A stretch of DNA of 64,000 nt, taken from the NCBI GenBank assembly GCA_020342235.1, contig CP073212.1, forward strand, positions 2,232,001 through 2,296,000, given 5' to 3'. The DNA comes from Saccharomycopsis phalli (taxonomy: Eukaryota > Ascomycota > Saccharomycetes > Ascoideales > Saccharomycopsidaceae). Positions 1 through 64,000 of the stretch are shown here, in pieces. Numbering within the stretch: the first letter of the stretch is position 1; each line of letters begins with the position of its first letter. The position numbers and the translations under genes are program-made. The notes beneath the pieces are model-generated. The model saw only the letters and a program-made list of their open reading frames with translations, was not told the origin of the DNA and ran no database searches.

Positions 1-249
1 CCAGACAACATAACTAGCGGAATAGACATGATGATATTCTTATTCTATAAAGATGGACCCGCCTACTCTTTATAGTTGACGAGCACCGTCCATAAAAAAC
101 ATGGTAGGGCAACAAATGACTTCCGCCAGTGTTTATCAAGTACTGTTTTGGTTGGTTTACTCAGTAGACAACATCTTCATTCCCAACTAATAAAGTACTC
201 GCCTGATTCTGTAATAAACCTAACCTAACCTCGTCAAGACAAAGCTGGC
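1..249. other. intergenic, nothing recognised
   Basis: No convincing coding region, RNA gene or repeat was seen. It may be the continuation of the old LINE relic that follows. Confidence 0.4.
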
Positions 250-985
250 TAGTTGAATAGCGTAATGGAGTGAGAATTATGCTATTCTTTGACCATATAT
301 GGCCTTGAGCATGGTCCATATAGTCTCCTAATGTGTTGTAAAGAATGGGAATCTACAAACTAGCAATTTCAAGTAAACGCGACAAGGTAATCTCCCTTGT
401 CTTTAAAAAGGAATCCATTTGTTTGGAAAAGCTAATGTCTTGGAGTAGCATCATATACTGAAAACATAACATCTTGGAATTGATAAACTCTTGTCATTTC
501 TTGGTGACTTTAACACCATAGATTTTCTGGTGTTATAGTGTTCCATCCGAATCGGCCATTGGATTTAAAAGGCCTTGTATCATCTGTTTTGCTCTGGATA
601 AACCTTGATGGTATCTTTAATGAACCTTAGAACTGATGTGCCTACGAGTTGAGTAAAGGCTTCAGATTAATTTGTGTGCACTATTGAATGTGTTGGTTAC
701 TCTATTCAATTCATTGACAACTCTTTTCAATTCATTGATAACTCTGCTCAATTCATTGGTATGAATTCTGCTGGTGAACCTAGACCATGTCGAGAAGACC
801 AATAGTTGATCTTAGCATACCCAAAATCAGGAGTGGAGCTGCTCTATCAGGATTTTCTTGCTTTTCCGAGTTTAAAATAAAAAATATTTAGCCCAAGTTA
901 TTAGTGGATGTGCACAAGCCTTGAATAATGTGACCATGTGTGCATCTTGTTTCATGAGTGACTCAACCAAGTGTCCAGTTTGGAC
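250..985 (-). mobile_element. LINE-B relic, highly diverged
   Basis: This stretch aligns by eye, in patches and in the same order, with the LINE-B copy at 30.1-31.5 kb. Examples are the block near 315-350 (compare 22.69 kb and 30.2 kb), the block near 805-845 (compare 31.03 kb), the 'gagtttaaaataaaa' block near 867 (compare 31.095 kb) and the block near 920-980 (compare 31.42-31.48 kb). The coding sense would be the minus strand. It is too decayed to give a protein. Boundaries are approximate. Confidence 0.55.
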
Positions 986-989
986 CATA

Positions 990-1127
990 TGTAATAAAAG
1001 GTGTTTCACTCTTTGATAGCCACAGAAATCACGTTTCTTGGTATCTTATCATTCCACTCAATTTTTCGCTGAAATAAACAAGAGATATCCAACAATAATG
1101 ATCTCGTATCCTAGTTACTATATTACA
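990..1127 (+). repeat. solo LTR-like fragment (TGTAAT...ATTACA family)
   Basis: It begins TGTAATAAAAGG and ends CTAGTTACTATATTACA, the same ends as the better-preserved solo LTR at 31141-31409. The flanking pentamers CCATA and CCATC match at four of five positions, as for an old target-site duplication. It is shorter than the 31-kb copy. It is a fossil and its superfamily cannot be told from an LTR alone. Confidence 0.5.
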
Positions 1128-1134
1128 CCATCCT

Positions 1135-1420
1135 TGTAATAAAAAGGTGTTTTGCTTCCCCTAGGATCTACACAAATTCCTTATCTTATAATTCCCTTCT
1201 CTTACAACCCCCTCGTCTTTTTATCAATTGTGCGTCTCTTTTATCCATCATGCTTCTCTTGTTGAAACAACCACAAGGTGTATCTCCTATCGTATTTCAT
1301 ATCTATTAGTGCTTATTTATCTTTTTCATTTATAAATAGCCTGACTCTTTTTTCGATACTTGAACAAAATATCCAATGATAGTCTACCCTAGACTTGGAG
1401 ACGCGACGATCTCTATGTAA
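1135..1420 (+). repeat. second LTR-like remnant next to the first
   Basis: It restarts with TGTAATAAAAAGGTG and carries a TATAAATAG box near 1331, like the LTR family at 990 and 31141. Its 3' end is not recognisable. It is an old fossil and the end coordinate is a guess. Confidence 0.3.
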
Positions 1421-3181
1421 GAGTGTTGGGCTCGGCTGAAATATAAAAGCAAAATTACCGACTATTCAGCTAGTTGTTATTAGCTAGCAATCAATCATGG
1501 TTATTCAATCCCAATGAAAATATCCGGTTATTCAATCTCAAAGAAAGTATTTGATTATTAATCTCAAAGAAAGTACTTGGTTATTCAATCATAAAAGAAT
1601 CTTTACTCGTTTATTACATTGTCCATGTGTTGTACGAAAAAAACAGTATAGCTCTTGCAGAATCTGACTTACATAAATTGATAAGGATGTTCTTGAATGA
1701 TACTTTCAAGTCCAACTCCACCCTGATTACAATCACTTTTGTCCCTCGTAAACTCAGTGACTCATTTATACATGAATTTGCAAATCTCCAATGCATATTG
1801 AGTCATGGACTAGCCCACCACTCGACCTGTCATGCTAAGCCTCTTAGATATTAAAGACACAGTCCAAATAATAATATCCACCCAGAAGTTTTTCCACCCT
1901 GCTGGTGATTATCAGTACTGGTACAAAGTGTTTAGCACCCTTGATCTAGATAAACTGGCCGACTTACGATGATACATCGTTGACTAGCTGTATTATACAG
2001 GGATATTAGAAATACAAAAGAAACCGTGATGGGGTCCTTGTACTATAGAATATATCATACGGTGACCAACAAAAACCACTATTTGCTTATTCTATGCTTC
2101 CTTGAATCGACATTGATCCACATTTGTCGTGGAATCCCAATATAGAATGTAAAAATCTAAATTTACCATCATCCCCAGAGGTTTCTCCACTCGGCAAATG
2201 CTATTCGGTATCATACTATTGTAAACCTACTTCAGCCCTGAATTTTAAAAATGAATATTATTAATACTGAATCTGCCAAATTAGCCAGCAGTCTTTGTCT
2301 AAAGGTTACATGCAACTTTAAAATCCTCAATGTGTAATCCCATGAGTCATCCACTTGAGAATCCTAAAGAATAGGCATATGCCAATATAATCATGTTAAA
2401 ATATCAATGGGATTACTAATTTCCACGTACTCCACACCGTGGCGGTCATGTGATTTGGCATCATGGGAAGTTTGTGTGTCAGCAGCGACGTCATTGTACC
2501 AACACGAGTGGTCAATAGCTATTATGATTGGTCTAAAAGTAAGCATTGTAGCAGTAGCCCAGAAACAAATTAGTCATCAGCTGCAATCAAATCTTAACCT
2601 CTGAAGTTAAACAAGCCCCGATGTGGAATTGTAAAATCAACAATGTCCAAGGGACCAAATCTCAGCCTATGGGATTTTTCGGCAAGTGTTGGTTCAAATA
2701 ATATGTGTACATCGTGCTTCCGTGGATGATGAGCCTTCGGAGTTGTTGAGAACTTTTAAACGCACCAGAATGTTTGTAGCCGCCCCCAAATACAGCAAAT
2801 TCCAGGACTAATTCTGCCCAGCTGTTGTTGTCTCAGAGATTGGCGTGGAAAACTTTACGGACGCTTCAGAGATTTTAGGTTATGCATGAATCTCATCCGT
2901 TAGAGGAAATGCCGCGATTGAGTGTCACTTGGATAATGCATTTATCGAGCATGGTAAAAATATTTCTGGTCAATTATAGGCAGATTCCAAGTCAATTGTG
3001 AGTAAATCATTAGTAAATAATCGCTGGATGGCCACTTTCCCGTCAATTATTAATCCTGCACCCCGGGTTATCTATGACAGTATTTAAACGTTTGAGTTTA
3101 GCAGTGATACATAATATTGCGGAGTGCTGACAAATTTTGTAGATGCCATCACCGAGTCACCGCTAAAACAATCTAAATATC
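1421..3181. other. intergenic, nothing recognised
   Basis: AT-rich spacer upstream of the first arrestin gene. Short open frames (for example 2407-2604) lack any family signature. Around 1495-1600 a motif resembling GGTTATTCAATC-CAAAGAAAGTA recurs about three times. Confidence 0.4.
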
Positions 3182-3189
3182 TATTTAAG
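3182..3189 (+). promoter_or_regulatory. TATA-like box of arrestin gene 1
   Basis: TATTTAAG lies 43 bp before the ATG, a spacing close to that of most other genes in the window. Confidence 0.4.
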
Positions 3190-3224
3190 GGACGGTATAG
3201 CCGTGCTTTTCTTTTGCATCCACA

Positions 3225-4400
3225 ATGGGCAACAACTTGCAGATCTGCTTGGACCAAAAAGAAAAGTGCTACACCAACAACAGTGTAGTTTCTGGCTCGG
3301 TATTGCTCCATGTATCTTCTCCTTTGAAGATAGATGGGGGCTTTGTGTATTTGAACGGGATGTCTCGCACCAAATCCGGAGTGTATGCCATTTCTGAGAA
3401 CCATATCATGCTTCGGCAAGAGGCACATGTTGCCGAACCACAGACGTTAGAAAGTGGAATTCACCGGTTCTACTTTGACTTGTACTTTCCAGACACAAAC
3501 TTTAAGCTCTTGTGCTGTCGGCAAAAGTCTCCATTGCACAATAGAGGCTTTTTGAAGCTGTTTCAGAGCGACGTGACTCTTCCTCCGTCACATGAGTTTA
3601 GTGATGCCGATGGCGGGGTCTCGGATGTGATTTATTCGGTTTCTGCGGAGTTTCGCATCGGTGGAAAGTTCAAATCGAGACTTCGCCAGTCGCAAAAGAT
3701 TATTTTCTTCCCGTTGAACTCGGCCGTGAAGTATGCCTTGCAAACTATAAACTACGAATCCGACGATGTTCTGCCCCAAGAGTCGATATTCCTGTCAAAA
3801 GTCGAGTTCCGCAAGCCAAGAAATGACAGAGCTGGACTCAGACTGATTCTCAGTGGAAACAGTAAGCAAGTTCCGTTTGATTTTGTCATGACACACAAGG
3901 ATGGCTACCTAGGGTCCCCAAGGTTGCTAGAAACTACGTCGAATTTGAAGGACGCAATTGAATTAACGCTATCGACGCCAGAAATATTAAATCCTCAGGA
4001 TATACTCACGCTCAAATATATACGGGTGGAGTTGGTTACTGATGTGAACTTCAAGGCTCAAGGCACGTACTGTGTCACTGGGAAAGAAGTGCTTTCAAAA
4101 CAAACACTCGAGCACGAGATAAAATTTTCCCATTTCAAGAAACTGGAACAGGGGTACCTGTATGCTCTTCCTCAAGAGTGGCTAGACCTGACGGTTCCGG
4201 ACTCTATTCCGTCGTTTGTCAGCTGCAATATCATGAGAATGTACAAGTTGCGTGTTATCATCGGTGGCTCCACCAACCAGCAGAAGCATTTATCGTTTAA
4301 GGTTGAGTCGCCGATTGTGTTGCAGCGGTTTGAGGACCAGTATGAACAGCTACAAGATGTTTATGATATGGATGTGTCACTTCCCGTGTATTCGGAGTAG
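3225..4400 (+). CDS. alpha-arrestin-like protein 1
   Basis: A 391-residue intronless protein. The N-terminal part has the beta-rich pattern of arrestin domains: SGSVLLHV near residue 24, a FYFDLYFPD strand, then TLPPS and VIYSVSAEFR around residues 110-140, where arrestin N-domains have their LPPS-V-Y-V-A block. A second beta-rich half fits the arrestin C-domain. Fungal alpha-arrestins (ART family) recruit Rsp5-type ubiquitin ligase to plasma-membrane transporters, usually through PPxY. Here only an LPVY variant is seen, five residues from the C terminus. The segment SFVSCNIMRMYKLRV is matched by SFVICNIRQTHQLKV in the arrestin-like gene at 7123, so the two are diverged paralogues. The ATG is the first in frame and has a TATA-like box 43 bp upstream. 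The fold assignment is by pattern only, and the target is unknown. Confidence 0.7.
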   Translation: MGNNLQICLDQKEKCYTNNSVVSGSVLLHVSSPLKIDGGFVYLNGMSRTKSGVYAISENHIMLRQEAHVAEPQTLESGIHRFYFDLYFPDTNFKLLCCRQKSPLHNRGFLKLFQSDVTLPPSHEFSDADGGVSDVIYSVSAEFRIGGKFKSRLRQSQKIIFFPLNSAVKYALQTINYESDDVLPQESIFLSKVEFRKPRNDRAGLRLILSGNSKQVPFDFVMTHKDGYLGSPRLLETTSNLKDAIELTLSTPEILNPQDILTLKYIRVELVTDVNFKAQGTYCVTGKEVLSKQTLEHEIKFSHFKKLEQGYLYALPQEWLDLTVPDSIPSFVSCNIMRMYKLRVIIGGSTNQQKHLSFKVESPIVLQRFEDQYEQLQDVYDMDVSLPVYSE

Positions 4401-5176
4401 GTGGAAGGAGGATGGATGTTACAATGTGTTGTTTGAGTTGTTTATGCTAGCTGTATTGTTTAATTTATGTTTAATAATATTAAAAGCCCTGTAGAGCTCG
4501 ATATCCGTCTTTAGCGGAACCAAGTCTTGGACACTTGTAAACCGTAGTCAAGTTTTGCCAGAACCTTGATAAAACTTTTAATGAATCAAGGCTATTAAAG
4601 TTGCAAAAACAGGAATATTGGCAAGGCACGTGGCTAACCATTCTCAAACCTGGAGATCATGGCGAAAGGCTTCAACATCCAGGTGCCGTTTCCAGTGAAA
4701 TATGTCCTAGTTTTGTTTCGACCATATATTACATATTGAGACTTTCCAACTGAGTCAATTGGCCAATGTTACTCATTATTGGCTACAATTACTCGATTGG
4801 AAGTCGGTAGTCCTTGTACAATGTTGAGAAAAGGACTGCATCACATACCATTTGTCTTTATTTTCGTGTATGTAGATTAGTTGCAGTATTCACATTGTCG
4901 GGATTTTCCCAAAACGTAGGATCCACGATGAGTGAAAAATGCACACTAGTCGGAGAATATTAGTCATTTTGTCTTGATGGACGGAAAGTGATGGTATAAT
5001 TGCCGATGTTGTGAAGTCACGTTCTTCGAGAATATTATTGATTAAGACGATTTATTGGCAAATCTGGAGGAATTGACTGGGGATAGTGTGGAGAACCATG
5101 AATGGTGCAACTGTCTGTTTGGTTATATTAGTGATACAACCGTGATTAAAAAATTAATCAAAGATGACTCCATGGT
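4401..5176. other. intergenic, nothing recognised
   Basis: Spacer between arrestin gene 1 and the DUF4259 gene. No gene or RNA was recognised before the minisatellite at 5177. Confidence 0.4.
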
Positions 5177-5296
5177 AATTCAAAGATATTCAAAGATATT
5201 CAAAGATAATTCAAAGATAATTCAAAGATAATTCAAAGATATTCAAAGATATTCAAAGATAATTCAAAGATAATTCAAAGATAATTCAAAGATAAT
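5177..5296. repeat. minisatellite, 10-11 bp unit
   Basis: About eleven tandem copies of ATTCAAAGAT(A), alternating 10- and 11-bp units. It is non-coding, about 300 bp upstream of the DUF4259 gene. Confidence 0.9.
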
Positions 5297-5575
5297 TGCC
5301 AACATAATTATACACATCCCATCAGAATGCCAATCATACCAGAGATACCTTTCTTCAAGGTAAACCACCAGAAAAACCAAGTTTCACCTCAACTATATTA
5401 ATGGTCTATGCTTGATCATTTGGAAAACTGTCAACACTTGTCCTACACAACTAACCTTGACCGTGGGTCTTGCTCAAGTTTGCAATACTCAATATTTAAA
5501 TCGACATTTCACTTTGGAACATAATAATGAGTGTTTCTCGTGACAGGTCATGCACGCCAAGCCCTTTGACCGCAA

Positions 5576-5583
5576 TATATAAA
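5576..5583 (+). promoter_or_regulatory. TATA box of the DUF4259 gene
   Basis: TATATAAA starts 30 bp before the ATG at 5606. Confidence 0.6.
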
Positions 5584-5605
5584 CCCTACACTACGTCAAT
5601 TGAGC

Positions 5606-6061
5606 ATGGGCTGCTGGGGATATAATGTATTTGAGGACGACATGGCGTTGGATTTCTTTCTGTATTTCACCAAGGAGAAGCAAGATCTCAGGGTGATTTA
5701 CGAAGCTTTTGAGAACGCGTTGGCCTGTCTGTATTGCGAGGTTGACGAATGTGGTGCGGTTATGGTTGGCGCAGTATTTGTGAATAGTTTTATCCACCGG
5801 GATTATCTTGACAAGGCTGTTGCGGATGGAAAAATACACCAGTCTGTTGCCAATGATATTGGCAAGTTTGTGGGTGAGCACCAAGGAATGTGGGATCGGG
5901 AGGGCAGAGATATGGTGGTTGAGTTGTGTATACGGGCGATTGAACGGGTCAATGGGCCGGATTCCGAGCTGTATGAGTTGTGGGAAGAGTCGGGAGGGTT
6001 GGAGGAATGGCGTGAGTGTGTTGAATATCATTTGGCATGGTTGAAGAAGGTGGATGGGTGA
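5606..6061 (+). CDS. DUF4259 family protein
   Basis: A 151-residue acidic protein. It opens with MGCWGYNVFEDDMALDFF, which matches the hallmark start of DUF4259 (M-G-x-W-G, a few residues, then N/D-D-x-A-x-D-F/W). The rest is mostly helical with no membrane segment and no signal peptide, so it is probably cytosolic. The family is common in bacteria and has no established function that I know of. The ATG at 5606 is preferred because the family motif begins there and a TATATAAA box lies 30 bp upstream. It sits between two arrestin-like paralogues on the same strand. The local codon usage is more GC-rich than the flanks, and transfer from bacteria is possible but not shown here. Confidence 0.75.
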   Translation: MGCWGYNVFEDDMALDFFLYFTKEKQDLRVIYEAFENALACLYCEVDECGAVMVGAVFVNSFIHRDYLDKAVADGKIHQSVANDIGKFVGEHQGMWDREGRDMVVELCIRAIERVNGPDSELYELWEESGGLEEWRECVEYHLAWLKKVDG

Positions 6062-6191
6062 AGGGCTAGGGATAGTTTGGAGGATTTATATGGCAATACC
6101 ATGGGGAATTTGATTGATGTGGTAATGGTACTATAGACAATGGGACGGTATGATTGATATGACAAGGGCACTTGATATGACTATGTTGACC

Positions 6192-6311
6192 AATATATCT
6201 ATGGCTCTTGATATATCTATGGCTCTTGATATATCTATGGCTCTTGATATATCTATGGCTCTTGTTACAACTATGGCTCTTGTTACAACTATGGCTCTTG
6301 TTACAACTATA
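6192..6311. repeat. minisatellite, 18-bp unit, two variants
   Basis: Four copies of an 18-bp unit like ATATCTATGGCTCTTGAT are followed by three copies of the variant ACAACTATGGCTCTTGTT. Further loosely related 'cttgatatgga' and 'aacttaatttgccaatga' repeats continue to about 6470. Confidence 0.9.
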
Positions 6312-7122
6312 TTACCTGATATGGACTAACGAAAGTGTGGATGAGATATGGATCGATGGTACTTGATATGGACTAATAGTACTTGATTTGGATGAACTTA
6401 ATTGGGCAATGAACTTAATTTGCCAATAAACTTAATTTGCCAATGAACTTGATTGAAAACAGACTTGACAAAATGCACTTGATTTGGCAATAGTACCAAC
6501 TCATCTACTCAGTGTACCCGATTATACTCAATCACTCGCCCAATCCATGTCATATCCAAGCACCAGCCAACTTCTTCCACTAACTACAAGTGTACCACCA
6601 GTTGGCTCAAATTTTACGTCGAGGTACATGAGGCTGAGAAGTTTTCATTGTCAAGATGGAAAACTACAAGATGTGTGGCACAACCACCAGGTGATTACAA
6701 TGCTAGTGAGAATAATTTTACCAATAGTCTGCGATGTAGGCTATTTCTAGAACGTTTTCCCGTGAGCCCCACTTTCCGTATTTAGATTAGTAGCTCGTTA
6801 GGACATCACATGATATCAAGTTGGACAATATTCCTTGTATTTACTGGTTCCAAGACCGTAGCTGGAAGTAGCGGGCAATCCAAAAAGATCAGGGCATACT
6901 TTTCGCCGGACCACATGACTGTTTTCACTTGCTCACGACTTTTTATCGCAAACGGGCGCATGAATACGAAAAGATCAACCATTGTGATCTACTGCAGGAA
7001 GTGTTAATAAATCAGATTAAACTTTATATCCAGAGATAAGAACGCCCGGCTATTCTCTATTAATATCAGTGATTTTGCCTGTCGATAATATCCACCCTCC
7101 ATCCACCCTCCGTCCATCCACC
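6312..7122. other. intergenic with degenerate short repeats
   Basis: Loose repeats of 'aacttaatttgccaatga' occupy about 6388-6470. Open frames at 6484-6750 and 6810-7007 show no family signature and were not accepted as genes. Confidence 0.4.
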
Positions 7123-8439
7123 ATGATCCTCTCCCGGTCAAAGCTCCTGCTTACCTTCGACAACGAGAAAATATACACAAACTCCGACATAATCTCGGGA
7201 ACATTGACCTACCACGTCAAGGGAAAAGTCGATTTGCGCTCCGTCGAAGTCTTGTTGTGCGGAACTGCCACCACAAGAACCAACAAGGCATCAAGCGACT
7301 TTGACAACTCCAGCAGTATCCAGAAACACAATCTCGTCAGCCGCGCGTGTATTGTGTTTCCACCAGAAAACGTCCGCAAAGTCGCCGAGTTGCACAATTT
7401 TTCCGTCTCGGAAGGCACATACCACTACAAGTTTGACATCCAGATCCCGGGCAATGACTACTCCTTGGCATGTATACAGTCACATGGCCACCAGCTGGGG
7501 TACTTGGCTAGCGAATCTGCCAATCTTCCCGTCAATCTCCCGCCCAGTTTGTGTCTGAAAGGCCCGCTTGATGCCCATGCCCGAATCGAGTATTTCGTGG
7601 TAGCTGTGGCCCACAAGACGTCGCGATTCAAATTAAACACAAAGACCAAGGTCCCGGTGCAGTTTGTGCCTAAGAACTCTGCGCTTTGCTTCTCGCTTTT
7701 TCACATTTCCAACATGCACCTGCTCAAGCCGGACTACGAATGTAGCACCATGAGTTTCAAAACCGGGAAGCTGAACCACTCGGTGCAGATCCCGTTTGAG
7801 TGCAGATTGCTCTTTAAACCCTACTTGTTACACTCTCTTCTGGACTCCTGCCAAAGAATCTTGCCCATTGGCACCGACCTTTCTCAGCTAATGGACATTT
7901 ACCTTTCCACCCCGTTCTCCCCGGAAATCATCCAGAGGTTCTCTGAAAATGGCAGCTTACTGCTCACCGCATTAAAAGTCAGCCTTATCGCCACCCTAGA
8001 TTACAATGGGCAAACCAACATGCAGCAACGACACAGTGTTCCCATCTTGGAGCGAAACGACTTGGACTTCCCCTTGGATTGGTCCCACTTTGCGCCCACA
8101 AAGTACCAATCGGAAAGCGTGTACTTCCATGTGGATGCAAAATACATCCAGTACATTGACACCAATACTTTCTACCGCTATAAGCTCCCGCTGGAACTTT
8201 ATAACGTGCCAATACCCGAAGCTACCCAGTCGTTTGTCATTTGCAATATCCGCCAAACACACCAGCTAAAGGTCAGCATCACCGTGAAATCGCCCTTGGG
8301 GAAGCTCAATTTCAAGTCGCTTGCTAATATTGTGCTCTTTCAAAACGAGCGCAACGCCAAGACAATCACTTCTCAGTTTGACAGCTTACCAAAGTATGAG
8401 GCTTTGCCTGGGTACACTAACACGGCTAATCGGCCATAA
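7123..8439 (+). CDS. alpha-arrestin-like protein 2
   Basis: A 438-residue intronless protein starting MILSRSKLLLTFDN. It has an arrestin-type N-domain (IISGTLTYHVKGKVDLRSVEVLLCG near residues 20-45, FDIQIPG, then NLPPSLCLKGP and IEYFVVAVAH near 140-165) and a beta-rich C-domain with SFVICNIRQTHQLKV near residue 367, shared with arrestin-like protein 1. The tail carries LPKY and LPGY, proline-tyrosine variants in the place where fungal arrestins carry PPxY motifs that bind the WW domains of Rsp5-type ubiquitin ligases. The inferred role is an adaptor for transporter ubiquitination and endocytosis. The ATG at 7123 is used; the frame is open 54 bp further up but only from non-ATG codons. Confidence 0.7.
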   Translation: MILSRSKLLLTFDNEKIYTNSDIISGTLTYHVKGKVDLRSVEVLLCGTATTRTNKASSDFDNSSSIQKHNLVSRACIVFPPENVRKVAELHNFSVSEGTYHYKFDIQIPGNDYSLACIQSHGHQLGYLASESANLPVNLPPSLCLKGPLDAHARIEYFVVAVAHKTSRFKLNTKTKVPVQFVPKNSALCFSLFHISNMHLLKPDYECSTMSFKTGKLNHSVQIPFECRLLFKPYLLHSLLDSCQRILPIGTDLSQLMDIYLSTPFSPEIIQRFSENGSLLLTALKVSLIATLDYNGQTNMQQRHSVPILERNDLDFPLDWSHFAPTKYQSESVYFHVDAKYIQYIDTNTFYRYKLPLELYNVPIPEATQSFVICNIRQTHQLKVSITVKSPLGKLNFKSLANIVLFQNERNAKTITSQFDSLPKYEALPGYTNTANRP

Positions 8440-8444
8440 TACAT

Positions 8445-8645
8445 TCAATGGCAATAAAATACTTAAGACAGGTTAATTCAATGCCAATAAAATACTCAAG
8501 CCTGGTTAATTCAATGGCAATAAAATACTCAAGCCTGGTTAATTCAATGCCAATCAATTACTCAAGCCTGGTTAATTCAATGCCAATCAATCACCCCTCA
8601 ATCCCTGTTAAAATTCAACGCCAATCAATTACTCTTCAATCCCGG
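8445..8645. repeat. 33-bp tandem repeat after arrestin gene 2
   Basis: About five to six copies of a 33-bp unit built on 'ggttaattcaatgccaata' plus 'aaatactcaagcct' begin six bases after the arrestin stop codon. Because 33 is divisible by three, they create an open frame, which is judged fortuitous. Confidence 0.85.
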
Positions 8646-9234
8646 TTAAAATTCCATCCTTGGCCAATTTCCTGTCAATATCTGGTTTCCTGCCACATCC
8701 TCTTTTGCTTCCAATATAGCCCGGAGTAATCCCCCACGATTCCCATGATGAAAATACCAGAACCGGCTCTACCAAACTTTTAAGGCGTATTGCAAGTTTT
8801 AGCATAGTCGTACCGAGATTGAACTTGCTGAGGTTATAAATTCACATGGCACACTACCAAGATTGCTTTCAAGAGTATAACGATACACCAAGTGGGTTTG
8901 TGATGATGACAATTATCAAGGAGTAATGTCGACAGTCATCACTGAGTAATATGTGCTGGGGATAAAGTAACCTTTTGAACCAAGCCACTGGATTAATAAT
9001 GTCACATGCATACTTTTCCAGTTACCTGGCTTTTTACTATTTTCCAGGAACCTGTTTTAATAAAAGATCTTCTAGACCACCTTCTAAAGACTAAATTCCC
9101 GTCTCTCCATTGTTCTTTCTGTCCATTTAAATCTTCTAGACAGTCCACCGCTGAATCACAATGGTCATTTCCTATTCAAATCATCAACCCTATTCATTCA
9201 GCAAAGTATACTCTCTTTGAATAGATGAGCTAAT
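8646..9234. other. intergenic, nothing recognised
   Basis: No gene, RNA or clear repeat was recognised. Confidence 0.35.
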
Positions 9235-9445
9235 ATATTTAGCTATTGTCATTATATTTACTTTTGTAGTTGGTGAGTTCTTGCCTCCAAAAACACAGTG
9301 ATTCAACAAGTATACTTTCACTTGGGAAAATCTCAAGGTATAATTGCTGTTGAAAACTATTATATCTCTTTGGCATCTGTCGGGGCTGAAAGCAATAGAA
9401 TCTGTATTGTTCGTGGCGTAACAACTGACTATTAACTATAGCAGC
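9235..9445 (-). mobile_element. LINE-A 3' tail fragment
   Basis: The reverse complement matches the 3' end of the LINE-A copy at 44.9-45.06 kb: a TTTTCAACAGCAATT block, a stem-loop (9321-9337: CTTGGG, loop AAAAT, CTCAAG on the plus strand), GTTGAATCACTGTG and a run ending in AGCTAAATATA. It is a 5'-truncated, old copy without coding sequence. Confidence 0.7.
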
Positions 9446-10214
9446 CAATACAGTTACATAAGGTCAATTCCTGTAATATTCTGGCTTTCTAATTAAGGTC
9501 CATTTTTGGTGTGACTTTACAAGACTAAGTAGAAAACTGCCTGGAACATTCAACCCCAGGCAATTGTAGAATGTTTAGCTTTCGTGAATTATAAAATAAA
9601 TACACATATAGATCTTTATCCAAATCATGCTTTTCAGCTGTAACTACGCTGATAATAATTCAAGTGATGATCAATTCTCTATCAGTCGTAATAGAACATG
9701 ATCCTTTTTTAGAGTTCTCATTTTTACTAATATAAATAGAAGGCATCTAGAGTTTTAGCCTGAAAAGGAAGGATCATATTAATCCTTCAGTTTAACCCTA
9801 TGGGGTAAAAATTGTAGATCTCTTTAATACCCATCATTTGATCCTGGTCACTACGACAAATTGGTCATTGGCGGACATGTGAATCATCTCAGAGACTTGC
9901 GCTGTAACTGTGATGCACCAAATATTGTAGAGAAAGATGCTAATCGACACGTTATGATTGAAAGATTGATAATGCACATATTATGCCATATTAATCGTAG
10001 TTCTATGGCACTAAGAAAAGCGTATACTAAATATGAATAAATTTTTGACTCATCGTATATTTTAACACGCATTACTGGAATACGCAGACTATAAACGCTT
10101 CACAGTCTCGGCTCACAACCTAAACTAGTCGATAATCAATGATAGCCCCTGCTAGTTAATGCCTAAAAAAATGCAATATCCAAATATCATGCAAATTATG
10201 ACTGCAAAAATAAA
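9446..10214. other. intergenic, nothing recognised
   Basis: AT-rich spacer. A TATAAATAG sequence near 9732 could belong to an eroded LTR, but no ends or duplications were found. Confidence 0.3.
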
Positions 10215-10288
10215 CGACCTCGGAGAGGATCGAACTCTCGATCTTGCGATTAACAGTCGCACGCCTTAACCAGCTTGGCCACGAAGTC
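10215..10288 (-). tRNA. tN(GUU): tRNA-Asn (anticodon GUU)
   Basis: On the minus strand the 74-nt sequence folds as a cloverleaf. The acceptor stem GACTTCG pairs with CGAGGTC (one G-U) and the discriminator is G. Box A is TGGCCAAGCTGG and the anticodon loop is CTGTTAA with anticodon GTT. The T-arm carries GTTCGATCC. A T-rich run follows downstream on the minus strand, as expected for a Pol III terminator. No intron and no CCA are encoded. Confidence 0.95.
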
Positions 10289-12426
10289 GGACTTTTTTGT
10301 TGAAAATAAAAATGGGTATCTAAGGACTTGCAACAAATCACGAGTCTTTGAAACTTGTCCGACAACTGTCTGAATTATGTAAAGAGCAATCAGAAACGAC
10401 GAACCATTCCAGAATATGAAGGACAAATAATGAGGACTGATTCAGATAAGATATCCGGAAGGAATGACCTAATATCATGCATCTTAGTTAACTATTAGAA
10501 ACGACATTATAGAGAAGTGACCTATTGAGACCCAGCATATCTTCTGCCCAATTAGCCATATTTCTAGTAGAAGCATGGTAGTACCAAAAACCATCAAGAC
10601 ACAAATTTAATCCCAATTGCAATTCCAAATGCTCTATTGAGAGGGTCCTTCTCTAGGCATTTTCGCCTTCCTACTCATACTTAGAGTCGCCCTGGTCCCA
10701 AAAAACAATAGGTAGCAGTTTAACCGCCCAAGACCAAGTGTCTGACGCCTTTTCAAATGTCAGAGCGGTATACAAACACGCTGGTTCGTGTAGTTATTGC
10801 TTAATGACTAAATGCATTTTGCAATAACTCGGGCCCATATGTCTAGCCCCGTAGAAACACTCCATGGAATATTTCCATGACGATATTTAAAATTTTGCTA
10901 TCAAATTTAGTCATTAAGTTTAGTCATTAAATTTAGCCATTAAATTTAGCTGTCAAAAGGCCTCACACTTGTATAGTGGCCTACCCTTGATTTTTAAACA
11001 TGATCCATCAATATCCATTACTGAGTCCAGGTATAGCTTTGACCATAGATGAATATTATTATTATTAGTGTATTAGAAGTTTGATGTAATTCTGTTGTAT
11101 TTGACAGTCACGCAATTCGCATCATCACGTGATTTTAATGTTAGTCAAATCGTATGTACCAAACAACTAACTTGGAGAGTTGTCGTGCTGATGTATCATA
11201 TTTTGGCGAATATTGATTGCGTGTCGGTCAATTAGAGGATCCTTGATTTTTGGCAATTTTCTGTAGTCGTTTGTAGATATGTATAATCAAAGATATTTTA
11301 CTTCCATTGACTATTGTGACCCGTTCTGAACCAGGTGCGATGACCCATCAGCGTTCCACCTCAACATATCATGCTCTCTGACTGAATATACTTCTTTTGA
11401 CAGTACACTGGCTATATTGCTAGTATCGTGAACCAGATGTAGCCCAGGGGACTTGCGATTTAGGCAAAAGCTCAATTCTAAGCCACGCCCAAAAACACGC
11501 TGAAATTCTTTTACCGCAGCTAAAGTCTAGACGGCAGGCTTTTCTCATGAAGCAGAGTATTCCACCATCTCACAAATGGAGCTGTTCTATTGTAGACGGT
11601 AAAGTATGAATTTTCCTAGGGCCTAGTTGTAGCCTTGTGGACAATTGATTTAAATTGACTTTTATTTAGATGCTACATTTCTTAATTTAATAAAAAAAGG
11701 TTATGAAAGTGAATCGAAGAGTACGAGTCTCGACGTTTGTCTTAGCTATTTACCAACTTGTAGTTTGGTATATTATAAGATGGGTAGTAGCTGGTTTCAT
11801 GATTTGATAGTCTCAGTGGGCATGTTTGATGCACAATTCAACTAGTTCTGCTCATATTGACAGGTTGTACAAGAGATTATCATTGTACTTGTTGATTATG
11901 AGCAGTAGTATCAATGCACTTGGTGACTAATTTACATCGGGAAATGGTACCCAACAAGAACTCACCCGCTAATATCCGGCCAAAAAAACATTTACTAATA
12001 ATGACCAAGGTGACTCATGAACTGATATACACGTCCCGGAGCCGCCCTTGACAGACAATTACTCACTCTGCAACTGCAAGTCTAGGCGTTGTGGAGAATC
12101 TGAAAACGGCCGAAAAGAGAGTTTTACAGGGTGCGAATTGGCCAATGTCCGACCAAGGCCGACAGATGGCAAGTACGTTGGTGCTATTTGGCGGAGATTA
12201 CTGAGCAATCACGGGATATAAGTGCGACAACATACGAGTGACACCGATATGTCCGCCACATAGTGTGTCATGTCGGGGATAATTCTTGGGTTCTAAATTC
12301 GGATATGCCGCTGCCAAAGTACTTCCTGTTTGGTAAATCTTGCGGAGTGCCAAGTCCAAGCATCGAGGGTTTTACAAGACTGGACAGATTGGCACCTGAA
12401 GGGAATAGCTGAGTATTTGAATACAC
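10289..12426. other. intergenic, nothing recognised apart from a short repeat
   Basis: About 2.1 kb without a credible gene. Around 10895-10955, five imperfect copies of a 12-13 bp unit ('aatttagtcatta') occur in tandem. Confidence 0.4.
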
Positions 12427-12594
12427 TAGACTGGACATCTGGTAGGTTACTAGGCTGAATATCTGGTGGATTTCTAGGCTGAATATTTGGTAGATTTCTA
12501 GGCTGAATATTTGGTAGATTTCTAGGCTGAATATTTGGTAGATTTCTAGGCTGAATATTTGGTAGATTTCTAGACTGGAATGCTGGTGGATTTG
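12427..12594. repeat. 24-bp tandem repeat upstream of the transporter
   Basis: Seven copies of a 24-bp unit near TAGGCTGAATATTTGGTAGA-TTTC. The outer units are diverged and the inner ones nearly identical. The array ends 142 bp before the transporter ATG, so it may hold repeated regulator sites. That role is inference. Confidence 0.9.
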
Positions 12595-12695
12595 CAACTC
12601 GGACATTTGGCGGTGATTTTTTTCTGCTACTCTTGTTGGGTCATGAGTACATGGGCCTGCATCGTTATGTCCGTTTAGTGCCCGACACTGACTAG

Positions 12696-12703
12696 TATAT
12701 AAA
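12696..12703 (+). promoter_or_regulatory. TATA box of the transporter gene
   Basis: TATATAAA starts 40 bp before the ATG at 12736. Confidence 0.6.
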
Positions 12704-12735
12704 CCAACTAGCCAGAATTCTGGTGCAAAAACCAG

Positions 12736-14142
12736 ATGGAAACTGTCAAAGCAGGAATGCCACACGAACTTGAGAAGGAGACAGAGTCGCAGATCGACGG
12801 GATAGACGACAAAAAGCCTGGAGACGGATTTGACATCCCCGATGGTGGGTATGGATGGGTCATTGTGTTGGTGTATTTTGTCAGTAACTTCTGTTGCTGG
12901 GGAGGAAACTCGGGGTTCAGCATCTATCTTGCCGAGTATATTCGCGTGAACCAGTTCCACTCGCAGGATATCGACTATGCTGCGATTGGTGGCTTGGCAT
13001 TTGGATCTGGGTTTCTCTTTGCGCCGTTAATCATGGTGCTCTGTGGAAAGTTTGGCGTGAATATCGTCATGCTAACCGGCGCACTCTGCCAATTTGCGGC
13101 CATGTTGCTAGCCAGTTTTGCTACAAAGATATGGCAGTTGTATCTCACTCAGGGCATGCTCATGGGCTTTGGGTTGGCTCTTGTGGCTACTCCGGTACCG
13201 TCTGTGCTCCCGCAGTGGTTCAGCAAAAAGAGGAGCTTGGCTTTGGGAATAGGCTCGGCGGGATCTGGGTTTGGCGGCATTTTGTTTAACTTGGGCATGC
13301 AAAAGATCATCGAGGTCAAGTCCGTGGCATGGGCTTTACGGACCCAGGCTATCATTTGTGTGGTGCTCAACACAATATCGTCGCTCTTGATCCGGACCCG
13401 CGGCAAGAAAATCAAGCCCGAGGTCCGCTTCTTTGACCCGCAATTGTTCAGATTGTACTCGTTCTGGCTCCTTGTCGGCTGGCTCCTTTTTACCATCTTC
13501 GCCTACGTGCTAGTCCAGTACTGTGCCTCCGACGCCACCGTCTCGCTAGGCTACTCGCCATACCAGGGATCTATTACTGCTGCCCTTATTAGCGCAGGAA
13601 TCATCTTCGGAAGACCTCTTGCCGGATGGTGTGCCGACCGTTTTGGCGCAATCACCACGGCAACTGCAATTTACACGCTCTGTGGAATATTCGTCTTGGC
13701 CATGTGGATCCCCGCACGGACCTTGGCCACAATTTACGCGTTTGGTGTCATTGAGGGCGCACTAATGGGGTTTATTTGGGGTGCCATGGGCGCAATTCTT
13801 CCTCGGGTAGTCGGCTTGCGCAAGTCCGCGATTGCCTTTGGAATTTCCTGGTTTGTCATCTCAATCGGGGCAATAGTCTCGCCAATCATCGGGCTATCGA
13901 TAAAGAAACAAATTCCAAGAGGAACCGTGGACCCGCTGCAGTACAGATACCCAGCGTTGTTTGCCGGGGTGTCGTTTTTGCTTGCGGCATTGTGTCTCTT
14001 GGTTCTTCGCGGGCACATTATTGCCAGAGACTTATTGGGCGACAAGAACTTGTCTGAGGACGGCGACGGGCACTTGGAAGTGGAGGTGAGTGTTTTTGAG
14101 TCGGTGTCGCACTGTCTCAGGCCGGCTCAAAGGAAGGCTTGA
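12736..14142 (+). CDS. MFS monocarboxylate-type transporter
   Basis: A 468-residue integral membrane protein. After a charged cytosolic N-terminus of about 35 residues comes DGGYGW (residues 36-41), the signature at the first membrane segment of the monocarboxylate porter (MCT/MCH) family. About twelve hydrophobic segments follow, with a basic central loop (RTRGKKIKPEVRFF) between the two six-helix halves and GRPLAGWCADRFG in the second half, an MFS-type loop motif. Yeast members (MCH1-5) do not all carry monocarboxylates; one takes up riboflavin. The substrate therefore cannot be assigned. The location is plasma or vacuolar membrane. The gene is intronless with a TATA box 40 bp upstream and a 24-bp minisatellite just above it. 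Confidence 0.88.
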   Translation: METVKAGMPHELEKETESQIDGIDDKKPGDGFDIPDGGYGWVIVLVYFVSNFCCWGGNSGFSIYLAEYIRVNQFHSQDIDYAAIGGLAFGSGFLFAPLIMVLCGKFGVNIVMLTGALCQFAAMLLASFATKIWQLYLTQGMLMGFGLALVATPVPSVLPQWFSKKRSLALGIGSAGSGFGGILFNLGMQKIIEVKSVAWALRTQAIICVVLNTISSLLIRTRGKKIKPEVRFFDPQLFRLYSFWLLVGWLLFTIFAYVLVQYCASDATVSLGYSPYQGSITAALISAGIIFGRPLAGWCADRFGAITTATAIYTLCGIFVLAMWIPARTLATIYAFGVIEGALMGFIWGAMGAILPRVVGLRKSAIAFGISWFVISIGAIVSPIIGLSIKKQIPRGTVDPLQYRYPALFAGVSFLLAALCLLVLRGHIIARDLLGDKNLSEDGDGHLEVEVSVFESVSHCLRPAQRKA

Positions 14143-14439
14143 ATGTGTAAATGGTTAATTTGATGTATATAATGATGAATATATAATGATTAATATAATA
14201 ATGCATATTTACCCCTATACTAGGCTCCCCTGGAGACTGCCAGCCACTCTCTGGGGTTCTGTAACATAGCAACTATGATACAGGTAGATAAAATGGAAAT
14301 ATAAAGCCTATATTATTACAGATTTATTAATATATTTGTATATAATTAATTTATATTGTAATAAAAAGAAAGTTTTTACTTGACTTCATTCTGGCTGACT
14401 CGAGCTTCTGTGGTATGGTCTAGCCATTTCCATACTACA
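14143..14439. other. 3' flank of the transporter, AT-rich
   Basis: AT-rich spacer with 'tataatgatgaatatataatgattaatata' type simple sequence. No gene was seen. Confidence 0.4.
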
Positions 14440-14616
14440 AAGAATGAGTCTCCTTTTCAAGTACATATATTCAAGCAAATATATTTTAGCTATTCTACCT
14501 ACTTGTATTATAGTTTCTATATTTGCTTCTTTAAAGAAACTGCCTAGTCCTTTCCATTGAGACAAGATAGAGTCAGAAAGAAGATGCAAAGATGAGTCTA
14601 ATCTCTTGTTACAAAT
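14440..14616 (-). repeat. LTR-like repeat fragment (TGTAAT...ATTACA family)
   Basis: The block from about 14470 to 14616 aligns in the same orientation with the solo LTR at 16099-16269 (shared pieces near 'tatttgcttct', 'gaaactgcctag', 'ttgagaca' and 'cagaaagaagat'). Clear ends and target-site duplication were not found. It is an old fossil. Confidence 0.45.
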
Positions 14617-15266
14617 ACAAGGTATATGATATCCAACTGGTTATAGTGCCCATCAAACAAAAATATACATGGAAACTAGAATGTATACATGGAAGTTAGA
14701 ATGTATACAATATCCTCTACCATTGTACCGGCTATCCTACGTCAGTTAACTTGTATACAACCTTCATAGACAACAAGAGTTCCATAGTATTCAACAGTTT
14801 ATATCTGGCAATTTCAAAAATCTGAAATTCCTCATCTTGACATTTCGACCAGCGATATCCAATCTTTCAACATTCTCCATAAATCAATATCCTCAAAGTA
14901 CTCTAGATTATGACACAAAATCAGACAACCATAGCAAACTACTCTAAACGTAATCATCTAATTCGTCAGCGACCCAGTGCCAATAGACTTGGCAAAAGGG
15001 GCAATAACCCTTAAATACCATTGCCAACAATTCCAGTAGTGCCACATGGCATCTGTTGCAATATATCGCAACATATTTGATCTTCCGGCGTCCCTGAAAA
15101 TGCCATATAATAGACTTTTTTAATTAGTTGTCCATGGGTTTCATGAATACTCTTCCATCAGTTGTCCATATTCAGATGTCTACTATAAAACAGTCCATCT
15201 AAATCATGCAAGCCTAATTCTAACACTCTCTATTTTTCGCCCACTACCTCCTTATATTACTCGTGC
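14617..15266. other. intergenic, nothing recognised
   Basis: Spacer downstream of TAF3 (minus strand) and the transporter (plus strand). Nothing was recognised. Confidence 0.4.
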
Positions 15267-15947
15267 TCACATTTTCTTACTTTCATCCTTACTCTCACTC
15301 TTTTCATTATCAAGCAAGCCACTCTTGGCCAATTTCCGGTATGGCATCACATCCATCAAATGTTTGGGGGTAGGCCCCATAACAATAAAATCACGCGTCT
15401 CAGCACCATCTTTATCTTCTGCACCGCTCCATTGCAGCGGATTGAGCACAGTTTGTGTCACTTTCTCCTCATAATCCATCTTGGACTTTGTCCTTAGCAA
15501 GTAGCCCATCCAGTCCATTCCAAGCGCCTCTTGCTCAATCATTAACGACTCAATATTGTTGCTCCGTAGCGTGAACTCCACTGCCTCCTTAGATGGATCA
15601 CCGACTTTCTTCATCTTGGCAAATTCCGCGCTCTTGATCCACCTCATAAACATCTTCATACCAAGATAATTTTCCACACCGACATCATAAGGATCAATCA
15701 TTTTCGACGGCTTAATGAGCCGCACATTTATAAGCGCCTGTGTTATATCCTGGATTTCAATCTCCGATCGATGTGACCCATTGGCTAGCTTAAGACACTC
15801 GGCGGTTACTAGAAGAAAGTGTCGAATGAACAAGTCGGTCAAGGCGTCTATACAGCCATCTGTACACCGCTCAAATCCACAAGCCCGAAGAATTTGAATA
15901 ATAGACACTCTTAGCAAACTGAAAAAGAACTGATTTGTACTGGGCAT
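15267..15947 (-). CDS. TAF3: TFIID subunit TAF3 (histone-fold protein)
   Basis: A 226-residue protein. Residues 1-80 form a histone-fold (bromodomain-associated) module. The opening (F-F-F-S-L-L-R-V-S-I-I-Q-I-L-R-A-C-G-F) closely parallels the yeast Taf3 start (F-Y-F-A-L-L-R-I-S-I-L-Q-L-L-K-A-Q-G-F). IQDITQALINVRLIKP follows, as in Taf3. In TFIID this fold dimerises with TAF10. The C-terminal part is charged, and no PHD finger is present, as is usual for yeast Taf3, which animals extend with a PHD. At 226 residues it is shorter than S. cerevisiae Taf3. The start is the first ATG, with TATACAA 32 bp upstream on the minus strand. TAF8 is an alternative histone-fold candidate but matches less well from memory. 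Confidence 0.82.
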   Translation of the reverse strand: MPSTNQFFFSLLRVSIIQILRACGFERCTDGCIDALTDLFIRHFLLVTAECLKLANGSHRSEIEIQDITQALINVRLIKPSKMIDPYDVGVENYLGMKMFMRWIKSAEFAKMKKVGDPSKEAVEFTLRSNNIESLMIEQEALGMDWMGYLLRTKSKMDYEEKVTQTVLNPLQWSGAEDKDGAETRDFIVMGPTPKHLMDVMPYRKLAKSGLLDNEKSESKDESKKM

Positions 15948-15972
15948 GGCAAGATGTAATTGTCTACTTCTG

Positions 15973-15979
15973 TTGTATA
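15973..15979 (-). promoter_or_regulatory. TATA-like box of TAF3
   Basis: TATACAA on the minus strand, 32 bp before the start codon. Confidence 0.4.
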
Positions 15980-16098
15980 CTCTTGAGATGCTTCTAGCAC
16001 CGGGTAACTTTCAGGAGCAGGGCTCATGTTTGTCGGGGTAAAATGTTTGACGGCCATACTGATGGCAGGGTAATGAGGAATTCGTTATGTATAGCAAT

Positions 16099-16269
16099 TG
16101 TAATATAATAGCTAGGATACGAGTTGGTATAATAGTTAAAATGTATTTGCTTCTATTCAAAGGAACTGACTAAGCAATGTCGTTGAGACAGCAGATGGTA
16201 CAGAAAGAAGATAGATAAGAAGTCATGAAGAGGATAACAGAGTCATGAAGTTAACCTCTTTCTATTACA
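16099..16269 (-). repeat. solo LTR with 5-bp target duplication
   Basis: A 171-bp unit beginning TGTAATATAATAGC and ending CTATTACA, flanked on both sides by GCAAT. Its start is the reverse complement of the end of the solo LTR at 31141-31409, so the family is the same in opposite orientation. It is an old solo LTR with no internal region. Confidence 0.7.
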
Positions 16270-19263
16270 GCAATATCCACGTAGCTATATTATCTCTGGA
16301 ACGTGATGATTTGGAAAATGTTTTGCTTATAAAATCCTGAGGCGGCTGTAGAAGAAGCTCTTATTTCCATTATAGAAATCCTTATTTCTGTTAAGCTCTT
16401 GTTGCTCAACAACACTCTTTTCCTTGGAACCAGCAAAGAAAGTGCCTGGTAAGTACCCCTAATGAGACCTGTGGACCTAGAGTTATTTGTAAAACCCATC
16501 GTAACATCACCAAACGTTTCTAATCCTTGCAGTTCCTTATGACATCCAGGCGGTACCGTCCTTAAACCAAGCACATTTACTGAAGCGTATTGCTATGGTA
16601 CATGGATGTTTCTGAATTGTTCAATTAATGCAATTTATAATGGATGAGTCTGCTGATAGCACTGTGTCTGCAAACGCATCTTTTATTGAAACTTTTAATC
16701 CCTGCTATGCGTGAGTTAATACGAGCTCTCAACAGCAATAGGAGCTTCTTCAACGGATGCCTCAGATTGTTCCCAGGTAAAAGTACATTTGTTAAATCAC
16801 TATTCTGTGGAATATATAGGTGAATATTAAAATAATGCCATTATCAAATTCCCTGGCTGCCAGAGCAGATGTTATAGTCAAGTTTATCTTTAGTTGAATT
16901 ACCCATGGTATTTATCATCAATTGTCTCTTCGGCAAACTGCCTCATTGTCAGTAAGTTTCAATCTGCTTTAGCCTAAACTCGCCAAAGATAATAACTGTT
17001 GTGTGTATCATAGGCTAACCCATTCCTTCCATTAACTTGTGTCCCAATTACTTGGTCACACGACTGACTAACCGTCACTGTCTAGCTATCGTCATTGTCT
17101 AGCCGACCGTTATTACTCTATCCAGTTGTGATTGCTCTATCCAGCCATCATTATGTGGCTATACACTGAACCACAACAATAAAAATCATCACTGGATCTG
17201 GTAAAGATACTGAATAATACAGCCAAGAGTGACCATTTAAGATGTGGCTGAAATCTACCAACAACACTTAGTGCCGTCATCGACAATCAACGCCTATTGC
17301 TGCAAAGCGGCCTAATTCAAAGCTATGACGCTTAATTAATTACGGTGCACATTAAAAGCCATTGAGTCTTTCTGGAATTATCTGCACCAAGATTCCAGAA
17401 AATTCTGTAGTCACGTGAATCAAGAGCCCATGACGTATGGTTCGGTGATAATTCCATATATAGAAGTTTGCCAAGATTAGTTGTCTATCATGGACAACAA
17501 CATATGGTCGTTACCCTATATGGTCATTACTCCATATGGTCACATGCGTCATAAAGTAAATTAACCCAGCCTCTAGTATTACAGTCTTTCGTACCCAGCA
17601 CAACCAGAGCCACTGAATAAATAATTGGCCTACGGCTATTGCCATAGAATATGAGGCTATGCTATTTTCACAATTCCAAACCTTGTGCACTCCCTCTAAA
17701 AGTAAGCGGATTTTGGATCTGATAAATTTTTTCTATGCAGCCTCTCTAAAAGTAAAAAATTATTCCTAAACGGATTGGTCACGTGTACGATGCATTGCAG
17801 GCAGAGTATTCTGAAATAATCATGAAATTAGTGAAGATTCGGTATTCGGGCAGGTCAGCTTCTTGATGACAATATTCAGTTGTTAATAGTCGTATACATG
17901 TGTAGGGAGCGTAGAAGATCTTTCGCCATACCCGGGACTGAGAAAATAACATTTGGAATTCAGCACAAACTATATTGTGACTCGAATATCTTTAATTTGG
18001 TTATCCGAAACTATATTATGACAAAAGAATTTGCTTTGGCCGTGCCAGACATTTTCCTTCAATGTCACACCAATGGCAGACTGTGTAAATTGCCAGAGAC
18101 CCCACAAGGTTTGGTTAAAATGTGCCAGCTTGGCGGCTAAATGTTTGAACAGGGATACCTAATGAAAACTTTCCTTAGAAGTTTCCAACCCAGAAGATGA
18201 CCAAACCCAGAGAATGGTCCATTAGCTTTTTATGCTACGGTGGACCACTGCAAACAGGCTTTTGGAGAACCTTAAATCCAGTGAGCAATTGACTGGAATC
18301 TGGATTTCCACGGAATTTGGCTTGGTTGAGATGCGAAATTAACCCAACCAGCATACTACATTGGACTTGGGGTATCAGAATGATCGTTTTTCTTTGCCAG
18401 CTGCTGGTAATCAAGACATGTATTAAGCCAAGAAATAGTCTTCGCTTAATATTGTTTTCGGTCAAAAATGGCACATGACAAGACTAATGTCCATCATGCG
18501 CGTCGGGTAAAATCTTCGCTTGCGTCATTGTGCCTTGAGAGAAAACTGTCTGACTACCAACAAGGAAAAATATAAACAATTCAAAAATATTGGCGGGATC
18601 CTATTAAACCTCACAGAGGTACTTTTATTACTCGAGAAGTAGTATATCCTATGTATTCCATTTCTCTTATGGATAAGTCATCTACAATTGGTCCCTCAAT
18701 ACCTCAAATTAGTTTCTTTTGTTCAAGACTCTTGAGCTGCAGTGCAGCATCGGCGAATCCTCATGAGATTTTCAAACCTTGATTGACTTGCAAAAAAGTA
18801 AAATTTTCGGAACCGGAACGAGCAAAGAGCAACCTTTTGCACACCTAGTTTGGAAATTCTGGAATTTCCATTGGAAACTAGTTTAAAATTACTTTGGAAT
18901 ACCATTATGCCACCGAGGACCTCTGCAAACGTTCTTAAATAGATATACTATTGTGCTTCTTCAATTACCCGTAAAACGTTGGATGGTAAATTCCAAATGC
19001 GAACATGCCAGTACCGATCTGTGTACATGCACCATAGAACTGGCTTGTCGCTCGAGTCTCCAACAGCGACTTGACACTCCCACCCTGAGGAAAGAAGAAC
19101 AAAAACAAACCGCAACCACCTCTTGTTGCCCTTCTTCTTCTTTGTATTGTTCTCTTTTGATGTTACATTATGCAAATGTGGGTGTCGTCGAGGCTTGCAT
19201 ACCATCACAGATGGCATACGGTCCAAAGAGTATATACTTTGGGTCATGTGAATACCTCAAAAT
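16270..19263. other. 3-kb intergenic stretch, nothing accepted
   Basis: Short open frames occur at 16290-16574 (minus, 94 aa), 17880-18140 (plus, 86 aa), 18235-18474 (minus) and 18953-19309 (plus), but none has a recognisable family or partner. A motif 'atatggtc' recurs about three times at 17500-17550. The last 600 bp is the presumed promoter of P1. Confidence 0.35.
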
Positions 19264-19270
19264 TATAAAA
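19264..19270 (+). promoter_or_regulatory. TATA box of P1
   Basis: TATAAAA starts 42 bp before the P1 ATG. Confidence 0.55.
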
Positions 19271-19305
19271 AGACGGCATTTCAGGAATAATCGCCACTCA
19301 AAGCT

Positions 19306-21939
19306 ATGAGCTGCTTCATATTCTTTCTTCTATCCCAGTTGGTTCTTGCTTCTGGCTCGATCCGAAGACCCCAGAGCTTGGGTTCCATTGTGCCTATTAC
19401 ACTCACCAAAAGAGATACAAACTGGAATGACCTTTCCTCGTCAGTGACATCCTCAGCAGTGGAAATGGCGTCGTCGGTTGCACTGGATCTTGCTCTGAGC
19501 AATATTGCCGACGTTGATTCTTCGTACTATTCGCAAATGGCCGAGAACAGTGCCAGTCAGGAAGCTTTTGACGCATACCTGTCCCTCACCGTCGAGACAA
19601 GCGCAGCCTCTCAAGCTGCTTCGTCAGCATTGTCCCTGATTCTTGCAGGTCAAACTACTGCTACTGCTACCGCCACCGTCAGTTCGGAATACCCGTTTTC
19701 AGCTACGCTCGTTGCTACTTCGATTATGACTCTTGTCGCCGGTGGAGTCGGCGAAGAACAGCAAGTTTATGTGCTGGACGGTGTCACTAGCACTATCGAG
19801 TGCACCACCACTGTGTTTGTCACGCTTACAACCTCTGCGGTAACCACAGTCAGTGCTATAATAACCGGAACTCTCGACAACACTGCCACAGGATGGGCCA
19901 CAAGTACTGCCAATGCCCTTGCTTCATCCTCAGCAACGCTGCTGGCCGACGAAATCAGCTCTCTGGCTTCAGTGAGTTTGGCTTCCTCGTTCTCCGACCA
20001 GGTTTCTTCCTCTGCTGCTGAAAGTGCTTCTTCATTGGCGTCAGCAAGTGCTTCTTCCTTGGCATCAGCAGCTGCTACCAAGTCTGAAGTCACCACTACA
20101 GCCACAGCTACAGTTACAACTAGCACAGAGTCGACTTTTATTGAAACTGTGACTCAAACAGTCATCCAAGACGCTACTGCTACCCTATGGAGATTCGGTT
20201 TTGGTGCTCCTGCAGCCCCTGGTAAGAGAGATTTAGGTAAGAGAGTTGACTTTGGCGATTTCATTACGGTGACAACTACTACTCCTGTTGTTGTCGCTGT
20301 ACCTGTCACTGTTCCATTTACATATAAGAATTTGGTGGTTGCAAGTGCTGTCGCGTCAGCACTGCCAACAACGACTACTCTGACAACTAGTCTGACGACA
20401 ACGACTCCGACGACTACTTCTGAGGATACTCCGACGACAAATACTCCGACGACTACTTCTGAGGATACTCCGACGACAACTACTCCAACGACTACTTCTG
20501 AGGATACTCCAACGACAACTACTCCAACGACTACTTCTGAGGATACTCCAACGACAACTACTCTGACGACTACTTCTGAGGATACTCCAACGACAACTAC
20601 TCCAACGACTACTTCTGAGGATACTCCAACGACAACTACTCTGACGACTACTTCTGAGGATACTCCAACGACAACTACTCCAACGACTACTTCTGAGGAT
20701 ACTCCAACGACAACTACTCCAACGACAACTACTCTGACGACTACTTCTGAGGATACTCCAACGACAACTACTCTGACGACTACTTCTGAGGATACTCCAA
20801 CGACAACTACTCCAACGACTACTTCTGAGGATACTCCAACGACAACTACTCCAACGACAACTACTCTGACGACTACTTCTGAGGATACTCCAACGACAAC
20901 TACTCCAACGACTACTTCTGAGGATACTCCAACGACAACTACTCTGACGACTACTTCTGAGGATACTCCAACGACAACTACTCCAACGACTACTTCTGAG
21001 GATACTCCAACGACGACTACTACTACGCTGGCGACTAATCTGTCGACTAGCCCAGGTGAGACAACGACTAGCCCAACGGATACTGCAACTACTTCTCCAG
21101 ATGATACAACAATGTCTAGTCCAACAACTACTAGTCAAGGGGATACAATAACTCCAAAGAATTTAACAGTCACGACAATAAGTGCTTCAACAACATCTCC
21201 ATATAGCACTACAGCCAATATTACCACAAGTGAACCACCAAATAATATTACCATCACTAGTATACTAACCGAGGTTGCTATACATAGCATTCTAACCGAG
21301 ATCAATCCAAGCAATACTGCATCCAATATTGGCTCAACTAGCCCACCAACAAATGGGCCATCTGGTGATGAAACTGTGAATCAATTTCATAATTCTACCA
21401 GCGTGTCTTTGCCATCATCACAGACAGTGTTTTCTTCACAAACAGTCATTTCTTCACAAACAATCACCCTGACTACGTCTGTCTGTGATAGTCAACCATG
21501 TCGCGTTGTGACAGTCACGACTGTTGTTCCATGTTCACCAGAATCTGTTACTCCAACTGATGGACCAGTTGACGGTTCAAGTCATGGCTCAGGTTCAGAG
21601 TCCAACACCAACACCAACACTAGTTCAGGCTCAGGTTCTAACTCCAGCAATGGATCAGACTCAGGTTCAAACTCGGGACCAGGTTCTGAATCAGATTCGG
21701 GTTCTAATTCCAACATCGGTTCAGGTTCTGACTCTGGTGCTGACTCAAATTCCGGATCTGACTCAAGATCTGGATCCAACTCTCCAACAATTCAAACACC
21801 CGTGTCTTCTACTCTATCCATGTCAGTTCAGTCCCCAAGCTCACAAGTGGTCGTATCAATTCAAAATACCAATGCTGCCAAGAAAATAGCTATTCCATTT
21901 CAAGATATAATAGCATTGGTTATCAACCTTGCATTATGA
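19306..21939 (+). CDS. secreted repeat-rich wall protein P1
   Basis: An 877-residue protein. Residues 1-17 are a signal peptide. KR at 35-36 is a Kex2-type site. Residues 37-306 form an Ala/Ser/Val-rich domain with [12 protein letters not shown] and a stretch rich in SSLASAS. KR at 307-308 and again at 312-313 (spacer DLG) lead into a Val/Thr-rich beta-prone segment ([14 protein letters not shown] type). Next come fifteen SEDTP units of about 13 residues (DNA 20395-21020), a Thr/Ser linker, a two-cysteine motif C-D-S-Q-P-C with [10 protein letters not shown], a Ser/Gly/Asn region and the tail [20 protein letters not shown]. The tail looks like a GPI-attachment signal with a short hydrophobic end. 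It is inferred to be an O-mannosylated wall or surface protein, perhaps an adhesin. Its function is unknown. It is the first member of the P1-P5 cluster. Confidence 0.85.
20395..21020 (+). repeat. coding minisatellite in P1, 39-bp unit
   Basis: Fifteen SEDTP-containing units, mostly 13 codons long, with occasional five-codon extensions (PTTTT) where PTTT and LTTT variants alternate. The frame is maintained throughout. Confidence 0.9.
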
Positions 21940-22142
21940 ATCAGTTGGTCAATTCACTACGCGACACACTTGTGATATCCAAAATAGTTACCTATTATAG
22001 CAGATTACTTAGTTTCTAATATTATTTTATCTCCCAGAAAATATTTCTGACACCAAAGATGTGAATTATTATTGTAGATAATGGCGTCATTTATACCACA
22101 ACTCTGCCAAAACTAATGATTATCATGACAGCAAAAACTACC
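21940..22142. other. 3' flank of P1
   Basis: AT-rich 3' flank, probably containing the polyadenylation region. No gene was seen. Confidence 0.4.
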
Positions 22143-22275
22143 AAATTAATTATAATGTAATAATAATATTTATTTATGGCTATAGCTATGCTAGGGTCCT
22201 AGGAATATTGATACTACATTGTCTACTACTAATGATGGCTACGCTATGTAGCCAGAAGAAAACCGCTGTGATCAC
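22143..22275 (-). mobile_element. LINE-B 3' tail
   Basis: It starts with a run of 'taataataatatttattta' on the plus strand, then GGCTATAGCTATGCTAGG and a block ending in AGAAGAAAACCGC. These match in order the tails at 29950-30090 (same orientation) and 48350-48485 (opposite orientation). The microsatellite is the 3' terminus, so the element reads on the minus strand. Confidence 0.7.
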
Positions 22276-22545
22276 CAGATGATCTGATAGCAATACACAA
22301 GTAGTGTTCACTGGTGCATCATATACAGTGGACTTGCTATGACGATACAAAGAGTTAATACTCTTTGTAACAGCATAGAATGACCACCGGAACGACTATA
22401 TAAGCTAGGTATCAAACTACCTAGTACATCTATAGATTTAAGGACCTCTGATTTAGATTCAGTCATTCAATCTAAAAGGAACAAAAAATTATATAGAGTT
22501 TATAATAAGAGCTTCATATTCATTAACTACCCCTATATTTATAAA
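22276..22545. other. segment apparently inserted into the LINE-B copy
   Basis: The LINE-B match breaks at about 22275 and resumes at about 22546, where an AGAAAACTC block is repeated. The intervening ~270 bp has a TATA-like CTATATAAGC near 22397 and could be an eroded LTR. No clean ends were seen, so its nature is uncertain. Confidence 0.35.
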
Positions 22546-23000
22546 CTCTGACAGAAAACTCAGCAACAGAAAAAAAAAAACTTTGTGCTACTGTTGGTAC
22601 AAGTGCTGCGTAAGGGGAATTGAAGGAACTGTGTGATTTTGTTTATACTATTGGTGATCTTGTTTGCCTCTAATCCGGGGTGCTAGTATGGTGGTCCTCC
22701 TAATGTGCTGTCAAGAGAAGTGATCTACCAGTCCGACACTGACCATTTGAATTCTACAAGTTCATTAACTCCCCACTTTTTCTGAAAAGAAGAGACAGGC
22801 TTTTTATGAGGAGGCTATTGCGTCGTGTATCTATTCTTGGGCTCGGATGGCTGAGAGGCCAGGAAAATGCCAAATCAACAAGATTGATTCTCAGTTATAG
22901 AGATGACAGTCAATCAATAACATTGGAAGTATTAATAATAATATTTATTTCTGTGCTTATCTATTATCGATGTTTTTATCAGCCGGATTAGACATTGTTA
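22546..23000 (-). mobile_element. LINE-B fragment
   Basis: It matches in order the LINE-B copy at 30080-30370: the A-run, GGTGATCTTG, the CCGGGGTGCTAGTATGG block, AACTCCC followed by TCTG-AAAAG, and GAGGAGGCTAT. The open frame at 22806-22991 overlaps it and is not a host gene. Confidence 0.65.
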
Positions 23001-23514
23001 CAAAGTATTCTCAGGTCTTTTTTTATGTATGCCTTACTTTTTGTTGAGGCTGAAAACCACAGGTCACCTATGAGGGAATATCTATCCTATGAAGGGGAGA
23101 TATTTCCGTTTTTCAAAAAAAAAGAAGAAATTCAATTCAATTATCACTACCGTTCCGATTATTTAATTACAAAGGGACAAAACTCATCTAAAATTAAGTA
23201 AATCTCTGACCATAAGTTTGTAACGATATCAAGCTCTATGGAAGACGAATTAGACATCCGCACTTTTATATGAATAATCGACCACGGTCGTGATAGGTGT
23301 TTGTAAGATGATTCTTATATATTTAGTTAATGATCATATCTCCTTTCACAGATGGGATTTAGGCCACTAAGGCCTACTTGTCCTTAAGCTTTGTACGTCG
23401 TATTCCCTAGATACTGGAAGTATTTAGTGATACGCGATGCATGCGCATACCAAGGATTATATTATCTTTAGTACATGACTAAACGACAGTTCAAAACCTC
23501 GAAAACTAAATATT
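23001..23514. other. spacer between LINE fragments
   Basis: Nothing recognised beyond the surrounding element debris. Confidence 0.3.
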
Positions 23515-23960
23515 GTCTTTGGAAGTGCGGTGATTCAACAAATACACTTTAACTCGGGAAAATCCCAAGGCGGCCAGTGAAGAAAACTCTTTGTCAGTAC
23601 TTATAGCGACCCAGGATTAAAAAATCCAATGGGTGCTGTTTTGCTCAAGCTTCATATTATTGTATGGACCCATCTAACAAGTCAGTTTGCTCTTGTCACC
23701 CGTAATTATGGCAGTCGAATCTCATAATCTCATCATGTGGCGGAAGCATCATGGTACATCACGTTCCGGTAAAAATCAATGAGCATCTTTACGTCTTCAT
23801 TGGCTATTTTAGTAATTACCATCTATGTGGCATCAATGAAATTGATAAAATGAGCCAAGGATTGCTTCCGGGGTTGGAAGCATCTCTGATAAAGTGCTTG
23901 GCGACGTCTCTGGTATGTGCTGGACGACGTCTCTGTGCACATATAAGACAACAGTAGCAC
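23515..23960 (-). mobile_element. LINE-A 3' end copy, 5' truncated
   Basis: The reverse complement matches LINE-A 44.75-45.0 kb: the coding end near the GGTGAC block, an AATCCCAAG-like block, the stem-loop at 23553-23569 (CTCGGG, loop AAAAT, CCCAAG) and the GTTGAATCACCG block. The stem pairs through bases different from those of the 45-kb copy. Confidence 0.7.
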
Positions 23961-25555
23961 AGTATTTATAGAAATTATTGCCTTATATAACTGAAGTGAC
24001 GCTACGAATTTGATACGCCTGTAAGCGTCTGGTTATCACGATAATATGTTGGATTTACACAGAGTGCTAGTCCGCTAAAAAGAAAACTCTGGGCTGATTT
24101 TGATAATCAGCAGCCAAATGAAAAACATCCAGGTGAGTGGCAATACTTGGATTGCGTTCCTTGACTATTCAGAAAATCTAGCTCAACCAGCGGTATGGCC
24201 TGCTGACCAAATTACATATCCTTGATGTACTTCACAGACGCAATATAATGCGTAAATAGCTTTATTAATCGCCAATACGAATGTACACGGACCAAAATAC
24301 CATTCATATTGTTTGTCATTCTTCAAGGCATTTGAGTTAGCAAGGCATTAGTATAGTGGTAGATACTATAGGATTAAATGATAGTTAGAATGAATCCACA
24401 AAGTCATTCCCATAACATGAACGTAATTAGGTCAATGAGACCTGAGATCGGAAGAAATTTAGATTTCTATCTTTAGATCTGGCCAATTCGGAATTTACAC
24501 TTTTGAGTTTCAATGAACATGCAGACGTGACGTGTGCAAGGTTTGGAGACCCCATGTATGATTTTCATAGGAGCTAAAAAGAAGGAACTAGTGATCGAAA
24601 GCATGTGTAATGCTAATGAATTTTAGCCCAGTGGCAAGCTTATTCCTGCATATTCACTCGTGATATAGTAAATTTACAAGGGATTCCTAAGGGCTAGGTT
24701 AATTGCATGGATTTAGGTTGATCATCTAGGCTTTTGTCACTTAAAAGTTAAGGTAGTCTCTTGTATAGACGATGAAGAAACCTTCGTATGGTTTGTATAA
24801 TTTTGCATCTTTGTCTTTGAAAATTACAAGATAACTCAAATAGTGAGAAATGCAGACCTTGTGTTATAATATTATCAACGACGGCCGCAGACACTTTAAT
24901 CTGTGGCCCAACAAGTTCAAAGTGACTCTTCCCCTATTTCCATTTTTAATTATCTCTGATCACTGACACTTCCACTAATGTATGTGTATGCCAAACTGCT
25001 GTGATTCAGATCAAGTTGAGGATTATTCACCACCTTATTTAGCCATAAGATTGATGTCAAATATATTATATTGTCAATAATGCTGACAAATTGAACTTAT
25101 TCATGATTGAGTAATCAGATTGTAGGAGGTTGGACTTATTAATTTGTTACACAAAATAGAACCTGTTGTTCTTGCTTAAAATTATTTCCTTTGTATCAAA
25201 ACAAGACAACATCAAGTCCTGTGTATGTAACATCCTTGCTGTAAAGTCCAATTGATATGGTTGCTGCATAGTAAATACGAAGTATGTATTATCAGTCCTC
25301 GTCCAATAAATAGTTGGAGTAGATAGAATTATAATTAAAATACCAATCCAGTCATTGATGGTGCTAATTTAATAACTGCAGTCATACAATTTTAAATGGA
25401 TTCTCTTGTTCAATGTCTTGTCTGAGCATTACGACCACTAGCTATTTCAATGCCAACTCTTCAGTGAAAGTGGTGATGTCTTTTTTACCTCGTAATTGGC
25501 ATTAATTTCTCAATTTGGAAAGTCTCATTTTGGTGATTCTCATTCATACTAGGGA
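23961..25555. other. intergenic, nothing recognised
   Basis: About 1.6 kb of AT-rich DNA without an accepted gene, RNA or repeat. Confidence 0.35.
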
Positions 25556-26725
25556 ATCTTTATGAGATGATCTACACTACATCATGCATCAAGTGAAAAA
25601 AAGCATGCAATTTGCAGTGACTGGTTTAATCGTAAATCTCAGCTACTGCCACAGTATAAACCTTAAATATCAAATTTCCATAAGAAAGAGTTACCCAGTG
25701 CGTATTAGTCACAGTTTATAGCACAATGTGGTAACTATCGCGGGGTAAAAACGTGGAAGAAACCCTTGAAAATCAGCAATTGTTTGTTCTATGTATTTGT
25801 ATGCACATAAGCAGCGCGATGTCTGGCGTAATAATAGTAATAATGATAAATTAATATAGAATAGCCTAATGCTATAATGCATAACCTGTAGTTGGATAAA
25901 TATATTATTTTCAGGGGTTAAGGCTAGGCTCTTTGTCTGCTTGGTATCCTTCCAATGACAGTAATAATGCGAATGGCAGATGCCAACTTGAATCATAGAG
26001 CAATTTGTCAATTTTGCCTTGACAAGGACTCAGAAAAAAAGCTGTCAAACTGCGCTGAATTGAATAAAAATTGCAGGCATAACCAGATTTAGTAATAAAG
26101 CTTTCTCGAATAATTTATTAAAATGCAATAATTCACTTCGCATTGCAAAACCTAATGGCATTGGAAGTTATACTCGACGTTATCAAATCAAAAGGCAAGA
26201 AAGTCGCACTCCGTTGTTATTGAGCCCCAGAATATAGACTGGCTTTCTAGTTCTTTACCCACATCAAAATACATATATTATCAACAACAATTGTCTAACA
26301 CTGCCAGCAGTCCCCTTTGGAGTCGGCATGAAGCAAATTTCTTTCTTCTATGACCCATGAAAACATTTCGAGCGTAAAGTTTCCAGCACCTCCAATCTGT
26401 ATACTCGCATAACTGAAAGATCATGCCCGTGAGATGGGATCTAAAATAACAAGCCACAGAACAAGCAAGATGTCACTACTATCATAAGTTGTGTGACACA
26501 TATATCAAGATATGTATGTTGCCCCACTTTCGATTTGTTGCTTCTTGTTATCCTTGTTACATTCATTTCAAGGGTTATAGCCGTATGCAAAAGCGAAATC
26601 ATAAATTCTTGCATAGAGTCACAGCTAGACCTATAGCATTAAACAAAGAGCACATATCATGAAAGATGTCAGAACTTCAACTATATATAAAGGCAACTTC
26701 CTGGGAGATTCTGTGTTAAGGAATT
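25556..26725 (+). promoter_or_regulatory. duplicated upstream region of P2
   Basis: This ~1.17-kb block aligns in patches and in order with 36.8-37.97 kb (before P3) and 45.07-46.23 kb (before P4). Landmarks are CTACATCATGCATCAAG (25569), CAGTATAAACCTTAAATATC (25652), ACTATCGCGGGGTAAA (25734) and TGTAGTTGGAT (25888). The open frame at 25709-26011 lies inside and is not supported as a gene. It is probably the shared regulatory region of the family. Confidence 0.6.
26682..26691 (+). promoter_or_regulatory. TATA box of P2
   Basis: TATATATAAA starts 44 bp before the P2 ATG. Confidence 0.6.
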
Positions 26726-29689
26726 ATGATTCTCTCAGTATTACTACTTATATCCCAGTTGGGACTTTTTGTTGCTGCTGGCCCTGTTCCAACAGCCAGT
26801 TTGATTACCATTGCTGATCCTTCGTTTGAGAAAAGAGATGCCAGTCTCGATCAATTATCGCTGGCCGTCACTTCGTCAGCACTTGCCATGGGTTCTCTGC
26901 TTGCCCTGTTGTTGGCCTTGAGCCTGGCTCCTGCCAGCGTGGGCTTAGATGTGTTTCTTGCATTAGCCTCTGATGACATTTCGGCGGCAGCAACAAGTGC
27001 ATATTTGACTAACACCATTGAACCGAGTGCTGCTTCTGATGCTGCTTCTTTAGCATTGTCGCTGATTATTGTTGGTGACACAAGCGCAGCAGCCACCGTT
27101 ACGGTCAATTCGGAATTTGTCGCTACAGCAGTAGTGTCACCTACTTCAACGGGTGTTTTTGTGGGAGTTGGCGTGGGTTTAGCCCAACAGAAGGTTGACG
27201 TTGGCCTTGGTATCACCTTGACAATTGCAGTTATCACCAGTGTGACTGCTTCGGTTACGAACCTTTATAGTACAACCATCACTGATACTATTACCGAAAC
27301 CATCGACAACACTGCTATAGGATGGGCTACAAACACAGGTAGCTCTGTTGCATCGTCTTCGGCATCATTGCTGGCATCAGAGGTAAGCTCCCTGGTTTCA
27401 GAGAGTTTGGCATCTTCGTTCTCGGGCCTGGTTTCATCATCAGCAGCAGCAAGTGCTTCTTCATTGGCATCCGAGAGTGCTTCTTCCTTAGCCTCAGCAG
27501 CTGCTACCGATTCTGAAGTCACCACTACGGCTACTGTCAGCATTCCTGTTAGCACTGAATCGACATTCACTGATACATTAACCCAAACGGTCATCCAAGA
27601 TGCTACTGCCACAATACTGAGAGTAGGATTCGTCACAGCGCGAGCTCCGTTTAAGAGAGGTTTAGATAAGAGAGCTGCAATTGGGGATGTCATCACTGTC
27701 ACCACTACCACTCCTGTGGTTGTCACTGTGGTTGTTGCCGTTCCGCTCACGTTTCAAAATGACATTGTTGCGACTGCCGTGGCTTCAGCACTGCCAACCG
27801 GGACTCCTACAGGGACTTCTGATACTACTGTGACTCCAACTTCTGACACTACCGCTACTGGAACCTCTGACACTACCGCTACTGGAAGCTCTGATGCTAC
27901 CGCTACTGGAACCTCTGACACTACCGCTACTGGAAGTTCTGACACTACCGCTACTGGAAGCTCTGACACTACCGCTACTGGAAGCTCTGATGCTACCGCT
28001 ACTGGAACCTCTGACACTACCGCTACTGGAAGTTCTGACACTACCGCTACTGGAAGCTCTGACACTACTGCTACTGGAAGTTCTGACACTACCGCTACTG
28101 GAAGCTCTGATGCTACCGCTACTGGAAGCTCTGACACTACCGCTACTGGAAGCTCTGACACTACCGCTACTGGAAGCTCTGACACTACTGCTACTGGAAG
28201 TTCTGACACTACTGCTACTGGAAGTTCTGACACTACCGCTACTGGAAGTTCTGACACTACCGCTACTGGAAGCTCTGACACTACCGTGACTCCAACTTCT
28301 GACACTACTGCTACTGGAAGTTCTGATTCTTCAGGTGCAAGTACTGATGCTACTGCTACTGGAAGCTCTGATACTACCGCAACTCCAACTTCTAATGCTA
28401 CTGGAGGAACTTCTGGCGCTACTGGAAGTACGTCTGATAATACTGCAACAACCACCTCATCCAACGCTTCGACAGAGACAACTTCTGGTTCAGGATCTGG
28501 ATCTAACCCTGGCTCTGGCTCTGGTTCTGGCTCTAACCCTGGATCTGGTTCTGGATCTAACCCTGGCTCTGGATCTGGTTCTAACCCTGGCTCTGGCTCT
28601 GGATCTGGATCTGGATCTAACCCTGGATCTGGATCTGGATCTGGATCTAACCCTGGATCTGGTTCTGGATCTGGATCTAACCCTGGATCTGGATCTGGAT
28701 CTAACCCTGGCTCTGGATCAGGATCTAACCCTGGTTCTGGTTCTGGCTCTGGTTCTGGTTCTGGATCAGGATCTAACCCTGGTTCTGGATCAGGATCTAA
28801 CCCTGGTTCTGGATCTGGATCTGGCTCTGGTTCTAACCCTGGCTCTGGCTCTGGTTCTGGTTCTAACCCTGGTTCTGGATCAGGATCTAACCCTGGTTCT
28901 GGTTCTGGATCTGGCTCTGGTTCTAACCCTGGCTCTGGTTCTGGTTCTAACCCTGGTTCTGGATCAGGATCTAACTCTGGTTCTGGCTCTGGTTCTAACC
29001 CTGGCTCTGGCTCTGGTTCTGGTTCTGGCTCTAACCCTGGTTCAGGATCTGGATCTAACCCTGGCTCTGGCTCTGGATCTGGCTCTGGTTCTAACCCTGG
29101 CTCTGGCTCTGGTTCTGGTTCTAACCCTGGTTCTGGATCAGGATCTAACTCTGGTTCTGGCTCTGGTTCTAACCCTGGCTCTGGCTCTGGTTCTGGTTCT
29201 GGCTCTAACCCTGGTTCAGGATCTGGATCTAACCCTGGCTCTGGCTCTGGATCTGGCTCTGGTTCTAACCCTGGCTCTGGCTCTGGTTCTGGTTCTAACC
29301 CTGGTTCTGGATCAGGATCTAACTCTGGTTCTGGCTCTGGTTCTAACCCTGGCTCTGGCTCTGGTTCTGGTTCTGGCTCTAACCCTGGTTCAGGATCTGG
29401 ATCTAACCCTGGCTCTGGCTCTGGATCTGGCTCTGGTTCTAACCCTGGCTCTGGCTCTGGTTCTGGTTCTAACCCTGGTTCTGGATCAGGATCTAACCCT
29501 GGCTCTGGTTCTGGATCAGGGTCTAACTCGGGATCTAGTTCCCAATCGCCTCAGGCTTCTACTTTATCTTCCTCTGTTCAGTTGGCAAGTTCTCTGGGCA
29601 CTGCAGCAATTCAGCAGGCCAATGGTGCCAAGAAGATACCTATTCCATTTCAAGATATAATTGCATTGGTTGTCAACCTTGCATTATAA
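26726..29689 (+). CDS. secreted repeat-rich wall protein P2
   Basis: A 987-residue paralogue of P1. It has a signal peptide (1-19), KR at 36-37, the Ala/Ser-rich domain to about 309, then KR at 310-311 and 315-316 (spacer GLD) and the Val/Thr-rich segment [18 protein letters not shown]. The middle differs from the other members: about twenty GSSDTTAT-type octapeptides (DNA 27830-28330), then about 340 residues of GSGSGSNP (28480-29530) containing a 174-bp higher-order repeat. The two-cysteine motif found in P1, P3, P4 and P5 is absent. The tail [20 protein letters not shown] is shared. Gly/Ser/Asn/Pro stretches of this kind are flexible spacers in wall proteins. The surface location is inferred and the function unknown. 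Confidence 0.85.
27830..28330 (+). repeat. 24-bp coding repeat in P2
   Basis: About twenty copies of an octapeptide unit GSSDTTAT or GTSDTTAT, with few synonymous differences between copies. Confidence 0.9.
28480..29530 (+). repeat. Gly-Ser-Asn-Pro coding repeat in P2
   Basis: Runs of (GS)n with SNP inserted at intervals of 8-12 residues. The variant CTAACT (Asn-Ser) recurs at 28971, 29145 and 29319, exactly 174 bp apart, marking a 58-residue higher-order unit present about three times. Confidence 0.9.
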
Positions 29690-29944
29690 GCCAAGAACAA
29701 ATATTTCAAATTTTTGGTTGAATATTTTTTTTAATTTTATTTATTATAACGATAATTGATATCTTTACTAATTCCTTGTAGTAATGGACTAATTATTGTG
29801 GTAGCTGGGGGTAGACTGATATTGTAATGCAACTTTTCGGCATTCTTGATATCGGAACAAATAATTACAGATTGAAAAATTGAATTTCTGATTTGTTTAA
29901 AAATAATAATCATATGACTCATATATTTCTGAAGCTGGGCCCTT
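29690..29944. other. 3' flank of P2
   Basis: AT-rich terminator and polyadenylation region. No gene was seen. Confidence 0.4.
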
Positions 29945-32900
29945 TTGAACTCTTTTCTCATTCAGTATAATAACAAGTTTTTTACCTAAGGTTATAGCTA
30001 CACCAGGCTCACAGGCATATCGACACCACATCGTTTGCGACTAAGGACGGCGCTGCTATGGAGTTGTTGGAAGAAAATTCTACAGCAGAGGTAAAAAAAA
30101 CTTCCGGTTAGTGCTTGTGGAGGTTTGAAATAAGGAGAGTTGGAGTGACAATTAACTTTCGCCTATACTGATGGTGATCTTGGTCACCCTTCAGCCCGGG
30201 GTACTAGCATGGCAACCTTTCTAAAGAGTTATAGCGAGAAGGAAATTATAAATCCAGCACTGATAAGTAAAATCATATGAGTTTTTTAACTCCCAATTTA
30301 TCTGCAGAAAAGGGACGGGTTTGTTTAGAGGAGGTTATGAATTTATGTATCTGCGCTTGGTTCAGAGGGTCAGAAGGACAGGACATTTGAAACCATGAAA
30401 CTTTGATGGCACAGGATCCTCACATCTATTGCATGAAAGGTTAATTACAGCGTTTAAATAGACCATATGTTGGTGTGATACTAGATTTTGGTCGCTGAGT
30501 AGTTGACTGATTTTGCATAGAGATCATTTGGGACCAACAAGGGCTTTAGAAATGAGTAGCTTTTGATTTTTCAATAGTCACTCGGAGTGAATATTAGTGT
30601 AACACCACTTAGTGGGATGAGAAGCAGATCTCCTTGGAATAAATGAACCTTTGGTATTACTTGGTGACAGTTTTCTGAGTGCTTTCTTTTAGGGAATATA
30701 TTTTCCAGTGTTTCACCAGGGCCATCCTTATTGGGTCAGTATTAAAGTCAGATAAGGTCCATATCTATCTTACTTTCTAGTTAATTCTCGATGAGACGAC
30801 TTTGAGGGAGTTTCGGTAAAAGGTGCACTTATGTCAAGGGCCACGGGGGTCTCCTTGATGAGAGGCTACATATGAAGTTTGTTGTTGTGATCTACTTCTT
30901 TAATTTGCTTGTCTTTGCTCTGTTGAATGTGATTAGTAGAATTTGTCCATTGCGATCCGTTTGAGAAGAAATGATAAAGGGAGAAACCCTGACTTGATGT
31001 TGAGAATATTAATAGCAGTTGGTGTTAGCATGCCCAAGTCAAGTCGTAGAGCTGTCTTATAATATATCTGAATCATGTGTTTTGGCCCTTTTTGAGTTTG
31101 AAATAAAAGATCTATAGGATATAAGTAGTTATTGGGAGTGTGTAATGAAGAAGAAGTTGTACCCTTAAATTTTATAACTCATATTGTCCTTGAAATCCTT
31201 TTAGAGGATCAGAACTTTCCCTTTTCAATAGTTATTTCTGTTTGGTCCTAGCATCTCCTTAAGTGAAGTTGCCTCACCGGTGTAACTCCACTTTACGCGG
31301 AGCATTAGCCCTTGCTTGTCACATATAAATAGGCAGAATTTTCTTTGGATAGTCAAACAAATATATTTTTGGCTATTTTACCGACTAGTATCCTAGTTAC
31401 TATATTACAGAGTGCAAAAGTCTTGAATAAGATGAGAGTGGCGCTTCGTCTTGTTCCATGTGTGATTTCACCAAGTGTTCGGATCTGCTCAGTTACTCTT
31501 TTGGCACATGCAACCATGGGTTTGATATTCTTTATGCATCTTAGTCTTGTATTGCGAGTGATTCCAATAATTTGACTGCCTGCGCTTCGTCTTTTGTCTC
31601 TCCGTTAGGAAGACAGAGGATAGATCTGATGGATTTCGGGGAAGTCGTGTATACTGTAGCTTCCTAATATAGTCAAAACTGGTGTAATTTTCCTGTGCCC
31701 ATTAATGACATATCCTAAGGCTCCCCAAGAGGGCCATTCACATCGTCTTTTGATCCCGTATTTGAATATTATGATGTCATTAATAAAACTGATAACTTGG
31801 GCTTTGTTATCAGTGGGTCTTTTGTAAAGATAGTGGGTGTAAATCACGAAGAGACAGGTGAGAAGAGGGCGCCTTCAATTTCCACCAAGACTGCACTCAT
31901 ATGACGGTGCTTTGATGGTAAGGTACGAATTGCTTCTGCAAACACTCGCTGTTCTCTTACTTTTTGCTTTTTCCGTACCACGCCACCTCATGTACTAGTG
32001 TCATAACAGCATCCGTTATGCAGTAACCTGCCCTTCCTGCAAATGGTTCATTGGGGTTATAGTCTGGTTTTCCTGGCTCGGGGATCACCACTGGTATGCT
32101 CTCTCTTCCACTGGCCAGGGAAAATGCCTAGATTTAGGCATGTGTTAAAAATAGCTTCTATTTTGCTTGGGAATGTATTTCTCTTCGATAGTTCCTTAAT
32201 CTACCCCATTGATATTAGGTCGGGCCCTTGGGCCTTATTTAGCTTTAACTATCGGTGGAAACATTTCAAGTAGTGTGAAGGCCTTCCGTGAAAGTTCTTC
32301 CCCTACGGAAATCTGTGAGTATAAGGTTTCACTAAAGATCTTAGTTTGGTCATCATGCAATTTAGACATCTTGAGGTTGACGGGTGGAATAAAGCATTTA
32401 AATGCTGTCCAAATAATGGAAGAGTCCAAGGATTCAAGAAACTAGTTCCAACAATTTGCTTTGGCCTTTGCAAGGGTATTTATGATTTCCTCTGGGGCTT
32501 TCCGTCTTTACGGGCAATTCATTGCCAACTTTCTCATTCTGCCCAACACAGTTTTGACTTCTGGAGTGAAATATCTATTTTACAGATAGCTGCCCTTTTT
32601 CCTTAGAGTGTGTTTAACGATTAGCATCTGAATTTGCTTTGTGACAGAGACGGTTGCCTTCTTTAGTGCCCGAGGGAATCTGTGCTGAAGCTTCGGGCCC
32701 AGGCGATCTAGTACTTTAAGTATTTTCAGCCAGTTGGTTATGGATTAGTCGGGGGTCAGTTGTAAGGGACTTTGGGCCCGAATTGCATATGTTTCGTCAC
32801 GGGACTAACTGTCCGGGAGAGAGAAGGACTTGCAAAGATGACATCCACCGTGTTGCATCCTTGATGCGGGGATTTTTAAATCTCATTGAGGCAGAAAGGT

Positions 32901-33650
32901 CTGCTAGCTCAATGATAGTATAAATAGCAGCAGTGTCTGACGCGGCGTGTTGACCTGTCATGATCCGGGAAGTGAAAAATGGACGTGTGACATTTAGGCC
33001 TCCTATAGTGACACCCTTAAAACTGGCGCTAGAGGATAGGAGGTATTTCTGTGATATTTCAAGAGGCCCAGATGTGAGGTGTGCCGTATATGTTTATGGG
33101 GCATTGTAGATGTTTATGAGATCAATGATGTGTTTTCTGGATGTAGCTTTGATGCCTATTATATATCCGCCGTGCAGTGTATCAATATAGCCGATTCGGA
33201 ACCTCGAGTCCATTTATTTGATGATGCGATTGCTAACGTATGTTACGACTCTCGCTCAGACAGGGAGTACTCCATGTTGGAGTAATCTCTACCGGTTCCT
33301 TATTTGTCGCAGGGGATGGTTAGAACTCACTAACTTCAAACAAATTAAATACTCCTCTAATGTTTGTAAGTCCACACGTACTGTGGGGATATTGGAATTC
33401 TTAGACCTTAATAATGACTTCTAACTTTTTATAGTGACCAAGTGTGGCTCTCAGCATAGCTAGTATTTTTGTACGTTGATGGAAGTAACTAGTATCTTCA
33501 TTATAGCTGACGGTGACCATGTTTGTCAATTCCCGCCTGGTGAGCTTGTGATAGGGTAAATCTGATTCGAGGTCTCCAGAGCTGACTCTTGAACTCCTTG
33601 TTCGCTGTTTCTGCTATGGTTAATCCCCTGTTGGCAGCGGAATCATTTAT
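29945..33650 (-). mobile_element. LINE-B, old non-LTR retrotransposon
   Basis: It reads on the minus strand, with the 3' tail at 29945-30100. Conceptual pieces from 5' to 3' follow. An APE-type endonuclease remnant is seen at about 33120-32780 (INIYNAP, then GGLNVTRPFF in place of the GDFN-x-H motif, then IKDATRW). The pre-RT linker lies near 32430-32235 (ISVGEELSRKAFTLLEMFPP) and a GPDLIN block near 32215. A VIPEPGKPDYNPNEPF-like and AGRAGYCITDAVMT block lies near 32080-31990. IYTHYLYK and the palm motif F-I-N-D lie at about 31787-31776. Many stops and shifts make it inactive. A solo LTR is inserted at 31141. Its RT resembles LINE-A (GRKGYCATDAVTT, IYTHDLYN), so the two belong to related lineages. 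Confidence 0.75.
31141..31409 (+). repeat. solo LTR inserted in LINE-B, 5-bp target duplication
   Basis: A 269-bp unit, TGTAATGAAG to CTATATTACA, flanked by GAGTG at 31136-31140 and 31410-31414. A TATAAATAG box lies near 31325. Comparison with the LINE-B relic at 850-940 shows that this unit is extra sequence, which supports insertion into the LINE. It is a fossil, younger than the LINE-B copy. Confidence 0.8.
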
Positions 33651-35260
33651 ATATACGACCGAGTATTCTTCAGTTCCCTAAGAGGGCTTGTGTTATTGAA
33701 CCGAAGGAGGCTCTGAGTTCAGATTCTTGTTTTAGTTCGAGTGAGCGTTCTCGCTTGGCCGTCTTGTGGATTTTATTCCAAATAAAGGCCGGTAAATTCA
33801 TTGTCTATATTTCCGTGGTGCATGGGGAAGTTATCAGCCAGGTTCTTGTAGTTATTCTGGACTGCAGGTGCAATTTAGTGGTTCGGAGTTGCTGGTAGGA
33901 AAGCCACTTGAAACAAGGTTTCTTGTACTGGGTTCTTTTCGTATTTCTGATTGAGTGAGATTATCTCATATACTGGCTTGGTGGTTGTTCTTTACGTGGG
34001 CATATGTGTTGCCCTTCTCTTGGATTTGGCCGCTCTCTTGTGGCATATACTGGGAGTGGTTAAAACTGGTGAGGTGAAACCTCTATTTAGTGAATAGGTG
34101 GTGTAAACCTGTGCTTAGTAAATAAGTAGCGGTATATTTGCTTTGGAAGAAAAGCTTGGCACAAGAAGTGTTACTGTCTTTCAGAATGTCATCCCAGTCA
34201 AAATGAGCATCTCCTTTGGTGGGATCTCTTGGAGAAACGGAGAATAGTGTGCTCTTCCGGCTTGATTCTTTGGTTTTGTTAATGAGTAAAGTTTCAAGGC
34301 TGGTTGGTGAAAGTCGGAGTGGGTGCTTCCCAAGATACATAACCCAAGGACTCGGGTCGAAAAGCATTAGAGATTAAAAAATTGTGATTGCTTCCATGTC
34401 CAATAACCCAAGGATGTGGATTATGAGTTACTTGAAGCGGATGAGTGTGGTATGAGTCGCCTCTGGGCACAGTTCAAGGAAAGTTTCGAACAGCTTATCT
34501 TGTCGGTCCCTTTCAGCTTGAGAAATCGAGTCTGAATATGGATTTTTTAAGTGACTAAGTTTCCTTTGGGCATGCAGAACCCTTTTTTCAATACATCCAG
34601 GTTAATTGAGTCGCCCTTTTTGGCTGGGCAAGTTAGTGGTAACTTCTATTGCGAGCCGCCGTCGGCTGCTCGAGAGTAGAAGATGCTTTTGATGGGCTTC
34701 ACTATGGCCTTTAGTTCCTAAATCTCATCCGAAAAGAAAATGTTGGACCTTAGAATTACTTTCTGGGCTAGGAAGATGCGGTCGAGTTAGTATGTGGTCG
34801 ACTTTTGCAGATTTGTGGTTTCAGCTGATTTGATGCAGAGCAGATGTAGATGAGATCGATAATGGTTATGAGCACGCTCACAAATGTAAGAGATAACTTC
34901 TAGCGAAAAGGACTCATCTCAGAAAGCCTTTTTGTGAGTGGAAGAGCTGGATATGGTAATATGGTATTATTCAAGCGAAACTGAGAATCAAAGAAGGTAA
35001 AGTTGACCGTGGTCGGGTAGCTGGGCTGCGTTAAGGGGCAACACCAGGTGGTTATTTCTATGTGGCTACATCTGACCATAGTTACTGGATTAGCTACCAC
35101 AGTGAACCTGTACGATTTTAAGGTATCCCAGGCGGGTCCCGGGAGAAATTTACAGATGATTAATGAACCGAGGGGGATCTTGGGCCCCTCGGACACTTTA
35201 CTTTCGGAAACGAGATTCCTGGATACAAGCTTTTCCATTCGATACTAAATGTGACGGTAA
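33651..35260 (-). other. possible 5' part of LINE-B
   Basis: Patchy minus-strand open frames (34083-34367 and 34900-35238) lie directly upstream of the LINE-B endonuclease region, where the first open frame of a LINE would be expected. No zinc knuckle or RNA-binding signature could be recognised, so this is positional inference only. Confidence 0.3.
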
Positions 35261-36795
35261 ATCTCATTGTTATAACTTACTCGCCGCTTGGTGGTAAAGA
35301 GGCGAATGTACCCTTTCTGCTTTCATATGATGAGTGTCTCACTGTTTCTGCCGTGATTCAAACGGTACATGTTCTTACCCTAATAGAATACATGTGATGG
35401 TGTGGAACAGTTGCATCAAGTGCGTTGTACCAACTAGAATTAGATACTAATCATTGGACCTGTTTGCTCCATATACTTGACTACGAATATCCAGCATCTT
35501 AAGAACATTAAAAGAAAATCTATAGCGATTTAATAAGTATGACGATCACGCAACCCATGCATAGCTTTATTTTACAGAATTCTCCTGGGGACTTGAGACC
35601 GTTGAATTGTGACATCGTTAAGCTAACGTCTAGCTAACCGTTGCATCATCCGTCATATAATCTGTTATATGTTTGGTAATGGTACTAAAATACGGTGGTT
35701 AAGACAACATAAAGGTTAGCTACATTGTAGCCTACACCATTGTATTGCTACTGATATTAGATACAAGGGTTTGGTACTCACTATTCAAGCAGGACAAAAT
35801 TTGCTAACAGTGGATACTGTTTTGAGGGAATCGATACTATGTAGCTTATTACCCAGTACATCTGGTTACTCAGTTCGACGGGAATATAATAATTAAAAAG
35901 TTTTTATGATTAATCTGGCTTATCGTTTCTAAGTCAGCTGGAAACGACAAACTTCATCAAAATAACCGGAACTATGAATGTCACAAGTCAAGCCTGACAG
36001 TACATCACACTAATTCCTGCAGATCAAATAATTAGGGCCGCGCTATTTAGGTAACGTAATTGACTGTACATACATTACGTATCGCATTTACGAAAATCAG
36101 CTGAGATGATATAACAAAGAAATAAGAAATTTTCATCTAGATTGAATCCCGGGACAGCATAATTTTTAATCAAGCAAGTCTATATTGATGTAACTAAAAG
36201 GATTTATTGAAAGTTTTTCTAGCAATTTCTCTTGTAGCCAGTGAGCACTGCATGTGATTTTATGGAATGGTTTGTAGGGGGATTGACCCCACCATCAATT
36301 GCGCGATGGCAGTTTTGATTACCAGTTAACTTGACCACAATAAAATATATATCTAAAATAAGCTACTCAAATTATTTTGTGTCTGCCTTGTGTTGAAGAA
36401 CCGAATAGCTAAATTGTTGATTCGTTTCTGTCTAACGTGCTTAGCCTACATGTAGGTTATAGAGGCCCTTGGCAAAATCAGAAGGGCTAGAATTAGCACT
36501 GGTATTATTGCTTATTAATCTGATCCGGGTTGTGGCACGAGTCCATCACGTCTTACAACATCCAACTCTCAAGACATTACACAAGAACACAACAAGCTTC
36601 AACCAGTCACAAATAGAAATCTGATGACAATATATAGCCAATTAGAAAATAAATAGTACTATTATCCAAACTGTACGGCTACAGATTATTTCCATATCAG
36701 CTCATTAACGAGCATTGCAATATCTTTCCTGACTCTCTAAGGACATTAGTATTTTAATGTGTAAAGTCACATTGCTCAAATTGTCAAATCGTGCC
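35261..36795. other. intergenic, nothing recognised
   Basis: About 1.5 kb of AT-rich DNA with no accepted gene or repeat. Confidence 0.35.
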
Positions 36796-37971
36796 ATGGA
36801 GCCTTTTTTGGGGGATCTGCACTACATCATGCATCAAGCGGACAGTAGCATGTAATCTTGAGTTACTAATTATGATCGTATGGCCCAACCGCAGCCACAG
36901 TATAAACCTTAAATATCAACTTTCTTTGCACATATATTACCTAATGCTGATTGATAGCAAGTTATATCAAATTGTACTTACTATCGCTGTTGCTGATACA
37001 ATTGCGAGATAACTGTGATTGAAATATGCAAGAATTCCTGTTGAATCAGACAATGCCTCTTCGATGCACCTCCATGCATAGAAGTATTTTCCGATGGCGG
37101 GCAGCCATAATAATAATACAAACGGCGCACATATGAATTAATTGATGCAAAATAGCCTATTATCATATTATTTAATATGTAGTTGGATGCATCATTTTGA
37201 GGGTCTAAGTGTTTTTGTCCGTTTCGTGTCCTTCAAATAACAGTAATTATGTAAACAGTACACAGTACACGCAATTTCGGGTTAAGTCCGCCATAACTCC
37301 AGCCTCTCTTGGATCCATAGGAATTTCATCACCAGATAATATGAGTTGCCCAATTTTCCAAAAGTGCCAAGAGCTTTATAAATGTTAAGATTTTATGATA
37401 CTGGTGCTGTATCTGGCTACTAGTGAACATTCAAGATTTTATTTTACTATAACAAAGCCTAGTTCATGTGAAAGTAAAAAAAGACTTTAGGAAATGAAAA
37501 TTGACCGAAGCAATAGAGATTACACAGATTGCAGATACATTAACCAATTCCTTACCTACTTGTAGCAATCTCTTTGGGTGTCTTCCTTGGACAAGTTTAA
37601 ATCGGAATATCTCTTTTATGGCTCGTAAAGACTTTTAAAGTTTCAAAGTGAGTATGAAAATTACAATCTGTGTACCGCGTATTTAAAAGGAATTACAGAC
37701 AGGGTGCGGAATATGCAATCTCGAGTCGCCGAAGAAGCAAGATTACACCATAAGAGAGATTTGAATTTTACTTCCGCTACTCATCTGCTGCTATTTTAGT
37801 ATCATTACGATGCCCATTTGATGTTCCATAACCATGCAAAGGCAATGTCATCTATTGTTGCATACTGACACAGATGCCCTTCCAGAATTAAGCGAGGAAC
37901 ACTTCTGAGGACGCCAAAACCTCAGTAGTATATAAAGACTGCAATCCAGGATAACAACTCGTCAAATAATC
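36796..37971 (+). promoter_or_regulatory. duplicated upstream region of P3
   Basis: It aligns in order with the regions upstream of P2 and P4. Landmarks are CTACATCATGCATCAAG (36820), CAGTATAAACCTTAAATATC (36898), TATTACCTAATGCT (36938), TGTAGTTGGATGCATC (37180), TATTTTAGTATCATTACGATG (37791) and GACACAGATGC (37867). The last two are also clear before P4. Confidence 0.6.
37929..37937 (+). promoter_or_regulatory. TATA box of P3
   Basis: TATATAAAG starts 43 bp before the P3 ATG. Confidence 0.6.
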
Positions 37972-40900
37972 ATGATTCTTTCTGCTTTACTACTTCTGTG
38001 CCAATTTGCATTTATTCTTGCTGCGGGTCCAGTTCTAACAGCCAAGACCTTGATGTCAATTGTTAATACTTCTCTTGAGAAAAGAGATGATTGGCTATCA
38101 GAATACACAACAATGGCTGAATTATCAGCTCTGTTTCTCGCCACACAGGCAGCAATAAATGCTGCCTTGGCTGGAATTACTCCCACTATTGTGTTTTCCG
38201 AGTATATCCAAAGTGCATCAGATGATGCCTCTCTGCAAGCAACAAATTCATATTTGTCTGACACCATTGAATCAAGTGCAGTCACTGATGCCGCATCTTT
38301 AGCATTATCTCTGATTAATGGTAAAGGAACTGTAGATGTCACCGTTCCACTCAGTTCTGAATATGTTGCCTCAGCTACAGTGATACCACCTGCCACGGTA
38401 ACTGTACTTATCGGTGTTGGTCTGGCTGTGGCTGAGGTAGATATCGAGTTTGAAGATGGTGGAACTTTGCCCATTAGAGGTACTGCGATTGTGAGTATCA
38501 CAACTTCAACAGTTCTTACCACAACAGTTTCTGTTACTGTCACTGGAACTGTTGAAAATACTGCTACAGGATGGGCTACCAATACTGCTACAGAGCTTGC
38601 TGTATCATCTGGATTGATGTCGGCCTCAGCACTTAGCTCTCTGGTAGCAGAAAGTTTGGCATCTTCTTTCTCAGACCAGGTTTCATCTTCTGCTGCCGAA
38701 AGTGCTTCCTCATTAGCATCCGAAAGTGCTTCTTCCTTAGCAACAGCAGCTGCTACAGATTCTGAAGTCACCACTACAGCTACAGCTACAGTTTCAACAA
38801 GTACTGAATCAACGTACACCAATACTGTGACTCAAACGGTTTTGCAAGATGCTACTGCCACAATACTGAGACTAGGATTTTTAATGGAAGCAAACCCATT
38901 CAAGAGAGACTTGGGTAAGAGAGACAATATTGGGGATGTCATTACAGTCACAACCGCTACTCCTGTTATTATTGCTGTACCTGTCACTATTCCGTTTACA
39001 TTTGACAATTTCGTTGTTGCAAGTGCCGTGGCTTCAGCACTGCCAACAACAACCACTACTTCAGAGAATGATACTACAACTACTACTTCGGAGGATGATA
39101 CTACAACTACTACTTCGGAGGATGATACTACAACTACTACTTCGGAGGATGATACTACAACTACTACTTCGGAGGATGATACTACAACTACTTCTGATGA
39201 TCCTGCAACAACCACGTCTGATGATCCTGCAACAACTACGTCTGATGATCCTGCAACAACTACTTCAAATGATCCTGCAACAACTACGTCTAATGATCCT
39301 GCAACAACTACGTCTAATGACACTGCAACAACTACTTCTAATGACACTGCAACAACTACGTCTAATGACACTGCAACAACTACATCAGGTGATACTGCAA
39401 CAACTACTTCTAATGACACTGCAACAACTACTTCAAATGATCCTGCAACAACCACGTCTGATGATCCTGCAACAACTACTTCAAATGATCCTGCAACAAC
39501 TACGTCTGATGATCCTGCAACAACTACGTCTGATGACACTGCAGCAACTACTTCTAATGACACTGCAACAACTACGTCTGATGATCCTGCAACAACTACG
39601 TCTAATGATCCTGCAACAACTACGTCTAATGATCCTGCAACAACTACGTCTAATGACACTGCAACAACTACTTCTAATGACACTGCAACAACTACTTCTA
39701 ATGACACTGCAACAACTACTTCAAATGATCCTGCAACAACCACGTCTGATGATCCTGCAACAACTACGTCTAATGATCCTGCAACAACTACGTCTAATGA
39801 TCCTGCAACAACTACATCAGGTGATACTGCAACAACTACTTCTAATGACACTGCAACAACTACTTCAAATGATCCTGCAACAACCACGTCTGATGATCCT
39901 GCAACAACTACGTCTGATGATCCTGCAACAACTACTTCTAATGACACTGCAACAACTACTTCAAATGACACTGCAACAACTACTTCTAATAACACTGCAA
40001 CAACTACGTCTGATGATCCTGCAACAACTACGTCTAATGATCCTGCAACAACTACATCAGGTGATACTGCAACAACTACTTCTAATGACACTGCAACAAC
40101 TACTTCTAATAACACTGCAACAACTACGTCTGATGATCCTGGAACAACTACGTCTGATGACACTGCAGCAACTACTTCTAATGACACTGCAACAACTACG
40201 TCTGATGATCCTGCAACAACTACGTCTAATGATCCTGCAACAACTACGTCTAATGACACTGCAACAACTACTTCTAATGACACTGCAACAACTACGTCTA
40301 ATGACACTGCAACAACTACATCAGGTGATACTGCAACAACTACTTCTAATGACACTGCAACAACTACTTCAAATGATCCTGCAACAACCACGTCTGATGA
40401 TCCTGCAACAACTACGTCTAATGATCCTGCAACAACTACGTCTAATGATCCTGCAACAACTACATCAGGTGATACTGCAACAACTACTTCTAATGACACT
40501 GCAACAACTACTTCAAATGATCCTGCAACAACCACGTCTGATGATCCTGCAACAACTACGTCTGATGATCCTGCAACAACTACTTCTAATGACACTGCAA
40601 CAACTACTTCAAATGATCCTGCAACAACTACGTCTGATGATCCTGCAACAACTACGTCTGATGACACTGCAGCAACTACTTCTAATGACACTGCAACAAC
40701 TACGTCTGATGATCCTGCAACAACTACGTCTAATGATCCTGCAACAACTACGTCTAATGATCCTGCAACAACTACATCAGGTGATACTGCAACAACTACT
40801 TCTAATGACACTGCAACAACTACTTCAAATGATCCTGCAACAACCACGTCTGATGATCCTGCAACAACTACGTCTGATGATCCTGCAACAACTACTTCTA

Positions 40901-41742
40901 ATGACACTGCAACAACTACGTCTGATGATCCTGCAACAACTACTTCTAATGACACTGGAACAACTACGTCTGATGATCCTGCAACAACTACTTCAAATGA
41001 CACTGGAACAACTACATCTGATGATCCCGCAACAACGAAAACTCTTGCTCCTTTTCGGAATTCTACAACTACTACTGGTTCCTCTTCACAAAAAGTTACT
41101 TCATCGCAAACAACTATTGTGATTACTTCTGACTGTGATAGTCAACCATGTCGTGTTGTGACAGTTACTTCTGTTGTTCCATCGGTACCAAAACATGGTA
41201 CTCCAACTGATGGGCTAGGTGATGGCTCGAACTCTGGGTCTGGATCAAATTCTGGCTCTGGTTCTGGTGCTGATGCTGGTTCTGTATCTAACTCACGTTC
41301 AGGTTCAGATTCTGACCCTAAGCCTGGTTCAGGTTCAGGCATTGGTTCTAACATTGGTTTCAACTCCGGTTCAGGTTCAGGTTCGGGTTCAGACTCTAAC
41401 TCTGGTTCCAGCTCGGTGTCTAACACTGGTTCTTACACTGGTTCTGGCTTAGTTTCAAATCCTGTTTCGAGCACTGGTTCTGATTCTAACTCAAACTCCG
41501 GTTCTAACTCAGGTTCTAACTCAAACTCCGATTCTAACTCAAGTTCTATTTCTAACTCCGGTTCAGTCTCAGAATCTAGCTCTCCAAGCCGGCAAGGAGT
41601 AAAGTCTTCTACTACTTTATCCATATCTGTTGAATCACCAAGTTTGCCTGTTCTTGAATCCATTCAGCAATCGAACGCTGCCAAGAAAATACCCAATCCT
41701 TTTGGAGATTTGATTGCGTTGGTTATCAACCTTTCTTTATAA
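37972..41742 (+). CDS. secreted repeat-rich wall protein P3
   Basis: A 1256-residue member, the largest of the cluster. It has a signal peptide (1-19), KR at 37-38, the Ala/Ser-rich domain to 310, then KR at 311-312 and 316-317 (spacer DLG) and a Val/Thr/Ile-rich segment. Five TTTSEDDT units follow, then close to 80 octapeptides of the type [16 protein letters not shown] or TTTSGDTA (39187-41030). The C-terminal part has the [16 protein letters not shown] motif, a Ser/Gly/Asn region and the tail [20 protein letters not shown]. Thr-rich repeats of this kind are heavily O-mannosylated in yeasts and form stiff stalks. Surface display is inferred. Codons 310-360 are nearly identical in DNA to P4. 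Confidence 0.85.
39187..41030 (+). repeat. 24-bp coding repeat in P3, about 77 units
   Basis: The octapeptide variants (SNDTA, SNDPA, SDDPA, SGDTA, SDDTAA) recur in the same multi-unit order several times, so blocks of several units were amplified together. Because the unit is 24 bp, long open frames also appear in two other frames and are artefacts. Confidence 0.92.
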
Positions 41743-42069
41743 ATGAATGACTAAGTTTTATTATTGTTGTTAAAAAGTTCCTGGTAGTTTACCTTTAATA
41801 ATAGCATGAATGTGAAACAAACTAAATTAATTATATATATAAATATCATGTCTTTATTTAGCTTTTAGGTGGCTCATACCGATGCAAGATCAAAGTGCAC
41901 CAAGACAAAACCAAGCTCCTTCTTACGGAAATTATGCTAGTATTTTATCAATTTTGTTTGTCTTTGGCAATTGTGCCTCTACCTTTTATCCGTTGAGCTT
42001 TATCTTTTTCCGAAATAACCAATTTACAGCTGATAACTAATTCCAATAGGCCTTAGTTATTCTCTGATG
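41743..42069. other. 3' flank of P3
   Basis: AT-rich spacer. The LTR-like remnant that follows may begin within it. Confidence 0.35.
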
Positions 42070-42172
42070 AGAGATTATTTCATTCCCTTTTCAAGTATAA
42101 ATAGTTCGACTTTTCTCTGAATTGTCAAGCGAATATATTTTAGCTATTTTACCAACTTCGTATCCTAGTTTG
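42070..42172 (+). repeat. LTR-like remnant (TGTAAT...ATTACA family)
   Basis: It carries the TATAAATAG box and the block AATATATTTTAGCTATTTTACCAACT-GTATCCTAGTT seen at the end of the LTR at 31141-31409. The final part of the LTR is not present because LINE-A begins here. It is an old fossil. Confidence 0.45.
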
Positions 42173-42230
42173 TTGAGGTTGAACACTACGAGTAAGTCAC
42201 TGATACCCTCCTGACATATCGAATAGAATC

Positions 42231-44936
42231 AAGCCAAAAACGGTGCATAACTACTCTAAAACGGACTGGTTAAAGGTACGTGCAATACTAGACAAGCGTC
42301 GGTTCGCAAGCGCCATCCACACAGAGGATGAATTAAACAGGGTATCCGCCAAGTTAACTCAGACTCTAAGGCAACTAATTGACAGAAACACTCCGATGAA
42401 ACTAGTAAATAGCCGTTCAAAAAGGTGGTTCACTCAAGAAGTCAGAGACGCGTATCGAACTGTCACTAGCCTCGCAATGGACGATCCAGAACGAAGCAAT
42501 GCTCAAAATGCCTTTCAGGAAACTGTTCAAAAAGCCAAATCCAAGTGCTGGAATGATTTCCTACTCAAGTTGGATCACACCACCATCTGGACTGCTTACC
42601 GATACACAAACCCAGCAAAGCGCCATAGAATGATGAAACTGTACGAGGAACAACACGAAGCCTTCGGCAAAACCTTTTACCACAGATTACCGTGGGTGAG
42701 AGCCTCACGCCAGCTTCATTCCAACCGCACAACACTCATTGGGACGACATCGAACCAATAACGAAGGAGGAAATATTCAACACCATCAGATACCTAAAGC
42801 TCAAAAAAGCCCCAGGTCCTGACCAACTTACCGTTGGTCAAATCAGGGAGCTTTGGCAGGGGAAAGCCTTCTCTGACCAGTTGGAATTGATCTACAACGC
42901 GTGCCTCAAACTTGGAGCATTCCCCACACAGTGGAAAACTAGCATCACGGTAGTAATCCCGAAACCAGGAAAAGCCAATTATGAGACACCAAAATCATTT
43001 CAACCAATCAGCTTACTCAATATACTTGGGAAAATCTTCGAGTCAATCATGACCCAAAGATTGGTCGCCAGGGGGCAGGAGGTTTGGGGGGGCAGGAGGT
43101 TTGGCCGAATGGAAAACACCTCATGCCTTATGGAGGGCGCATCATGAGGTAGTTACCGGGTTCGAGCCCCACCAAACCGCCCCAATACTCAAGAAAGTCT
43201 CCAGAAAGAGCACACTACGCCTCAGAAGGGCAATACAAGGAAGTCTCGCAAACGAGCAATGAACGACCCCGACGAGTCGTGCGCCCATCGTCACGAGATT
43301 CAGCGGCCGGATAGCGCCGGCATTTAGCCGAAGGATGGCCAGGCTTCTCGCATAACCAATAGCCAGTCACGTTAAACCACTAACAACACTGCTCCCATTG
43401 AAGTTTTTCAGCCCATATAACCGTTTAGGGTTATAAAGGGTTTTCTTCAATAGAATGCTGCCTCAGGATGTTCCTGAGTGAAAATATATCTGTCGAATCA
43501 CCGTGTTTCCGGAGACAATATATAGCTAAATACAGAACTAAATATACTTAACTTAACTTTGGTCGCCAAAATCCAACTCCCATCTTACCAATTTGGGGGG
43601 CGCAAAGGTTACTGCGCAACGGATGCGGTTACAACCTTAGTAAATAATCTCAAGGTCCATGCCCAGACTCACCTCATGGACAACCAGAAAATGCCACTAA
43701 ACCACTCCAATCACTCTGGAGCAGTCCTAGTTGACATTGAAGGTGCCTTCAACAACATGAGCCACCCGATCCTACTACAAAAGATGCAGGCCGTCGGAGC
43801 TCCACCCGAGATAATCAATTGGACTAGCAACTTCCTTCAAAACCGAAGCACTCAGCTAAAAATTGATGGACAGTTATCAGACCAGCACCTCCCCGTTACG
43901 TTCGGAGTCCCACAAGGCTCTCCAATCTCTCCAATCCTCTTCATGATCTACACCCACGACCTCTACAACCGGCTTTAGCGGAAAGGGGCAGTGGCCCTAG
44001 GATTCATTGACGACATTACAATTGTCAAAACGGGATCCCGTGGCGATATTGAGCATACCCTTCAGCGATGCTTACAGGAATGCCATCAATGGGGTCAAGA
44101 GAATTTCACAAGCTTTGACTATGGCCCGAAACTACAATACATACGATTCTTCCCGAATCGAGGACGGTTACCGAACTGTGAATCCAGCCTCCAGCTTCCG
44201 GACGGAGGACGAAAGGAGGAAACCAACGAGGTCAAGTTATTAGGCATTACCCTTGATTCAAGACTCAGCTTCAGGAGCCATCTAAAACAAACATTGTCCA
44301 AGATGCGCCGTACTGCTGAACAAATAAGGTACTTAAGCCGAATGACACGAGGAACCACGGGACGCACCACGATAATATTGTTCAAAACGTGTGCAGTCCC
44401 AATCATATCGTATGGACTCGAGGTGTTCTATAACAGCATGACAAAAACCCAATGGGGTCAGGTCAGTGTGATATTCAACTCAATCCTACGGCTGGCTCTA
44501 GGCCTCCTCAGACCCACATCCACCCCGATCATCTATATCGAAAGTGGTATTCCACCACCAACGATCCTACTCAAGTCCTTGGCAATAATGAAATCCATGA
44601 GATGGTTCATGAATACATGACCCAAAGTGCAAACGATGCAGAATTCACTCCCGCTCCATCATACATAACCTCCAATGTCCAGAGCTCTTAGAAGCTCGAA
44701 TTCTATCACGCATTGATGACATACTAGATTCCACCCATGGCATACACAATACGCTTGGAAAAGTGTTTGCGAATCGGTTCATGAGTTTAGTTTTACCAGA
44801 ACATGATGAGATTCAGCGGTCACATTCGACAACAAGGGTGACCAGGCTTCTTACGCAATCAATACAAGCACTACCTATCAACAATATGACTGCTCTCATT
44901 GAAGCTTTTAATCCCAAGCAACTAAATGAGGGTTGA
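42231..44936 (+). pseudogene. LINE-A reverse transcriptase ORF
   Basis: Motifs in order: a tryptophan-containing linker (KTDWLKVRAILDKRRF), KKAPGPDQL near 42805, a VVIPKPGK block near 42950, SLLNILGKIFES near 43009, FGGRKGYCATDAVTTL near 43590, DIEGAFNNM near 43736, GVPQGSPISPILFMIY near 43905, F-I-D-D at 44003-44014, LLGITLDSRLSF near 44240 and a zinc knuckle CKRC-x(n)-H-x(3)-C at 44628-44678. Defects seen: a frameshift near 42690, the SINE insertion at 43071-43558, one in-frame TAG at 43976 and a frameshift near 44610. The frame before and after the SINE is the same once one copy of the duplication is discounted. The few lesions suggest a fairly young copy. FIDD replaces the usual YADD or FADD. 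Confidence 0.88.
43071..43558 (+). mobile_element. tRNA-derived SINE inside LINE-A
   Basis: A 488-bp insertion flanked by the 10-bp duplication TTGGTCGCCA (43061-43070 and 43559-43568). The head is tRNA-like, with box A TGGCCGAATGG at 43102-43112, box B GGTTCGAGCCC at 43159-43169, and an acceptor-like GGAGGTT pairing with AACCGCC (one mismatch). A ~125-bp body follows. The last ~250 bp (from about 43298) resembles the 3' end of LINE-A, including the stem-loop CTCAGG-ATGTT-CCTGAG at 43462-43478 and GGAGACAATATATAGCTAAA-TACA. The tail is 'acttaacttaactt'. Pol III would transcribe it, and LINE-A RT would mobilise it through the shared tail. That mechanism is inference from established LINE and SINE pairs such as eel UnaL2 and UnaSINE1. 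Confidence 0.88.
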
Positions 44937-44965
44937 CAAAGGGTTTTCTTCAACAGCAATGCTGC

Positions 44966-44982
44966 CTCAGGATGTTCCTGAG
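44966..44982 (+). promoter_or_regulatory. 3' stem-loop of LINE-A
   Basis: CTCAGG pairs with CCTGAG around the loop ATGTT, 47 nt after the ORF stop end at 44934-44936 begins its 3' non-coding region. Equivalent hairpins with changed but still pairing stems occur in the copies at 9321, 23553, 43462 (SINE) and 48873. It is the likely recognition element of the reverse transcriptase. Confidence 0.65.
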
Positions 44983-45063
44983 TGAAACTATATCTGTTGA
45001 ATAACCGTAATGCCGGAGACAATATATAGCTAAATACAAATATAAATATTATTATTATTATTA

Positions 45064-46233
45064 TAACCGTTGTGGAGCCTTCTTGGAATGAATCACGATG
45101 CCGTGCATCAGGTGATTAATATTGCAATCTTCAGTTAGTTGATTTCATCGTAAACCTCCTTCACCAACACTATAAACCTTATATATCACATTTCTACGCA
45201 TGTATTACCTAACGCTTATTAATAACGATTAAATATGCTTACTATCGCAGGGTAAAGAAATGCGGAAGAACCCCTTTAGAATTGTAAAATGGCTGTTAAA
45301 TGCATTTCTATGCATAGAAGCCATTTGATGGCTCGGATAATGATAACGTACATGGGAATATATTAATACAACAGATCAGCCTATTTTCATACTATTCAAC
45401 ATTGTATCTGGTTGAATTTTTGATGCTTGGCAATTTCTTAAGCAGTATATTTCCTTCGATCCGGTATCTTTTCAAGTAATGCCATATATGTAAATATTAG
45501 AGTCCATACAACTGCAGATGGGGTAATATTCTTATTTTCATTTGATTCCGCTTTAAGAAATTGAATTCACACTTGGATGCATATGAAGTTTATGACAAGG
45601 GAATAATGGATATTAAATTTATTAAAAGGAAAGAGCGTTTGACATGTGAAGATTTTCCGATACTGGATCTGTATCTGGTTATTTGTGAATATTAAGAATG
45701 CGATTTTACTATAACAGAACCTAGTTCATGTGGAAGTAGAACAAGACAATAGAAACTAGAATTTGATATAGGCATGGAAAATAGAGATTACACTGGCTGT
45801 GGTTCTGTTGACCAGTTCCTTGCCTACTAGTAGCAGTCACATTGGGGCACTAGCTAGGACTATTTTAAATTGAAATATTTCTTTTATGGCTCGTAAAAAT
45901 TTTTAGAGTTTAAAAGTAAATATGAAAATTACTTTGTGTACCATGTATTTGAAATTAATTACAGCCAAAGTACGGAATACGCAATCTCAAATTATCAAAG
46001 AAGCAAGATGCCACTATAAGAAAGATATTCATTCTGATTTCATCACTCATTCATTACTATTTTAGTATCCTTGCGATGTCCTGTTAGAGTGTTATAACGG
46101 CATGCAAGGGTGAATTCTTGCATTATGACACAGATGCTTTTCCGGCATTAATAGAAGAGAGTTCGTTTTCGAGAATGTCTATACCTGAATACTATTTAAA
46201 ACTACTAGTCGGGAGATTCTTGTTTAACCAAAT
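45064..46233 (+). promoter_or_regulatory. duplicated upstream region of P4
   Basis: It aligns with the regions before P2 and P3: TATAAACCTTATATATCAC (45171), TATTACCTAACGCTTATTAA (45204), ACTATCGCAGGGTAAAG (45240), ATGCATAGAAG (45313), TATTTTAGTATCCTTGCGATG (46059) and GACACAGATGC (46128). LINE-A lies immediately upstream of this duplicated block. Confidence 0.6.
46193..46200 (+). promoter_or_regulatory. TATA-like box of P4
   Basis: TATTTAAA starts 41 bp before the P4 ATG. Confidence 0.45.
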
Positions 46234-48312
46234 ATGATTCTTTCAGCTTTACTGCTATTGTACCAATTGGCTTTTACTGTTGCCTCTAGACCAGATTCAT
46301 CACCAAATAACTTGATTTCAATTATCGATACTTCTTTTGGCAAAAGAAATGCTTTAGCGAAATATTCATCCTCTGTCACATCTTCAGCACTTTCTATGGC
46401 TTCCGAAGCTGCACTGAGCCTTGCCTTAGCTCAAACAACTACCGTCAGCATGAATTTTTCCAAGTTTACTCAGAGTGCTTTAGACGATGCGTCTCTGGAA
46501 GTAACAAATGTATACTTGTCCGATACCCTTGAAGCAAGCGCAGCATCTGATGCCGCATCTTCAGCACTATCACTGGTTGTTGCTGGTGAAACAACTGCGG
46601 AAGCCACCGTTGCACTCAGTACTGATTATGTTGCCTCAGCTACAGTGACACCTGCTTCTGCACGTGCATTTATCGGTATTGGTGTTGGTATAGCTGAGAT
46701 AGATCTTGATTTTGGTAACGGCGTCATTTCCACCATTGCATGTACTACAAGTGTGACACTCACTGTTGTAACAGATATTAGCTCTACTATTTCTGCTACT
46801 GTTACTGAAACTGTTGAAAATACTGCTACAGGATGGGCTACTAATACTGCCAGTTCAATGGCTTCATCTTTTGGAACTTTACTGGCCTCCGAGCTTAGCT
46901 CTCTAGTCGCAGAAAGTTTGGCATCCACTTTCTCAGACCAGGTTTCATCTTCTGCTGCCGAAAGTGCTTCCTCATTAGCATCCGAAAGTGCTTCTTCCTT
47001 AGCAACAGCAGCTGCTACAGATTCTGAAGTCACCACTACAGCTACAGCTACAGTTTCAACTAGTACTGAATCAACGTACACCAATACTGTGACTCAAACG
47101 GTTATGCAAGATGCTACTGCCACAATACTGAGACTAGGATTTTTAATGGAAGCAAACCCATTCAAGAGAGACTTGGGTAAGAGAGATGATATTGGTGATG
47201 TTATTACTGTCACAACTACTACACCGGTTGTTGTTACCGTACCTGTCACTATTCCGTTTACATTTGACAATTTCGTTGTTGCAAGTGCCGTGGCTTCAGC
47301 ACTGCCAACAATAACTACTCCGGAGGACAATACTAAAACTACCACTCCGGAGGATGATACTACAACTACTACGCCAGAGGATAATACTACAACTACTACT
47401 CCAGAGAATGATACCACAACTACTACTCCAGAGGATGATACTAAACCTACTACTCCGGAGGACAATACTACAACCACTACTCCGGTGTTCAATAGTACAA
47501 CTACTACTCCGGAGTACAACACTACAACTACTACTCCAGAGGATGATACTACAACTACTCCTCCGGAGGATAATACTACAACTACTGCTCCAGAGGACGG
47601 TACTACAACTACTGCTCCGGAGTACAATACTACAACTACTACTCCGGAGGATGATACTAAAACTATCACCTCAGAAGATGACACTACAACTACTTCAAAT
47701 GATCCTGGATTGACAGTTCTGTCCAAATTTCAGAATTCTACAACTTCTATTTGTTTTTCTTCACAAACAGCCATTTCTTTGCAAACAATCATTGTGACAA
47801 CTTCTGACTGCGATACTCGACCATGTCATGTTGTGACAGTTACATCTGTTATTCCATGGGTACCAGAACATGGTACTCCAACTGATGTGCCAGGTGATGG
47901 CTCGAACTCTGGGTCTGGGTCTAATTCAGATGCTGGCTCTGGTTCCAATACAGGTTCCAACTCCGGTACTGGTTCTAGCACTGGCTCTGGTGCTGATTCT
48001 AACTCCGGTTCTAACACTGGGCCTGGATCTAACTCTGGGTCTAGATCTAACTCTGAGACTATTTCTAATTCTGGATTAAACACTGACTCTGGTTCAGAAT
48101 CTAACTCTTATTCAAACACATGTTCTAACTCTAGTTCTGACTCTAGATCCAACTCTCCAACCTCACAAGCACCTGATATTTCTACTTTATCTTCGTCAGT
48201 TCAGTTGCAAAGTTCTCAAGTCATTGCGTCATTTCAACATGCCAATACTGCAAAGAAAATACCTATTCCATTTCAAGACTTAATTATATTTGCCATCAAC
48301 CTTGCATTATGA
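46234..48312 (+). CDS. secreted repeat-rich wall protein P4
   Basis: A 692-residue paralogue closest to P3. It has a signal peptide (1-18), KR at 37-38, the Ala/Ser-rich domain, KR at 311-312 and 316-317 (spacer DLG) and the segment [21 protein letters not shown] short Thr-rich region of about fourteen nonapeptides of the PEDDTTTTT type follows (47316-47700). Then come the motif C-D-T-R-P-C-H-VVTVTSVIP, a Ser/Gly/Asn region and the tail [20 protein letters not shown]. Potential N-glycosylation sites (NSTTT, NTTTT) sit in the repeats. A surface protein is inferred. Confidence 0.85.
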   Translation: MILSALLLLYQLAFTVASRPDSSPNNLISIIDTSFGKRNALAKYSSSVTSSALSMASEAALSLALAQTTTVSMNFSKFTQSALDDASLEVTNVYLSDTLEASAASDAASSALSLVVAGETTAEATVALSTDYVASATVTPASARAFIGIGVGIAEIDLDFGNGVISTIACTTSVTLTVVTDISSTISATVTETVENTATGWATNTASSMASSFGTLLASELSSLVAESLASTFSDQVSSSAAESASSLASESASSLATAAATDSEVTTTATATVSTSTESTYTNTVTQTVMQDATATILRLGFLMEANPFKRDLGKRDDIGDVITVTTTTPVVVTVPVTIPFTFDNFVVASAVASALPTITTPEDNTKTTTPEDDTTTTTPEDNTTTTTPENDTTTTTPEDDTKPTTPEDNTTTTTPVFNSTTTTPEYNTTTTTPEDDTTTTPPEDNTTTTAPEDGTTTTAPEYNTTTTTPEDDTKTITSEDDTTTTSNDPGLTVLSKFQNSTTSICFSSQTAISLQTIIVTTSDCDTRPCHVVTVTSVIPWVPEHGTPTDVPGDGSNSGSGSNSDAGSGSNTGSNSGTGSSTGSGADSNSGSNTGPGSNSGSRSNSETISNSGLNTDSGSESNSYSNTCSNSSSDSRSNSPTSQAPDISTLSSSVQLQSSQVIASFQHANTAKKIPIPFQDLIIFAINLAL
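47316..47700 (+). repeat. 27-bp coding repeat in P4
   Basis: About fourteen imperfect nonapeptide units based on TPEDDTTTT, more diverged from each other than the units of P3, so probably older or less homogenised. Confidence 0.85.
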
Positions 48313-48349
48313 GCAAATCGCAAAATTTTATTAGCTTGAAGACTAGTTT

Positions 48350-48486
48350 TTCATCTGTCGCAGAGTTTTCTTTCGACGACTACATAGCAGCACCGTCCTT
48401 AGTCTTCGACGGCGAAGTATAAATCTCCTATAGGAGCCTAGTATAGCTATAGCCTTAAATAAATATTATTATTATTATTATTATGC
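48350..48486 (+). mobile_element. LINE-B 3' tail
   Basis: It carries GTCGCAGAGTTTTCTTTCGAC, the CACCGTCCTTAGTC block, TAGTATAGCTATAGCC and an (ATT)n end, the reverse complement of the tails at 22143 and 29945. It lies about 40 bp after the P4 stop codon, on the opposite strand to the other two. Confidence 0.75.
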
Positions 48487-48825
48487 TATGATGGACTATA
48501 CGTACTTGCGTAGTGCACTACTTGCTGTGCATATCCTACATGGCAAATACCTGCTGATTTGACACACGTGAGTGTATCCAAGCACAAAAATTCAGAGGTC
48601 CCATAAATGCGAAATATGAACTAAAAATGTGTATGAATTGTTCTGCACACAGGTTATCTACGAAGGATCCTTCAAACCCAAAGCAAACTGGTAATGCCTT
48701 TATCAGCAGCGTTGGGCACTGTTAAAAATATTCTCAGATCTATTAGGTAGAGAAGAATATTCTCCTTTAGGCTTTAATAATCAGATACAGTAGTGTGGGT
48801 TGGTATGATTATAATTATAATAATC
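48487..48825. other. intergenic, nothing recognised
   Basis: Short AT-rich spacer between element tails. Confidence 0.35.
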
Positions 48826-49345
48826 ATTATTATTGTCTCTCGATACACAATGATTCGACGAATATATTCTCATTCAGGAAAATCCTGAGGCAGCATTACT
48901 GTTGAAGAAAACCCTCTGTCAACCCTCACTTGGTTGCTTGGGATTAAAAACTTCAATGGGAGCAGTCATATTGTTGGTACTCAGTGCTTGTATTGACTGT
49001 GTAAGAAGCCTGGTCACCCTTGTTGTCCAATGCGACTGCTGAATCTCATTATGTGTTGGATGAGTCTTGCTCCAACACGTTCTGGTAAAACTTAATGAGT
49101 TTGTGGACTGATTTTTGGTCGGCAAACACTTTTCCAAGTGTATTGTGTATGCCATGAGTGGAATCTAGTATTTCATCAATGTCCGATATATTCCAGCTAA
49201 GAGCTCTGGATGAAGATCATTTATAATGGTTATCATATATAATGGAGGGAGATTATGTTCCACATCTTTTGCATTTCGGGTCTTTATTGCCAAATAGATT
49301 GATGAACAAGCCTGTAGGAGAAATGGTTCCTTGATATCATCAGTT
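48826..49345 (-). mobile_element. LINE-A 3' portion, minus strand
   Basis: The reverse complement runs from just before the zinc knuckle (DPKCKRCGT) through the C-terminus (RVTRLLTQSIQALSTNNMTA near 48970-49030) to the stem-loop (48873-48889) and the microsatellite end. It is adjacent to an RT segment in the opposite orientation. Confidence 0.75.
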
Positions 49346-49379
49346 GTTGCAATATCTAAAGACCCTTACAGTCTGAAAC

Positions 49380-49815
49380 AACGGATTAAATCTCCCTTAG
49401 TGCATGGCTTGACTCTGGGTAGTACGACAAACAGCATAGCCTGGTTATGATAGGTCGTTTGAAACTAATTGTCAGATCCAAGCACTTAGCCGCATCACTT
49501 ACAGATCTCGATGACGCACTACACTAATATTGTCTAAGACATACACAGTACCTCTTGTCCACTACGGACTGGAAGTCATCTATGACATGTCAAACCCCAA
49601 ATATAAACCATCAGAGATTTTCTAGAATATTTCATTTCAAACGACACAAGGTATTCTAGAGCTTTCTTTAGGCAGAATCCTCAACATTGCAGCAAAATCA
49701 CACCAGATCCAGCTACACCTAAGACGCATTACCATTGATAGATGCATCCAATGGTTTATCAAGATCAATTCACAAAATACGCTCAAAAGAAAAGCACTAA
49801 TAAATAGTGCAAGGG
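49380..49815 (+). mobile_element. LINE-A RT fragment in inverse orientation
   Basis: The plus strand, with a stop or two, reads QIQALSRITYRSR then RTTLILSKTYTVPLVHYGLE, then VIYDM. This parallels the LINE-A stretch QIRYLSRMTRGTTGRTTIIL and CAVPIISYGLEVFYNS at 44.32-44.43 kb. GILELSLGRIL matches SILRLALGLLR. With the minus-strand 3' part next door it looks like a 5'-inverted insertion. Confidence 0.65.
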
Positions 49816-52800
49816 GTAATATATCGTGACTTCTACTTACCGCTTATTTGAGGAATACCTAATGTCCTTGAGATCAGTGCACCATACCAAAGGCCGTTTG
49901 ACAAAGTCACTTCCAAGATAAATTACAAAGTAGAAATAATAACCCCGACCAGGTCAGGGTAGCTGGTATACCCATCGCTGTACACAAGCAAAAAAAATAT
50001 GGGCCCTCGTAGAACAAATAACCGAGGAATTTACCAAGGAATGATAAAACAAGAGTATACCAAGGTGAGTACTCTTCGGATCCACTGAATTACTCTTCAG
50101 AACACTAATTCAATATGTTTCATGTCAAGTTATGACATGTCGCTTCTCTCAAAAGCTTTGGATGAGCACAAAAACACCACATACACAACCAGTAAGATTC
50201 TCAATGGAAACTGTCTAGTCATCTTCCATGGCCGATCCTGTTCACGTTTAGAGGCCATTTAGTCCAAGAAACAATAGACGAGACACCATGAATAAACATT
50301 CGTTATGTTTTATGTCATGATTTAAATTACATTGAGAATCATCATGTTCACTAGCTTTGGAAATTTTGGAACCAGACACTGTTAATCAGGTCTACAAATG
50401 ATCAATGTATTTTGCTTTTTTTATCGGATTAGAATGGACGATAGAATATCCCAGGCATTCTTGACGTTTAGTCTCCCGGGTACTTTTCTGCCTGCCCTTA
50501 TATAGTCGTTCATCCAGATTAATTCTTTCTCCAGAAACTGAACTATTACTGGTATTCACCTTCAGGTAGCTTAATGGCTACGTATCGCGTTAGAGATCCA
50601 ATATCTAATCCAGTAGTTAATTTTACAACAGAATAGGATATTGTGCTACCATATAGGCTGATATCCTTTATTTGATTATTCTGTTGCAGAGGATCTTGAA
50701 TCGCACTATGAAAAAAGAGGATTTCTTCCACTTGTAGATGGTTTTGATAGATGGTTTTCACTAATTACTCATCACATTTGACATTCAAGGCAGAAAGAGA
50801 TAATCCAAGTTATTTGCAACTTATCCGCACGCCTGGACACAATATATAGGTTGTGTGTAGTTACTGATTGCCTCGAGTACTACAGTCCACTTTATCCCAT
50901 CCAGCACTGCATCATCAAAAAAAATCAGATTGGCCCATATCGTGGTGCTAGAACCTAACCCTTGAATATAGATATGACCAGTGACCTGGTCAGCAAGTTG
51001 TTCCGATGCATATTCAATGATGACTCTATGAAAATCATTAACTGGTATAAACAGATGATTTAATCAGTATAAAGCGAGCATAGGGTCAATCTTTGGTAAT
51101 CCTGTCATGACTACGGATAAAAAGACAGATTATCCGCAATTTTGTAAAAGCAAGCCACTCCACTCATGAGCTATGTGAACCCACTCCACTCGGAAGCACT
51201 GGAAATCCTCAAACGGAAACTTATTCTAATTGGCCAATTAGTGAGGTGCAAGTTTTTTGTTCCACGCTAAATAAAAGCCTCGGGTGGTTCATATGAGGCG
51301 TCTTGAAATCATTACAGAATCCTTGCTCCTTCAGTAGTAGGAAACTTACATACCATATATAACATGTTACCCAAGATATTCAAGTACATCAAAGAGGTAC
51401 ATACCTCCGTCACTCAAATCAGTTACCATTCTGTCACCAGACAGGAAGACCTCAAATCAATTGGGATTCACAAATTAGTGCCGGACAATGAAAAGCCTTA
51501 TATTCATAGTGCACTAAGCGAATCACCAGACCAATAACTTAAATTACAAGCAACCATGTCCACTTGTAGTTTAGTTGAAAGCCCATCAATTTCCCAACCT
51601 TAACTTTAATGGATCTCTAGAACCAGCCACAAGGGTTTATTCACTTCCAAAAAGCTTGCCCCAACTTGGAGGTGCGTAGTATCAGTCATTGAATCATCAG
51701 CATTCCTTGGCAACGCAGTAAGGCTATATGCCTCAGGTAAATATATTATTATTATTGTCAATAGAATCTTGCCAAAAATTATTTGGCCAGTCAGGCGACG
51801 GGTAATACAATGTATACATTGCATAAGACTAATTCATTTGCTACAGATGGGTGCCTAATATTGCTTACTAATGAGATATCTACGAAATAATTTGTACCAT
51901 TGTTTATAATTATTACTAATTAATATAAATTGGTATGTTTATATTATGAAATGTTATTTATTTATTTATTTATTTCATCTACACTGATTCATTATTTCTA
52001 CTACTGCAATGGATTTTAAACCTCAATTGGATATAGTACGAGATCGAACTCTAATGCACAAATAAGGGCCAACATGGCACGACATTACAATGCCGTTTGA
52101 TATACAGAAGCAATATCCAAAGACGGAGATTGCAACTCCATAAACTGTGCTTCCTTTGAGAAGCCAGTCATGTTTTTTTAACACATGGGATAATCAAGTG
52201 AGTTGAGGTCGTTTTAGTACTTGCTTAAGAATAAATAACAAGTAATTACGCAAACTGATTCGCACATGTAATCTCATTCATTAACACAGCTATTGACAAT
52301 TGCAAATTAATTTCTTAGAATATTTTGTATATTAAATAGTTAGAAGCAGGAGCTTTTGGCGAAATACAATAGTTGTATTTGCCTAGTCTTGTCCATTGTA
52401 TTGAGTTCTACACTTCAAGATGCACACAAAACCAGATGGAACAAACCTTTGAATTTCAATTATATGCCATTAAATTATTACTGATGATGCACTTTATCAA
52501 CTGCAGACCAGTGTTAGCTCTATTAGCTCCACGGTGCAGCCAATTTTTTCCAGTATTCAATAGTCTGAATTTGCCATATAGAATTAGTTTTTAGCTCATA
52601 AGGGACAATCAAGGCACAAATATATAGATATCTTCAAACAATTATGCCTACTAGAGGTCAATTAAAAAAGGCTGGCAAATTAGCCTAAAGAAGTTACGCC
52701 TGTTGGCAGCTGAGAAACTTTTCGGTTTGTAATGCTAGGCTTATTATAAAACAAAATGACACATATTAAAGGTACTGTGATAAATATAGAACCACATTAT

Positions 52801-54291
52801 ACTCATTAGAGAACTAGTGAACAGCATTAGCTACTAATGTGTATTCAGGGTGACTCCCTTGCATCGGCTCTCAAAATAGATCCGATGAAAATAGTTACTA
52901 TAACCATTAGCATGATTTTTGTGCAGCTGAAATTCTCAAGGGGTCTCATTTCTAGCTAGTGGGCCAATATTAGATTTGAGCAATTGAGGCTGTAGACAAC
53001 TGGCAAACCCCATTATTACATAGCGAGTGAACAAACAAGAGATAACATTAAAAAAAAATAGATTTATTGGTTCATCTGCCTAAGAAATAGCCTATATAAT
53101 AGACACAATGGCTATTTCCTATGCCGTGACTTTACAAGCCCATGTGGTGGGTTGTCTGTAAGTTTCATGCTGGATTTTTGTATACATGCGCAGAAAGTGA
53201 TTTACGTGCAGGGTAAGATAGGTGTGAGATCTTATATACCCGATATCAAACCATCAGTCGGAATATTATACAGATGAAATACACTAGCAATCTTGGGTTG
53301 CAAGTAATCTATCCATAGAGCCCATTAATTGGCATCGAAGACAAGGTACATATATAAATTGTATAGTACTGCCAAGCATGTCAGTTAAATTCGCTAGTGC
53401 ATGGTGTATAATTTCTGCAAGTCGTATCTCCATCATGCACCTGTCCAAATATTGCTACAAATCTCTCATGGGGCAAGTATGATCAAGATAACATATGCAT
53501 ACATTCTGCTAATCAAATGCCAAGAATAAAGACATTGCCAGCTACATTAGTGTCAATCAGCTCTCACCCGAAGGAGAATATATTCAGCAGGCGGCAGGTA
53601 CTAATACCATATGTGAATACCAAATGATGAACAAATGTTGTCAGTTTCGGAAGCTTGTAGACAGACAGAATGACGGGATAGGCAATTGCAGTTGCACAAA
53701 TAGAGTATATTTTCGACCAAAAGAAGAAGGTGGTTTCAATGGAGTATTTTTGGAATGGCGTGAAAATTGGGTGTATGCGGTGTTGTACCGAATCAGTTGC
53801 CAACCGAAAATATGGGGTAGCTGAATATCATGAAGGGGGAGATTCCACAGTAATAAAATGTTTGTGTAGTTTGTAAAAATACGAATATGTACAATTGCTA
53901 TATGCTGTTATTCAATCTACTAGAACCCCAATGAAAAAATATCATTCTACCAAGAAGCTTGGCCATATGGTTTGGTCACGTGGAATCCCTCCGGGGAGTT
54001 GGCTGGTGTTTACCATTTTGTCTTTACTGCATCACATAGTTGGTGAACACTAAATACAACCACTAACAATTTTTCGCACATGATGGAGACTATCTTCAAC
54101 CATGTAGAATGCGAAAAGTTCATGGCTAAATGAATGCTTTCCTTCCGATGTCGATGAAGGTGGAGCAAAGTCGCCTGATGATCATCATTAGTGCCTTGAT
54201 GCTCTGCATGTATTCGATATGCAGTGCGGTTCGCGCATGGGGATACATCCCAATATCATCGACACTCCTTCATTTCCAACATCAGAAAATG
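49816..54291. other. 4.5 kb without accepted genes
   Basis: Mostly AT-rich DNA with probable element debris. A weak reverse-transcriptase-like stretch lies near 50938-51060 (plus-strand reading contains SKLFRCIFNDDSMKIINWY). TTTA microsatellite lies near 51955-51978 and an ATT run near 51745. Open frames at 50546-50761, 51606-51824, 52373-52594, 53564-53803 and 53624-53824 have no recognisable features. Confidence 0.35.
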
Positions 54292-54301
54292 TATATATAA
54301 A
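54292..54301 (+). promoter_or_regulatory. TATA box of P5
   Basis: TATATATAAA starts 44 bp before the ATG at 54336, the same spacing as P2. Confidence 0.6.
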
Positions 54302-54335
54302 CAGTCTTTCTTCACAGAAAATATTCATCACTACA

Positions 54336-55670
54336 ATGCTCTATCCAGTCGCTTTAGTATTCTCTGCCTTGGCTCTCAATTCCGCCGCTGCCGGTGTCAC
54401 AAGTCCTTACTTGAACACCACATCCACCACTACTGTCTCCCAACTGGACACTTCTTCTGACGACGCTAGTCTGACCACCTCGTCATCTATCTCCACTACC
54501 TTTAACCCAGCTACCTTCACTGATGCCACGGAGCTTGCTTCCGCTTCCGCTTCTGTGATAGCTTCTGCTGCTGCTTCCGCTTCCGCTTCCTCAAGTGCTT
54601 CTCAATTAGCTAGTGACGCTTTCAATGCTGGGGTTGCTCACACTACTGGTGTCTTCCTTGTTAAGAGAGCTGGTGTTTCTGCTGCTACTGCAACTGCCAT
54701 TGCTATTGCTGACAGAACCGTGGTTGCCACATTAAACAACACCGTCGGTGTTGCTGCTGCTACCGCTACTGCTACTGCTACCGCTGTTGTCGGTGAGGAC
54801 AGCAATGACAACAGCACTACTACCTCTTCTGACGACAACTCCAGTATTACCACCCCTATTGACACCACCACCACTACCTCTACCGTCACCGACGACAACA
54901 CCAGTGACGACAACACCACTAGTGACAACAGTGATGCTTCTAGTGAATTCACTACTAGCACTACTACCGAGACTTTCAGCTCAGAAACCGTTGTTGTGAC
55001 CATTACCGATTGTGGAACAAGAGACTGCAGTGTTGTGACCATCACTACTGTTGTTCCTTGCACCACTCAACCAGAGCCAATTACCATCACTGCTCCATGT
55101 ACCACCACTGAGGATGAATCTAACCCAGAACATACTCCAGAGTCTAACCCAGAGTCTAACCCAGAGTCTAACCCAGAGTCCAAGCCAGAATCTAACCCAG
55201 AATCTAACCCAGAGTCTAACCCAGAGTCTAACCCAGAGTCTAACCCAGGTTCGAAGCCAGAATCTAACCCAGAGTCTAACCCAGAATCTAACCCAGAATC
55301 TAACCCAGGTTCGAAGCCAGAATCTAACCCAGAATCTAACCCAGAGTCTAACCCAGAGTCTAACCCAGAATCTAACCCAGAATCTAACCCAGGTTCTAAC
55401 CCAGAATCTAACCCAGAGTCTAACCCAGGTTCGAAGCCAGAATCTAACCCAGAATCTAACCCAGAATCTAACCCAGAATCTAACCCAGGTTCTAACCCAG
55501 AGTCCAACCCAGGCTCTAACCCAGGTTCTAACCCAGCTCCTCTGTCTATGACCAGTAAGATTACTGGAACTGAGTCTGCGTCACCAGCTGTTCAGACTGC
55601 CAATGGTGCTAGAAGAGTTCAAATTCCTCTTTACAATTTGTATTCCTTCATCAACACCTTTCTTCTTTAG
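54336..55670 (+). CDS. secreted repeat-rich wall protein P5
   Basis: A 444-residue, reduced member of the cluster. The ATG at 54336 is chosen because a typical signal peptide (MLYPVALVFSALALNSAAAG) begins there and a TATA box lies 44 bp upstream. The frame upstream is open but carries no signal peptide. A Ser/Ala-rich region (residues 66-95) precedes KR at 110-111. An Ala/Thr/Val-rich segment and Asp/Ser/Thr-rich stretch follow, then the motif C-G-T-R-D-C-S-VVTITTVVPC. About 35 tandem NPES or NPGS tetrapeptides come next (55115-55540), and the tail is NGARRVQIPLYNLYSFINTF. It shares the Cys motif and tail design with P1, P3 and P4 but lacks the long N-domain and double KR site. Codon choice (gctgct, actact, accacc) looks more biased, suggesting higher expression. 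A surface protein is inferred. Confidence 0.82.
   Translation: MLYPVALVFSALALNSAAAGVTSPYLNTTSTTTVSQLDTSSDDASLTTSSSISTTFNPATFTDATELASASASVIASAAASASASSSASQLASDAFNAGVAHTTGVFLVKRAGVSAATATAIAIADRTVVATLNNTVGVAAATATATATAVVGEDSNDNSTTTSSDDNSSITTPIDTTTTTSTVTDDNTSDDNTTSDNSDASSEFTTSTTTETFSSETVVVTITDCGTRDCSVVTITTVVPCTTQPEPITITAPCTTTEDESNPEHTPESNPESNPESNPESKPESNPESNPESNPESNPESNPGSKPESNPESNPESNPESNPGSKPESNPESNPESNPESNPESNPESNPGSNPESNPESNPGSKPESNPESNPESNPESNPGSNPESNPGSNPGSNPAPLSMTSKITGTESASPAVQTANGARRVQIPLYNLYSFINTFLL
55115..55540 (+). repeat. 12-bp coding repeat in P5
   Basis: Tandem tetrapeptides SNPE, with SNPG and SKPE variants. GSKPES recurs about every 60-120 bp, indicating block duplication. Confidence 0.92.
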
Positions 55671-56181
55671 ATGGGTTTAGTTTTTTTTATTGGGCAGCTT
55701 AATCACATTCGTTTCAATCTTCTTCTGATTATATTTTGATATTCTATTGTTTTTTTAATTTTTCTAATTTAATTTTGATTTTCTTGTTTTAGACAATACA
55801 GTTCGTCTGTTGTGGAGATATCAACAAAGGTCGATATTTTTTATAGTTTAATAATTTGATATCTATAATTTCAATTGTAATTTTAAATTTTTATTGATGT
55901 GCACCAAGAATCATATTATATATTTCTTTATAAATTTGTCACTTTGATCCATGCATCCCTGTATTCCTTCCTCGTGTAGTGATTATATTTATATATTCAA
56001 TAATTAATATAACTATATCCATTGATTGTAAAATAAAATAGTCACGTAATCCCTAGAATATTGTAAATGGTACTTGGTCCATGAAAGTTACTTAGGCAAA
56101 CTGGGTGAGTTTCCAGTACCAATTCGGTTGTTTCACCCCCTAAAACCAAATCCGGCACACCGTCTTAAACTAATTTTTGTG
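55671..56181. other. intergenic between P5 and endonuclease V
   Basis: Very AT-rich, with T-runs after the P5 stop. A five-codon upstream open frame (56067-56084, ATG to TGA) precedes the endonuclease V start and could be a uORF. Confidence 0.4.
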
Positions 56182-57252
56182 ATGAACCAAGTACTAAAAC
56201 AACAGCTTCTAGCTCAAGAAAAAGAGTTAGAGAGGACATTTAAATATGAAGATTGCATTGAATTTAAGATTCCTTCATTAGAGCACAAAAGGAAAATTAT
56301 AAATTGCAATGACTTAAAAATAATAGTATCAGATAACCCATTAATAAATGGACCTAAAATTCTTGACAGGTCCTCAATTACTGGGCTAAAGTATATAGGT
56401 GCCATGGATATCAGCTATGGAAGTACCACAGGAAACTCAGCTAATCCTAATTTTGCTGTTGCCTGCTTTGTGATATTTGACTACATTACTGAGGAGCTAA
56501 AGTACTTGGATCTTCGCAAGGTTGCCTTGGAAGTTGGTTATCAGCCGGGGTTCTTTGCGCTCAAGGAAGGTAAAAAATATATTGAAATGTACCGCGAGTT
56601 TTTAAATAGTGCCCGAGCTGGAAATTATATTCACTATACTCCTCAATTACTAGTAGTTGATGGTAATGGTACTTTGCATCCTAGAGGTTTTGGTTTGGCC
56701 TGTCACATTGGAACCATTCTACGCATTCCGACAATCGGAATTGCAAAAAACTATTTGACATTGCCATTTGATGGATTACTTGGTATGCTGTCTAAAGAGT
56801 TAAAACAGATCTATCCAATAGCATTAAACAATTCTACTTCGCATACATTCATCAAGGAGAAGCCTCATCAAATAATGGGAGGTAACTGGATATTATTGAA
56901 TGGAAAAAAGAACATGAAGGAGTTTAATTACGGGGCAATATTGAACCCGATTAAGCTTTTTACACCTGATAACCAGTCTATAAATCCAATATTCATATCT
57001 AATGGATGGGGATTGTCTCTTGATACTGCTGTGTTTTTAACTTTGACGCTTTCTTCGTTATTTACACCAGGTAAAAAACTGACTTCCTTTCGAATTCCCC
57101 AACCGATTCGATTTGCTGATCACCTTAGTAGAGAGGCAGTCAGGAATTTACATCGAGATTGTAATTCCGCTATTAATATATATGACGTTTTGTACAAGGG
57201 AACTAAAGGGAACTTTAAAACACCTCATAATCTAAATCGAGGATCAGTTTAA
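56182..57252 (+). CDS. ENDOV: endonuclease V
   Basis: A 356-residue enzyme. The family core is complete: GAMDISYG with catalytic Asp76, FFALKEG with Glu129, LLVVDGNGTLHPRGFGLACH with Asp160, TIGIAKNYL after it, and RIPQPIRFADHLSREAVR with Asp313 and His314. Endonuclease V uses Mg2+ to cut next to deaminated purines. Bacterial enzymes act on inosine in DNA, while eukaryotic ones prefer inosine-containing RNA. The start at 56182 is the first ATG in frame and fits the N-terminal length of homologues. About 35 further codons upstream are open but begin without ATG. Compared with human ENDOV there is an extra segment near residues 228-260. S. cerevisiae has no copy. No introns were seen, and the neighbours suggest no pathway. 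Confidence 0.9.
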   Translation: MNQVLKQQLLAQEKELERTFKYEDCIEFKIPSLEHKRKIINCNDLKIIVSDNPLINGPKILDRSSITGLKYIGAMDISYGSTTGNSANPNFAVACFVIFDYITEELKYLDLRKVALEVGYQPGFFALKEGKKYIEMYREFLNSARAGNYIHYTPQLLVVDGNGTLHPRGFGLACHIGTILRIPTIGIAKNYLTLPFDGLLGMLSKELKQIYPIALNNSTSHTFIKEKPHQIMGGNWILLNGKKNMKEFNYGAILNPIKLFTPDNQSINPIFISNGWGLSLDTAVFLTLTLSSLFTPGKKLTSFRIPQPIRFADHLSREAVRNLHRDCNSAINIYDVLYKGTKGNFKTPHNLNRGSV

Positions 57253-58412
57253 CCATGAATAGTGCTTCAATAAGAAATAGCTCTTTTCAAACAATTTGAA
57301 GGGATGAAACTGGAAATTGGTGATGATTGCTAATGAATAAATATTGGCTTTATATAACGTCTCATTGGTATTAACTCTGTGTAATCATGGTATTAGTAGT
57401 TCTGTCTAAACATTGACTCTAAAAAAAATTAGCAAATTATTAATTATTTAAAATTCTAGGCTTTTAAGTCTCATAGAATCATACCCAAATAATCTAGGTA
57501 TTTGTTTGCTAAGATTTACCTAGCCCTTAGAATTCAAGGTATTCGTACGTATTCTGAAAGTATTATCTTAATATGGAACTTGCAATAATAATTAAAATAT
57601 TTCATTACTATATTATTTTGTTAATTAATTGATCAGTGCACTCTGTATGAGTGCTTTGTCACATAGTATGATGCTAAAAGTGTATTAGATAACATTCTAT
57701 ATGGGGTGTCATGTAACCATGTGAAGTATCTGAGATACCATCTGAGACATGTGCTAATCGAAAAGATCAGAGGGTTGTATGACTAGATAAAATATGGGAT
57801 AACGTGACGCTGTCAGAAGAAATGTACGAGCAGTGTATTGAGAATTAGTATGTTTGCTACTAAAATGGATTATGCAATTAGAATAAATTCTGTTATACAC
57901 ATCACACTAAGCAGAATGATTATCAGACGCTAAAACATGAAGCGATTGATGCCTCGAGGTACTCTTAGTAATTCGCTCTTCATAAGTTCATAAAGGAGCA
58001 TAATCGTAATTTAGACGATCCCCCTTTACCTGTATCACTTAATGTAGAAGCACATTACGTTTGTGCACGTTATTTTTGTCTACGCCTTGAACTGTATTAG
58101 AGCCAGTTTTCTTTTACCTTCTAAGGATAAATGCAAGTTGATATATTCATGCATGTTTATACCTGATTATACATTAAAAATCAATACTAGCATGACATTA
58201 ATCTTGACGAAAGGGGAAATTACGTGGCATCACATAAAAGGTTTGTAATTGGTTCAGCTCGCCAATTTAGTTTTCAATGAGTCTTGAAATTATCATATAC
58301 ATTTCTACAAAGCGATTTGCAATCTAGGAGACTCTTTTGATGGCAGTTCTAGTGTAATCTAATGGGGAAATTTGATTTATCAAACCTGGGTCAAGAACCT
58401 CAAAAAATTGGT
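57253..58412. other. intergenic, nothing recognised
   Basis: AT-rich spacer. The open frame at 58063-58248 lacks any signature. Confidence 0.35.
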
Positions 58413-58613
58413 TTATAGGCAGCTGAAAATTTTCCAGGCAGTTGGTGAGTTCCCTATTCTATATGTGCTGGTGTTTATTTCGTCAGTTGGATTAACTATT
58501 ATAGTGTAAACTATAAACACTGTATTGTTTGTTTTGTTTCTTTGCGGTTGAATAACCGGATGAGTGGATAATTGGTTGGAACTAGTCTTACCTCCAACAG
58601 CGGGAGACTGCAA
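58413..58613 (-). repeat. diverged inverted repeat, arm 1
   Basis: The minus-strand reading contains HPVIQPQRNKTNNTVFIVYT, paralleled by IHLGIQFQRNIVNNVGFIVY on the plus strand at 59270-59345. The DNA is also alike over about 75 bp, so this is a dispersed repeat of unknown type. Confidence 0.35.
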
Positions 58614-59229
58614 ATTGTTCCCGAATTAACTTCAGTCGCGCGTTATAAACTAATATTGTGTAAGCTCAATTTGTTCGTAACCACAATACTGTCTGTGTAA
58701 ATGTTTGCTAGTTTTAGACGTATAGAGCTTGCCGATTATCAGAAATATTAAAATAGAGCACTACGCGTTGTGAAGTCGTTAACATTATCGGCTACCTTTT
58801 CTTAGGGGCTCAATTTACAGTATTCTTTGAGAATTTTTATTCAAAGTCCTGGTTAGATTTTAGCAGTGAGTTATTTAATTAGTATTTTATGAATAATGGG
58901 TCAAGAATACACTAGCGACTAGTCTACACATTTAGTAAAACTTATAACACTATTTCATCTTTTATGGTTAAGCACAACGTTGCTAACCATTGCATCTCAG
59001 TCATAAGATCCATCCATGATGAATTAGGATCATAGCGACTAACGAGCACTGGAGGATATAAGACCATGATAGTCTATTTATTAACATACTATGATTATTA
59101 TAAGAATAATTTAAGCAGTAAGAGCATGTAGCTCTGAGTATAACAGTGTCAAGCTGTGTCAGAGTTTATATGCAGTCTTGTAATATCGGAACATCAGGTG
59201 ATCACGACAAAGCTGTGCTGATAAATAAA

Positions 59230-59355
59230 GAGAAAGAGCATAGATTAATGAATTGGTATACATTAACTATTTACCCAATTCATCTGGGTATTCAATTCCA
59301 AAGGAACATAGTTAATAATGTAGGTTTCATAGTTTACATTAATAACCATAGTTGA
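59230..59355 (+). repeat. diverged inverted repeat, arm 2
   Basis: Partner of the segment at 58413-58613, in opposite orientation. No ends or target duplications were identified. Confidence 0.35.
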
Positions 59356-59866
59356 TCTGAGTAACTCAATAAACCCTAAAAATCAATGATAGTGCACCGT
59401 CTCTGTTATGTTCTGTAACACACTACTGTACGTTTACCATCTCATTCTATGTGTATTTGCGTTATAAGTCGTTGGTTTGCTTGTTAGATCTTACTGCAGT
59501 CCCAGCACAATCTTTGATACCTCAAATTCTACCTTTCCATTAAGATTTTTAAGGTCTAAAACTACTGTGATTTACGGTGTCGAACTGTCATACCGTTTGA
59601 TGTGTACTTCATATATAATTTAAATTAATTTGGAACCGCTTATTAGACATATCGCTGCTTTAGTAAAACTACTTTCCCAATATTAACGTATTTATTACAA
59701 GTTATTCTTCAGTAAAATTACATTTATTATTACTATAGCTACTTTACACAGTCATTCACAGTTTTCACAGAAAATTATTTTGTCAATATTTCTTTAACTT
59801 TTAATCTTACTTCATTTTATATTACATAAAATTACGTATAAGATCGTAATGTCCATTTATTTCAAC
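59356..59866. other. intergenic, nothing recognised
   Basis: AT-rich spacer before the solo LTR. Confidence 0.35.
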
Positions 59867-59871
59867 AAGTG

Positions 59872-60164
59872 TGTAACGATATAAGGTCAGGTGGACCTTT
59901 CACGTGACAACGTGGTCATGTGAACATGGCACGTGTTAATGATCTGGTAATGGATGAATGGTTAAGGAGACATGATGATCTCACTTGGACGATAAGGTTA
60001 GGTTTACCCTACTTAAGAGAATGATAAATAGAAAAGAGAACAACATGAACGGGACTGGTATTCTGAGCTCATCTTACAACTTATACATTGTAGTCAACAG
60101 GCCTTGGGCTGTTGGATAAGGATTATAAGTGTTATAACGATTAGCCCGGACTAAATTCGTTATA
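59872..60164 (+). repeat. solo LTR related to the Ty3/Gypsy element next door
   Basis: A 293-bp unit, TGTAACGATATAAGG to CGTTATA, flanked by AAGTG at 59867-59871 and 60165-60169. Its ends resemble those of the LTRs at 60171 and 63214 (TGTAACGAGAAAAGG to CTGTTATA), but the interior is diverged. It is an older insertion of a related family. Confidence 0.8.
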
Positions 60165-60170
60165 AAGTGC

Positions 60171-60457
60171 TGTAACGAGAAAAGGTCAAGACTACTCTTC
60201 ACGTGATTGTACCCTGTGATAATGTTGTGATTGTGTTCCTTAGTACTATTGTGATTGTGTTCGGAGTGTCCCACATATTACACAAGTACAAATCCATTCT
60301 TAGGAAAAGTATAAATAGCTGTTTAAGTTGCTAGTAATGGGATATCTTAAGTTCACTTTAGAACTATTTACAACTTATATTTGTAGTTACTCTTATTATC
60401 TTATTGATTAACTCGATATAAGTGTTATAGCAGAAGCGTTGAATAAATTCTGTTATA
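60171..60457 (+). repeat. 5' LTR of the Ty3/Gypsy element
   Basis: 287 bp, TGTAACGAG to CTGTTATA, with a TATAAATAG box near 60311. It appears identical to the 3' LTR. Confidence 0.92.
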
Positions 60458-60459
60458 TT

Positions 60460-60469
60460 TGGTAGCGCC
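60460..60469 (+). promoter_or_regulatory. primer-binding site for initiator tRNA-Met
   Basis: TGGTAGCGCC, two bases after the 5' LTR, is complementary to the 3' end of initiator tRNA-Met, the primer also used by yeast Ty1 and Ty3. Confidence 0.85.
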
Positions 60470-60511
60470 ACAAGGTTATACATTAGAAGAAGAAGACAAC
60501 CAGTCATCATC

Positions 60512-60847
60512 ATGCCACCACGAGCACAGCAGGTCACAAGTGAAGGGACAACCGACGAACCTCGCAAGCCGGATCACTTTCAGAAGATACCAGACCTCAC
60601 TGGACAAGCCACGGGGGAAGAAGCAATGAATTTTAAAACAGCTTGCATGAGAGGAGTACACCACGGATGGGATGATGCGACAAAAATCAATGCCATAGGA
60701 AGTTGCATGAAGGAGACGGCAGCAACATGGTTTAATCAATATTGGACGACTTTATCAACATGTGTTCAGGGAAGATTTACAGACAAATGGGGCCACATTC
60801 CAAAGAGTATCACATTATATCTATATCATTCCTGGAAGCAAACCTAG
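60512..60847 (+). pseudogene. gag-like region of the Ty3/Gypsy element
   Basis: The reading begins MPPRAQQVTSEG and contains FKTACMRGVHHGWDD and MKETAATWFNQYW, the pattern of a Ty3/Gypsy capsid N-terminal region. Part of a broken element. Confidence 0.6.
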
Positions 60848-61132
60848 TTACAAGCGACCATATCGAATGAACCCGGAAGATCGTGTGGAATTAAAGAAAC
60901 AAATTAAAGAACTTATTGAGCACCAGAAGATTTTCCCCACGTCGTCGCCATATGGAGCTCCGGTGTTATTTGTAAAGAAGAATTCAAGGTAGAATCCCCA
61001 GCACAAGCGAGGTCCTTTGCAGGATTAGCCAGTTATTATCGAAGATTTATCAAGAATTTTGCTCAAATTGCGAAGCCGCTTCATGATTACCATAATAACA
61101 AAGTAACGGAGCCAGAAGCACTCAAGGCTGCC

Positions 61133-63202
61133 GTGCTAGCATTAAAGTATAAGTTGACTCATGCACCGGTGTTACAAATTTTCAATCCAGATTTAACGTG
61201 CAGGGTAACAGCAGATGCATCCAAAGAGCATATCGGAGCAGTACTGGAACAATACGATCAGAATGGAAAAACGGTGGGAGTCGTGGCGTATATGTCCAAG
61301 GCTTTACAAGGTGCTCAATTGAATTACGACATCAGAGAGAAAGAATTACTTGCTATTATTGAAGCTTTTAAACAATGGCGCCATTATCTTACTATGCCGT
61401 TTGAAACCTTTTCAGATCACCACTCTCTCACATATCTCAATTCAGCAAAGAATGAAAACAACCAACGTTTATTGAGATGGCAGCATTTCCTAGCAGATTT
61501 TAATTTTGTGATCCGATATAAACCGGGGTATAATAAAGTTGCTGATGCCCTTAGTCGAGACACAGCCGCTAATGCAGTGGCCAATTTAGAAGAACTACAA
61601 AATGATGAAGACGTCCAGCCAAATGAATTAGAGCAAGGACCTGAAGAAGAGCGAATCATTCCTCCAAATTTAAAGAATACGGAAGCAGAACGCTTGCCTA
61701 AGCTTACCAAAGAGGATTACTTGGCAGACAATTATTTCAAAGAAATTTATCAAACTCTCGATGGGGACATAGAATGCCCTAGAGAATTAAGGAGTCTTGT
61801 CAAGAAATTTAAGATCGCATCATTTGAAAATATCAGATTATTAGTATTCAGAACGTCTGCCAATGCGGTAGTCAGATTATGCATTCCACATGGTTCAATT
61901 AGACATAGAATAATGGAGACTGTACACACGTCCCTTGGAGGTCTACACATGGGAATAACCAAAATGGTATATCAAATTCAAGACTTACATCTTTATTGGC
62001 CCAATATGTGGCAAAGTATACGACGTTTTGTGACGCACTGCAGTACATGCGCACGAATAAAAGCATCCAACCAATATACGGCAGGAATATTAAGACCTTT
62101 GGAAGTTCCTCAAGCAAGATGGTCGGATTTGTCCATGGATTTTATAACGGGCATTCCTATGGCAGGAAAAGAGAAATATGATTCTATTATGGTCGTGGTC
62201 GACCGTCTCACAAAGCGGGCGACGTTTATTGCAAATCATAAAAAAGATACCGCTGCGGACATCGCGAAACTTTTCTATCAAAGAGTAGTTTGTGAGCATG
62301 GATTACCGGTGACCATAGTGTCAGATAGAGACAAAATATTTACAAGTGACTTTTGGACAGCACTTACCCAATTGATGGGAATAAAACAACAGTTATCCAC
62401 GGTGGCCCATCCTCAAACAGACGGTCAAACGGAAAGAATGAATAGAGAATTAATAAAACTCATGACAATTCATAATTTGGATAAAGATAATGAATGGGAT
62501 GAAGTTCTTCCTACCATACAGTTTGCATATAATAGTCAGTTCCAAGAAAGCATAAAAACGACACCCTTCTTTGCAGATGTTGGATATCATCCTAGATATT
62601 GGACCGTAATGACTGAGTTGGAAACGTTAGCAATTATGACTAGTATTCCTAAACTAAGTGCCATCCAATTTATAAGACGACAAACTAAGATTATTGCGGA
62701 TATACAAATTCAAATGGCTGAAGCTCAAGCTACACAAAGCATTCAATTTAATAAGAAGCGTACTCATATGACTTATGAGTTAGGAGAACTAGTACTCATT
62801 CACAGAAGAATCTTAAAAGATTATGAAAGGAAGCCAAAGAAATTTGTGCCTATATTTTATGGCCCGTTTCCTATTACTAAAACGTCAGAGTTCAATGTGT
62901 ATCGAGTACGAATTACTCCCCGAAAAACTATTAAAGTTAATATCAAAAATATGAGAAAGTACTATCCTATGGAGTTAGCTGAAATAGGTAGCAAGTTTGA
63001 TAAAGAAAGAAACGATATTATCTCAATTCTAGAAACAGGAGATTCCAGTGTGGTCGTACTTTATAAAAACTACTCGGAACCCGTGACTATACCAAAAGAA
63101 TGGATATACTCCCTATCTCAAGATCATCAACAACGATTAATGAGGGAACTACAAAATGAGGAAGAGAGTTTTCCTGATCTTGGTCGAGACGCCCAAAAAT
63201 AA
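61133..63202 (+). pseudogene. pol region of the Ty3/Gypsy element: RNase H and integrase
   Basis: The RNase H part (CRVTADASKEHIGAVLEQ, YDIREKELLAIIEA, FSDHHSLTYL, ADALSRD) is followed by the integrase zinc-binding H-H-C-C region near 61915-62055, the catalytic core (DLSMDFITGIP, VSDRDKIFTSDFW, AHPQTDGQTERMNREL) and a C-terminal GPF module (FYGPFPITK). No chromodomain was recognised. Part of a broken but young element. Confidence 0.9.
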
Positions 63203-63213
63203 AATGGAGCGTA

Positions 63214-63500
63214 TGTAACGAGAAAAGGTCAAGACTACTCTTCACGTGATTGTACCCTGTGATAATGTTGTGATTGTGTTCCTTAGTACTATTGTGATTG
63301 TGTTCGGAGTGTCCCACATATTACACAAGTACAAATCCATTCTTAGGAAAAGTATAAATAGCTGTTTAAGTTGCTAGTAATGGGATATCTTAAGTTCACT
63401 TTAGAACTATTTACAACTTATATTTGTAGTTACTCTTATTATCTTATTGATTAACTCGATATAAGTGTTATAGCAGAAGCGTTGAATAAATTCTGTTATA
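63214..63500 (+). repeat. 3' LTR of the Ty3/Gypsy element
   Basis: 287 bp, with the same ends as the 5' LTR. A purine-rich stretch (AAAAATAAAATGGAG) lies just upstream, as for a polypurine tract. Confidence 0.92.
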
Positions 63501-63557
63501 AGTGCCAATTTTCATTGTTTGTTATAGCTTGATAACTATAAAAAATTTGCAAGCAGC

Positions 63558-63630
63558 GGTTGTATAGTGTAGAGGTTTAACACGGCGGATTCTGATTCCG
63601 TAGACCCCGGTTCGAACCCGGGTACGACCT
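63558..63630 (+). tRNA. tQ(CUG): tRNA-Gln (anticodon CUG)
   Basis: A 73-nt cloverleaf. The acceptor GGTTGTA pairs with TACGACC (one G-U) and the discriminator is T. The D-arm carries TAGTGTAGAGG and the anticodon loop is TTCTGAT with anticodon CTG. The T-arm is CCCGG-TTCGAAC-CCGGG. 'TATTTTTG' follows as a Pol III terminator. No intron and no CCA are encoded. Two LTR insertions lie 57 bp or more upstream. Confidence 0.96.
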
Positions 63631-64000
63631 TATTTTTGTTTCACATATTAAGTGATGATCACGTGATTGACTAAGTGTGGCTCGATCGAATTGAAATGTC
63701 CACTACCGTTAATTACAATTGTAACTTTGAATGGATCAAGGATTTTATTCGAGTTTCCAATGTACCTAGAATACTCAATATGATATGTGCATACTCCTCA
63801 ATATGTTAGATATATTGCAATATGCATTACGTGGTTTGTTTCCACGCAGATGGCAAATATTTGGAGAAAACTCCTTTGCTACAATTACAGTTGAATCAGA
63901 ATAAATGGATTTATACCATGTCAATTTTTTACCATTGAATAGAAACACTATTTTGGTCATGACGTGCATGCCATCATTCAGAAGATTTAACTTTGTATGT
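63631..64000. other. intergenic, nothing recognised
   Basis: AT-rich end of the window. The minus-strand open frame at 63775-63969 has no recognisable feature. Confidence 0.35.

Follow-up and report, generated by a model that had tools for sequence, protein, structure and literature searches.

The 488-bp segment at positions 43071-43558 of the window (the whole 64-kb stretch of DNA analysed here) is very probably a copy of a short non-coding SINE, which a resident two-ORF LINE moves by way of a 3' tail common to both elements. With a confidence slightly short of even, we further propose that the two form a currently mobile pair in a budding yeast in which the SINE replaced the (TTA)n end of the LINE by CTTA units and then by CTTAA or CTTAT units, the hairpin of the tail being kept. 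If this proposal is correct, the LINE enzyme would pick its template by the hairpin, the terminal repeat would be free to change by slippage, and intermediates of the tail change would be preserved within one 14-Mb genome. From the features described below we infer that the SINE is probably transcribed and mobilised in trans, and it may descend from a tRNA.

A short element inserted in a LINE and its dispersed copies

The segment is bounded on both sides by TTGGTCGCCA, which forms a 10-nt target-site duplication (TSD) at 43061-43070 and 43559-43568 (both on the + strand). When joined, the flanks (80 nt) align without gaps to a full-length LINE copy on contig C1 with 78/80 positions identical, so the segment was inserted into a LINE. 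The uninterrupted LINE copy has a single TTGGTCGCCA site, with one base different. These observations bear out the original prediction of a duplication-bounded segment that splits a LINE, named LINE-A. The first part of LINE-A, 42206-43070 (+), corresponds to LINE positions 2169-3034 and is 95% identical by BLAST; the second, 43559-45064 (+), corresponds by BLAST and alignment to LINE positions 3025-4092 (96%) and then 4588-5072 (84%), with about 495 bp of the LINE missing and a (TTA)n tail at its end. The interrupted LINE is not otherwise intact, as it begins only at LINE position ~2169, lacks these ~495 bp and carries a TGA in its ORF2 frame.

Comparison of 34 full-ended copies places the start of the element proper at about 43088, and the first 17 nt of the segment (43071-43087, +) are a partial tandem duplication of the SINE's own 5' end, giving the window copy two 5' heads. 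The start at 43071 given in the original prediction therefore holds for the duplication-bounded segment but not for the element. A partial tandem copy of the first 17-25 nt is found in three SINE copies (the window copy, L012 and L063), and such tandem starts perhaps arose when the reverse transcriptase jumped between templates close to the 5' end of the RNA. The SINE proper spans ~471 nt (43088-43558, +), from GGGG(G)CAGGAGG to a tail of CTTAA repeats, and in the window copy no ORF of at least 150 aa lies wholly inside it.

A scan of the 14.15-Mb assembly with a SINE-specific query (43096-43300) found 39 places on 8 contigs, with 39/39 candidates scored. Thirty-two are identical over the 205 nt, three match at 98-100% (one of them only from query base 18) and four at 69-93%. 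These counts are lower bounds, since the old copies L068 and L069 are absent from the 205-nt scan and were found with the full segment, which gave at least 43 matches across the genome (best 40 of 318 candidates scored). The set of 34 full-ended copies was drawn from 40 SINE loci, leaving out L064, which has no 5' end, and L066-L070, which have no exact anchor motif. A 445-nt core is the same in 30 of the 34; L011, L015 and L063 have 1-2 substitutions in the core, and the core of L065 is 437 nt long. Such near-identity indicates a very young family, which also has older members: counting substitutions only, these differ from the young sequence by 6.7% (L066), 12.4% (L070), 13.7% (L067), 17.7% (L069) and 17.9% (L068), while in BLAST identity with gaps counted L070 is lowest, at 76%.

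Exact TSDs of 10-18 nt flank 31 of the 34 full-ended copies, two others have 7-8 nt and L007 has none. In mixed-flank controls 192/200 pairings gave no repeat reaching 6 nt, and the maximum was 8 nt. Direct repeats are also present at two 5'-truncated copies, L064 (13 nt) and L066 (12 nt), and in the old copies L067, L068 and L069 a TSD was looked for and not found. Flanks of 45-60 nt showed no sharing between copies beyond the TSDs. The prediction that there would be other copies with independent duplications is therefore borne out. An origin of the copies other than retroposition, be it DNA duplication, gene conversion or a DNA transposon, is scarcely credible. The 30/34 identical cores are also what recent copying of DNA would produce, but the flanks differ, 31/34 copies have a TSD of their own, and reverse transcription is indicated by the 5' truncations and by terminal repeats that vary.

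Confinement of the other copies to one position in the LINE had been named as an outcome that would count against the prediction, and the copies are not so confined. When the 200-bp flanks of 36 SINE loci were compared with the LINE, only two, the window copy (L001) and L014, had LINE sequence around them; the two differ in place and are oppositely oriented relative to the LINE. L006 gave one weak flank match (89 columns at 72%). With L014 lying in a LINE copy the other way round, the nesting in LINE-A looks like a chance landing and incidental. SINE insertion is mostly outside long frames: the empty sites fall within frames of at least 150 codons in 5/28 cases (the copies with a TSD of 10 nt or more among loci L001-L030), against 198/495 control positions in the same flanks. 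The empty sites of L021, L025 and L029 lie within frames of 349-516 codons, where genes are possibly interrupted.

Pol III motifs and tRNA likeness of the head

Pattern searches place a box A-like motif, TGGCCGAATGG, at 43102-43112 (+) and a box B-like motif, GGTTCGAGCCC, at 43159-43169 (+). The pattern TGGCNNANNGG-N20-50-GGTTCGANNCC occurs once in the 64-kb window, at 43102-43169, and in 0/100 shuffles, in agreement with the boxes originally predicted; across the genome, a box A/B pattern gave 36 matches, 34 of them SINE copies. By these matches the SINE carries candidate Pol III promoter motifs A and B. Box A lies 13-14 nt from the 5' end of the element; on a tRNA-type gene, Pol III begins at roughly that distance from box A. 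In the life cycle we propose, transcription by Pol III would begin at the GGGG end, with box A 13-14 nt downstream, and yield an RNA of ~470 nt. A TTTTT inside the element (43404-43408, +), a possible weak Pol III terminator, could bring such transcripts to an early end.

The head appears tRNA-like, although the resemblance is only weak. Local alignment with 18 distinct predicted tRNAs from the fetched loci shows that 18 nt at 43095-43112 (+) share 16 positions with the 5' end of tRNA-Leu(TAA), a score reached by 3/300 shuffled heads. The best local score of the head, against the same 18, is with tRNA-Arg(TCT), and 0/300 shuffles scored as high. Neither ARAGORN nor Rfam reports a tRNA in the head, and covariance searches in and around the head returned no tRNA and nothing credible. 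The predicted fold of the head is a long rod (-42.4 kcal/mol, z = -2.98). Hence the tRNA head of the original prediction is suggested by the 16/18 match but not recognised by these programs.

A 3' part held in common with a two-ORF LINE

The full-length LINE copy on C1 is ~5.08 kb long, is flanked by the TSD TTAGAGTCCAAG and begins AAAAAAAATGAGTTC directly after it, with a very short leader followed by two ORFs. ORF1 has no Pfam match at E 0.01; ORF2 matches Exo_endo_phos_2 and RVT_1 above cut-off (endonuclease and reverse transcriptase). The ORF2 frame is broken in this copy, and at least five other copies have a 1124-aa frame without a stop (best 68 of 107 candidates scored), with 100% identity over query residues 1-634. 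The family also includes many 5'-truncated copies. With an endonuclease and reverse transcriptase, TSDs and 5' truncation, the partner has the sequence features of an APE-type non-LTR retrotransposon. LINE-A matches the full-length copy at 95-96% identity in two long segments and belongs to the same family as the probable partner, as had been proposed; LINE-A is itself damaged, and it is likely that the young copies with open frames are the partner and LINE-A a damaged relative. Matches of ~264 bp, considered as a second SINE, were rejected as such because they are 5'-truncated LINE copies. Several LINE copies are found close to contig ends, at distances of up to ~20 kb, for example C5:654-1134, C1:5416-7326, C4:7861-10118 and C8:15627-16370.

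The 3' part of the SINE, 43331-43545 (+) by BLAST (from 43336 for the full-length LINE copy), is 82% identical to the 3' end of that copy over 216 columns, so that ~18% of aligned columns differ with gaps counted. Against the 3' end of LINE-A it is 78% identical over 218 columns, which agrees with the resemblance originally noted and extends it to the LINE family. Besides this part, BLAST of the SINE against the whole LINE gave only matches of 12 and 13 nt (E 0.29 and 3.5), and in the SINE-specific middle (43181-43330, +) BLAST and alignment show a 12-nt stretch as the sole LINE match. By this comparison the head and middle are not LINE-derived. It is accordingly highly improbable that the segment is an internally deleted LINE, that is, a non-autonomous derivative made by Pol II and never by Pol III. 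The LINE likeness of the last ~215 bp would fit such a derivative, but beyond them there are only the two short BLAST matches, boxes A and B stand at tRNA-like spacing 13-14 nt from the 5' end, and the LINE starts AAAAAAAATGAGTTC and not GGGGCAGG in the one full-length LINE 5' end that was read. The GGGG head as the LINE's own 5' end was a candidate dropped on reading that copy.

Both tails contain a 7-bp hairpin, CTCAGGA-TGT-TCCTGAG, at 43462-43478 (+) in the window copy. In an alignment of 33 diverse rows, made up of 32 of the 48 distinct sequences together with L097 (the 16 left out being mostly near-duplicates, and some partial or deleted), 81.4% of the hairpin cells are paired. Cells with a double change number 8, against 3.3 in shuffles (2/500 as high); pairs with a double change number 3 against 2.6, with no excess. 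Covariation in a three-helix model of the tail was not above shuffles, and our claim is therefore limited to the 7-bp hairpin, for which the covariation gives moderate support at the sequence level. Old diverged relatives of the LINE/SINE tail are seen in the window at 9251-9354 (-), 23506-23574 (-) and 48831-49188 (-), and in the first two, compensated hairpin changes can be seen by eye.

The terminal repeats of the two elements differ. The LINE ends in (TTA)n, and young SINE copies end in CTTA, CTTAT or CTTAA units, the window copy having a CTTAA-type repeat at 43547-43558 (+). Among 33 SINE copies with a duplication the terminal units are CTTAA in 14, CTTAT in 5 and CTTA in 5, with one unit or less in 9. 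Two exact pattern searches, from which variants could escape, located CTTA tails: the first, behind the shared motif, gave 27 matches at 21 places and the second 8 matches at 7 places. All are SINE copies, and all the matches carry ACAGAA[CA]TAAATATA. None of 40 fetched LINE 3' ends has the CTTA repeat.

The older SINE copies vary in their ends. L068 and L069 end in AAAAATAAATATTATTA, of the LINE's TTA type; L067 and L070 end in AGAAATA(A/G)ATATACTTACTTAC, with CTTAC repeats; L066 ends in AGAATTAAATATACTTAC, and the young copies in AGAACTAAATATACTTAA. These ends are most simply read as a stepwise departure of the SINE lineage from the LINE type of terminal repeat, with the hairpin kept. Alternatively, the lineage of L068 and L069 may have regained a LINE-type end. 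In the tree these two copies group together with a support of 0.987, hence their TTA ends count as one lineage; the other nodes among the old copies are weaker, and the order of the tail changes does not follow from the tree.

The difference in terminal repeats also bears on whether the SINE is moved by another LINE, either a second family or an unseen one with CTTA tails. The second family is ~53% identical to the proposed partner in the ORF2 stretch searched and has at least four copies with a 1152-aa open frame without stops (best 68 of 107 candidates scored). Its three fetched downstream stretches have one common 3' sequence followed by a TTA- or TAA-type end, and by eye the CTCAGGA hairpin is absent from all three. 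Movement by such a LINE is favoured by the young SINE ends, unlike the (TTA)n of the proposed partner, and by the open 1152-aa copies. Against it, the three second-family tails fetched are without the hairpin, exact patterns find CTTA tails at SINE copies only and at 0/40 LINE 3' ends, and L068 and L069 carry the LINE-type end, which we counted in favour of the SINE-LINE pairing. We consider movement by a different LINE very unlikely, and the second family in particular is disfavoured as the partner because its tail lacks the shared sequence. Ends of the type AATATTATTATTA stand behind different sequences at 11033-11067 (+), 22158-22201 (-), 22930-22964 (-) and 48431-48474 (+), the last of which resembles by eye the tail of the second LINE family.

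The insertion sites are consistent with mobilisation of the SINE by proteins of the (TTA)n LINE. T is found at position -2 in 19/31 SINE sites and 9/16 LINE sites. TC precedes the nick in 9/31 and 5/16 respectively, where ~6% is expected; as the longest-match rule pushes the -1 base away from the last base of the tail, T at -2 is the cleaner signal. TSD lengths are 10-18 nt for the SINE and 11-24 nt for the LINE. The 16 LINE sites were hand-picked, 15 from the 40 fetched loci, where a repeat abuts LINE sequence, plus L038; the loci left out had no repeat within them, low-complexity repeats or repeats inside LINE sequence. The common nick bias, similar TSD lengths and 5' truncations are thus indirect indications of mobilisation in trans. 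In the mechanism we envisage, the ORF2 protein of the LINE would bind the hairpin-bearing 3' tail of the SINE RNA, as the shared tail suggests, the LINE endonuclease would nick the target preferentially where T stands at -2 and C at -1, and the short terminal repeat would be where target-primed reverse transcription begins. Its expected products would be those seen in the sequence, namely TSDs of 10-18 nt, some 5' truncations, variable terminal repeats and dispersed identical copies.

Known SINE-LINE pairs and other features of the window

The comparisons that follow draw on the available parts of the cited papers. SINE-LINE pairs are known from animals, plants and filamentous fungi (PMC3747384, PMC5063351). 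The fungal pairs include Mg-SINE with MGR583 in Magnaporthe and SINE2-1_BG with Tad1-24_BG in Blumeria (PMC3747384), and AfuSINE2-1a of Aspergillus fumigatus with I-1_AF, a LINE of the Tad clade (PMC5063351). Like the SINE described here, AfuSINE2-1a has a tRNA-related head, short TSDs, a 3' part like the 3' UTR of a resident LINE and terminal short repeats, there ACT; its host, however, is a filamentous ascomycete (PMC5063351). Another AfuSINE2 adjoins a LINE whose reverse transcriptase is possibly inactivated (PMC5063351), whereas some ORF2 frames are open here and 32 SINE copies are identical over the scanned 205 nt. Mg-SINE and SINE2-1_BG are likewise tRNA SINEs with a LINE-derived tail (PMC3747384), and Mg-SINE, at 472 bp and ca. 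100 copies (PMC5063351), is close in length to the 471 nt found here. Their hosts, in contrast, are filamentous plant pathogens, and the likeness is one of description and not of sequence.

Recognition of a 3' stem-loop by ORF2 is described for the eel SINE/UnaL2 pair (PMC3747384) and for zebrafish ZfL2-1/ZfL2-2 (PMC4176376), where terminal repeats are also tied to template slippage (PMC3747384, PMC4176376). Those are vertebrate LINEs of the L2 clade with experimental proof, whereas for the yeast SINE such recognition is what we infer from the shared tail. Terminal repeats are connected with slippage in the available text of PMC3747384, where a study on change in the SINE tails of Aedes is among the references. 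SINE and LINE of a pair often have the same terminal repeat, but varied repeats are listed in that paper, and therefore we did not treat this likeness as defining for a pair.

Two-ORF LINEs of budding yeasts include Ylli of Yarrowia lipolytica (PMC5014426) and Zorro of Candida albicans (PMC7175516). Zorro3 similarly has a very short 5' UTR (PMC7175516). Ylli (PMC5014426) and Zorro3 (PMC7175516) end in poly(A), whereas the LINE here ends in (TTA)n; they too are likened by description and not by sequence. Ylli has no identified TSD (PMC5014426), unlike the LINE here. The available parts of these papers describe no partner SINE for Ylli (PMC5014426) or Zorro (PMC7175516); the section on Ylli speculates on parallels with SINEs and describes none there (PMC5014426), and the term SINE does not occur in the main text, as available, of PMC7175516 and PMC5499181. 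A repeat table for a Taphrinomycotina yeast counts LINE and SINE together (PMC7912804, in the part available). In the part of the open-licence literature that was covered, we found no SINE described for Saccharomycotina. A source among the Saccharomycotina is likely from the complex I 51-kDa protein, whose closest PDB entry is 6gcs NUBM, of Yarrowia lipolytica.

Judged from its sequence, the element is truly a SINE, young and with a tail derived from a LINE, and in the papers covered we found no earlier report from this group of organisms. In a compact yeast genome, the 32 SINE copies identical over the scanned 205 nt and the LINE copies with open frames would make an unusually simple system for studying how a LINE enzyme chooses a SINE RNA, and the differing tail repeats could separate the hairpin from the repeat as the recognised part.

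Two further features of the window were observed. Long Ser/Thr-rich predicted secreted proteins, with ends similar by eye, form a family encoded at 37972-41742, 19306-21939, 26726-29689, 46234-48312 and 54219-55670, and the gene at 37972-41742 contains a 24-bp repeat with 78 register matches. A frame at 61133-63202 (+) resembles by eye the RNase H and integrase region of a Ty3/gypsy-type element.
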